Below, piece after piece: positions 1-39,633 of a stretch of DNA of 39,633 nt. The stretch comes from a virus. How positions within the stretch are numbered: position 1 is the first letter of the stretch; the number at the start of each line of letters is the position of its first letter. The stretch lies in IMG/VR virus record IMGVR_UViG_3300030385_001885, positions 1 through 39,633 of that record; one strand, written 5' to 3'. The notes under the pieces are model-generated. The model did not search any database, was not told the DNA's origin, and saw nothing but the letters and a program-made list of their open reading frames with translations. Both the position numbers and the translations under genes were made by a program.

Positions 1-16
1 CTCGCGCAGCTCGCCC

Positions 17-70
17 GCAGATCTACCCGACACAACCAGGCCCGGCTGAATGAACACTCATTCAGTCAAT
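17..70. repeat. left copy of end module: hairpin CTGAATGA/TCATTCAG
   Basis: A perfect 8-bp inverted repeat (46-53 and 58-65) with a 4-nt loop ACAC is followed directly by GTCAAT. GCAGATCT lies at 17-24. The same hairpin (7-bp arms, loop GCCC) followed by GTCAAT occurs near the right end at 39525-39548, and GCAGATCT recurs at 39552-39559. The hairpin is seen directly; a role as replication origin, packaging or recombination site is inference. Confidence 0.75.
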
Positions 71-75
71 AATCG

Positions 76-101
76 GGTGCCTGGTTATGGCCAGGGGCAC
101 C
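76..101. other. stem-loop GGTGCC/GGCACC between hairpin and iterons
   Basis: GGTGCC (76-81) pairs with GGCACC (96-101). An inner TGG/CCA stem (82-84 with 91-93) and a 6-nt loop leave a two-base GG bulge. It is GC-rich with no T-tract after it, so it does not look like a terminator. It is probably part of the structured noncoding end. Confidence 0.5.
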
Positions 102-117
102 GGCTCTCGAGAACCCT

Positions 118-145
118 GCGAGACAAGGCGAGACACCGCGAGACA
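118..145 (+). repeat. three helically phased GCGAGACA iterons
   Basis: GCGAGACA occurs at 118-125, 128-135 and 138-145, exactly 10 bp apart, so all three copies face the same side of the helix. Two further copies with the same spacing lie at the right end (39597-39604, 39607-39614). Single copies occur inside left-arm genes at 2137, 2379 and 4817 in the same orientation, and one inverted copy at 15064-15071. Such arrays usually bind an initiator, a terminase or a regulator; which applies here is not shown. Confidence 0.7.
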
Positions 146-165
146 GGGCACCCCATATAACGTGT

Positions 166-194
166 TTGACGTACACATGAATTACGTGTACAAC
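166..194 (+). promoter_or_regulatory. sigma70-like early promoter
   Basis: TTGACG (166-171) and TACAAC (189-194) are separated by exactly 17 bp. They match the sigma70 -35 and -10 consensus at 5/6 and 4/6 positions. The predicted start is near 200-203, about 25 bases before the first gene at 226. This is the likely promoter of the left-arm operon. It overlaps a palindrome (171-191), so it is probably regulated. Confidence 0.6.
171..191. promoter_or_regulatory. palindromic operator candidate GTACAC-N9-GTGTAC
   Basis: GTACAC (171-176) and GTGTAC (186-191) form a perfect 6-bp inverted repeat, centre-to-centre 15 bp, within the promoter spacer and touching both hexamers. A third related half-site CGTGT lies at 161-165. 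The position is ideal for a dimeric repressor that blocks RNA polymerase. No repressor gene was recognised in the window. Confidence 0.5.
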
Positions 195-225
195 CGACTC
201 ATTCTTTCTCACAACGGAGTTACTC

Positions 226-522
226 ATGAACGATATCACCACCATCACCTGGAATGAGGGCGACAAGAAGTTCTCGCTGGTTATCGACCAGACCAACAGG
301 ACAGTCACCTACCACGAGGGCGGGAAGCTCGCCTATCAGAGCGATGACAGGCCCACGGTCACCAAGTTTGAGGAGGGCCTCGAGCCTCTGCTGTCAGTGC
401 TGTTCCGCCACCATCACAATGAGCTGTTCGGCACCAACGTGGGTGCTGGCGATAACAACCCCTCCTGGGCGTTCGCCGCTGCCGTGGCTGCTGTGAGGCA
501 AGAGATGGGGGAGGGATTATGA
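226..522 (+). CDS. hypothetical protein, first early gene (98 aa)
   Basis: Not recognised. This is the first gene after the early promoter. The ATG at 226 has GGAG at 216-219 at good spacing, and the leader is pyrimidine-rich. The N-terminal half alternates polar and hydrophobic residues in short beta-like strands (TITWNEG, FSLVID, RTVTYHE). The C-terminal part has a helical stretch (WAFAAAVAAVRQEM) after a His-rich segment (RHHHNE). The stop overlaps the next start at 519. First genes of early phage operons often act against host functions, but nothing here shows that. Confidence 0.75.
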   Translation: MNDITTITWNEGDKKFSLVIDQTNRTVTYHEGGKLAYQSDDRPTVTKFEEGLEPLLSVLFRHHHNELFGTNVGAGDNNPSWAFAAAVAAVRQEMGEGL

Positions 523-950
523 ACTCACTCGACATCGTGTGTCGGAAGAAGAGAGGATGGCGAGGGACTGCTGCCGAGGTCGCAGTCATTGACCTCCAGC
601 CTGAGCATGTCCTGGGCGAGGACCGTTCCGCTGACGTTGCTCATGTGGTCTATAACCTGAACCCTGACAGGTTGCTGGAGCCGGCCTCTGACTGGCCTTG
701 CTCGTGCGTGAAGGGGAAGCCCTGCTACATCGCCCAGTACATGACTGGTGGTGGCACCGCTGAGTACGACGAGGGCTTGTGGGTCATCAACCCTGACGCC
801 TTCGCTAGGTGGCTACGAGATGTGGTTATAGATCACCCCGACTGGGAGGATTGCTTCGACGTCGATGACGATCCACCCGTCAGTGACTTGCAGTTGTTCG
901 GAAAGCTATCAGGAACTACGCGCCGAGGAGGTGACCCATGGAGAGTTTAG
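519..950 (+). CDS. hypothetical acidic protein (143 aa)
   Basis: Not recognised. The ATG overlaps the stop of the preceding gene, and GGGAGGG just upstream is a strong ribosome site. Three Cys in the middle (CSCVKGKPC) form a tight CxCx5C cluster that could bind metal. The region near residues 110-125 is very acidic (DHPDWEDCFDVDDDPP). The C-terminus overlaps the next gene by 13 bases in another frame. The protein is probably soluble, with no signal peptide or membrane segment. Confidence 0.7.
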   Translation: MNSLDIVCRKKRGWRGTAAEVAVIDLQPEHVLGEDRSADVAHVVYNLNPDRLLEPASDWPCSCVKGKPCYIAQYMTGGGTAEYDEGLWVINPDAFARWLRDVVIDHPDWEDCFDVDDDPPVSDLQLFGKLSGTTRRGGDPWRV

Positions 951-1255
951 TCGGATTAATCAACGAGGTTCGCAACGGTCTGCTGCCTGACTGGGCGGCT
1001 CTTAGTGAGATGGAGGCGCGTGTCAGCGAGCGCGAGGGGCTCCTCACCAAGATCATGGCCAAGGTTCTGCTCCACCAATTGAACGACGAGGATAGGTCCG
1101 CTGTCGCTCTGCTGGTCGATGACCTCAACAATGTCTCGAAGGCCATGACGACCACGCACGCTGGCATTGCCTCTGCCGCCGTCGTTGCCCGTGCCCTAGC
1201 AAGTCACATCGATGATCGCCCTGCCCTCAAGCTCGTGGAGGACTGCGATGATTGA
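938..1255 (+). CDS. hypothetical helical protein (105 aa)
   Basis: Not recognised. It is almost entirely amphipathic helix, with Leu, Ala and Glu spaced as in a coiled coil (LLPDWAALSEMEARVSERE, AVALLVDDLNNVSKAM). The ATG at 938 follows GGAGG in the end of the preceding gene. The stop overlaps the ATG at 1248. A small helical accessory or regulatory protein is plausible; no function can be assigned. Confidence 0.7.
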   Translation: MESLVGLINEVRNGLLPDWAALSEMEARVSEREGLLTKIMAKVLLHQLNDEDRSAVALLVDDLNNVSKAMTTTHAGIASAAVVARALASHIDDRPALKLVEDCDD

Positions 1256-1460
1256 CAAACGCGTAATCGCAGCTGGTCGTATCGGCGGGTTTAAAGGAAT
1301 GGTGACGGCGTCTGAGATGCCAGCTGAGAACCTGGACAAGATCATCAAGCTCCGCTGTCCCTGTGGTGGCACCGCCGAGGTGCTGGGGCGCGAGTTCGTA
1401 GAGCTCTCCCACAGGCGTGCCATTATTTGGTGCGATGAGTGTGTGTCTGGTGGGCTTTAA
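1248..1460 (+). CDS. small zinc-ribbon-like protein (70 aa)
   Basis: The ATG at 1248 sits at the end of the preceding gene with GGAGGA about 7 bases upstream, so I chose it over an earlier in-frame start at 1212. The sequence has a CPC pair near residue 38 and a CDEC pair near residue 64, the spacing of a small zinc ribbon. It partly overlaps the methyltransferase start. It could bind nucleic acid or assist a larger protein; no family is recognised. Confidence 0.65.
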   Translation: MIDKRVIAAGRIGGFKGMVTASEMPAENLDKIIKLRCPCGGTAEVLGREFVELSHRRAIIWCDECVSGGL

Positions 1461-1941
1461 GGGCACACTGTTTAGCAGTGCATCTAACGAATGGGTGACT
1501 CCACAACCCCTGTTTGACGCACTGAACGCTGAGTTTGGCTTCGACTTGGATGCGGCGGCTTCGCCCGCTAACGCCAAGTGCGAGGCCTTTCTCACTTGTG
1601 ATGACGATGCCCTCTCGGTGCCGTGGCACACCCGTGCGTCGTCTGTCTGGCTGAACCCACCCTATGGCCGAGGTATTGGCCGATGGGTACAGAAGGCCTA
1701 TGACGAGAGCCGACAGGGCTGCCGGGTGGTGGTACTTGTGATGGCTCGATGCGATACCCGCTGGTGGCATCAATGGGCTACCCGTGCCGCAGAGATCCGC
1801 TTCATCCACGGACGCATCTGGTTCCTCCAAGGGGCCAAGTCCGTCAGTGCAGCGCCAGCACCCTCAGCCGTCCTCGTTTTCGACGAGGATCTCAGGCGAC
1901 CAGTAGTAACCCATGTCACCTTACCCAGGAGAGAACCGTGA
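1435..1941 (+). CDS. dam: phage DNA N-6-adenine methyltransferase (Dam-like)
   Basis: This resembles the phage Dam family (the phage T1 Dam type), which methylates the N6 of adenine, in that family usually in GATC, with S-adenosylmethionine. Visible marks are the N-terminal NEWVTPQPLFDALNAEF segment, FDLDAAASPANAKC (about residues 36-49) and the catalytic NPPY motif at about 74-77, followed by GRGIGRWVQKA. Then come a hydrophobic VVVLVMARCDTRWW strand and IRFIHGRIWF near the C-terminus. Starting at ATG 1435 gives 168 aa, close to family size; GTG 1417 is an alternative. It may protect phage DNA from restriction or mark phage sites. GATC sites are strongly enriched in the right arm of this genome. 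Confidence 0.88.
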   Translation: MSVCLVGFKGTLFSSASNEWVTPQPLFDALNAEFGFDLDAAASPANAKCEAFLTCDDDALSVPWHTRASSVWLNPPYGRGIGRWVQKAYDESRQGCRVVVLVMARCDTRWWHQWATRAAEIRFIHGRIWFLQGAKSVSAAPAPSAVLVFDEDLRRPVVTHVTLPRREP

Positions 1942-2216
1942 AAGCAGACAACGTAACCCGGGCGCGAAACATCATGCTCGCACTGGCCAATGATGGCTTT
2001 AGCGCAGGCGATATGGCTGACGTCATCGCCAATACAAACGTGATGTGCGCCGATACCATGTGCGTGGCTGTCCCTGAGATCGGGGGCCCGCTACATGCCC
2101 TAGCGTTGCTCATCCAGCAGACTCTCGAGAGACACTGCGAGACACGCGACCTTGAGTCGGAGATCCACGTCATCAACCAAGCTACCGTCGCGGACGGTGA
2201 GGACAGCGTGCATTGA
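1938..2216 (+). CDS. hypothetical protein (92 aa)
   Basis: Not recognised. The GTG start at 1938 overlaps the methyltransferase stop (GTGA) and has a strong AGGAGAG at 1927-1933, which decides this start. The protein is mostly helical with several Cys (MCADTMC, RHCE) and a hydrophobic centre (GGPLHALALLIQQTL). Coupling to the methyltransferase suggests co-expression. An earlier in-frame start at 1749 would run through the methyltransferase gene and has no support. Confidence 0.7.
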   Translation: MKADNVTRARNIMLALANDGFSAGDMADVIANTNVMCADTMCVAVPEIGGPLHALALLIQQTLERHCETRDLESEIHVINQATVADGEDSVH

Positions 2217-2677
2217 TGAGTAACGACAGAGAGATACCGTTTCTCACCGATAGCGCCTTCTTCCCCACCGTTGAGGACTTCATCCAGACGGAGGCTGGCT
2301 ACCTGTGGTCACGCATAGCAGGCAACGACCTACATGACATGGTCAGGCATTACGGGCACGAGTCTGTGGCAGCAGACTGCGAGACAGGTGTGCGCTCGCT
2401 CAAGGCGTGGCTCTGCGGTGCTAACCAGCCGCAACCTGACAGCCTATACCGCATGCGTTGCATCCACCCTGACTTCAGTTGCGACAAGACCATCTTGCAC
2501 ATCGGGTTCAAACGTGAACTCCGAGGCAACATGAAGCAGACCCTTGAGCGCCCTCCCATGGGGTTTGCTGCCATGGCTGTATCCGATCGCGTGAAGGCAG
2601 CTCGCTCTCGCTCTCGCAATAAAGCTGACCGCGTTGTCGCTCGGCACCGCGCTGCTGAGAAGAGGAGGGAGGGTTGA
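2216..2677 (+). CDS. hypothetical protein with basic C-terminus (153 aa)
   Basis: Not recognised. The ATG overlaps the preceding stop (TGATG); a TTG one codon earlier is possible. The N-terminal two thirds is mixed and includes several Cys and His. The last about 35 residues are strongly basic and helical (VKAARSRSRNKADRVVARHR), which suggests nucleic-acid contact. The stop overlaps the TTG start of the helicase-loader-like gene, so it may work next to that protein in replication initiation. This is inferred from position only. Confidence 0.7.
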   Translation: MSNDREIPFLTDSAFFPTVEDFIQTEAGYLWSRIAGNDLHDMVRHYGHESVAADCETGVRSLKAWLCGANQPQPDSLYRMRCIHPDFSCDKTILHIGFKRELRGNMKQTLERPPMGFAAMAVSDRVKAARSRSRNKADRVVARHRAAEKRREG

Positions 2678-3417
2678 AGCCTTGCCTCCGATGCAGCGGG
2701 GAGGGCTGGTTTGTTGAGGACGGATACGAGGTCGCATGTCGCTGCTCTATGGGCAAGACAGGCCTCGACAAGCCCAAGTGGCTCCGCGCCAATGAGGCCA
2801 TGAACCTCGTCCAGCGTGCCGTCCCGTCCAAGGTCCGGCGCTACACGTCCAACCACTACCAGTACGCGTTGCCCCACCGGGGCGAGGCAAACCGACTCAT
2901 GGTGGAGTGGCTGAGATGCGGTCTCAAGCTGAACACCGGACACCCCTCGATGTATTTCTGGGGGCCCACCGGTACAGGCAAGAGTGTGCTGGCTGCCGAG
3001 GCTGCCCGCTGTGCCCTCGTAGATGGCTCAGCAACGACGTTTCACTGGCTCAGTGAGGGTATCCTAGCCTCAGCGGTTAAGAGTCGCTTCCTGGACGGAG
3101 AACACCGAGATGCCAGAGCTACCCTCAAGGAGGCTACTGAGTGCGACCTCCTGGTCATCGACGAGTTCACCACCCAGGGCATGAGCATCTACTCCGCGCA
3201 AGCGATACGGGTGGTGGCCGACTTGCTCGCTGATAGGTTTGATAACGAGCGGCCAACGCTCATGACCAGCAACCGTGAATGGTGTGCCAAGGACTGGCCC
3301 ACCAGGTTGGTCTCTAGATGGGAGGTGAGTGTACGAGAAGTCGAGATAGGTGGCGTTGATATGCGCCGAATAGCAAGCCCCGGTTGCCCAGCCCTAAGGC
3401 AGACAACCGAGACTTGA
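2674..3417 (+). CDS. DnaC-like AAA+ ATPase, probable helicase loader (247 aa)
   Basis: The TTG start at 2674 is supported by AGGAGGGAGGG immediately upstream. An N-terminal metal site (C4, C7, C22, C24) precedes a AAA+ core: Walker A GPTGTGKS at 97-104, Walker B LLVIDE at 159-164, sensor-1-like TLMTSN at 195-200 and a candidate arginine finger near RLVSRW at 211-216. This is the layout of DnaC/DnaI-type loaders, which place the replicative helicase on DNA. No helicase gene is seen, so it presumably recruits the host enzyme. IstB-like transposition ATPases share the fold, but no transposase is present. Confidence 0.88.
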   Translation: MKPCLRCSGEGWFVEDGYEVACRCSMGKTGLDKPKWLRANEAMNLVQRAVPSKVRRYTSNHYQYALPHRGEANRLMVEWLRCGLKLNTGHPSMYFWGPTGTGKSVLAAEAARCALVDGSATTFHWLSEGILASAVKSRFLDGEHRDARATLKEATECDLLVIDEFTTQGMSIYSAQAIRVVADLLADRFDNERPTLMTSNREWCAKDWPTRLVSRWEVSVREVEIGGVDMRRIASPGCPALRQTTET

Positions 3418-3489
3418 GGTTCTCTCTCTCACAAAAGTACCCGACGTGAGGGTAGAGGGGAGCGACTCAATTGTAAAGGGAGAAGGGTT
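3418..3489 (+). other. structured leader between replication genes
   Basis: This gap starts with a pyrimidine run (TTCTCTCTCTCAC) and contains CTCAC/GTGAG arms around a 13-nt loop. It ends with GGGAGAAGGG before the ATG at 3490. No clear promoter hexamers or T-tract are seen. The pyrimidine run resembles those in the leaders at 201-211, 36133-36152 and 36878-36901. Confidence 0.35.
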
Positions 3490-4062
3490 ATGGAGAAGAA
3501 GGTGACAATTGCTGAGCTTAGGGCTCAGGCAGATGAGATGATGGTCATGCTGCACGGTCAGTTGAACGACAGGGGTGAATCACTGACAGACGAGGAGTTC
3601 ACTACGCTGCTCGCTGAGTGGGTGGCTCACGCCTCAAACAAACTGGTCGCATGTCGGCAGGTGGTAGCGAGCTGCGAGGCAAGGCGCACTAGCTACGAGG
3701 GTGAGATTGAAGCCTTCGCCATCTTGGTTGAGCGTGAGACTAAAGCCATCGACCGCGTTAATGGCTACGCGCTGATGCTTCTCGATACAGAGATCGAGTT
3801 GTTGAATGCTACCAAGTCACCGGAGGAGGCGATCGACAAGGTCAAGCTTCCCGATGGTTCTTGGGCCAAGCTCTACGTGGGGAAGGGGCGCATCGTCAAC
3901 ATCCGCAACTTCGACATGCTGCCCAAAGAGTTCATCTACTCGCGAGCCGACAGGGCTGCCATCCGAGATGCAATCAAGGCAGGCATCCAGGTCGCAGGTG
4001 CTGAGATCATCGAGAGCTCAAAACCCCCTCGAGTTCAGTGGGGTGGGAGGAAGAAGCAATGA
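3490..4062 (+). CDS. Gp157-like phage protein (190 aa)
   Basis: This resembles the siphovirus Gp157 family, small proteins common beside phage recombination genes. A long amphipathic helical N-terminal half (about 1-105) is followed by the characteristic KVKLPDGSW segment at about 118, a strand region and LPKEFIYSRADRAAIRDAIKAGIQVAGAEI toward the C-terminus. Members have been linked to phage resistance in Streptococcus, and their neighbours are usually SSB and annealing proteins, as here. Biochemical activity is not established. The stop overlaps the Erf-like gene start (ATGA). GGGAGAAGGG precedes its ATG. Confidence 0.8.
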   Translation: MEKKVTIAELRAQADEMMVMLHGQLNDRGESLTDEEFTTLLAEWVAHASNKLVACRQVVASCEARRTSYEGEIEAFAILVERETKAIDRVNGYALMLLDTEIELLNATKSPEEAIDKVKLPDGSWAKLYVGKGRIVNIRNFDMLPKEFIYSRADRAAIRDAIKAGIQVAGAEIIESSKPPRVQWGGRKKQ

Positions 4063-4658
4063 ACTTCTGCAGTGAACTGAAGATGAGTGAGGAGGTGGAC
4101 GAGATTATCCCCGCCCTTATCAAGGCCGCGCATCAGGTACAGGTGGTGGGCAAGAACGCCCCGAACCAGACCTGGAAGTACGCTAACCTTGAGACGGTGC
4201 GGGCTGCAGCCAACGAGGCACTCCAGCCCAACGGCTTGGCTATCTCCTGCTTTCCTGCCAACCATGGCTCACGTTACGGAGTGGTAGCGATGGTCATGCA
4301 TGAGTCCGGTCAGTGGATGCGGTGCATGGTGGTCCTGCCTACCGAGTCACAGGAGGGACGGCACCAGAACCAAGACCAGCTGGCTGGTGGAAGCTTCACG
4401 TACATCAGGAGGTACTGCATCTGCGCCATCTTAAACATCGTCACCGGCGAGGACGTCGATGCGAACACACCAGAGCAGCAAGAGGTGACGGTGTTCATAC
4501 AGAAAGTGAAGAAGCTCCAAGAGGAGGTGGGGCTGCGAGAGCTAGGGATGAGAAGACTATTGGAGACAATGAACTACAAGAAGTTAGACAAAGTGCCCGC
4601 TGAAGAAAGAGAGAAAGTATTAACAGCAATCAAGGAGATAAATCGTGCCACGTCTTAG
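4059..4658 (+). CDS. erf: Erf-family single-strand annealing protein (199 aa)
   Basis: ERF-type annealing proteins pair complementary single strands during phage recombination and circularisation. Signature segments are WKYANLETV (39-47), PNGLAI (57-62) and GSFTYIRRYCICAILNIVTGEDVDAN spanning about 111-136, the typical TYxRRY core followed by an acidic end. The ATG at 4059 overlaps the preceding stop and has GGGAGG upstream; an earlier start at 4038 would lie inside the Gp157-like gene. The C-terminal 60 residues are helical and basic. It likely acts with the SSB-like protein just downstream and with RusA. Confidence 0.88.
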   Translation: MNFCSELKMSEEVDEIIPALIKAAHQVQVVGKNAPNQTWKYANLETVRAAANEALQPNGLAISCFPANHGSRYGVVAMVMHESGQWMRCMVVLPTESQEGRHQNQDQLAGGSFTYIRRYCICAILNIVTGEDVDANTPEQQEVTVFIQKVKKLQEEVGLRELGMRRLLETMNYKKLDKVPAEEREKVLTAIKEINRATS

Positions 4659-5147
4659 CCAACCTTTTAAATCTGCTGACTACACCCACAATACCTCGCC
4701 GCCTGAGCGCGCCGAGTGGTTCAGGGTCAAGATTATCGAGTCCAACTTTGCAAACGTCCCCACGAGTGAGGGGCTGGGAGAGATGCTCAACTTTGACTTC
4801 GAGTGCATCGAGGGTCGCGAGACAGGTGACCGCTACACCAAGACCGTCTGGCGTTGTGGCTTCTGGTATGACCACGAGAAGCGCGCTGACTGGGTGGGGT
4901 GGGGTAGGACCGACCTCGCCAAGATAGCCGTTGCTTGTGGGAAGCCAGACATCGAAGACACCGATGAGTTAACGGGGTGTGAACTGCTGGTGAAGGTTGG
5001 TCCTCAGACCAAGAAGCCTCAGTACCCTAGGGCTTTTGACTTTGCGGGCATCCCTGTGGAGAAGCCTGACGACCACGAGCACTACGTGCCTGACCGTCAC
5101 GACCACAAGGATGGTGCTGACGACTACAAGGACGACGAGATACCGTT

Positions 5148-5151
<4 letters not shown>
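4645..5151 (+). CDS. single-stranded DNA-binding-like protein (168 aa)
   Basis: The GTG start at 4645 has AAGGAG upstream and overlaps the Erf-like gene by 14 bases. The first about 125 residues are beta-rich and resemble the phage DUF669/OB-fold SSB group (EWFRVKIIESNF, LNFDFECIEG, YTKTVWRCGFW). The C-terminal 45 residues are disordered, acidic and His-rich, ending in DDEIPF. That tail closely matches the SSB C-terminal peptide that binds host replication and repair proteins. The combination with Erf and Gp157 supports an SSB role. The stop codon overlaps that of the convergent gene. Confidence 0.82.
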
Positions 5152-5426
<275 letters not shown>

Positions 5427-5434
5427 GCTACCTC

Positions 5435-5896
5435 CTAGTACAGAATTGATGAGACTGTGAAGGTCGCGAGACCTCCCCAGGCCGGTGTCCCCGCCGAACC
5501 CCTGTCGAGGACCATGTAGATGACCTCAACTCCCACCACTAACGAGCAACAGATGGGCGTGTAGTCCATGTAGCCTGAGTTCACCTGGTTGTACCTGCCG
5601 GTCGACCACGCCTGGTCAGGCGTGGTCAGAGAATCAGACGCATGTACAACAACAGGATGGTTGGCCCCGGCAAACTTCAGGTGGAGTTGGGGTACGTTTG
5701 AGCTATTGGGAGCTGCGTTAGTGAGAGCAAACTGAAACTCATACGGGGCACCTGAGATTGGATGCCCCAGGATGTCTTCAGTAATCTTCCAGCCAGGGTT
5801 TGTCCGCGCAGGATTATCAGTGGTGAGCTCTGACGATAGGTCAAGATGGTAAGACGGGCTGGTCACCGAGAACGTCTTTGTAGCCTTGATGATCAT
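5435..5896 (-). CDS. beta-rich structural-type protein, paralogue A (153 aa)
   Basis: This is one of three tandem related proteins starting with MIIK. It shares with the next gene upstream the start KTFxxTSPxY, the block PGWKIT-x-D-x-LGHxISGAPY-x-FQF, LHLKFAGA versus YLKFVGA, VEVIYMV, and the C-terminal TFTVSSILY. The pattern is all-beta with no signal peptide, as in a jelly-roll capsid decoration or fibre-tip protein. Location after the lysis genes is unusual for core virion parts. Its exact role is unknown. Confidence 0.7.
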   Translation of the reverse strand: MIIKATKTFSVTSPSYHLDLSSELTTDNPARTNPGWKITEDILGHPISGAPYEFQFALTNAAPNSSNVPQLHLKFAGANHPVVVHASDSLTTPDQAWSTGRYNQVNSGYMDYTPICCSLVVGVEVIYMVLDRGSAGTPAWGGLATFTVSSILY

Positions 5897-5905
5897 AGCG
5901 ACTCC

Positions 5906-6361
5906 TCAATACAGGATGGACGAGACAGTGAATGTCGTGTCAGCGTCGAAGACACCGCCTCCAGACCTCACCGCCACCATGTAGATTGCCTCGATACCCA
6001 CAAACATACTTACCGTCACAGGTCCGTGCCGCAGGAAGCTGTCCTGCTTTGAACGATAGGTCAGAGACCATGCCTGTTGTTTCATTCCATTCAGGTCTCT
6101 CGCCCCGTGAACACGCGCGCCGTTATCAGCACCAACGAACTTGAGGTACATGGTTGGCGCAGACGTGGTTCCTGTGGCCGATTCTATGGAAAACTGAAAC
6201 TGATACGGAGCACCCGATATGTTGTGCCCAAGGGAGTCACCCGTGATCTTCCACCCAGGCTTGGTGGCAGTAGGTATCAGCGTTGATGCTATCTCACTCG
6301 ACCAGTCTGCCGCGTACTCAGGAGAGGTTGGGGTGAATGTCTTCTGGGACTTGATGATCAC
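5906..6361 (-). CDS. beta-rich structural-type protein, paralogue B (151 aa)
   Basis: Clear paralogue of the gene at 5435-5896, with near-identical N- and C-termini (TTFTVSSILY at the end) and the central GHNISGAPYQFQF block. The middle differs most, around residues 85-120, which would fit a variable surface. Its ATG overlaps the stop of the third family member at 6358. The family may be decoration or receptor-contact proteins. No database family is recognised. Confidence 0.7.
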   Translation of the reverse strand: MIIKSQKTFTPTSPEYAADWSSEIASTLIPTATKPGWKITGDSLGHNISGAPYQFQFSIESATGTTSAPTMYLKFVGADNGARVHGARDLNGMKQQAWSLTYRSKQDSFLRHGPVTVSMFVGIEAIYMVAVRSGGGVFDADTTFTVSSILY

Positions 6362-6729
6362 GTATCACCTGCCTCCAGGAGGTAGACGGTGATGTGGCAT
6401 GTCTCAGTACCTGTGGATGGGAGATCGACATTCAATCCCTCGATGAGGAAGCGGCCACATCCAGTGGGGTAGTTCCCCGCGCCCAGGCTGAAGCACTTGT
6501 TGTTGGCACCCTGTGTACCGAGCTGGGTATACGCGGGGGCGCCGGCAATCTGAGCTGAGATTGTCCAGTTGCTGGCAGAGAACGTCGAGTCTGTATTCGC
6601 TATCTGGTAGATGTGCGGGGAGCCAGCCATCGGGAACCCAAAGGTGGTCGAGTCAAACGTCCAGGAGTTTGTCCCACCGTCCCACTCAGTTGACGACGTG
6701 TCGAAGTTGCCAGAGAACTTGATGATCAT
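6358..6729 (-). CDS. beta-rich protein, divergent paralogue C (123 aa)
   Basis: It starts MIIKFSGNFDTSSTEW, like the two downstream paralogues, and keeps a similar layout: a Gly-Ser-Pro-His (GSPHIYQI) element where the others have SGAPYxFQF, then beta strands. It has lost the TFTVSSILY end and is about 30 residues shorter. Several Asn, Ser and Thr residues suggest an exposed beta structure. The ATG overlaps the preceding tiny gene's stop (ATGA). Confidence 0.65.
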   Translation of the reverse strand: MIIKFSGNFDTSSTEWDGGTNSWTFDSTTFGFPMAGSPHIYQIANTDSTFSASNWTISAQIAGAPAYTQLGTQGANNKCFSLGAGNYPTGCGRFLIEGLNVDLPSTGTETCHITVYLLEAGDT

Positions 6730-6869
6730 TTCTTACCTCGCTTCGCGCCACCCTTGTTAGCATAGATGGCTTTGCACTGCTTGGCTGCCTTGGTCTTGGA
6801 GCCTTTGCCTTTGTAATTCTTACCGCTGTTTCCGCACTTGTGTCCGCTACTCGTCCGCTTCACTGGCAT
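6726..6869 (-). CDS. tiny highly basic protein (47 aa)
   Basis: An ATG at 6869 opens 47 codons ending at 6726, overlapping both neighbours (23 bases with the holin-like gene, 3 with paralogue C). Composition is extreme: about 14 Lys plus several Arg and Gly, two Cys, starting MPVKRTSSGHKCGNSGKNYK. Similar tiny Lys-Gly proteins occur in many phage late regions without known function; it may bind DNA or RNA. It fills an otherwise empty 117-base gap in a gapless operon, which supports it. Confidence 0.6.
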   Translation of the reverse strand: MPVKRTSSGHKCGNSGKNYKGKGSKTKAAKQCKAIYANKGGAKRGKK

Positions 6870-7311
6870 TAAATCTCTCCGTCGTTATCAGGCTTGGTGC
6901 TGTCTTGATCACGGCTTCTGCCATGCACCCCTTGATGCAGGCTACCGAGCACTTGAACGCCTTCTTCACCAACAGCCTGGTCTGGGTACACGATGTCATC
7001 ATCAACAGGAGCCCCAGCAACAGGCCTGTCACTACGACAGATGGTGGTCCTGACGAGGTATCGTCGTCGTCCTTGTCTCTCATCTTCCCTCTCAAGATTG
7101 ACGTCACCCACCCAATGATTCCCCAGATGGCGATGACCAGCCAGACTGCGACGCCCTCTGCTCCTCCCTCGCTATCGGTGATGGGCAGCTCTCTGCTCCA
7201 ATGCATCACCAGCCTAATGGTGGCGACGATGGCTGCCCACAAATGCATCTGATTACCCAGGCTCTTCTCCAAAGAGAAGACACCCCTCACCATATCGAAC
7301 GGACTCTTCAT
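6847..7311 (-). CDS. putative holin-like membrane protein (154 aa)
   Basis: Three hydrophobic segments are visible at about residues 23-37, 53-73 and 91-107, with a charged RGKMRDKDDDD loop between the second and third. The third runs into LLLMMTSC, a lipobox-like end at C108, followed by several Cys (CSVACIKGC). Three membrane segments next to the endolysin fit a class-I-type holin that opens the inner membrane. The TSC motif plus an internal Met at 77 could instead yield a small lipoprotein of the outer-spanin kind. The start overlaps the upstream stop and has GGGGGA nearby. Confidence 0.55.
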   Translation of the reverse strand: MKSPFDMVRGVFSLEKSLGNQMHLWAAIVATIRLVMHWSRELPITDSEGGAEGVAVWLVIAIWGIIGWVTSILRGKMRDKDDDDTSSGPPSVVVTGLLLGLLLMMTSCTQTRLLVKKAFKCSVACIKGCMAEAVIKTAPSLITTERFNASEADE

Positions 7312-7643
7312 GGATTCCCCCTATCCCATAGCAGCGACAACTTGAGCTCAAGTGCATTGACTGATGTGGCCAGCGAGTTCATCGTCTCCCTGAGCCTGGG
7401 GATCTCCTGCTCGAGGAGCTTCCGCATCGCCTTCCCCTGCTCTTCCATTCGCGCGAGCTCTATGCCGTGGCTTCCAATCGCCTTCTCTACGTTGTCGATA
7501 CGTGCCATCACTGGGCTCATATCAACTGGCTTACCACCTAGAGCCCACCCACCCGTGGCTGCGCCACCACCGATACCGAGCCCTATCAGTGCAGCAACGA
7601 GCTTGCTGTTGATTGCATTGCCATTTCCGTCAGCCATGCTCAT
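7308..7643 (-). CDS. putative lysis accessory protein: membrane anchor plus coiled coil (111 aa)
   Basis: One Gly-Ala-rich membrane segment (about 15-36) is followed by a helical, charged coiled-coil-like region (about 42-105: VMARIDNVEKAIG, ARMEEQGKAMRKLLEQEIPRLRE). This layout suits an inner-membrane spanin-like or holin-associated protein. It overlaps the end of the endolysin gene. AGGAG lies only 3 bases before the first ATG (7643) and 9 before the second (7637), so the second may be the true start. Confidence 0.6.
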   Translation of the reverse strand: MSMADGNGNAINSKLVAALIGLGIGGGAATGGWALGGKPVDMSPVMARIDNVEKAIGSHGIELARMEEQGKAMRKLLEQEIPRLRETMNSLATSVNALELKLSLLWDRGNP

Positions 7644-8493
7644 GTTCTCCTACCGTCAGGTTAACCATCTGGCCACCTGCCATCCAGTTGGTGTCGCACT
7701 TGCCACGTATCCCCGGTATCTTCCCCGCACCACTGGTTTGCCAGACGTCCCATTGGTCCCAGCCTGACGGTGCATTGTACGGCTCTGTGCGAGTGGCTGA
7801 CTTCTTGTAACTCGCCCACCAGACAGGGTACTCACAGAGGCGCTTCAGACTCCCTGCCGTACCTCGCTTTAGGTACAAGTCCCATGCCCACTTGGCTGTG
7901 TAGACGATGGGTCTGGCACGCACGCTGCACTCTATGTTGGTGAGCCATTCAATAGCCCACTCCACGTTGTACTGGTCATCGGTCTTCAGCCCATCCTCGA
8001 GGTCCAGCGCAGGCACCAAGTCGCCGCATCTCAGCCCGACCTTAGCCATGGCGTCGAGGTAGTTCTGAGCTTCATTGAACACGTCCTTCAAACCGATGTT
8101 GGTGTCGATGCGAGAGAAATGATAGCCGCCGACCTTCAGTCCAGCATCACGAGCTCCACGGAACTTAGCCTCATAGCCTGGGTTGGTGTGAGTAGTGCCC
8201 TCGGTGACCTTAATCCAGACGAAGTCGACTCCAGACTCGGCTACCTCATCCCACTTTATCGTGCCGTTGTGCGACGACACGTCGATGCCGAACAGTACTG
8301 GTATCCCCAAGCTCTCGAGGGTGGCGCTCCCAGCGATGCCATCGGCCATGAGACTCTTGTCCACCTGGTACTCGGTGACCGCAGTCTCGGTTAGAGACCC
8401 AAAGATACCGTCAGCCACGAGCCCCTTGTCCAGTGCTGTCTGGAGACGTTCGACCTCTTGGCCTCTGTTGCCACGTCTTAGTGTGTACATCAT
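7630..8493 (-). CDS. endolysin: peptidoglycan-binding domain plus GH25 muramidase (287 aa)
   Basis: Residues 1-62 are a PG_binding_1 domain with its two DGIFG/DGIAG half-repeats (LRRGNRGQEVERLQTAL, then VADGIFGSLTETAV and MADGIAGSATL). Residues 67-280 are a GH25 lysozyme: FGIDVSSHNG with the acidic residue D71, WIKVTEG with E98, YHFSR, and ALDLED with catalytic candidates D164 and E166. It cleaves the MurNAc-GlcNAc backbone to release progeny. An N-terminal binding domain with C-terminal catalytic domain is often seen in endolysins of phages infecting Gram-negative hosts. No signal peptide is present, so export relies on a holin. Confidence 0.93.
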   Translation of the reverse strand: MMYTLRRGNRGQEVERLQTALDKGLVADGIFGSLTETAVTEYQVDKSLMADGIAGSATLESLGIPVLFGIDVSSHNGTIKWDEVAESGVDFVWIKVTEGTTHTNPGYEAKFRGARDAGLKVGGYHFSRIDTNIGLKDVFNEAQNYLDAMAKVGLRCGDLVPALDLEDGLKTDDQYNVEWAIEWLTNIECSVRARPIVYTAKWAWDLYLKRGTAGSLKRLCEYPVWWASYKKSATRTEPYNAPSGWDQWDVWQTSGAGKIPGIRGKCDTNWMAGGQMVNLTVGEHEHG

Positions 8494-11400
8494 GGCATGA
8501 GTCCCTGTGGTGTGCCCTCACGTTTTCTTTTCTTTATCTCCCCCATAAGTCGCTTCCTCTCTCCAGCCCCTCCCTTGTCACCCCATGTCCCCTTCTTCTC
8601 CATCAGCTCCCACAATGTCGGGCCCACCGATTCTACGATGGAGTTAAAGACATTGGAGACCTCCCTCTTGAAGACTTTCTTGAACAGGTCGTTCGCCTCA
8701 AGCATCCGCTTCCACCCCTCGATCATGAGATAGTCTGGCTTCGGCTTGCTCCTTTCTTTCTCAATGTCCCTTTCGATTACTGCGTTTTGAGACGCTTCCA
8801 TGAATCCTCTGATGAGAGACTTCTTCGTCCTGTCTAGATACGCTTGGGCTGCCTTGGGCCTTATGTCCATCTGATAGAACGTGACCCCAGTGTATGCCCT
8901 CGCCATCGTATTGAAGATCCTCGATACTACCGGGGTGTCGATCTTGCTCTCGAGGCTGCCCTCTCTATAGCTTGGGGACATCACCTTTAAGAGGGATGCG
9001 ATCTCCCTCGCACCTGACTGGTCCCGCGCCTCCTGTAATGCCGCAAACATCTCCTCCCCGTTAGGGGCCCTCCCGTATTTCCGCGTGAGTTCCGCCCTGA
9101 TCTTGGAACCGCTCAGCCTCTCTGTATTCTTAATGGATGACTTGGCTATAGCCACAGCAATGGGAGACGCGACGGCTGAGTTCAGCGTTGGGGTGATAAT
9201 CATCGGAACCAGTTTCTTAAGAGCCCCTTCGAGGACATACCCAGCGCTTCCCCCCTTCTCCACCTCTCTGAAGGCATCCAAAGCCGCCGTCATAAAGTTC
9301 TGACCTGTCAGGTTTGCAAACTCAAGAGCAGAACTAACCGTGGCACCACCCCCCCTCTTCTTCCGCAGCAGCGTCTTTGCCAATGCCCTGTAGGTGTCCT
9401 GGCGGTGTCGTTCTATGGCCTTATACCCACTAGACTTTATCCCGCTGGTGACAGCCTCCTGTTTCAGGTTGCTATCTGCCTCAGCGATCATGTCGCGTAG
9501 CTCACCCTCCGTCTTGGCCAGACCGATATGCTGAGCAATCGGGTCAATGATGGGAGCCGTTACATCATCCAGTACATTGAACAGGGTCTTTGTAGATCCG
9601 CTGACACTAACTCTAGATGTGGGGATGAGAAAGACAGCATTGGGTCCTGCCGGGTTAAGCCAAAACGCTGCCATGTCCTTGCGATCTTTGAGTTTGTACT
9701 GGCTCATCATGAACGAAAGCATCTCTGCTCCCGGTTCAGTCGAATCGTTTCTAGCAGCAGCGGAGAATACCCATTGCCGCTGAAGCCACGTCTTCGCCTC
9801 GTCTGCGGCTACCGACCGGCCTATCGACTTGCTGTTAGTTTTCATCCTTCCGTTGGGGTTGATGAGGGATCCCTGCACCCCTTTCTTAACGCCGGGGATG
9901 TAGGAAGACGCCATGGTATAGCTAATGTAGGGCACGTTAAGTAAGCCGGTCAGCCCATTCCCAGCACCCATGCGTTGGAACATGTTTGCCATTCCAACCT
10001 CATCATAATTAACAAACATTAGACCAGCACTATACCTGGCGAACCCACCTATAGTGCGGTGCATGGCTTCTTTACTGACAGGCTTCTTCTTCCCGATTAG
10101 CCGCCACCCCGTAGTCTCCCCGAACGAGACTCCCTGAGCATACCTCCTGCCATCATTCCCAACGCTAAGCCTTACCTGCCGCGTGGGAGACACTCGGGAC
10201 TGGATGTACTCTCCATTCTTGAGCCGATTAAAATAGCTGAGTTGCTTCTCAATTACCCTGCGTGCCTCCATTACTTTGAACGGTGTATCTGCTTTCCCGT
10301 ACACGTCTTCGAGGGTGGCGAAGTACTGCCCTATCCAGCTATCCTTGAACTTGCCCTTGAGGTTGACCTCGGTTGGCCTGAGATACTCAGTCTCTAGGAT
10401 CTTTGAATCAATCACACCTGACGCGACAAGTATCTTCTCCACTTCCTTTTCATGGGCAATGCGTCCGCGCCACTCATCTACCTTGGCAAGCACCTTGGGG
10501 TCATTGAGGTCTCTGCCCTTGGCCCACTTATCAAACTTCTCCTCTATGCGAAGTCGCTGACCAGAGCGATACCGGGTAAGGTCATCCCATGATCGATACA
10601 ACTTGACCGGCGTGAGCAGATCCCCCGTCCTAACAAGGTTAAGCATCACATTGCTGACGAAGTTGTATGTGTGACTGGCAATACTGCGAGGCGCCATGTT
10701 GGCTTTCGACCAGGCGTAGAATCCGCCGAGCTTACCCAACGGGTCAGACATTGCCTTGTCGTACTTCTGGTAAAACTCAAGACGCTTCTTCATCTCGAGC
10801 GGCATGTAGATATCGCTCAGCGTCCTTCCGTTACTAAGGGCGATGACCTTACGCCCAGAGGAAAGTGGGTCCCCAGCCTTTACAAGCTGTCCCTCTTTAA
10901 CGATTACGTCCTCGCCTTCAGGGACCAGGACGTGATGAGCGTTGCCAGAGTCCGGCTTGATGATGACCGCACCATCCGCGTCAAACGATACGACGCCGTC
11001 TGTTTTCGCCAAGACCTTGGAGTTCTTCCTGCTCAGCCCAAGGTAAGGGATTAGCTCTGAATCGGGGTCCACCTTGACGTATGTCATGGGCCCCTGCTCA
11101 CTCAGTACCGGCGACCGCTCTCGTAACGCCCCCACAACCGTGCCCTGCCCACTATCCTTCTCTCCCAGAACTCTAGCTCGAGCACGCTTATGGACCCTGG
11201 TTCCAGCAACGCCAGCCTCGGCAGCCACCTCGTCAATACGCTGAGCAAGTCTCTCCGCGCTCCCAACAATGACAGGCAGCCTGAACTGCCCATCAGAGAA
11301 GGTTACGTCCATGCTGAACTGATCTTCAGCTTGGCGTCTACGCGTTTGCTTCATGGCAGCAGAGCGCGCATTGAACCCAACCGTGGCAGCCTGCGCTGCA

Positions 11401-14400
11401 TCGACCGCTTGGGTAGATGTCGAGAAGGGTGCATCGAACAGGCCCTCTTGGCTAACGATGTCACTGGTGATGACGTCTGACAGCTGTGCTGCTTCTTGCG
11501 GTTTGTCCTTGATACGCTGGTTGAGAATCGTAATGACGTTGTTCTCTTCGAGAAGCTCTGCCTCGATGGCGTCAGGCTTGTGACGAGATGCTTTCTCTCC
11601 CAGTTGCTTGTAGACCTCTGATGCTGACAGGTCATCTATGTAGTTGCCTGCCATGTGGACTCTGCCCTCGTGAGCCACAAGACCAGGGTGCATGGCTGCC
11701 ATCTCTTTGGCGCTCATGTCTCGACTCAGGGAGACCTTCCCTTCACCAGGCCTCCAGCTCTGTACCCACAGGTCAACGCCTTCTAGTGAATCAGGGACCT
11801 GCCCCTTGAAGGCGGGGTCTTTGAAGTACTCAGCCTTTCCTGCGATCTCCTTCTCAATCAGGTCATAAAGCTCCTTGGGGGTAAGCGGGTCTTTGCCAGC
11901 CATCACTCGCTGGACAGCACGACCAACGGGGGTGCGTACCGGCCCGAACCCAGACAGTTCAACAATCGGTCGCCCTTCGACATCAAGTTCTTTGACCGAC
12001 CACGGCTCACCCTTAATCGCCCTCAGCTTTTGCTCTTGCGATGGAGCCTTGTCCCATCCACCACGCGCCTCTCTCCTGACCTCTGCCCCATACTGCTCGT
12101 CGACCTTGCGCTGAAACCGCAACATCCGGTCTCCGAAAGCCCCTTGGATCTTTTTCCCCTTCTTCGACGAATCATCTACAACAGCCTGCCACCTATCCAT
12201 TTCGGTCTCTAGCTTGGCCGCGCGTTGTTCAGCTTCCTGAAGAGCCTTTCTTGACTTATCAAGGGGCTTCGCCTTCATGGCCAATGCAGCCTTTCGCCCC
12301 TGTTCCCGGAGTGCCCTTAAGGCTACGTTAATGTTGTACAGGTCGAGACTGGCGCCCCCGTCAGTGACAGCCCCAATCTTTGCCCTGTCCTTCAATTCCC
12401 TGACGGCAGCGTTCCTTTCTTTAAGGGTCAGCTCTGCCCATCCTTTTCCGTTGACCCTTATCGCATTAAGGAGCTCGAAGCCTTTAATGGCCTTTGCCCT
12501 ACCTTCCTTTATGGGCGTCGCTTCTCTTGTCTTCTGCTTCCCCTTCTTGTCGAGGACCTTATTGCCCTCTCTGTCGAACACCTTCTTCTTCTTTGTAGAG
12601 TAAGAAACAAGGCTCTTTATGGCGTTTTCGAGACTGGTGCCGAGGACAATCTTCCCATCTGCATCCAGCTTAGGGATGAGCCCGGCTACCTCATTGCTGT
12701 ATATCTGCTGACCCTTGGCTGCCCTGTCTTTTAGACTCTTCTTGGCGGCGTCGAGTTCCGCGAAACCTGCCCTGGCCTGAGCAACAATCGTATCAGCAGC
12801 ATTGTACTTCTCTGTGCTTTCCTTGAGGCCCCTTTTGGACCTATCTATTAGAAGGTCTCTCTTTTCATGTAGGTAGTCCCAGGCTTTCTTCCCATCAATC
12901 TCAGGCACGGTCCTGTTGATAGTCTTTATTATCTTGGCACTGTCGGGCGACTCCATGATCTCTGCTATCAGCAAGTTCAGGTCGCCAATTGCAGACCAGG
13001 CATCGTCCCTTGCGGACTCCCCCATCTTGGTAACGCTTCGCGGGTCAGTCCTGGTCTTGCGGGAGACGATGTCTTCAAAGTCTATCCCCATCACGACCCT
13101 AGCCATCTTAGCCGCATCCTCAGTCAATACGGATGGCTGCCTTACCTGGGCCTCGAACCACATACTGAGAAGGTCTGCTGATTCCGCTCCTTTCGGTGGG
13201 CCCGGAAAATCTTTCACTCTCTCAGCGAGCCGGTCTAAGATGGCAATCTGCTCTTTATTCAGGCGATCCTTTAAGAGCCGTGGCAGTTCCTCTCCCCTCA
13301 AGACCTGCAGTACCGCTTGTTCTTGTACCAGCTTTGGATCATCTAGGATGTGGGCATTGGCGGCTCGATTCGCAGCATCCGCGCGACTGCGCGCAAGCTG
13401 AGCCTGCTTCTCTTTGGAAACCCTTTCCTCTTTTACCCGGACGCCTTTCCTAGCGTGCATCTCCATGAGGTCGCTAATCTCATCCGGGGACAGTTCCCTC
13501 CCCAGCCTCTTCTCTGCGTCAGCAACAATCTCCCACTTCCTTCCGAATGGCTCCCCATACCCTTCTGTCGCCTCCAGAGCCTTGACCCTGGCTGCGGATT
13601 GCGATGTTGCGTTGGCATGCTCCGTCAGGATCTCGTCGATAGACCCCTTCGTAAGGGTGGCTGAGTCTCCACCTCCCAGCTCATACTTTGGATTCTCAGA
13701 AAAGGCGGCGAATACCCTCTCGCTAACACCGCGAGGGCTACCCTCAACCACGTTGTCTACATTCTCATTAAACCACCTGACGACATCTTCCGCGTTATCG
13801 AGCGCCATCTCCCGGCCAGTCATCTCCCGATACAGACTCTCCCATGTCCCGCCGCCAACCTTTTCCCGGTAACCCGTTACGAGCTCGGGGCGCTCCGACA
13901 ACGGTGTAGGCTTGTCTCCAAAGATCTCAGGCTGTACGACACCAGCCTCTGGGACAACTGGACCCGCACCCTCCCCCTCTCTCTTGAACTGTCGGTACTG
14001 GACAAGAACGTCCCTTGCTTCCTCTGGAGAGAGCGGAGGCATCTCCTTATCCTCGCGCCTCTGCTGATACTCTGAGAGAAACCCCTTCTCTTCATCTGTT
14101 ATTACGCTGAAGTCTCGGTCAGAATCTTTAATGACAGGAGTATCAGACGCCTGATGGGCTGCACGCTGGTGACCGTGTAGAAAGGCGGCTGTGTCTGCGT
14201 TGTGTGCAGCAGTGGCATCTCCAAACGCCTTGAGCAATGCGAGACGCGTCCCAGTTCTAAAACGCCCAAGACCCGACGAGACCGCGTTCTTAGCTTTCTT
14301 GTCTAAATACTTTATGCCCCTGGCCAGATGGCTGTTTGGGTCAAGCGTATGGTACATCGCTTTTCCAAGACCAACAGCCTGCATCAATGCGATAGCGGGA

Positions 14401-16757
14401 TTGGCCCGTATGGACTCAAGCGGTCTCTCTACAAAGACTGCAAGGTCTGCAAGAGCACCGACGCCCATCTCTTCGCCAAACAGCCTCCCCTCTTTCCAGG
14501 CAGTCGCAAGCATCTCATCTGCTGTCACTGCGTTGTTTAGGTCTTCTGAGTTGATAAGTCCGGCGAGTTCCTTGAATAGTACGGAGAAGACGTCTGCTAT
14601 CAGGTCGAAGTCGTTCGCAAAGTTGGCCACGACAGACGGGCCCATGAGCTCGGTTACCTGTTGGTTGCGTTGCTCCATTGACTCCGAAAAGCGGTGTAAC
14701 CCAACCTTCTCCTCCCTGCCCTTAAACCCCTCCCTCCAATCTTCGCCGCTCTCTGCAGCCTCCTCGCCCAGGACATGCCCCCACAGGGCGTCAGACCCAG
14801 CATCCACCGCCGCGCTTCCCGCGTAATGCAGAAGTGATACAAGTCCCTTGGCGGCACCATAGGGCAGCCCTGTAAGGAACCCGGCTACCTTGCCAGTTGT
14901 CTCCGTATAAGGCTTCGCCAAATCGTGGGGGAGCATCTCACTGGGATGTTTGCCCGGGAATACATCCTCGAAATTCTTGCCTGCGTTGGATGGGTCGTTC
15001 TCCCACTCGATACGTTCTATCAGGGAGAAGTTGGGGTTCCACTCCCTTCGCAGCTTGGCCTGCTGTCTCGCAGCAAGAACGGGGTCTTTCAGTGCCTCCT
15101 CTGTGGTAACGGGTCGCACAGCATACGGGTCTACCCCACCTCCTGGTCCCCATGCTGCAGGGGTTGCCCATTGTGCGGCTTCGCTAATACCGGTTGTTGC
15201 GGCTCTCTCCTGCATAGAGACAGGAGGCTCACCGGTAATCACCTTGGGTCGGAACTTGGCAACCCCAGTCTCAAGCTCCTCCTCTGTGGGGAGGTATGTT
15301 CTGTGGCGCCAATTCCTTTCTGTGTTTCCTCCATGGCGCCTGGTCGGCAGGTCTTGACCTGTCCAGTAGGCATACGGCATCTCACGCCCGCGCCCTTCCC
15401 AAACAGCCCGGCGAGACTCCTTCAGTGGGTCCAGACGCACCGAACCTTCGCTGAAGCCACCCAGTTCGTAGCCCGGTTGGTCAATTGACTCATACCACCT
15501 CTTTATCTCCCACCCAGGTACGTTGTCTCCGTACTTCTCCTTGAGCTTCATCGCCCTGAACTTGGTGCGGCCTGTCGGCGTCTCGTCTTTCCATGTCCCT
15601 GGGAGGTCTTCAATGTCATTGAAGCGATTGACCATCCATTCGGGTGGGTGCGTGTCTATTCGCCCCTCAAAGAAAAGGGACTCCTCACCCTCTGCAACAA
15701 CCGGGTTACCCTCGCTGTCGTATTCAGCAAAGACCAGCTCCTGCTTTCCAGGCATCCCCTCCACAGTAGACTTCTCAATGTACTGGGCCTGTGTCCGCAA
15801 CGGCTTGCCATCATGGCTATGAAGTTGCGTTGCCCCAGGATCGGGGGATGCTCCTGGCGTACCCCACTCAATCTGCTTTTTAATATCAGTTGCGAGGAGT
15901 GCGGTTGGGTCCATGGGCCGACGCCTAAGCGACTGCTCGGCTGCCCTCTCCCTTGACCCCTGATACGAAGCCGGCCTTGTCCGCATTGGAACTGACGTCT
16001 CTTCAGATCCAGGGTAAGGAATGGCCTGAGTAGGGACGAGACCTTGCTGGGCGAGAGCTTGCTTTAGCTCAACCCCACCCAGACCCTGTTCTTGGAGTCC
16101 TCTTATCTTCCCCTCTACGGCCAACTGCTGGACCGGGAACTTCTCCATACGCTCGAGAGGGTGGGTTTCAGCCACAGTCCTCTCCGGTGGCCATTCGCGC
16201 TGCAAGGCAACATCAGAGGCAAGCATCGCGACCGGGTCCATCGGTCTTTGACGAACAGACTCCTCGGCAACCTTTCCCCTAAGTTCACCACGAGTCCACG
16301 GGATCCTCTCCCGCTGCTGCTGCTGCAAAACCTGTGAGTATTCAGGGCTGAGACCACCGATACGGGTAGCGAACTTCTCTAGCTTTCGGTACTCCTGCTC
16401 CTGCTCTATGTTAGCAACAGGCCTGCCGGTGTGACGTAACGTAACGTCAGGAGGTGGGGGTGAAGGTGGGTCCTCCTCTCCCGGCTCAATGCTGCGATAC
16501 TGCGCTTTAGGCGGGGCCCTCTCTTTAGGGGTCTCCGGCGGGTAAGCACTGGCGTAAGCCTCCTTAAACCCCTTGGCGTCTTGAGATAGGTCAACGCTCC
16601 GCAGATACTCAAAGCTCTCTATGCCGAGAGCCCTGGCTATGCCCTGCTTGACAGCCTCCTCTCCATACAAAGGCTTGCCAGACTCGTCCGTCCTGTTCTT
16701 AAAATCCTTGAACGTGTCTGCGATGTATTGTTGTAAAGACTTGGCCACGCCAACCAT
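8490..16757 (-). CDS. giant putative internal virion (ejection) protein (2755 aa)
   Basis: At 8.27 kb it takes about a fifth of the genome. The ATG at 16757 has AGGAGG upstream. The N-terminus (about 75-310) is Pro- and Gln-rich with an internal duplication at 164-189 and 273-298. A hydrophobic stretch lies near 630-660. Long charged helices cover about 900-1500. A short segment near 1940-1975 (VPEGEDVIVKEGQLVKAGDPL) resembles lipoyl/hammerhead folds. The last 800 residues contain conserved-looking aromatic segments. Size, position among virion genes and helical nature match the large internal core proteins of podoviruses that are ejected with DNA. No N4-type RNA polymerase motif or transglycosylase site was found by eye. 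Confidence 0.75.
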   Translation of the reverse strand: MVGVAKSLQQYIADTFKDFKNRTDESGKPLYGEEAVKQGIARALGIESFEYLRSVDLSQDAKGFKEAYASAYPPETPKERAPPKAQYRSIEPGEEDPPSPPPPDVTLRHTGRPVANIEQEQEYRKLEKFATRIGGLSPEYSQVLQQQQRERIPWTRGELRGKVAEESVRQRPMDPVAMLASDVALQREWPPERTVAETHPLERMEKFPVQQLAVEGKIRGLQEQGLGGVELKQALAQQGLVPTQAIPYPGSEETSVPMRTRPASYQGSRERAAEQSLRRRPMDPTALLATDIKKQIEWGTPGASPDPGATQLHSHDGKPLRTQAQYIEKSTVEGMPGKQELVFAEYDSEGNPVVAEGEESLFFEGRIDTHPPEWMVNRFNDIEDLPGTWKDETPTGRTKFRAMKLKEKYGDNVPGWEIKRWYESIDQPGYELGGFSEGSVRLDPLKESRRAVWEGRGREMPYAYWTGQDLPTRRHGGNTERNWRHRTYLPTEEELETGVAKFRPKVITGEPPVSMQERAATTGISEAAQWATPAAWGPGGGVDPYAVRPVTTEEALKDPVLAARQQAKLRREWNPNFSLIERIEWENDPSNAGKNFEDVFPGKHPSEMLPHDLAKPYTETTGKVAGFLTGLPYGAAKGLVSLLHYAGSAAVDAGSDALWGHVLGEEAAESGEDWREGFKGREEKVGLHRFSESMEQRNQQVTELMGPSVVANFANDFDLIADVFSVLFKELAGLINSEDLNNAVTADEMLATAWKEGRLFGEEMGVGALADLAVFVERPLESIRANPAIALMQAVGLGKAMYHTLDPNSHLARGIKYLDKKAKNAVSSGLGRFRTGTRLALLKAFGDATAAHNADTAAFLHGHQRAAHQASDTPVIKDSDRDFSVITDEEKGFLSEYQQRREDKEMPPLSPEEARDVLVQYRQFKREGEGAGPVVPEAGVVQPEIFGDKPTPLSERPELVTGYREKVGGGTWESLYREMTGREMALDNAEDVVRWFNENVDNVVEGSPRGVSERVFAAFSENPKYELGGGDSATLTKGSIDEILTEHANATSQSAARVKALEATEGYGEPFGRKWEIVADAEKRLGRELSPDEISDLMEMHARKGVRVKEERVSKEKQAQLARSRADAANRAANAHILDDPKLVQEQAVLQVLRGEELPRLLKDRLNKEQIAILDRLAERVKDFPGPPKGAESADLLSMWFEAQVRQPSVLTEDAAKMARVVMGIDFEDIVSRKTRTDPRSVTKMGESARDDAWSAIGDLNLLIAEIMESPDSAKIIKTINRTVPEIDGKKAWDYLHEKRDLLIDRSKRGLKESTEKYNAADTIVAQARAGFAELDAAKKSLKDRAAKGQQIYSNEVAGLIPKLDADGKIVLGTSLENAIKSLVSYSTKKKKVFDREGNKVLDKKGKQKTREATPIKEGRAKAIKGFELLNAIRVNGKGWAELTLKERNAAVRELKDRAKIGAVTDGGASLDLYNINVALRALREQGRKAALAMKAKPLDKSRKALQEAEQRAAKLETEMDRWQAVVDDSSKKGKKIQGAFGDRMLRFQRKVDEQYGAEVRREARGGWDKAPSQEQKLRAIKGEPWSVKELDVEGRPIVELSGFGPVRTPVGRAVQRVMAGKDPLTPKELYDLIEKEIAGKAEYFKDPAFKGQVPDSLEGVDLWVQSWRPGEGKVSLSRDMSAKEMAAMHPGLVAHEGRVHMAGNYIDDLSASEVYKQLGEKASRHKPDAIEAELLEENNVITILNQRIKDKPQEAAQLSDVITSDIVSQEGLFDAPFSTSTQAVDAAQAATVGFNARSAAMKQTRRRQAEDQFSMDVTFSDGQFRLPVIVGSAERLAQRIDEVAAEAGVAGTRVHKRARARVLGEKDSGQGTVVGALRERSPVLSEQGPMTYVKVDPDSELIPYLGLSRKNSKVLAKTDGVVSFDADGAVIIKPDSGNAHHVLVPEGEDVIVKEGQLVKAGDPLSSGRKVIALSNGRTLSDIYMPLEMKKRLEFYQKYDKAMSDPLGKLGGFYAWSKANMAPRSIASHTYNFVSNVMLNLVRTGDLLTPVKLYRSWDDLTRYRSGQRLRIEEKFDKWAKGRDLNDPKVLAKVDEWRGRIAHEKEVEKILVASGVIDSKILETEYLRPTEVNLKGKFKDSWIGQYFATLEDVYGKADTPFKVMEARRVIEKQLSYFNRLKNGEYIQSRVSPTRQVRLSVGNDGRRYAQGVSFGETTGWRLIGKKKPVSKEAMHRTIGGFARYSAGLMFVNYDEVGMANMFQRMGAGNGLTGLLNVPYISYTMASSYIPGVKKGVQGSLINPNGRMKTNSKSIGRSVAADEAKTWLQRQWVFSAAARNDSTEPGAEMLSFMMSQYKLKDRKDMAAFWLNPAGPNAVFLIPTSRVSVSGSTKTLFNVLDDVTAPIIDPIAQHIGLAKTEGELRDMIAEADSNLKQEAVTSGIKSSGYKAIERHRQDTYRALAKTLLRKKRGGGATVSSALEFANLTGQNFMTAALDAFREVEKGGSAGYVLEGALKKLVPMIITPTLNSAVASPIAVAIAKSSIKNTERLSGSKIRAELTRKYGRAPNGEEMFAALQEARDQSGAREIASLLKVMSPSYREGSLESKIDTPVVSRIFNTMARAYTGVTFYQMDIRPKAAQAYLDRTKKSLIRGFMEASQNAVIERDIEKERSKPKPDYLMIEGWKRMLEANDLFKKVFKREVSNVFNSIVESVGPTLWELMEKKGTWGDKGGAGERKRLMGEIKKRKREGTPQGLMP
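15864..15941 (-). repeat. copy 2 of internal protein duplication (RPMDPTALLATD)
   Basis: Encodes residues 273-298 of the giant protein. It matches residues 164-189 (copy 1 at 16191-16268) in the pattern E-x-S-x-R-x-RPMDP-x-A-x-LA-x-D-x4-Q-x-EW. The duplication is diverged at DNA level, so it is old and kept by selection. Confidence 0.75.
16191..16268 (-). repeat. copy 1 of internal protein duplication (RPMDPVAMLASD)
   Basis: Encodes residues 164-189 of the giant protein, with about half of the positions identical to copy 2. It may be a short docking motif presented twice. Confidence 0.75.
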
Positions 16758-16763
16758 ATCCTC

Positions 16764-18665
16764 CTATTGAGGGGCCACGACAGGTGCAGGAGCAGGAGGA
16801 GGAGCAGCAGGTGCAGCAGGAGCAGCAGCAGCCTTGGGCTTATTAGCGGCAAGCCGATTGAGGTAGCTTTGCAAGGCTGCTTTGGTCCTATTAAAACTCC
16901 TTTGGAGTGCGCCTGTATCCTCTTTATCATCAATAACGCCAAGGGCTGCATTGGCCTCCACGACAACACCCAGCGCCTTTTCTGCGTCAGCCTTTTCGTT
17001 CTTCAGTGCAGCGATCATGGCTTTTTCACTCTTAGTCAACCTATCACGATCTATCTTGTCTAGAGTCTGATTCTCCCTCACCGTCGAAGTCCTCGTGGCC
17101 TGTACGAACTTTGCTTTTGACATGACTGTGCGGCCTTGAGCCGTGGCCTGAGATTGCAGGGCCTTGACGTCTTTTCTCTGATCCTTGGCTCTCTTGGCTG
17201 TGGACCTTACTTTGCCTTGTGCTATTCGGCTTCTGGCCCAGGTGGCCCATGCCGGTGCATATGGGTCAGGCATATCAGCTATAAGGCCTCTTCTATGAGC
17301 CTCTCTTACACCGACATATGTACGCTTACCATCTACCATGACCGCAACCTCCCACAACTCGCCACCACCCTTGCGCCTCTTACCCTTACCGCTTCCAGTC
17401 CCACCGTCCTTGCGGAACTTCAGTTTCCCAATCGCTGTGATCTGGGAGACGATTTTATCGTCAGCCATCGTTAAGAACTGGGCCAGCTTGCGAATTGCGT
17501 CCAGGCGCTTGATGGGGTCTACTTCTTTGTGCCCCTTCATGATCTTGGCAATAGCGTCGAGGACGACCATCTCACCATCCTCTCTGATCGAACCTGCGGC
17601 TAGACCTCTTAACCCCTTCTTCGAACGCGCAACTTCTCCGCCCCTCTCTTGGAGCGCCTTGATCTGATCTTGGCTTAGGTTTGGGTTCATCATGACAAAC
17701 CTGAGAATGTCAGGAATGCTTCTGAGCTCTCGCATGGGAGGAAGCGTCACAGGCTTGCTCCTTGTTGCCGACATGGTGTCGTAAAACGCTGAGGCGGCCT
17801 CAAGAACATCGGCCTTGTCGAGCCTCCCGCTTATGTTCCCGGTAGCCCTGAGATTGGTAAGAGCTTTTGCAAGATAACCAGAATAGAGCATCCTCAACAT
17901 GTCATTGGCATTCTTCGCGCTACCACCATCCTTATCCGCAATAATCTTTGCCGCGTCAGATATTATCCTTCTGGCAACCTTTAGGCGCTCAGGACCTGTG
18001 ACACCCTCCGGCATACTATTGGATAAGAAGCCGATGAGGTTCTCCTCAGCGGAGGCAACCCTTGGCTTGCCGGGAGTAATGGATCCTTCCGCAGGTTGCG
18101 GGACCGTCTGGACTTCCTCAGTAACCTCTACCCGCTCTTGTATGACTTCTTCTGGAGCCGATGGTGTACGTCCATACGATTCAAGAGCTGCCTTACTTCC
18201 AAGGGCCGCCTCCTCCAATCGCCTCTCTCTAAGCAGAGTTTTAGACGGAATGCGTTCTCCTTGCTCATCACGTCCTGGCAGTTGCCTGACAGGACCCGGC
18301 ACGTAAGCGGCGTTTGCCGCCAACTGTCGCTGACGCGCAATCTCTTCCGCGTTGTCTTCACCCCTTATTCCGGCTGCATCCCATCCCCTATCAAAGCGTT
18401 GAGCATCGGCCATCTGAGCCTGCTCCCTTTTCTTCATCGCTCCTTGGGCGACCTCTTCAGGGTCCATATCTCTGGATGCGTTGTAGATCTCATTGGTGAT
18501 GTAGGAGACCAGGGGGTTGTCTACAATCTTGCCGACCAAATCCACAGCTCGAGTAGCATCTGTGAGAAAGCTACTCTTCTGCCTTGCCGGCTCTCGATAA
18601 GCCTGGACGTATTGAGAGCGCGCTGGCTTGAAAGCTCCGCCTGATGGGAATATTACTCGTGCCAT
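16764..18665 (-). CDS. putative internal virion protein (633 aa)
   Basis: Mostly helical and charged. The N-terminus starts with a basic, structured segment (MARVIFPSGGAFKPARSQYVQAYREP). The middle has regular helices (about 200-400), and a Gly-Lys-rich linker lies near residue 425 (GGTGSGKGKRRKGGG). That GSGKGK string resembles a P-loop only superficially. The C-terminal 25 residues are an Ala-Pro tail. It lies directly before the giant gene with a 6-base gap, as in podovirus internal-core gene pairs. Role inferred from position and composition. Confidence 0.65.
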   Translation of the reverse strand: MARVIFPSGGAFKPARSQYVQAYREPARQKSSFLTDATRAVDLVGKIVDNPLVSYITNEIYNASRDMDPEEVAQGAMKKREQAQMADAQRFDRGWDAAGIRGEDNAEEIARQRQLAANAAYVPGPVRQLPGRDEQGERIPSKTLLRERRLEEAALGSKAALESYGRTPSAPEEVIQERVEVTEEVQTVPQPAEGSITPGKPRVASAEENLIGFLSNSMPEGVTGPERLKVARRIISDAAKIIADKDGGSAKNANDMLRMLYSGYLAKALTNLRATGNISGRLDKADVLEAASAFYDTMSATRSKPVTLPPMRELRSIPDILRFVMMNPNLSQDQIKALQERGGEVARSKKGLRGLAAGSIREDGEMVVLDAIAKIMKGHKEVDPIKRLDAIRKLAQFLTMADDKIVSQITAIGKLKFRKDGGTGSGKGKRRKGGGELWEVAVMVDGKRTYVGVREAHRRGLIADMPDPYAPAWATWARSRIAQGKVRSTAKRAKDQRKDVKALQSQATAQGRTVMSKAKFVQATRTSTVRENQTLDKIDRDRLTKSEKAMIAALKNEKADAEKALGVVVEANAALGVIDDKEDTGALQRSFNRTKAALQSYLNRLAANKPKAAAAPAAPAAPPPAPAPVVAPQ

Positions 18666-18707
18666 TTAAGCCTCACTCTCCTCACCACTAAAACATTCTT
18701 CACGCGA

Positions 18708-19412
18708 CTACCAAGGCCCAGTCTCTATGACTACTGGGGGACTGCCTGGCTCCCATAATTCATCATCAACAGCCCAATCAGCGCCCTGGGCGTATGCTTC
18801 TTGGATCCACCTATCATACATCGGGTGATCCTTTTCGTACTGCTGCGCCTCATAGACAAAGGCTCGAGCCAGTTCGGCCTTATCGCTGCCGTAATTATTC
18901 AGCAAGGATTGTCGCCTAAGCTCTGTAGCGTCCCACTGGGCTTGTTTGTAGTCTCCCTCAGTGCCCATCTCAGCCATGAACTGAGCCATCATGGCTTGAG
19001 CTCCAGCCTCTTCCTGTCGGGCCTGAGCAACTGCAATGTTGGCCTCAGCCATCCTGTCTGCCTGCTGGGCCTCGAATGCCGCTCGAGTAGCACCACCCTG
19101 AGACCCAAGCTGAGCGAGCATCGCCATCTGACCTCCACCCCCAGGAGCTCCTCCGGCAGCCCCAATCCCTTGTCTCCAAGACTCTGCGACACCCTGGGTG
19201 GCAAGCCGACGTCCTGCGTCACCACCGGCTTCCTTCAATTCAAGAGCACCCTCAGCAGCACGGGTCATACCCCCCGCACTTCTGACCAACCCCTGGCCTG
19301 CCGCTACGCCCTGCTCACGCAAGTACTTCTGCTGCCCCCACTCATCTAGAGCATCGTATTCGCTTTGATTAAAGCCAAGATTCCAGTTGTCCAGTGAGTT
19401 GCCGTTCCCCAT
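18708..19412 (-). CDS. putative internal virion protein, Ala/Gln-rich (234 aa)
   Basis: I chose the ATG at 19412, which follows GGGAGATAG and leaves a 2-base gap to the upstream gene. The longer ORF start at 19469 would overlap that gene by 55 bases. The centre is a long Ala/Gln/Glu helix (AAFEAQQADRMAEANIAVAQARQEE) with a Gly-rich joint (GGAPGGGGQ). Composition resembles small internal or head-tail proteins of podoviruses such as the T7 gp14 group, but without a recognisable family match. Confidence 0.6.
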   Translation of the reverse strand: MGNGNSLDNWNLGFNQSEYDALDEWGQQKYLREQGVAAGQGLVRSAGGMTRAAEGALELKEAGGDAGRRLATQGVAESWRQGIGAAGGAPGGGGQMAMLAQLGSQGGATRAAFEAQQADRMAEANIAVAQARQEEAGAQAMMAQFMAEMGTEGDYKQAQWDATELRRQSLLNNYGSDKAELARAFVYEAQQYEKDHPMYDRWIQEAYAQGADWAVDDELWEPGSPPVVIETGPW

Positions 19413-19414
19413 CT

Positions 19415-21319
19415 CTATCTCCCGTCCGTTCCTGCGAGGTGCTTCTTTCCAATCAGGTATACCCAGCATCCACCATAACCAACGTAGATTTCACTAGCTC
19501 TATCCGCAACATCCAGCTTGGTATCGGCATGTGAAACATGACACCGCACCTCGATGTGTGTCTCTCTTCCATATATTGGTGAGACTGCACCCGTTGCCTC
19601 AAGGTCGGTCCTCATGTCAGTGCGAGTTGCCGTCTCTGCACCCGGCACGATACTTGTCATCGTATGGTATGACGACGTCTCTTGGGTTCCTCGAGAAGCC
19701 CAGAAGGGATACCCTTGTGTGAAGTACCCTTCACCCAATGCACCCTTAAGAGGGATGTTGTGTAGTTCCCAGTCCCAAGTCGCCTTCCCGAAAGAGGCCT
19801 CCCACCCACCAGTCGCCAACAAGTCCGTCCTCGACGCGCTGTCCTGGTTGGCCTTAATGCGGTCAATGAGCGTAGAGTTCCACTCCGTCCCTGTTGGCGT
19901 CAGGTCGGTGTTTTGCGGGTTTATTATCTCAAGCTCTGCAACGTGCGCGTATCCATATCCGTCAGACTTCAGCCCATAGAACAGGTTCACCCCAACATGG
20001 ACCTTCATGTCGCCCATTGACACCCGGTTAGCCCTAGCGGCGGCGGCACCGTACTGATCTGCCGGCATCCACGCTGACCAGTTCCACGCCAAGATTGCAT
20101 GGTGAATCACAAACGGGAAAGACAGAATGTCCCAGTTTCGGTCAGCGATTATCTGGTCACCTGCTAGACCTGCTTCATTCACCCATGGCTCAGAGGTAGG
20201 AATAGTTGAGCCACCTATCCCTCCGTACCTGCGCCCCGCAAACAGAGGTATAGCGCGCACCTCATAGGAGGCATCATCCTGTATCTCACGCCGGGGTGGC
20301 GGCTCTGCACTCTGTGTATACCCACCCGACAAGCCCTGCCGGATGCGCTGGTCTACTGCGACGATGTTGGTATTCACTCCCTCGGAACCATCGGCCTCTA
20401 TTGAGTCTCCAGCAGCGGGCTCAGACAATGTTATCGACGCGACACCGCCAGACTTGGTGGGCATGTTCTGGACAGCGTAGGTGCCTGCGTCGTACACGTC
20501 CCTTTGCATCAAAGGAACACTGAACACCATTGATACCTCAACGCTGACAAGAGCCACGTTACCCGCGAACCCTTCGACAGTGGCATCGTTGTTTAGCCCC
20601 TGACAAAAGATCTGGAAGGCATAGGTCTTGTAGGGAGAGACCTGGATAGACATGTCGCTTTGCACGATAGGGTTTGCCCTACCAGTCCCAGAGAATACCT
20701 CTGGAGGTAAGTACAGGTTCCATATCTCTCGCTCTATCTCATGGTCCTCATCTTGGATTGTCTGCGGATAGTCCTCTGACCAAAAAGTCTGGGTCTTCTC
20801 TCCAATCGCCAGCCGTAGCTCGTAAGACGTGACCTTGTTGTAATCCAAGAACCCAGCTGTGAACTCCGAGCCCGCCAACGCCACCGCATCGGCAGAGTCA
20901 TCCCAGAACTGGTCAAGGATCGCAGCAGGCTCACCCCTTTGGTCGAAACTAAACGATACCTCTTCCAGACGGTAAGAGAGGTCTGGAGAGTCAATCGTGT
21001 AATAGTTGGACATGTCCCCATGCCCAGTATTGAACTCAGGCTGCAAAGGAGGAAGCGTGAACGGAATTGAGTAAGGTCTCAACGCTGACGTTTCGGAGCC
21101 CCCAAACCGGATGAAGTCGCTGGCTATGTAGGGGATGGAGAAGTTCACCCGGAAAACACCCCTAGGACGGTTCATCTGGTCTCGGGTGATGGTAGCCGCC
21201 CCAACCTCTGAGCTAATCCCCTGAAGGCCCTTCTTAGGGGTGCTCCCGGCGTCACCCCATACATGCTTGGGGTTGAGCTTGCTACCTCGCGCGAGCTTGT
21301 CTCTGTCTACCTTGCTCAC
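19415..21319 (-). CDS. virion structural protein, beta-rich (634 aa)
   Basis: Not assigned to a family. It is beta-rich with many aromatic and polar residues (VFRVNFSIPYIASDFIRFGG, YELRLAIGEKTQTFW, VALVSVEVSMVFSVPL), as in tail or fibre components. The N-terminus is basic and probably flexible (about 1-50). It overlaps its neighbour by ATGA, so translation is coupled to the 357-aa structural gene. Position between the nozzle-like gene and the internal proteins suggests a tail-fibre or tail-appendage part. Confidence 0.65.
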   Translation of the reverse strand: MSKVDRDKLARGSKLNPKHVWGDAGSTPKKGLQGISSEVGAATITRDQMNRPRGVFRVNFSIPYIASDFIRFGGSETSALRPYSIPFTLPPLQPEFNTGHGDMSNYYTIDSPDLSYRLEEVSFSFDQRGEPAAILDQFWDDSADAVALAGSEFTAGFLDYNKVTSYELRLAIGEKTQTFWSEDYPQTIQDEDHEIEREIWNLYLPPEVFSGTGRANPIVQSDMSIQVSPYKTYAFQIFCQGLNNDATVEGFAGNVALVSVEVSMVFSVPLMQRDVYDAGTYAVQNMPTKSGGVASITLSEPAAGDSIEADGSEGVNTNIVAVDQRIRQGLSGGYTQSAEPPPRREIQDDASYEVRAIPLFAGRRYGGIGGSTIPTSEPWVNEAGLAGDQIIADRNWDILSFPFVIHHAILAWNWSAWMPADQYGAAAARANRVSMGDMKVHVGVNLFYGLKSDGYGYAHVAELEIINPQNTDLTPTGTEWNSTLIDRIKANQDSASRTDLLATGGWEASFGKATWDWELHNIPLKGALGEGYFTQGYPFWASRGTQETSSYHTMTSIVPGAETATRTDMRTDLEATGAVSPIYGRETHIEVRCHVSHADTKLDVADRASEIYVGYGGCWVYLIGKKHLAGTDGR

Positions 21320-22389
21320 CCTCGGACCTCCTCGAGGATGGTCATGGACCTCCAGAACTGCTGACTATAAAGGGAGCCTGGCCACGGCTGGAGACGGGCT
21401 ACCTGGGTGTTTTCTTGGAACCAGTTATACGAGGTGTCACCACTTATATCTGTCGCTTGAGCGTTGACCCCCACCGTCCCATACTGGCTGGTTGACCATT
21501 GCGGTATGACGACTGAGAGTCTCACTCGAGCACCAACAGGAATTGGGATAACACACTCAACAGGCTCCCATACTCCCAGAGAGTGACTGCCTGGCGTCCC
21601 TGTTCCATTGTCTATACTCCCGATAGCATCCCCCGGGAACGCAGCAGGGACCCCGTCTTGCCATGCTCCTGTTGCTGTCGGGAGCCTTTTTATCTGACTT
21701 ATCTGGCTACGCCCAACCTCAAACCGGTGACGTGCAATCTCCACCGCGTTGAGAGCTCTGTCATCAGAATCTCCCAGGGGCGAATCCACATGAAGAACGA
21801 TGGATACATCCTTGGTAAAATCATCCTCGGCATCTCCCGGTGGGTAGTTCTCGCTGGCAGCCAGGTTGGGCCACGCATAGCGTTGATTATACCCCGCACT
21901 CTTGGTCGGGGTCTCTCCCTCGGAGAGCATCATCAGATCCAATCTCCAAATTATGACTGGACGAGTGAACTGCCAAGACGACTCCCAGATCCAATGAGTC
22001 CCTGCCGTAGGAGATGCCACGGTCAACGCCTGGTTTTCATCATTCAGTATCCCAGGAACCGCATACCCCTTCACCCTCTGCCTGTTCTGCACAGTTGCAT
22101 CTGCTGAACCCGCAGACATAAACGCTGTTGAATTTAATGACGGGAGAAACGGGAAGGGGTGCTGCTGGTTAAGCAGTACGGTTGAGTCCGCATAGTCGCT
22201 GAAGATCTGCGGGCAGTACCCTGCCGTGAAGTGCGACTCGACCAAGCGACTCTTCAGGTCACCCACCGGGATATCATTAAAATGCTTTACAATCTGGTCC
22301 ATCGCCCGGTCCAGGCGGCTCCCATCGATCGTAAAGTTTGGACCGAATTGCTCGTCCGTTGTCCGTCTTGGTCCTCCGGTATACGCCAT
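21316..22389 (-). CDS. virion structural protein (357 aa)
   Basis: Not recognised. It is beta-rich, with alternating hydrophobic strands (VIIWRLDLMML, VSIVLHVDSPLG, CVIPIPVGARVRLSVVIPQW) resembling a jelly-roll or carbohydrate-binding-like fold. The N-terminal 45 residues include a short helix (LDRAMDQIVKHFNDI). Overlaps of a few bases on both sides place it in the same translational unit as the beta-helix-like protein and the 634-aa protein. A tail-fibre complex role is plausible. Confidence 0.6.
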   Translation of the reverse strand: MAYTGGPRRTTDEQFGPNFTIDGSRLDRAMDQIVKHFNDIPVGDLKSRLVESHFTAGYCPQIFSDYADSTVLLNQQHPFPFLPSLNSTAFMSAGSADATVQNRQRVKGYAVPGILNDENQALTVASPTAGTHWIWESSWQFTRPVIIWRLDLMMLSEGETPTKSAGYNQRYAWPNLAASENYPPGDAEDDFTKDVSIVLHVDSPLGDSDDRALNAVEIARHRFEVGRSQISQIKRLPTATGAWQDGVPAAFPGDAIGSIDNGTGTPGSHSLGVWEPVECVIPIPVGARVRLSVVIPQWSTSQYGTVGVNAQATDISGDTSYNWFQENTQVARLQPWPGSLYSQQFWRSMTILEEVRG

Positions 22390-22988
22390 TAGAACGACCC
22401 CAAAGAAGTTCCGCCAAAGGCCGCCCCATACGTCCTATGACAACCAATGACGTAACCATCGGTTGCGACACCACTTACTAACCTGATGATATCCCCCGCT
22501 GCGCTCTCTGTTCCGGTGAACAGACACCCGATCAGGACAATGTTGGCCCCATCTTCCACCACAATGGTTTGTGTCGGGCCCGTCGCTTCACGCCTGAATG
22601 TGCAGCCTATTAGCCTTACAACCCCCGAATTAACCACCATCAGGTCTGCAGAGTTATCTGCCCCACCAATAAAGTCGGCCCCTACGATTTCTGCAGACTC
22701 GTGTATATTGACGGGACGCGTGAACCGAACACCTGGCGCAATGCCCCTTATCCTGGTGAAGGGCTTCTCGAGCTTGAATCCACCGTAATCTGCTGGTGCC
22801 AAGGCGAATGCATTGAACTTCAGCTTGGTCTCTTTGACCGGGTCCCCCACGTTCAAGATACCGAACGAAGAGAACAGTCCCCCCCACGTATTTAGGACAT
22901 CAGCATTGTATTGGCCGACCTCATCAAGGTCGGGCTCCTGGACCAAGGAGCCAAGAGACGCTGACTGGTCAGGTGTCTGTTGGGTCAT
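22389..22988 (-). CDS. putative tail protein with short beta-helix (199 aa)
   Basis: After an N-terminal about 60 residues of linker, repeated short strands with regular turns follow: ESAEIVGADFIGG, ADLMVVNSGVVRLIGCTFRRE, QTIVVEDGANIVLIGCLFTG, GDIIRLVSGVATDGYVIGCH. The recurring VxLIGCxF rung is typical of right-handed parallel beta-helices found in tail spikes and fibres. At about five rungs it is too short for a full depolymerase spike and shows no catalytic signature. It may be a trimeric adaptor or a spike stub. Confidence 0.6.
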   Translation of the reverse strand: MTQQTPDQSASLGSLVQEPDLDEVGQYNADVLNTWGGLFSSFGILNVGDPVKETKLKFNAFALAPADYGGFKLEKPFTRIRGIAPGVRFTRPVNIHESAEIVGADFIGGADNSADLMVVNSGVVRLIGCTFRREATGPTQTIVVEDGANIVLIGCLFTGTESAAGDIIRLVSGVATDGYVIGCHRTYGAAFGGTSLGSF

Positions 22989-25912
22989 CAGCTCGTCCTC
23001 TTGCGCCGCAGAGGCCCAGTCTTGCCCTGTGGCCTCATCAGCAGGCGCAGTGAGTCAAAGACAAGCCTTACGCCAGTTTGCTGAGCGTGACCAAAGATCA
23101 TAGACGAGATGGTGCTCCCCTTCAGGAACTCACTTGTGCGCTTTTCGAATACCTCTTCATCCCCAATCAATACGTTTCCTGTGGCCTTTACGGCAGGGTC
23201 GCCCCAGACCAACAACGCATGATTGAAGAGGTCATAGAGCATGGCTTGGTCACCAGCACTCAGGTTAGCTATCCGCGTCTGAATCGTAGACTGGTCAATC
23301 ATTCTCTCGATGGCATCAAGCACAAACCTGTCGGTGGCATCCTCTGCCTTTCCTGCAAAGTCTACTATCTGCGACGAGTATTCTTTCAGGTCAGCGGCAC
23401 TGAGGGTGTTTAATAGCCCGGTCGCCCAGGTTGGGAACAGTCCGAGGCCAGACTTCCCGGCACCATGGCTCAAGACACGTATCGCCAAGCCTCGGAACAG
23501 GACCCGGTCTCCACTGTCCAGTCCAACCGATGGGGTCTTGTATGCCCAATCAACGCACTGAGCTTTGCCCTGCGTTACGGCTATCGTCTCTGGCGAATCG
23601 TTCCATTCGCGCCACATCAGTCCCATCCCAAGACGTATGGAGCCGACAAGGTCGCCCTGCATCTGACCGATCGTGGCAACGCCTGTTGCTGACTCCCACC
23701 CAATGCCCGACGTCTCTGTCTCGGTCTTGCGGTGCATCGGGATCCACATAAGCAAGTTCGGCCTCATGGCGATGACATTGAGCCTCTCCTTGGCCACCGT
23801 TGCTCCCGTGTCCCAGGGTGTCCATGAGCCCACTGCTGGAGACAAAGGCACCGTTGTTGAATCAAAATAGACCTGTATTTTATCTCCGTCCCTACTGGTC
23901 ACTGCTCCAGAGTAGCATGCAGCCCCAGCAGACGGCGCCGCAGAAAAAAGACCCGGATGATACCCGCATTCTGACGCCAACCTTTCAGAAGGCAGCACAA
24001 TACGCAGCCCTGCACCAACCGAATTTGCAAATACAGGGCGCCAGTTGGTGTTATCAAACAGAACCCGGACACTATACTCCACGACACCATCATAAAGAGA
24101 TGATGGGGGTATCATGTAGAGAGGAACCAGAAACGTGTTAGCCGTAGTGAATGCTGCCCCGCCGCCACCATCCAAAAACGTCGTCCCCTCTGGGACTGGC
24201 TGAGGCTTACCGAGCACAAATATTCCGTAACCGGCGACCCCGGCTGTTCCCGGGGATGGTATCGTGCCAGCCATATCATAATAGCCAGCCACCACTCGGC
24301 TGTCTTCATGACCATCATATCCAGCGGGGAACGCGGCACCCTTGGTTCTGTCTAACGCACCCCCCCTTCCATACTCGAGCACGTAAAAAGAACGCGAGGT
24401 GGTGCTCACCGGTGTGTCGTTTGTATCAGTGAAGGCCTCTACGTCAGGCCCACCAACCATGTACAGGTCATCGCCCTCGGCCAGCATCCAGGGGTTCTCG
24501 ATGTTTCTCGTCACGCCAACGGTGTCTGTCCCACCGCTTTGGTACACCTGACTCTCAGTTGACCACATCGACCAACGCCCACTACCACCAACCAAAACCG
24601 CGTTCTGCTCTGGCATCGATAGTAAGATGGCTCTGTACCGTGCGCTAAACGTCAGCGAGGCCCTCTTTGGATTGAAGGACCACTGGCAAGCAGGCTGGTC
24701 TGTTGCGACATCAGTGTACCCACTATCTGTGTAGTAGTTGGTGAGAGGATTAAGGAGCGATGACCGGAACAGGGGCTCAACAAGATCGGTCAGCGTAGAG
24801 ACCTTTAGCCCCTCGCCTGTGTGAATCCCATGACCATCGGCCCAGTAGACCTTATTGTTGACCTCGGTACACAGGGACGCACTTGAGCACCCGATGTCCT
24901 CGGCTACCTTCTCGAGCCGCCCCAGAGACTTCACAGCCCCATTGCTGGGCTGGTAGCGCCATGTCTCGTTTTCAGAGAATATCCACAGGGCTCCGAGCTG
25001 GTGAGCAACCGCTGTGAGCTCGGTCTCAGACGGTATGTTGAAGACGTTGCTCCCCACGATGTTACCAGGAAAGCCCGCATCGGTGATGTACACCGATCTG
25101 CCTGAGATATAGACAACATGGTTGCCCATGATTGTTGCATCGGATGCCGGTGGGAAGTCATCGCCACGTATGTATGGGAACTCGGCAGCGAAGGGGCCCT
25201 GACCCACCGTTATCGCAGTCACTATGGATGACTCCGAGTAATGGTTCATGGTGGCTTCATGAGGGATGATGGTGTCTAGCTGTACAGGCTTTCGCCGCTT
25301 CGGGAGCACAGCAGGCATGTAGACAAAGTTGCCTACCTTCCGCGCACCAAACAGGAGCATCCCCCGAAACTCTTGGAACCACCAATCGGTATCACTGTAC
25401 TCTCGCCACGCACGGTAATCTCTCCCGCTCTGGCTCCCCGCCGTCTCTTTGTGTCCATGCCAGCTGGCTAGCGGTCTCCAGTTAAGGTCAGCCTGCCCGA
25501 CCTTTATCTGCTGGACGACTGCGCTTTCACCCGTTGACCTGAACAGAACCTCTTCATGACGCGTATTGGTGGTCACGTCATAGATGATGACTGAGATGCA
25601 CCGTATGAGGTTGGACTGTATCTCGGTACTTCCGTCATACGATAGGTTCTCAAAGATGCTGACTATCTGCTTGTGACCAAAGCTGGTGTTCAGGATGGTC
25701 GATCCAAGGTGCTGCTGGAGACCCCAGTCGGACGTAGCGCCCGTGATGGGTCTTGATAGATCGGTCGTGTACTGCGTTACCTGCCCAAACCCTTTACGCA
25801 ACTCCCACCTGTCCTGCGTATACAGCAGGTTAAGGGCAAAGGCCCCCTGGTGCGGCTTTCTGGACTCAATGCCTGAGTCCATCCCCTCCAGTTCTTGGGT
25901 GGGTAGCGCCAT
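22988..25912 (-). CDS. putative tail nozzle (tail tubular protein B-like) (974 aa)
   Basis: Large, beta-rich, following the adaptor gene, which is the usual position of the podovirus nozzle. Segments resemble beta-propeller blades (ATIMGNHVVYISGRSVYITDAGFPG, LGALWIFSENETWRYQ, EVNNKVYWADGHGIHTGEG), a feature of nozzle proteins. The C-terminal 150 residues turn helical (LLNTLSAADLKEYSSQIVDFAGKAEDATDRF) and end in basic residues. The last base overlaps the neighbouring start. Family not proven by eye; assignment rests on fold hints and synteny. Confidence 0.65.
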   Translation of the reverse strand: MALPTQELEGMDSGIESRKPHQGAFALNLLYTQDRWELRKGFGQVTQYTTDLSRPITGATSDWGLQQHLGSTILNTSFGHKQIVSIFENLSYDGSTEIQSNLIRCISVIIYDVTTNTRHEEVLFRSTGESAVVQQIKVGQADLNWRPLASWHGHKETAGSQSGRDYRAWREYSDTDWWFQEFRGMLLFGARKVGNFVYMPAVLPKRRKPVQLDTIIPHEATMNHYSESSIVTAITVGQGPFAAEFPYIRGDDFPPASDATIMGNHVVYISGRSVYITDAGFPGNIVGSNVFNIPSETELTAVAHQLGALWIFSENETWRYQPSNGAVKSLGRLEKVAEDIGCSSASLCTEVNNKVYWADGHGIHTGEGLKVSTLTDLVEPLFRSSLLNPLTNYYTDSGYTDVATDQPACQWSFNPKRASLTFSARYRAILLSMPEQNAVLVGGSGRWSMWSTESQVYQSGGTDTVGVTRNIENPWMLAEGDDLYMVGGPDVEAFTDTNDTPVSTTSRSFYVLEYGRGGALDRTKGAAFPAGYDGHEDSRVVAGYYDMAGTIPSPGTAGVAGYGIFVLGKPQPVPEGTTFLDGGGGAAFTTANTFLVPLYMIPPSSLYDGVVEYSVRVLFDNTNWRPVFANSVGAGLRIVLPSERLASECGYHPGLFSAAPSAGAACYSGAVTSRDGDKIQVYFDSTTVPLSPAVGSWTPWDTGATVAKERLNVIAMRPNLLMWIPMHRKTETETSGIGWESATGVATIGQMQGDLVGSIRLGMGLMWREWNDSPETIAVTQGKAQCVDWAYKTPSVGLDSGDRVLFRGLAIRVLSHGAGKSGLGLFPTWATGLLNTLSAADLKEYSSQIVDFAGKAEDATDRFVLDAIERMIDQSTIQTRIANLSAGDQAMLYDLFNHALLVWGDPAVKATGNVLIGDEEVFEKRTSEFLKGSTISSMIFGHAQQTGVRLVFDSLRLLMRPQGKTGPLRRKRTS

Positions 25913-26574
25913 CAGTTATAGCCAAACGAACTACCGACCATTTCCATCATGTTGTCATCTCCCTGGAAGTTCCGCAGGTAGTCCTCATACCTCTGCATGA
26001 GCCGAGCCTTCCTGACCTCTAGCGGTTGATTGAGCGCAGCATCCCGGATGGCGTAGTGCTCATAGGCAAAACACGGGACGAGAGAATGCCCCACCTCATA
26101 GGAGTCAACGGGGTCTGTCGCTTCGGTCCACGTAATCGCATTCTTGTACGAGTAGAACAGCCTCAAGGTCTTGCTGCTGATGTGGTCCAGCATCAACCTG
26201 GTTCCCTGAAGCGACCACTTGTACTCCTGGCCTGACCTCATCGACCGCAGGGCGCGTGTCCCCTTGTACGGAGCTCCTATCAGACGACCCGTCTCTACCT
26301 CAGTCAGCACAAACGCCTGCGTGAGTCTTGAGCCATCAAGCGTCGCCGCCTGCATGATACGATTAGGAGCGACTGACAGGTCCACCGTGTCAGAGCCGCC
26401 GAACGCTACATCAAAGTAGGTCATGTAGGCGTGAGGGAGGATCCGGGTCGTCTCGAGCCAGAAGTCGCTGTAGCCCATATTCAGATAAGCCGATATCCGA
26501 GCGTCACTCAGCACGCTTGCATCGGACTCGTCCATGTATTCCATGAAGAGTTCTCTGACGTCAGCAGGCGTCAT
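25912..26574 (-). CDS. head-tail adaptor (tail tubular protein A-like) (220 aa)
   Basis: It begins with a helical segment MTPADVRELFMEYMDESDASVLSDARISAYLNMGYSDFW, typical of adaptor and gp11-like proteins that dock on the portal. The middle is beta-rich (YFDVAFGGSDTVDLS, LMLDHISSKTLRLFYSY). The C-terminal part (ALNQPLEVRKARLMQRYEDYLRNF) is the helix seen in many adaptors. The start overlaps the portal stop by ATGA. Order portal-adaptor-nozzle supports this. Confidence 0.75.
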   Translation of the reverse strand: MTPADVRELFMEYMDESDASVLSDARISAYLNMGYSDFWLETTRILPHAYMTYFDVAFGGSDTVDLSVAPNRIMQAATLDGSRLTQAFVLTEVETGRLIGAPYKGTRALRSMRSGQEYKWSLQGTRLMLDHISSKTLRLFYSYKNAITWTEATDPVDSYEVGHSLVPCFAYEHYAIRDAALNQPLEVRKARLMQRYEDYLRNFQGDDNMMEMVGSSFGYN

Positions 26575-28562
26575 GACATCGACCTCCCTCTACCTGTCTG
26601 CATGGCCTCAGCTTTCATCTGACCCCGTGACGCAGCCTCTCGGCCAACTCCCGGGCTCCCTCGATCTAACTGCTCAGAACTCAACGTCTGACTCTGCATG
26701 CCCACTCCACCCGGACCACCCGCATCAACGGGCGGCATCGCTGGGTTCATGGTCCTCATGCTGCTGACGCGAGGAGACACTCGACGATTGGCTTTGAGAG
26801 CAGCGTACTGCTCCTCAGCCATCCCAAACCCGATGACCTCGTAATAGACCTCGAGCAGCGCATCCTGCCTGTCGGGCGGGAGCTGGTAGAACTCGAAGTT
26901 ACGCATCGTCTGTTCAAGCACTTCCTGGAACACCTGCAGGTTGTCTGTCGGGAAGATCTCAGCCTGGGCCCCTTGCTTGACCGCATCGATGACGAATTGA
27001 GCGTGGCTGTAGTCCTTGACCCGGTTTATCCAGTAGACGTTCTGCCCTGTCGCTATCTCTCTTTGAGCCTCTTCTGGGGTCAGGATGCCCATCTGGACCT
27101 TGGCGTAGATCTCCTCAGCCATCGCATCCTGCTCCTTCATGAACAGGGAACGACCCTTGATAACCACATCTGGGCTGTCTGAGATGTTGGACGAGGTCAC
27201 CATCAGGTGAGTCCAAGCACCCTCTGAGTCGAGCATCGCGTGGAAGCGGTCTTCGTTGTAGAACACCTTCTGGAGCTTGAGCACCTGACACATGTGGTGA
27301 GCCAGGCTGTTCTCGATGGCGCTCATGGTTATCTGGAGTTGCTGGGTGTCTCGTGCAGCCAGCGCATTAATGGCCCGACCAGACTCAATGCCTGGCTGCC
27401 TTCGGCCTGTGCTCACGCCGTGAAAGCCTGCAACGTCATGCATCTTTGACTGCAGACGATGAGGAGCTTCCCGCACCCAGTCTGGTAGCTGAGGTGGTGT
27501 CAGGTAGCCTGGAGCTCCACCAGCGATGTGGTAGCCAATCTTCTCACCGAGCTGGTTGTTGAACGAGTCTGAGCGCACCCCAGAGCTATAGGGGATGAGG
27601 ACTTTGGGTTTGCCCATCATCGCCAGGGCATTGATGATGAGGGACTCAAACTCGTTGTGCAGGTACTGAAGCTCGAGCAGCGGCTCCAGGTAGCTGAGCC
27701 CCCAGAGCCTCTCTTCGACATCAGTGTACTTGGTTATCTGAACCGGGAAATGCCGGGTAGGGGCGGGCCACTCACCCTTGAAGATGAAGTCGTTGCCTAT
27801 GCTCACCGCCCACTTGTCATCTCGGAAGAACCACTCAAACACCTCTACGCGGTTCTTGGGCCTGTCAGCCGATGACTGCCCCAGGTAGGTGGAGTCAAAG
27901 GTATACGCGTTGGGCGCATTGGAGATGGCTTGGACAATCTTGCTCTTCTTCTTGCTGGCCTTCTTGGTATTATAGGCCTCTTCTAGAGACTCTCGAGAGA
28001 CCACGCTGCGGAGCGCAATCCACTCGCAGTGCTCCATCCGGTCCAGGCCCGGCTCTGGAAAGATGTCATAGGCGTTCAGGCTACGTGAGTATATCTCATC
28101 TTCTTCCTCGTCATAGCCTGCGACGAGGGCTGCCGTGCCGAACGATACAACCTGCTGGATGTGGCGAGAGATGACCTCTCGCATACCAGCGACCTCCCAG
28201 TGATACCTGAGTGAGACCTCTGCGCCAGTTGCCTTCGCGAGGTCTTCGATAGAGGGACTTGTCGGTCGAACCCGTATCGTAGGATACGTTGCCTGGAGGG
28301 TAGAAAGCGCGGTGCGATACAAGTCCAGGAGCAGATTAACAGTGATGCGACGGTTGCCGCCGCTGGCCTGTCTTAGCTGGTCATCGACGCCAGTCCATGC
28401 ACTGGAGCTCACATCGAAGTTCAGCCACTGGTAGCCGGCCAGGAACAGGCTGGACAGGTCCCACTTGCGCCGCTCTTGAGCACGGGCATCTCTAGCCCTC
28501 CCCATGAGGCGGGTTGGGTCAGAGGGGAAACCGTCCTTTGTTTTTCCTGAGTATGACGCCAC
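26571..28562 (-). CDS. portal protein (663 aa)
   Basis: Forms the dodecameric DNA channel at one capsid vertex. Features are LFLAGYQWLNFD near residue 41, RRITVNLLLDLYRTALSTLQATYP at about 70-95, conserved W/Y-rich middle segments (NRVEVFEWFFRDDKWAVS), the helical stem (SYLEPLLELQYLHNEFESLIINALAMMGKPKVL) and a Met/Gly/Gln-rich C-terminal tail ending in basic residues. The tail may be flexible. In transcription order this gene comes after the capsid gene, which is not the commonest head-gene order. Confidence 0.85.
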   Translation of the reverse strand: MASYSGKTKDGFPSDPTRLMGRARDARAQERRKWDLSSLFLAGYQWLNFDVSSSAWTGVDDQLRQASGGNRRITVNLLLDLYRTALSTLQATYPTIRVRPTSPSIEDLAKATGAEVSLRYHWEVAGMREVISRHIQQVVSFGTAALVAGYDEEEDEIYSRSLNAYDIFPEPGLDRMEHCEWIALRSVVSRESLEEAYNTKKASKKKSKIVQAISNAPNAYTFDSTYLGQSSADRPKNRVEVFEWFFRDDKWAVSIGNDFIFKGEWPAPTRHFPVQITKYTDVEERLWGLSYLEPLLELQYLHNEFESLIINALAMMGKPKVLIPYSSGVRSDSFNNQLGEKIGYHIAGGAPGYLTPPQLPDWVREAPHRLQSKMHDVAGFHGVSTGRRQPGIESGRAINALAARDTQQLQITMSAIENSLAHHMCQVLKLQKVFYNEDRFHAMLDSEGAWTHLMVTSSNISDSPDVVIKGRSLFMKEQDAMAEEIYAKVQMGILTPEEAQREIATGQNVYWINRVKDYSHAQFVIDAVKQGAQAEIFPTDNLQVFQEVLEQTMRNFEFYQLPPDRQDALLEVYYEVIGFGMAEEQYAALKANRRVSPRVSSMRTMNPAMPPVDAGGPGGVGMQSQTLSSEQLDRGSPGVGREAASRGQMKAEAMQTGRGRSMS

Positions 28563-28571
28563 GACTCAACC

Positions 28572-28850
28572 TCAGGAAAACATAGAGAAAATGTTACCGA
28601 CAGCCCCGGCCACCTCTTCGGCGCCACCCTTCTTCTTCTTCTTCTTCTTCTCATCCGACCCAAACAACTTGTCTCCCAGGTCATAGACCGTGTCTGCAAA
28701 CGGGATGACCTTAAACAGAGTCTCGTACCACTCATCATCTTCTTCTTCTACTGGCGGGGCATAAGCCTGGGCCTGTTGCTGAGGCTTGTTGGTTGAGTAA
28801 CGCTCTGTAAGAGCCTGCCAGGGCATAAAGGGGCCACCTGCTCCATTCAT
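28572..28850 (-). CDS. small hypothetical protein with poly-Lys run (92 aa)
   Basis: ATG at 28850 shares its A with the stop of the upstream gene (TGATG). The longer frame opening at 29003 would cover that gene and is rejected. The N-terminus is Pro/Gln-rich, then an acidic EEEDDEWYE patch, a hydrophobic helix (TLFKVIPFADTVYDLGDKLFG) and seven consecutive Lys from an AAG-type triplet run (28630-28650). A short amphipathic helix ends the protein. Location between capsid and portal suggests a minor head protein. Confidence 0.6.
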   Translation of the reverse strand: MNGAGGPFMPWQALTERYSTNKPQQQAQAYAPPVEEEDDEWYETLFKVIPFADTVYDLGDKLFGSDEKKKKKKKGGAEEVAGAVGNIFSMFS

Positions 28851-29038
28851 CAGTATTCTCTCCCATGCATGCCGTGGTCGATGAAGGCGGACGGGGGCAA
28901 ACCATCTAACCGCCCGTCCTGCGTCCTCAGGGAACTGGCTGTGCGTGCCTCTGTGACCTTGTACCAGAGCAGTCCTGTCCCCAGGATTACCGGCGGGATA
29001 CAAAGCACACAGAGCACACCCAGGATGGATTCCAGCAT
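28850..29038 (-). CDS. small membrane protein (62 aa)
   Basis: I placed the start at ATG 29038, which has GGGAG upstream and lies 14 bases past the capsid stop; the in-frame start at 29077 would overlap the capsid gene. Residues 5-25 (ILGVLCVLCIPPVILGTGLLWY) form a membrane segment, and the remainder is polar. A membrane protein wedged between the capsid and portal genes is odd. It could be an uncharacterised lysis or exclusion factor, or a minor virion protein. Confidence 0.6.
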   Translation of the reverse strand: MLESILGVLCVLCIPPVILGTGLLWYKVTEARTASSLRTQDGRLDGLPPSAFIDHGMHGREY

Positions 29039-29052
29039 TTTGGGGGCTCCCT

Positions 29053-30564
29053 TTAGACGGTAAGGGTCAATCCGCAAAGAACGCCGTTAGCGTTCGGGTG
29101 CTTGCAGATGAGTTGCATGTACCACGCGTAGTAGGCGTTGTAGGTATCGTGGGTTGCAATTCTCGACAGAACAGCACCGTCATCATCGGCCCACTTGCCC
29201 GGTGCCAGCTCGAGAATGCTCCAGCTACCCAGGTTGAGGAAGATGATGATCCCCTTGGGGACATGCTGAGCAGACTTGATGGGGATACCACCATAACGCA
29301 GCGTATCCACGTCAATACCAGCATCATTCCCAGTCGCCATCTTGCGAGTGAAGTTGCCCGGACTAGCACCCGCGATGTTGCCGATGAGCAGGTGAACGTA
29401 GGTCGCCTCCTGCATGTAGTTCATCAGCAAGCAATCAGGCGCCAACCGGCTACCCACCTCTTGACGGATGGTCGAGAGGACTTCCTGCAATCGCGACGCT
29501 GTCAGCGCAACCCGGTCACCGCCTGTCGTCGTTGCAGCCGTCAGGATGTTGCTCTTGAGCACCGGGTAGGTTGGAGAGGCTGTGTCATTACGAGCAGCGC
29601 CGCCAGATGCCGGGACCTCCCCCTGTCCACCCAAGTCAGGCAGAGACAGGTTGCCAAAGATTCCCGTGACCTCTGGCATCGCAGTCCCGGTAAAGAAGCC
29701 CGTCGCGATGGCACCAGTGAAGCCGAAGTCCGCTGGTGACCGGCCTAGCGCAGTTGGGCCTGCCACGTCATGCCCTTGCACCTCGTGGAGGACCACCGCA
29801 ATACCAACACCCGTCGCAACATCTAAAGTAGTGAAATTATCACTGGCTGCCTCTGTCGCAAGCCGCAAGCCAATCGTAGAAGCAGCAGCATCGTATTGAG
29901 AGATGAAGATGTTGGAGAACGTGGGGCCGCCAATAATGGTCACCTCTTCATAGGTGTCCATCCGAATAAGTTTAACATGCACCCAGGTAGCACCCGTACC
30001 ATCCACTGGCTGGACAGTAAGAGCCTGAAGACGAGTGAACTCGCCACTGTACTCCCAGTCCACAACATTGCTTGCAGCACCGTCAAGGGCAGCATCGCCG
30101 TTGCTGTTGCCATCTGTGGTGGTGTCATTGAGCTTGTGCTGGTTGAGATAACCGATGCACGTACCACCAGAGATGGTCATGCGGTCGGTGAAGTTCAGCA
30201 CATCGTTGCGGCAGCCATCGAGTTCCAGGTCAGCCCAGGAGATGACCGCACCAACGCCGCGAGCTTCTGCTGAACGCATGGCAGCGCGGGTGACCTCGAT
30301 GCGACCATAGATGCGCTTGTGTCGCACCTGAATCTTGGTGGTCTCTTGTGAGTTGGCGTCCGGCAGCTCGCCGGTATCGCTAACCCCTACACCAATGTTC
30401 CGGCCAGTCCGCAGAAACAGCACACACATGTTGCCGTTCCATTCAACGACTTCCTTCTCGAACAACTCGAGCACAAGGTAGTCGCGGTTAAGCTGGTCTT
30501 CCAGCTCAGAAAGATAGTAACGCTTAAGGATCCCTTCGAAGGTAGCGATCGTAGTAGTCGCCAT
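29053..30564 (-). CDS. major capsid protein, HK97-fold type (503 aa)
   Basis: An N-terminal helix (ATFEGILKRYYLSELEDQLNRDYLVLELF) is followed by strands and the region KIQVRHKRIYGRIEVTRAAMRSAEARGVGAVISWADLELDGCRNDVLNFTDRMTISG, typical of capsid E-loop and spine-helix regions. The C-terminal third contains PDCLLMNYMQEATYVHLL and the substrate-like DTLRYGGIPIKSAQHVPKG. High Gly/Thr/Asn content and position right after the scaffold-like gene support the call. GGAGGAG precedes the start. Confidence 0.82.
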   Translation of the reverse strand: MATTTIATFEGILKRYYLSELEDQLNRDYLVLELFEKEVVEWNGNMCVLFLRTGRNIGVGVSDTGELPDANSQETTKIQVRHKRIYGRIEVTRAAMRSAEARGVGAVISWADLELDGCRNDVLNFTDRMTISGGTCIGYLNQHKLNDTTTDGNSNGDAALDGAASNVVDWEYSGEFTRLQALTVQPVDGTGATWVHVKLIRMDTYEEVTIIGGPTFSNIFISQYDAAASTIGLRLATEAASDNFTTLDVATGVGIAVVLHEVQGHDVAGPTALGRSPADFGFTGAIATGFFTGTAMPEVTGIFGNLSLPDLGGQGEVPASGGAARNDTASPTYPVLKSNILTAATTTGGDRVALTASRLQEVLSTIRQEVGSRLAPDCLLMNYMQEATYVHLLIGNIAGASPGNFTRKMATGNDAGIDVDTLRYGGIPIKSAQHVPKGIIIFLNLGSWSILELAPGKWADDDGAVLSRIATHDTYNAYYAWYMQLICKHPNANGVLCGLTLTV

Positions 30565-30586
30565 GAGTCATAGCTCTCCTCCGACC

Positions 30587-31519
30587 TTATATGGGGTAAC
30601 GCTCGACCTCCTCTTTGCGGCGACGTTGGTCACGATTGCGGAGCCAGTTGCTTATTGCTTTGATGCCTTTTCCTTTTGGGACGTCAGCACCCTCTGCTGG
30701 CTCTGGGCTGTTTACACCTGAACCTCCGGCAGGACGCAGCCTCGGAGCTATCTCCGGGCGCTTCGACTGCCGTTTACTGTGGCGTTCCAGTATCCGCTTT
30801 TCCTGAGCCTCGTACCACTCGATGGATTTCTTAGCTACCTCGTACAGGTCGGCTTTTGGATTAATTTGGATAGCTTGAACGAACACCGCCTCGGGATCCT
30901 CGAAGTAATCTTCAAGGTTTGGAAACGTCTCCAGCACCTCATCCACCTCTGCGTAGAACGTATTCTCTGCTGAGTTGGAGGCATTTGATTTAACGCTACG
31001 CTCGAGCTCCCCGATACGATCAAGGAGCTTCTGCGTTTGCGGGCTCGAGTCTTCCTCTCCGCTTTCGCCAAGCAGGTTCTCAAGCCAATCGTCGCTGGTG
31101 CTTTCCCGGGTTTGATTCGATGAGGACTCCAGTCGGCTCTCGAGAGAAGCCAATCGTTGCTGCAAAGCACCGACCGTACCTTCGCTCTCGGAGAGCTGGC
31201 TTTGCGCCGCTTGACGCTTGCGCCTTTCACCATGGAGTGCTGAGGCAGGGAAGCGACCGCGACGACGGCGCCTTCTCTGCGTAGACTTCCCACCCTTTTT
31301 CTCCTCGGGGCTATCAGAACCCTCGGCATCTTGGGTGGTCCCTTCATCTTCTCGTGATGTTGCCGAGGAAGACGTCTCTGCCCCGGCGTGACCGTCCGTT
31401 TCGTTTTCTGTGGCTAGTGCTGTTTCAGTCGCCCCCGAACTTTCGGCGGGAGGTGATCCCCCGTCGAGCCCAAGGTCCGTCATCATAGCTGACTTTTGTT
31501 CAGCGTTCAGAACACTCAT
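30587..31519 (-). CDS. scaffolding protein (310 aa)
   Basis: The first about 100 residues are low-complexity and acidic (Ser, Glu, Ala), followed by an Arg cluster (QRRRRRRGRF) and coiled-coil helices (AAQSQLSESEGTVGALQQRLASLESRLESS). The C-terminus is a basic helix (LRNRDQRRRKEEVERY). This architecture, with a charged C-terminal capsid-binding helix, and the place directly before the capsid gene fit an assembly scaffold. No protease domain is visible. Confidence 0.75.
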   Translation of the reverse strand: MSVLNAEQKSAMMTDLGLDGGSPPAESSGATETALATENETDGHAGAETSSSATSREDEGTTQDAEGSDSPEEKKGGKSTQRRRRRRGRFPASALHGERRKRQAAQSQLSESEGTVGALQQRLASLESRLESSSNQTRESTSDDWLENLLGESGEEDSSPQTQKLLDRIGELERSVKSNASNSAENTFYAEVDEVLETFPNLEDYFEDPEAVFVQAIQINPKADLYEVAKKSIEWYEAQEKRILERHSKRQSKRPEIAPRLRPAGGSGVNSPEPAEGADVPKGKGIKAISNWLRNRDQRRRKEEVERYPI

Positions 31520-31537
31520 TGCCTTTACCTCGTGCGG

Positions 31538-33229
31538 CTAGTTGCCGAGCCGGCCTATCTGGCCGAGCGCCTCGCTTGGCGAAGCGGCAGCGGGATTTTC
31601 ACCCCTCTGATCTAGAAAACGACCTTTGTGGTCGGGTAGATACTTACACGTCTCTGCTTCCCATCGCAACCTCTCTTCAACTCCAGAGGGTGCCTCGGAC
31701 CAGACGCGCTCTTGTTCTACCTGGAAAGTCTGGTCGATCCCCATCATGGCCAAAGCGGTTGCTATGATCATGTCATCCAGGCACCCAGGGGCAGCCTCGC
31801 CGCGCTGGTTGTCCCCGAAAACAAAGGTATTAACCTGAGACTTGGTCACCTTGCAGCGGGGTTCGTACATGCCTCGGTTGATGTACGCGCTGATGCGTTG
31901 GAGCATCAACCACCTACTGTCTTCACGCGTAGCAAACCCAAGCTGTTCCCGGTAACGGGACTCTGCCTTGCGGTTATCGTACTTAACCCTGCGATATATA
32001 TAGGGATATCCCTCATCAACTAAGTGATTTAAAATCACAATACCGTTCGCGTTGATCTCAGGTACCACCATGGCTCCGTACTTGAGCCCCACCTCGAGGA
32101 CCATCTTGGCGAAGTCTGAGGGCCTAATCTTCCCGTTGTACTTGTAGACATCACGCGGGTGTTTCTTGTCGGTGACGTCCAGCACCTTGATGGCTGAGTC
32201 TGTGCCGAACGGTGAGCCTGACGCGGTATCACAGCCGAGGACGTAGATGCGGTACTTCTTGGGCTCCTCAAAGGTCTCTGCCCCGCTCTCAGCCTTGATG
32301 AACTCGTAGTAGGGCTCAAAGAAGCGGTCGGAGGTCGCGATGAAGGCCATGTTCGCATTACATGGGCGCTCTTGACAGAATGATTTCCACGAGTTGCCGC
32401 ACTTGGTCTCCAGCGTATGTTGTCCCCAGTAGACTTGTCTGCGCGTGAGCTTCTGTTTGATAGCGAGCTCATGGAGCTTGGGATGGATCTCCCTGGGCTT
32501 TTTAAAGCGCATAGCGGCTGGGTCATGCTGCCATCCGATAAACAGCTTCTCGAAGCCGTTCTGCTCCACCCACAGGTCGTAGATGCGGTTCCGTCCACGG
32601 GCTGTGGTCTCGAGCACGATGTCAGGGTTATCGGCTGCAGTGTTCAGCACTGCGTTCATGACCTCATCGAAGTGCGAGTACTTGGCTGCCTCGGTCAGGT
32701 GGATGTAGTTGAAGGTCGCAGACCGGGCCCCTTCAGCTCCTCGACCAGCGGTGATAGCGAGGATGTAGCCATCGTGCGCGAACTCCATCTCGTTCCGGTT
32801 ATCGGTCGTAAGCGTGAACCACTTCACTCTCCGCATCCAGAGCGGTAAGTACTTGTAATAACGGCTATATATCCTGAAGACGTACCTTGTTGAGGTAGTG
32901 TCGAGCGAGGTCACGATAGCTTCATGCCCAAAGTTGAACATGACCTTCCAGAAGTAGAAGGCTGAGATGATGGTAGTCAGGCCCAGCTTCCGGCTTTTGA
33001 CGATGAGTGTATTACGGTTCTTGGCTCTGGACTTGAGCCACATCACCTGAGCTGGCCACGGGTCGAGGTGAACCAGTCTCTTTGCCCTGTCTCTGATACG
33101 CAGGTAGTTGCGAGAGAAGTACAGGAACGACCTGGCGCACCGACGAAGCTCTCTGCGTTGCCATGGAGAGAGGTCTTTGAGGTCATCGACCCAGGAGACG
33201 TCTAGTGATTTAGCCTCGTCTTTGTTCAC
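31538..33229 (-). CDS. terL: terminase large subunit (563 aa)
   Basis: Powers DNA packaging and cuts concatemers. The ATPase half has a variant Walker A KSRKLGLTT at 78-86, Walker B FNYIHLTE at 173-180 and a coupling motif ETTA at 207-210. The RNase-H-like nuclease half has LGCDTASG with D334, PEINANG with E391 and LDDMIIATALA with D485/D486. The GTG start at 33229 overlaps the small-subunit stop (GTGA). The 563-aa length is within the normal range for large terminases. Confidence 0.93.
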   Translation of the reverse strand: MNKDEAKSLDVSWVDDLKDLSPWQRRELRRCARSFLYFSRNYLRIRDRAKRLVHLDPWPAQVMWLKSRAKNRNTLIVKSRKLGLTTIISAFYFWKVMFNFGHEAIVTSLDTTSTRYVFRIYSRYYKYLPLWMRRVKWFTLTTDNRNEMEFAHDGYILAITAGRGAEGARSATFNYIHLTEAAKYSHFDEVMNAVLNTAADNPDIVLETTARGRNRIYDLWVEQNGFEKLFIGWQHDPAAMRFKKPREIHPKLHELAIKQKLTRRQVYWGQHTLETKCGNSWKSFCQERPCNANMAFIATSDRFFEPYYEFIKAESGAETFEEPKKYRIYVLGCDTASGSPFGTDSAIKVLDVTDKKHPRDVYKYNGKIRPSDFAKMVLEVGLKYGAMVVPEINANGIVILNHLVDEGYPYIYRRVKYDNRKAESRYREQLGFATREDSRWLMLQRISAYINRGMYEPRCKVTKSQVNTFVFGDNQRGEAAPGCLDDMIIATALAMMGIDQTFQVEQERVWSEAPSGVEERLRWEAETCKYLPDHKGRFLDQRGENPAAASPSEALGQIGRLGN

Positions 33230-33768
33230 TTATAAAGCTCATCATCGTCTACATCAGCATCGTACTCGTCGACCTCCAGGTCCAGCACTTTCACATCTGG
33301 TGGTATCTCAGTGGGCACCCCTCCCCTGGTTACCTCTACAATCTTGGCTCTTCTCAGGGTGTTCTTCAGTTCCTGCTCTTCGGCCTGGAGCTCGGCTATC
33401 CTTTCTTTGATATGGGAGGAGATCTTACCATCGGTCCTGAACCGGCTGTCACCGACCTCCAAGAGCCACTTGGCAGCTCTCCAGTCGTCAGCTGCAGACT
33501 CGCGCACCTTTAGCACGAGGCCCATCAGAGAGGCAGCGTGGGCCCGCTGGCACCTATCCCAGAACAACAGGTACTCACAGTCCATATCTGTAGCATCGGC
33601 TGCCTTGAAGACTTCCATGAGCTGACGCTCGCTCAGCCCCACAGAGGCTGCCGAGGAGCCAAAGGGCATGCCGTTCTGCAGATTCCTTACTATGATCCCT
33701 CTTTCTTTCGGGTTCGGGAGTCTGGGCTTTTCTTCTTGCTGGATGCCTTTGTCTTTCTCCAGAGCCAT
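33226..33768 (-). CDS. terS: terminase small subunit (180 aa)
   Basis: N-terminal helix-turn-helix pattern RNLQNGMPFGSSAASVGLSERQLMEVFKAAD (about 28-58), then a helical core with AADDWRAAKWLLEVGD and a coiled-coil segment (ERIAELQAEEQELKNTLRRAK). The C-terminal acidic tail ends DEYDADVDDDELYK. This matches the terminase small subunit plan: DNA recognition, oligomerisation, large-subunit contact. It overlaps TerL by GTGA and the upstream gene by 79 bases. Confidence 0.85.
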   Translation of the reverse strand: MALEKDKGIQQEEKPRLPNPKERGIIVRNLQNGMPFGSSAASVGLSERQLMEVFKAADATDMDCEYLLFWDRCQRAHAASLMGLVLKVRESAADDWRAAKWLLEVGDSRFRTDGKISSHIKERIAELQAEEQELKNTLRRAKIVEVTRGGVPTEIPPDVKVLDLEVDEYDADVDDDELYK

Positions 33769-34145
33769 TCGTTTATACTCCTGTCCGTCTTCTTGGCCAT
33801 ACGCTCTATGAGTCCCTTCCTCTCTAGCCTTATGAGTGTGTAGTGCAGTTGCACTCTTCCCAGGTATCCGAGGCCATACATCCTCATCCTGATTCTCAGG
33901 TCATCTCTTTCCATCCAATCTTCATTAAGTGCCCGGTAAGCTATTCTCTCGAGGCGTCCTTTGAGATAGACTGCAGTTCGTTCTTTTTTACTTTTGTTCT
34001 TATTGTGTTTGGGTGGTGGGGACTTCCCCGGTTCTTGTTCCTCATCACCCGTCTCCACTTTCTTAGAAGCCGGTAGTGCGCCGTAGACTCTCCGCACCTT
34101 TTCTTCCCCCCCGACCTCACCGCCCTGGCCTCTGCTGTCCTCCAT
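33690..34145 (-). CDS. winged-helix-like basic protein (151 aa)
   Basis: The C-terminal part (about 60-130) reads as a winged helix: helices in LKGRLERIAYRALNEDWMERDDLRIRM, then a recognition-helix-like YLGRVQLHYTLIRLERKGLIERM and a wing. N- and C-termini are Lys/Arg-rich and probably disordered. It could be a late regulator or assist terminase at the packaging site. It overlaps the upstream transglycosylase-like gene by 205 bases and TerS by 79 in other frames. No closer in-frame ATG before residue 78 fits. Confidence 0.6.
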   Translation of the reverse strand: MEDSRGQGGEVGGEEKVRRVYGALPASKKVETGDEEQEPGKSPPPKHNKNKSKKERTAVYLKGRLERIAYRALNEDWMERDDLRIRMRMYGLGYLGRVQLHYTLIRLERKGLIERMAKKTDRSINEWLWRKTKASSKKKSPDSRTRKKEGS

Positions 34146-34552
34146 AGTCTCTCTCCGGTCTGCCTGCAGATCTTACGAGCCTTCCTCAACTGCCGCGTTA
34201 CATGGAACAGATAGGTCTCTATCGAATGATGAGGGTCCCACCTGTCCACCCCGTAGCGCCTCTCCCACCAGGGCCACAGCTGTGCAAAGCCTCGAGCCAT
34301 GCACCGCCTGTACCCGTAGTTACAATCACCCAAGGCCCTGGGGTTAAATCGTGACTCTATACAGCCAGTGGCAAGGCTTATCCCCCGGAAATACTCAGGG
34401 ACCGATGCCGTATCCTCCAGACGCAGGATAGAGAGCAGGAAGTAAGGGTCCACCCGCTTATAGGTGCAAGAGACCGCACGCTCCACTAACCCCCTCTCAA
34501 GGTCAGTAGGAGTCAGGCTGGCGAACGTGAGCAGCATCAGGGCCCCTATCAT
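33941..34552 (-). CDS. secreted lytic-transglycosylase-like protein (203 aa)
   Basis: A short hydrophobic N-terminus (MIGALMLLTFASL) looks like a signal or anchor. The core has the SLT/goose-lysozyme pattern: GISLATGCIESRFNPRALGDC with catalytic candidate E66, GFAQLWPWWERRYG at 88-101, and DPHHSIETYLFHVTRQL at 106-122. Six Cys (29, 64, 77, 84, 129, 153) could form disulfides outside the cytoplasm. It would cut peptidoglycan, locally at DNA entry if in the virion, or at lysis. Its place beside the terminase genes, away from the endolysin, is unusual. The C-terminal 35 residues overlap the next gene and look basic and unstructured. Confidence 0.68.
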   Translation of the reverse strand: MIGALMLLTFASLTPTDLERGLVERAVSCTYKRVDPYFLLSILRLEDTASVPEYFRGISLATGCIESRFNPRALGDCNYGYRRCMARGFAQLWPWWERRYGVDRWDPHHSIETYLFHVTRQLRKARKICRQTGERLWRTAEARAVRSGGKKRCGESTAHYRLLRKWRRVMRNKNRGSPHHPNTIRTKVKKNELQSISKDASRE

Positions 34553-34764
34553 TGCCTATACCTCTCCTTGTCCTCGTCCGTAGCCTTCCTGACGATGTGA
34601 GAGGCAGGCACCACTACCATCTTCCCACCAGGACGCTGCACTCGAGCTCGGTTAGACCCCCCCGTGTACCGCACCCCCTCATAGACAACCAAAGCATGCT
34701 TGCTCGAGAACACACCCATGCGCTCCAGATAGAGCTCCCCCTCCTCCATATCTACAAGTCGCAC
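34549..34764 (-). CDS. small hypothetical protein (71 aa)
   Basis: Not recognised. The GTG start at 34764 has AGAGGT six bases upstream; the ATG at 34749 has no ribosome site. Beta-rich core with basic residues (ALVVYEGVRYTGGSNRARVQRPGGKMVVVPASHIV) and charged tail. Overlaps RusA by 13 bases and the transglycosylase-like gene by 4. Possibly a small nucleic-acid-binding barrel. Confidence 0.6.
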   Translation of the reverse strand: MRLVDMEEGELYLERMGVFSSKHALVVYEGVRYTGGSNRARVQRPGGKMVVVPASHIVRKATDEDKERYRQ

Positions 34765-35204
34765 ACCATCACCTCTACCCTGGGCTCACCATCTCGCTCC
34801 GAGTAACGCTTGCTCGCTATCAATTCCACCACCTGAGCATCATCACCCCACAGACATGCACAACCATCCAATACACCCTTCACGTAGTTGTCCAAGTCAG
34901 GCCTCCTCGGGTTGGGTATCAATCCATCAGGGTCACTCTTCCTCATCAACCTCTTAGGCCTGGCTACCACCACCAACATCTCCACCCTCACAGCACCATC
35001 AAACATACCCCTTCTCGCTATCCCAGCACACTGAGCAACCAATCGCTCATAGTCCTTGGTAACCTTCGGAGTAAAGGCCCTTACATGACCCCCACGCATA
35101 GTTACGCGAGGTCTACCCTTGGCCTTAGGAGGTCCCGGAATGGAGAAATGGATTTTCAATTTTGGTGGACATCCAGGATATTGGTTAGCCGGGGGTTTTC
35201 TCAT
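34752..35204 (-). CDS. rusA: RusA-family Holliday junction resolvase (150 aa)
   Basis: Cuts four-way DNA junctions in phage recombination and debranches replicating DNA before packaging. Signatures are FSIPGPPKAKGRPR (20-33), a basic middle, the acidic metal site PDLDNYVKGVLDGCACLWGDDAQV (about 107-130) with D108, D110, D117, D126 and D127, and ELIASKRYS. The start has a weak ribosome site; an in-frame stop lies just upstream in a C8 tract, so no longer form is possible. It is adjacent to packaging genes, while its recombination partners are in the left arm. Confidence 0.9.
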   Translation of the reverse strand: MRKPPANQYPGCPPKLKIHFSIPGPPKAKGRPRVTMRGGHVRAFTPKVTKDYERLVAQCAGIARRGMFDGAVRVEMLVVVARPKRLMRKSDPDGLIPNPRRPDLDNYVKGVLDGCACLWGDDAQVVELIASKRYSERDGEPRVEVMVCDL

Positions 35205-35437
35205 CCAAAAAACCGTAGGTACCCCCCCCTAAATTCACCAGAATACCCCCCTATGCCTTAAATATCAGTGAGTTATCACGAGAGCTGACGATATGGGGGT
35301 CTCATAATCGGCTGTGAATCAATGACCCATGGGGGCGATCCTAATCGTGCGACTCGCGCGTGAGTATCTATTAGGTTTGGTTTACTGAACTAGACTGATT
35401 GGCGTTCCGTTGTCCGTTTACCCGGCTACCAACCATC
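35205..35437. other. intergenic region with C-tracts upstream of rusA
   Basis: No gene seen in 233 bases. It holds a C8 tract (35222-35229) and a C6 tract in a similar setting, TACCCCCCCCTA and TACCCCCCTA, plus two short G5 runs (35295 and 35332 areas). On the minus strand TTCACA about 18 bases before a poor -10 is the best promoter candidate for the late block. It is weak and I do not call it. Confidence 0.4.
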
Positions 35438-35962
35438 CTATCTATCCCGTGAAACATGTTCACCAGCATCCCCGATGCATGCTGTACGGATGATCTCCAT
35501 GGTTTGGATAGTCTCTGAGAGTAGGGTGATACCCAGTGCATCGGCCGATTGATCGTCCAGGTCCCATACCCCAGACTTACAAGCTAGGTCGTATAGGTCG
35601 ACGAGCACTGACCTACTGATGGCATGGCTAGGTCTGAGCGTGCATTCTTGGATAGGTCTCATGCTGTCGACGATAGGACCTAGCTTGCGAATCAGCATGC
35701 CTTGTAACGTTGATGCACGTTCACGCGTGGTTGTAATGCTCGTTTGATCGGCCTTGCTTGGGTCGATGGCCAGTAGAGCTAACCTTAGTTGTCCTACTGT
35801 CTCTAACAGAGCTGATTCTACAACTTGAGCTGGTGCAGATCCGATATACCTTAGCAATTCTGTAGGCTTGCTATCGATTGCACCGTCTATTGTCTCTTGT
35901 TCCTTATCGGTAACAGAGACCGGTAGATCGTGGTTTTGTTCAATAATATTGCCAGGTTTCAC
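35438..35962 (-). CDS. hypothetical protein at the head of the leftward strand (174 aa)
   Basis: Not recognised. It opens with GTG at 35962 with only a weak ribosome site. Mainly helical (PAQVVESALLETVGQLRLALLAI, TLQGMLIRKLGPIVDSM, SVLVDLYDLACKSGVWDLDD). It is the first leftward gene in the divergent control region, and its 3' end contains an AACATGTT palindrome. A regulator is possible from position alone; no DNA-binding motif is clear. Confidence 0.6.
   Translation of the reverse strand: MKPGNIIEQNHDLPVSVTDKEQETIDGAIDSKPTELLRYIGSAPAQVVESALLETVGQLRLALLAIDPSKADQTSITTTRERASTLQGMLIRKLGPIVDSMRPIQECTLRPSHAISRSVLVDLYDLACKSGVWDLDDQSADALGITLLSETIQTMEIIRTACIGDAGEHVSRDR
35449..35463. promoter_or_regulatory. 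operator-like palindrome GTGAAACATGTTCAC
   Basis: Core AACATGTT is a perfect palindrome with near-symmetric GTGA/CAC flanks. It lies in the 3' end of the gene at 35438-35962. Related sites are at 36054-36065 and 36107-36118. It reads as a chromosomal parS-type half-site pair in reversed order, which may be chance. Confidence 0.45.
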
Positions 35963-36053
35963 AGCAAGGTCACCGTGCTTGCATTATGAGCGTCTTAGTT
36001 GTGGCGTTAATTATCATGGATCGTGATTAAGATAAACCCCTAAAATTACAGGG

Positions 36054-36065
36054 GAAACATGTTTC
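36054..36065. promoter_or_regulatory. perfect palindrome GAAACATGTTTC
   Basis: A 12-bp perfect inverted repeat sharing the AACATGTT core with its neighbours. It sits about 100 bases before the first right-arm gene and 92 bases from the leftward GTG start. Candidate binding site for a regulator of the divergent promoters. Confidence 0.6.
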
Positions 36066-36106
36066 ATGCGCAAAGTAGGTAACTATCTTTAGGTGGTCTT
36101 ACTTGT

Positions 36107-36118
36107 GGAACATGTTCC
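36107..36118. promoter_or_regulatory. perfect palindrome GGAACATGTTCC
   Basis: A 12-bp perfect inverted repeat in the leader of the gene at 36169, centred 53 bp from the GAAACATGTTTC site. The GAAC/GTTC arms are only 2 bases apart, so it is not a Gram-positive SOS box, which needs 4. Confidence 0.6.
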
Positions 36119-36168
36119 GTGCTGTCACTGTGTCTCATCTTCTCTCACTCACATTGGAGCCTAGGATC

Positions 36169-36810
36169 ATGAGTCAACCCACAATCGATAGTCTCTGGAC
36201 TACCGTCTACGCCATCTTCCACCGCTGTGGTCTAGAAGAGACCTTAGGCTGTGGTGACGAGCGCTGTGTCTTTGATGTTATCGCGCGGTGCGCCATCGAT
36301 GACAACGACCCGGAGCCAGTGACCTATCTTACCGGCTACTTTCTTGATGGCGCCGACTACCCCGAATTGCACGCTAAAGCCCTTAAGCTTGCTAGTCTTG
36401 CCGATGCCCAGAGCGGCGAAGACCTAGGTGCTGCACTTAAGCTCTTGGCCGCACTCAATACCATCCTGACCGCTACGGGTGAGTTCACGCTTGATCGTGA
36501 TTATGAGATCCAAGGTTTTGTGGATTGGTTCGGTCTCTTCGCATTGGACACTGAGACCGACTGTCACCCGACACTGATGGAAGCTGTTGATTATTGGTTG
36601 GAAGTCTCATGGGGTCACCCGGATCTTGATGGCGTGGGTCTTGAACTTAGGGACCGCGCCTATAATGAACTTGTAAAGCTCACGCGGTTACAGGCTAAGC
36701 GTATCACTCACCTCGAGTCCCTACTGTTATCGCAGCCACGATCGCCTTACCACCCACACGCCATAGTGTTTGCCAACCATGCCAAGGGTAAGGGTGGCAC
36801 CAGTGTTTGA
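36169..36810 (+). CDS. hypothetical protein, first right-arm gene (213 aa)
   Basis: I chose ATG 36169 because GGAG and AGGA lie just upstream and the start at 36103 (TTG) would run over the palindrome. Not recognised. Helical, acidic (DNDPEPVTYLTGYFLDGADYPELHAKALKLASLADA), with LTRLQAKRITHLESLL as a coiled-coil-like segment near the C-terminus and a His/Pro tail. No membrane segment. It is rich in GATC-bearing codons (GATCGT, GATCTT) like the rest of the right arm. Confidence 0.7.
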   Translation: MSQPTIDSLWTTVYAIFHRCGLEETLGCGDERCVFDVIARCAIDDNDPEPVTYLTGYFLDGADYPELHAKALKLASLADAQSGEDLGAALKLLAALNTILTATGEFTLDRDYEIQGFVDWFGLFALDTETDCHPTLMEAVDYWLEVSWGHPDLDGVGLELRDRAYNELVKLTRLQAKRITHLESLLLSQPRSPYHPHAIVFANHAKGKGGTSV

Positions 36811-36877
36811 ATTCATCTGCCTTGGAGCGATCGCTATTCTTATCGCGATAGACTTTATCAAAGAGATCCGATCCTAA
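36779..36877 (+). CDS. tiny membrane protein candidate (32 aa)
   Basis: A short frame overlaps the end of the preceding gene and ends at TAA 36877. From ATG it gives 32 aa; from the GTG at 36803, preceded by AAGGGTGG, it gives 24 aa. The hydrophobic core FEFICLGAIAILIAIDFI is a single membrane helix with a basic-acidic end (KEIRS). It fills most of the gap before the TC repeat. Tiny, so uncertain. Confidence 0.45.
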   Translation: MPRVRVAPVFEFICLGAIAILIAIDFIKEIRS

Positions 36878-36901
36878 TCTCTCTCTCTCTCTCTCTCTCT
36901 C
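36878..36901. repeat. dinucleotide repeat (TC)12
   Basis: 24 bases of uninterrupted TC lie directly before AGGAG (36902-36906) and the ATG at 36911. A simple repeat at this place in the leader could vary by slippage and change expression. Such long tracts are rare in phage genomes of this size. Confidence 0.95.
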
Positions 36902-36910
36902 AGGAGCCTT

Positions 36911-37420
36911 ATGATGTTCAACTTATACGATGCTATCCGTAGCAGTACCATCCACGAAGCCGCGACCATGCTAGCCGATTGCGCTAGCCTATCGCGCAAG
37001 CTGAAGAGCGGGTTACATGGCACAGCCGCGTGGTCTTGCCTGTCTTCTATTGAAAGTCTGCACCGTGACGTCTGCTCGGCCAACGATAGCAAGCTGAGCT
37101 CCGATGCTCTTGACCGCTGGTTTTGGTCGATTGTCGCTATCAGTATCTCAGATGTTGTCGAGGACGATCTGGCCCCATGGGAGATCGCCAATAGCAGGCT
37201 TGCAACGTGGATACACTCGCACGATGTTACGACCGAATCACAGTTGGGTGCTCTTATCATCGCTGCAGTGGACGCCTTAAAAGACGCTGTAACCGTGGCC
37301 GATGGCCGCGTCTATGATGATGACGATGATCTATGGTCCTATCATCCGTGCGATCTGCAGCGCTGGCGCGATTATGATTACAGCGTCTACCGTGACGATC
37401 GCGTCACTGAGAGCCTGTAA
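36911..37420 (+). CDS. hypothetical protein (169 aa)
   Basis: ATG at 36911 follows AGGAG with a 4-base spacer. A second ATG is adjacent. Not recognised. Helical N-terminal half (LYDAIRSSTIHEAATMLADCASLSRKL, AAWSCLSSIESLHRDVC), and an acidic, aromatic C-terminus (DDDDDLWSYHPCDLQRWRDYDYSVYRDD). The stop overlaps the next ATG (TAATG). The preceding TC repeat gives it unusual control potential. Confidence 0.7.
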   Translation: MMFNLYDAIRSSTIHEAATMLADCASLSRKLKSGLHGTAAWSCLSSIESLHRDVCSANDSKLSSDALDRWFWSIVAISISDVVEDDLAPWEIANSRLATWIHSHDVTTESQLGALIIAAVDALKDAVTVADGRVYDDDDDLWSYHPCDLQRWRDYDYSVYRDDRVTESL

Positions 37421-37884
37421 TGGTAGCACCATGCGACTACCACGGCGCACCCTATCTGGAGTCCGTCAAGCGTACCCACGATCATGCTACGCTCGAATTG
37501 ATCTCGTGGGATATGCACATAACCGCCCACAATCGTCTGCTAGGCTTGGCAGTGAGCCTTTACGACGGGTCCACCATGCCAGTCACTAGCAGTGACGGAC
37601 TCTCGGCCGAATACGATGACACTGGGGTGCTCTGCTTTGTAGTTCCGATCTGTGAGCATATCGGCGCTGTCAACCATACTGACACCCCACGCGTTCGCCT
37701 AGATCGTACCCGCGACACGATCCACCGTATCGTGGAATGCGACACCCGATACCATTACGTTGACCCCTACTCTGGTGACACTGAGACCGCGTCCTACGAA
37801 TTGCGGTTCAAGCGTTCAGACTCTGCCTTGTTCTACCGGTTCGACTCTCTCTTTACTTATAGGTCTGTAAAATGCCCAAATTAA
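37420..37884 (+). CDS. hypothetical protein (154 aa)
   Basis: Not recognised. Starts at the TAATG overlap with the preceding gene. Mixed alpha/beta with several Cys and His (PCDYHGAPYLE, ICEHIGAVNH) and a C-terminal beta region (DTETASYELRFKRSDSALFYRFDSLF). The 3' end overlaps the zinc-ribbon gene by 13 bases in another frame. Probably co-translated with its neighbours. Confidence 0.65.
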   Translation: MVAPCDYHGAPYLESVKRTHDHATLELISWDMHITAHNRLLGLAVSLYDGSTMPVTSSDGLSAEYDDTGVLCFVVPICEHIGAVNHTDTPRVRLDRTRDTIHRIVECDTRYHYVDPYSGDTETASYELRFKRSDSALFYRFDSLFTYRSVKCPN

Positions 37885-38270
37885 TCCACGTCAATACACT
37901 CCCCGCTTGCGATACTTGCGACGGTGTCGCGCGCTACGATGTCAAGTCCAAGCAAGGCCCATGGGGTTACTTTTGTGACCCATGTTTCAAAGTCCGCGGT
38001 ATCGGTCTCGGCACTGGACTTGGCCAGGAATTAATAGCTGGAGCGCCGTATCCTAACGCCAAACCCGTGATCAAACCCACTACGAAACGGGAAATCCAGT
38101 ACACGCTTGAAGATCTGCACGCTATGATCGATGAGTCCGTCCTAGACTCTACCCCATGCCCTCATTGTCACTGTACCCAACGCGTTGAACCTGATGCTTG
38201 CGACTATACGTGTCACGAGTGTGGCAACGGTACCGTCTCAAGTCCCCTAGTGGCCGCAGGATTGATCTAA
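37872..38270 (+). CDS. double zinc-ribbon protein (132 aa)
   Basis: The N-terminal ribbon has C13/C16 (ACDTCDG) and C35/C38 (FCDPCF), and includes the recurring phage pattern RYDVKSKQGPWGYFCDPCFKVRGIGLGTGLGQ. The C-terminal ribbon has C96/C99 (CPHC) and C114/C117 (CHEC). The N-terminal block is shared by small Zn proteins in many phages, without known function. It may bind nucleic acid or protein. Its stop overlaps the next ATG (TAATG). Confidence 0.75.
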   Translation: MPKLIHVNTLPACDTCDGVARYDVKSKQGPWGYFCDPCFKVRGIGLGTGLGQELIAGAPYPNAKPVIKPTTKREIQYTLEDLHAMIDESVLDSTPCPHCHCTQRVEPDACDYTCHECGNGTVSSPLVAAGLI

Positions 38271-38452
38271 TGAAAGCGAAACACGAATACTGGACGTTTC
38301 AATTCGCCAATGATCCTAGTCCCATAACCATGGGACCGATTGACATTGGCAAGCCTGTTACCGAGCACCAGATCACAAGGTATATTCAAAAGAAGTATGA
38401 AATCACGTCACCCGTGACTGTATGGCCACACACACCTTGGTGGCTGGTCTAG
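38270..38452 (+). CDS. small hypothetical protein (60 aa)
   Basis: ATG overlaps the stop of the zinc-ribbon gene. Aromatic-rich ends (EYWTFQFAND, WPHTPWWLV) surround a short helix (TEHQITRYIQKKYEI). Not recognised. It is the last gene before a terminator-like hairpin. Confidence 0.65.
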   Translation: MKAKHEYWTFQFANDPSPITMGPIDIGKPVTEHQITRYIQKKYEITSPVTVWPHTPWWLV

Positions 38453-38478
38453 TCCTTGTTTCCCTTGTCCCGTTAATG

Positions 38479-38516
38479 CTCCCGATTGCCTAGCAGTAGT
38501 CGGGGGCCTTTTATTT
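38479..38516 (+). terminator. rho-independent terminator or attenuator
   Basis: Stem CTCCCGA (38479-38485) with TCGGGGG (38500-38506), with an inner TGC/GCA pairing, is followed by CCTTTTATTT. The GGAG ribosome site of the next gene (38517-38520) begins right after the T-tract, so the hairpin may control how much of the last right-arm gene is made. Confidence 0.7.
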
Positions 38517-38528
38517 GGAGTATGAAAC

Positions 38529-39275
38529 ATGAGATTGAAAAACAGCTATAAGGTCTACGACGGTCCTAGCCTGCTAACAGGCGACAGGATAATCATGGTG
38601 GTAACTGGACTCACAGACCCAAGCAAAAACGCGAAGACCGGTCCCATGGCGCAGTGCTACATTATGCCCTATGCGGAACCGCCTCACGTTGCGATCAAGT
38701 CCGGGTTAGACTCTGCAGTCTGCGGCGATTGTCCTTTGCGACCTATCACGACCAAGCTCCGCAAGAATAGCGCGCTACGCGACGCGCTATCTAACGTGAA
38801 ACCCTGCTATGTACAGACGTGGCGTGGTCCTTTGTCCACGTGGAAGGCTAACAAGGACAAACCTGTTACCGATCCGGGGTGGGTATTGTCGATCATGCGT
38901 CACCCATTGCGTGAAGGGGCATGGGGTGATCCAGCGTCAGTGCCTGCTAGTGTCTGGGATGCGCTACGGCCTGAGATCTGTAACAGCTACACTCACCAGT
39001 ATCTAACCCACGATCTGCAGTCCCGTGCAATGGCCAGCACACACACGATCGAAGATCTCAGACGTGCGGAGATCCGCGGCTATCGGTCTTTCCGGGTCAT
39101 TAGTAAGGCCGAATACAATCGGATCGGATCTGCAGCGTTAGACCCCACGGAGATCCTATGCCCCGCGTCCAAAGAAGCTGGTGCGCGTGTTCAGTGTGTT
39201 CAGTGCCTGCTTTGCAACGGTAAGACGGGACCGGACGATCGGCGCAAGAACATCGCCATTGTAGAGCATCCCTAA
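38529..39275 (+). CDS. conserved Cys-rich phage protein (248 aa)
   Basis: I recognise this as a widespread phage/plasmid family of unknown function, marked by SKVxDGPSxLTG at the N-terminus (here NSYKVYDGPSLLTGDRI), SAVCGDCPLRP with C65/C68, PCYV, GDPASVP, SYTHQY, GYRSFRVIS and CPASKEAG with C211 plus CVQCLLC (C223, C226, C229), ending KNIAIVEHP. The two Cys groups suggest metal binding, perhaps an iron-sulfur or zinc site. GGAG precedes the ATG at 38529. A terminator follows at 39301. Confidence 0.8.
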   Translation: MRLKNSYKVYDGPSLLTGDRIIMVVTGLTDPSKNAKTGPMAQCYIMPYAEPPHVAIKSGLDSAVCGDCPLRPITTKLRKNSALRDALSNVKPCYVQTWRGPLSTWKANKDKPVTDPGWVLSIMRHPLREGAWGDPASVPASVWDALRPEICNSYTHQYLTHDLQSRAMASTHTIEDLRRAEIRGYRSFRVISKAEYNRIGSAALDPTEILCPASKEAGARVQCVQCLLCNGKTGPDDRRKNIAIVEHP

Positions 39276-39300
39276 CACCCGCAAGCTTAGCACCCGGAAT

Positions 39301-39334
39301 AGCCTGGATCGCTTTACGCGGTCCGGGCTTTTCG
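39301..39334 (+). terminator. strong rho-independent terminator
   Basis: A 12-bp stem (39301-39312 with 39318-39329, two G-T wobbles) with a 5-base loop TTTAC, followed by TTTC. It ends the right-arm transcription unit 26 bases after the Cys-rich gene and insulates the end repeats. Confidence 0.8.
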
Positions 39335-39515
39335 TGTTTCCGGCCATGACACGTAAGCGCTACAGAATAGCGCCTAGAATCGATCGCGCGCGGTGTAGGG
39401 GTCCACCAGTATGGATTGACACTACAGCGCACGATCTAGTGGCATGCCAGCGCCATTAACGGGGCTGTGGACGCTATTGGTTCGCCTATAGATCCAAACC
39501 ATGGCCGATATGGCC

Positions 39516-39559
39516 AGATCTGTATGAATGAGCCCTCATTCAGTCAATTTTGCAGATCT
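39516..39559. repeat. right copy of end module: hairpin TGAATGA/TCATTCA between AGATCT sites
   Basis: TGAATGA (39525-39531) and TCATTCA (39536-39542) with loop GCCC are followed by GTCAAT, the same as the left copy at 47-70. AGATCT lies on both sides (39516-39521 and 39554-39559). The distance to the first GCGAGACA iteron is 54 bases, against 52 on the left. Confidence 0.75.
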
Positions 39560-39596
39560 GACGCTCCAGGCCAGGCCCGCCAGGCCAACGGCTCCA

Positions 39597-39614
39597 GCGA
39601 GACAAGGCGAGACA
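39597..39614 (+). repeat. two helically phased GCGAGACA iterons (right end)
   Basis: GCGAGACA at 39597-39604 and 39607-39614, 10 bp apart, followed by a degenerate third unit GCGCCAGC at 39617. Matches the left array at 118-145 in sequence, spacing and orientation. Confidence 0.7.
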
Positions 39615-39633
39615 AGGCGCCAGCAGCTCGCGC

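Follow-up and report, generated by a model that had tools for sequence, protein, structure and literature searches.

What function is served by two similar modules, each a palindrome followed by short direct repeats, that lie at the two ends of a single viral genome record? We analysed the whole of IMG/VR virus record IMGVR_UViG_3300030385_001885 (39,633 bp, hereafter the window). A preliminary description of its sequence had read the modules as an old duplicated functional site, such as a replication origin, a packaging site or a phage-specific segregation site.

The window combines leftward late genes, encoding TerL (31538-33229), TerS (33226-33768), the major head protein (29053-30564), a P22-like portal (26571-28562) and an endolysin (7630-8493), with rightward early genes that start at 226. 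The first of these (226-522) encodes 98 amino acids with no family match, and others encode a Dam-like methylase (1417-1941), a DnaC-like loader (2674-3417), a Gp157/Gam-like protein and an ERF annealing protein. TerL is of the T4 gp17 type and its matches in the phage collection, mostly T4-like, share about 20-29% identity; at the DNA level, the window has no match in that collection. A lysine-rich ORF on the minus strand (33690-34145) overlaps the TerS start and has a weak winged-helix/MarR-like match (E 0.03); its product is a possible DNA-binding protein.

The motif TGAATGA-N4-TCATTCA-GTCAAT occurs in the window in exactly two copies, the palindromes P1 (39525-39548) and P2 (47-70), with 0 expected in shuffles, so that its duplication, as first described, is real. 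Both copies of TGAATGA-N4-TCATTCAGTCAAT are free of mismatches, and no other site lies within 3 mismatches. On the minus strand both copies read ATTGACTGAATGA, which accounts for the GTCAAT included in the motif.

Each palindrome is followed on the plus strand by GCGAGACA iterons in a 10-bp phase, which were confirmed as three units on the left (118-145, with starts at 118, 128 and 138) and two on the right (39597-39614, with starts at 39597 and 39607), plus a degenerate right unit, GCGCCAGC, at 39617. The palindrome-to-iteron distance, given earlier as 52-54 bases, is 53 and 54 bp from the end of the palindrome (71 bp on the left and 72 bp on the right from its start). The sequence between them had been described as differing, but it is not simply different. 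On the plus strand, motif A (TATGGCCAG, a 9-nt match) lies upstream of P1 at 39509-39517 and downstream of P2 at 86-94, and motif B (GCAGATCT-N11-CCAGGCCCG) lies at 39552-39579 and at 17-44, its two matches falling on one diagonal and in register. The significance of these shared motifs is inferred from match lengths. The order is therefore A-P-B-I at the right end, then B-P-A-I at the left end, with A and B swapped relative to the palindrome.

The junction in the closest relative

Scans with TerL, TerS and the major capsid protein, together with a conserved-block pattern, were run against IMG/VR and returned one contig only; TerL motifs found no relative in the genome contigs. This contig, IMGVR_UViG_3300025132_000159 (32,445 bp), the only close relative found, encodes a TerL and a TerS that are 86% and 80% identical to those of the window. 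It spans the window from 11.5 kb to 39.4 kb and then continues, unbroken, to about 5.4 kb. Since the two ends of the window are contiguous in this relative, they represent one locus on a circular map. The two modules thus exist, as proposed, but not as two distant sites. Four rightward ORFs of the window (36180-38600) have no counterpart in the relative, where about 300 bp occupy the corresponding interval.

The locus is bordered on the left by an intrinsic terminator (39301-39336, plus strand, a 12-pair stem with a T-rich tail) of the rightward gene at 38529-39275. This GATC-rich gene matches phrog_2554, of unknown function; its protein has relatives in Mycobacterium, Gordonia, Klebsiella and Roseobacter phages, and the gene is the last of the record in Roseobacter phages CRP-118 and CRP-403. 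Beyond the terminator lies a conserved non-coding block with a GCCTAGAATCGATYGCRCGCG core (39367-39407, plus strand), which is 83% identical to the relative over 41 nt and was found in no other IMG/VR contig. On the right, a candidate early promoter, TTGACG-N17-TACAAC (166-194, plus strand), keeps its position in the relative as TTGACA-N17-TAGAAG; it has the top promoter score of the junction in both phages, yet this score stays within the background range. The last seven bases of the window, CTCGCGC (39627-39633), are identical to bases 1-7 (chance about 1e-4), and collapsing this 7-mer yields the junction AGCT-CGCGC-AGCT.

The relative carries the palindrome as a single copy, CACTGAATGA-CCAT-TCATTCAGTG, flanked by TTCAC where the window copies have TTGAC, and lacks the GCGAGACA array. 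From GCCTAGAATCGAT of the block to the palindrome, the relative has 149 bp and the window (to P1) 153 bp; from there to the promoter motif TGTTTGAC, the relative has 115 bp and the window (from P2) 116 bp, a conserved spacing. The single palindrome is thus spaced like P1 upstream and like P2 downstream, and the window carries about 150 bp more, reflecting a tandem gain, a loss in the relative or contig ends that are two alleles. The one relative compared conserves the palindrome in place but lacks the iterons, and the doubling is confined to the contig analysed here. What stands of the proposed duplicated functional site is a real, non-chance and partly conserved cis-acting site; a doubled site with iterons is not what the relative carries.

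Match to a bacterial fatty-acid operator

The palindrome is far more frequent in bacteria than expected. ACTGAATGA-N4-TCATTCAGT was found in at least 115 stretches of 257 Gb of bacterial genomes versus about 4 expected, by our own estimate from the collection size. Among the matches listed, 78 of 116 sites lie between ORFs, and the ORF clusters beside them include TetR-like (about 20 loci), acyl-CoA dehydrogenase-like (10) and AMP-binding synthetase-like (5) products. Pfam searches with three cluster representatives identified two TetR_N proteins (one with a YsiA-like TetR_C_4 domain) and one acyl-CoA dehydrogenase; the remaining clusters were named by sequence similarity to these representatives or by inspection. 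A shorter core is present in 102 of 151 genomes of one class (reversed control pattern, 2) and in 15 of 299 genomes of another phylum (reversed control, 0). In the metagenome-assembled genome ErkenSummer_bin-5044, the palindrome lies on at least 12 contigs (L047, L051, L059, L083 and L087, for example); its spacers there are mostly AGCC, AGCT or GGCC, and the promoter flank is absent. These copies are a dispersed repeat rather than an operator set.

Finer features of the bacterial sites recur in the phages. Among the matches listed, A hardly ever occurs at spacer position 2 of the bacterial sites, nor T at position 3. The spacers of the phage sites, three in number (ACAC, GCCC and CCAT), fit this bias, which would happen by chance about one time in five, and CCAT is also found in sites beside TetR genes in two bacterial loci (L062 and L069). 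The 9-bp arms of the relative's palindrome are those of the bacterial consensus. Among the matches listed, 31 of 202 bacterial arms read TTGACTGAATGA versus 3.2 expected, which fuses the operator to a -35 box and places it in a promoter of the form TTGACTGAATGA-N4-TCATTCAGTAYNAT, and many TTGACTGAATGA arms continue with GTAYNAT past the far arm. We conclude that the palindrome is most likely a TetR/FadR-type operator, an identity, judged from sequence, that the preliminary description had not considered and that matches better than its options. FadR proteins of the TetR type are acyl-CoA responsive in both bacteria and archaea (PMC6449355). The window shares with the FadR/YsiA-type operators of fatty-acid oxidation genes the arms, the 4-nt spacer, the spacer bias and the TTGAC-operator fusion; it differs from them in that the site is in a phage, in two copies, upstream of an early promoter and with no TetR gene nearby. 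The alternative of an RNA hairpin as the main reading was rejected on two grounds: the region has a terminator on one side and the early promoter on the other, and its motif matches the operator of a dimer.

In IMG/VR, the core has 31 matches versus roughly 20 expected by our own estimate, without clear enrichment, but two unrelated phage contigs stand out with two and three copies between ORFs. The first (G002, 25143-25359; 4872-5088 of L008) has a pair of TGAATGA-N4-TCATTCA palindromes at a distance of 199 bp, with a D5-type primase nearby and CATGTCAATACCGGAC direct repeats around them. The second (G003, L014 363-418), a 40.8-kb viral contig, has three tandem palindromes 19 bp apart. If such palindromes are operators for a host repressor, these copies suggest that multiple operators arose in phages more than once. 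A TetR_N search had no match in the window, the relative or these two contigs, and was positive in 14 of 14 control genomes; absence from some of the phage contigs counts for little because those contigs are fragments. A phage-encoded TetR was thus rejected, with no TetR_N match in the window or its relative.

We propose, with a probability of roughly 0.4, that the palindromes are operators for an acyl-CoA-responsive TetR repressor, probably host encoded, in the early control region of the phage. The proposal draws on four findings: the palindrome has the sequence of the bacterial operator, it is conserved in the relative with its spacing kept, the -35/operator flank is common to the window and the bacterial sites, and the TetR_N search of the phage was negative. 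The putative control region of about 0.6 kb would extend from the terminator of the 38529-39275 gene to the early promoter at 166-194, with both modules inside, and P1 and P2 would both be sites for acyl-CoA-responsive (YsiA/FadR-like) repressors of the TetR family. The search for a TetR gene in the phage came up empty, so the TetR dimer is most likely host encoded; it may bind both operators and modulate outgoing transcription, that of the rightward early operon and possibly a leftward start at P1. Release of the repressor by acyl-CoA would then change early transcription; binding by a host regulator, the ligand and the direction of the effect are inferred parts of this model.

Several observations count against this operator model. 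The early -35 element is about 100 bp downstream of P2, which does not cover it. The minus strand of P1 has a promoter-like element with an embedded candidate operator (TTGACT-N17-TACAGA), and P2 has CTGAAT-N16-AATAAT, but both are within background and the minus-strand -10-like hexamer is found at P1 only; moreover, transcription leftward from P1 would be antisense to 38529-39275. The exact site is missing from most sampled genomes of one phylum, the relative has TTCAC instead of the TTGAC flank, viral contigs overall show no clear enrichment of the motif, and the iterons and motifs A and B are unexplained. Even so, we consider the repeat more likely to be an early-gene control switch than a proven replication or packaging site.

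The iterons form an element of their own, particular to this contig, to which another regulator or a replication protein plausibly binds. Lone GCGAGACA units are not rare in the window (40 with one mismatch versus 40.6 expected); it is the 10-bp repetition that sets GCGAGACA apart, alone among the non-microsatellite 8-mers of the window. The idea of a widespread motif was rejected, since GCGAGACA-N2-GCGAGACA has 20 matches across IMG/VR, near chance, and none in a relative. An unrelated viral contig (L161) has two facing GCGAGACA arrays about 400 bp apart (3873 and 4278), each beside an inverted unit, which look like the ends of a small element.

Alternative readings: replication origin, assembly alleles and packaging ends

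In iteron origins of phages and plasmids, helically phased direct repeats lie close to an early operon, and the window likewise has such repeats near its early genes. The region could accordingly be a replication origin in which an initiator binds the iterons, the palindrome is accessory and the DnaC-like loader (2674-3417) serves the site, a reading that we regard as rather doubtful. Its non-coding stretch of several hundred base pairs holds both phased iterons and palindromes, the cumulative GC skew reaches its minimum at 38803, near the junction, although the genes to either side are rightward, the densest GATC cluster of the genome adjoins the region in both phages, and the window encodes a Dam-like methylase (1417-1941). 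The two palindromes near a D5-type primase in the unrelated contig, with other direct repeats around them, point the same way. However, the skew is confounded by gene orientation, no initiator was recognised, and the units are only 8 bp long and present in two or three copies. In addition, the iterons have not been conserved with the replication genes: the relative lacks them although it keeps the DnaC-like region.

The GATC enrichment itself forms a domain that ends at the palindrome, with 44 sites in 3.6 kb (36000-39633) versus about 13 expected and a peak of 11 in 300 bp at 38871-39160; the relative has a like enrichment at the matching place, and no convincing homologue of the Dam-like methylase was found in it. 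Within the 38529-39275 gene, 13 sites were counted versus about 6 expected from codons and amino acids (p about 0.0004-0.001), and in its counterpart in the relative 10 versus about 6 (p 0.02-0.06), so that about half of the sites in the window gene follow from its codons and amino acids. A P1-like pac with GATC sites, suggested by this cluster, was rejected in view of the spread of the enrichment over 36.0-39.6 kb and its partial origin in codons and amino acids.

The doubling might also be unreal, the contig ends being two diverged alleles of a single-copy locus that the assembler left unjoined. This reading concerns copy number rather than function, and is compatible with the other readings. 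In its favor, the single palindrome of the relative fits P1 by its upstream distance and P2 by its downstream distance, as if the ends overlapped by about 150 bp. We nonetheless consider it unlikely: the swap of motifs A and B relative to the palindrome would be odd for alleles, the 7-nt identity of the ends would have to be due to chance, and both strains would need to have everything else in the contig in common.

Lastly, the window ends could be the cohesive ends of the virion, and the flanking modules cosB-like recognition sites of the terminase. The contig does end inside a module on both sides, and the 7-nt identity of its two termini (chance about 1e-4) is what filling in a 5' overhang would produce, although this is not proof. 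In lambda-type cos, the short direct repeats of cosB lie near the cohesive ends, and the window likewise has short direct repeats near possible cohesive ends. In contrast to lambda-type cos, they lie on both sides and are not conserved despite a terminase that is 80-86% identical. Recognition repeats would be conserved along with the terminase, and the absence of the iterons from the relative despite the identities of TerS (80%) and TerL (86%) weakens the idea that they are the terminase site. Moreover, the relative has no similar junction sequence and its contig is unbroken there, and the T4 gp17-like TerL and the P22-like portal are of types best known from headful packaging. Virion cohesive ends thus seem improbable. 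T7-type direct terminal repeats were rejected, as the modules are not identical and share short motifs only, with a longest direct match of 18 nt.

Possible host regulation of the phage

Under the preferred operator reading, a lytic-looking phage without a TetR gene would carry, in its early control region, paired operators of the acyl-CoA-sensing TetR repressor of its host. We tentatively raise two possible uses, though the odds are against them: gating of the early programme by the fatty-acid state of the host, or titration of the repressor. Phage promoters read by host nutrient regulators are already known for phosphate: in the Synechococcus cyanophage S-PM2d, gel shifts demonstrated that the host regulator PhoB binds phage promoter regions carrying PhoB boxes, and also that predicted boxes are unreliable without binding data (PMC10976474). 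The phage described here would be similar in having host regulator sites in promoter regions, tied to the nutrient state of the host; it differs in the regulator and the signal, and in that gel shifts established the cyanophage case, while ours is made from sequence alone.

The junction also indicates that a repeat may be an operator despite its resemblance to an origin or packaging element, and that a viral contig may have its two apparent "ends" within a single locus. If the operator reading is true, any titration by replicating genomes would switch on host fatty-acid oxidation, and infection would be linked to lipid metabolism through a fatty-acid regulator site in the early control region of the phage.
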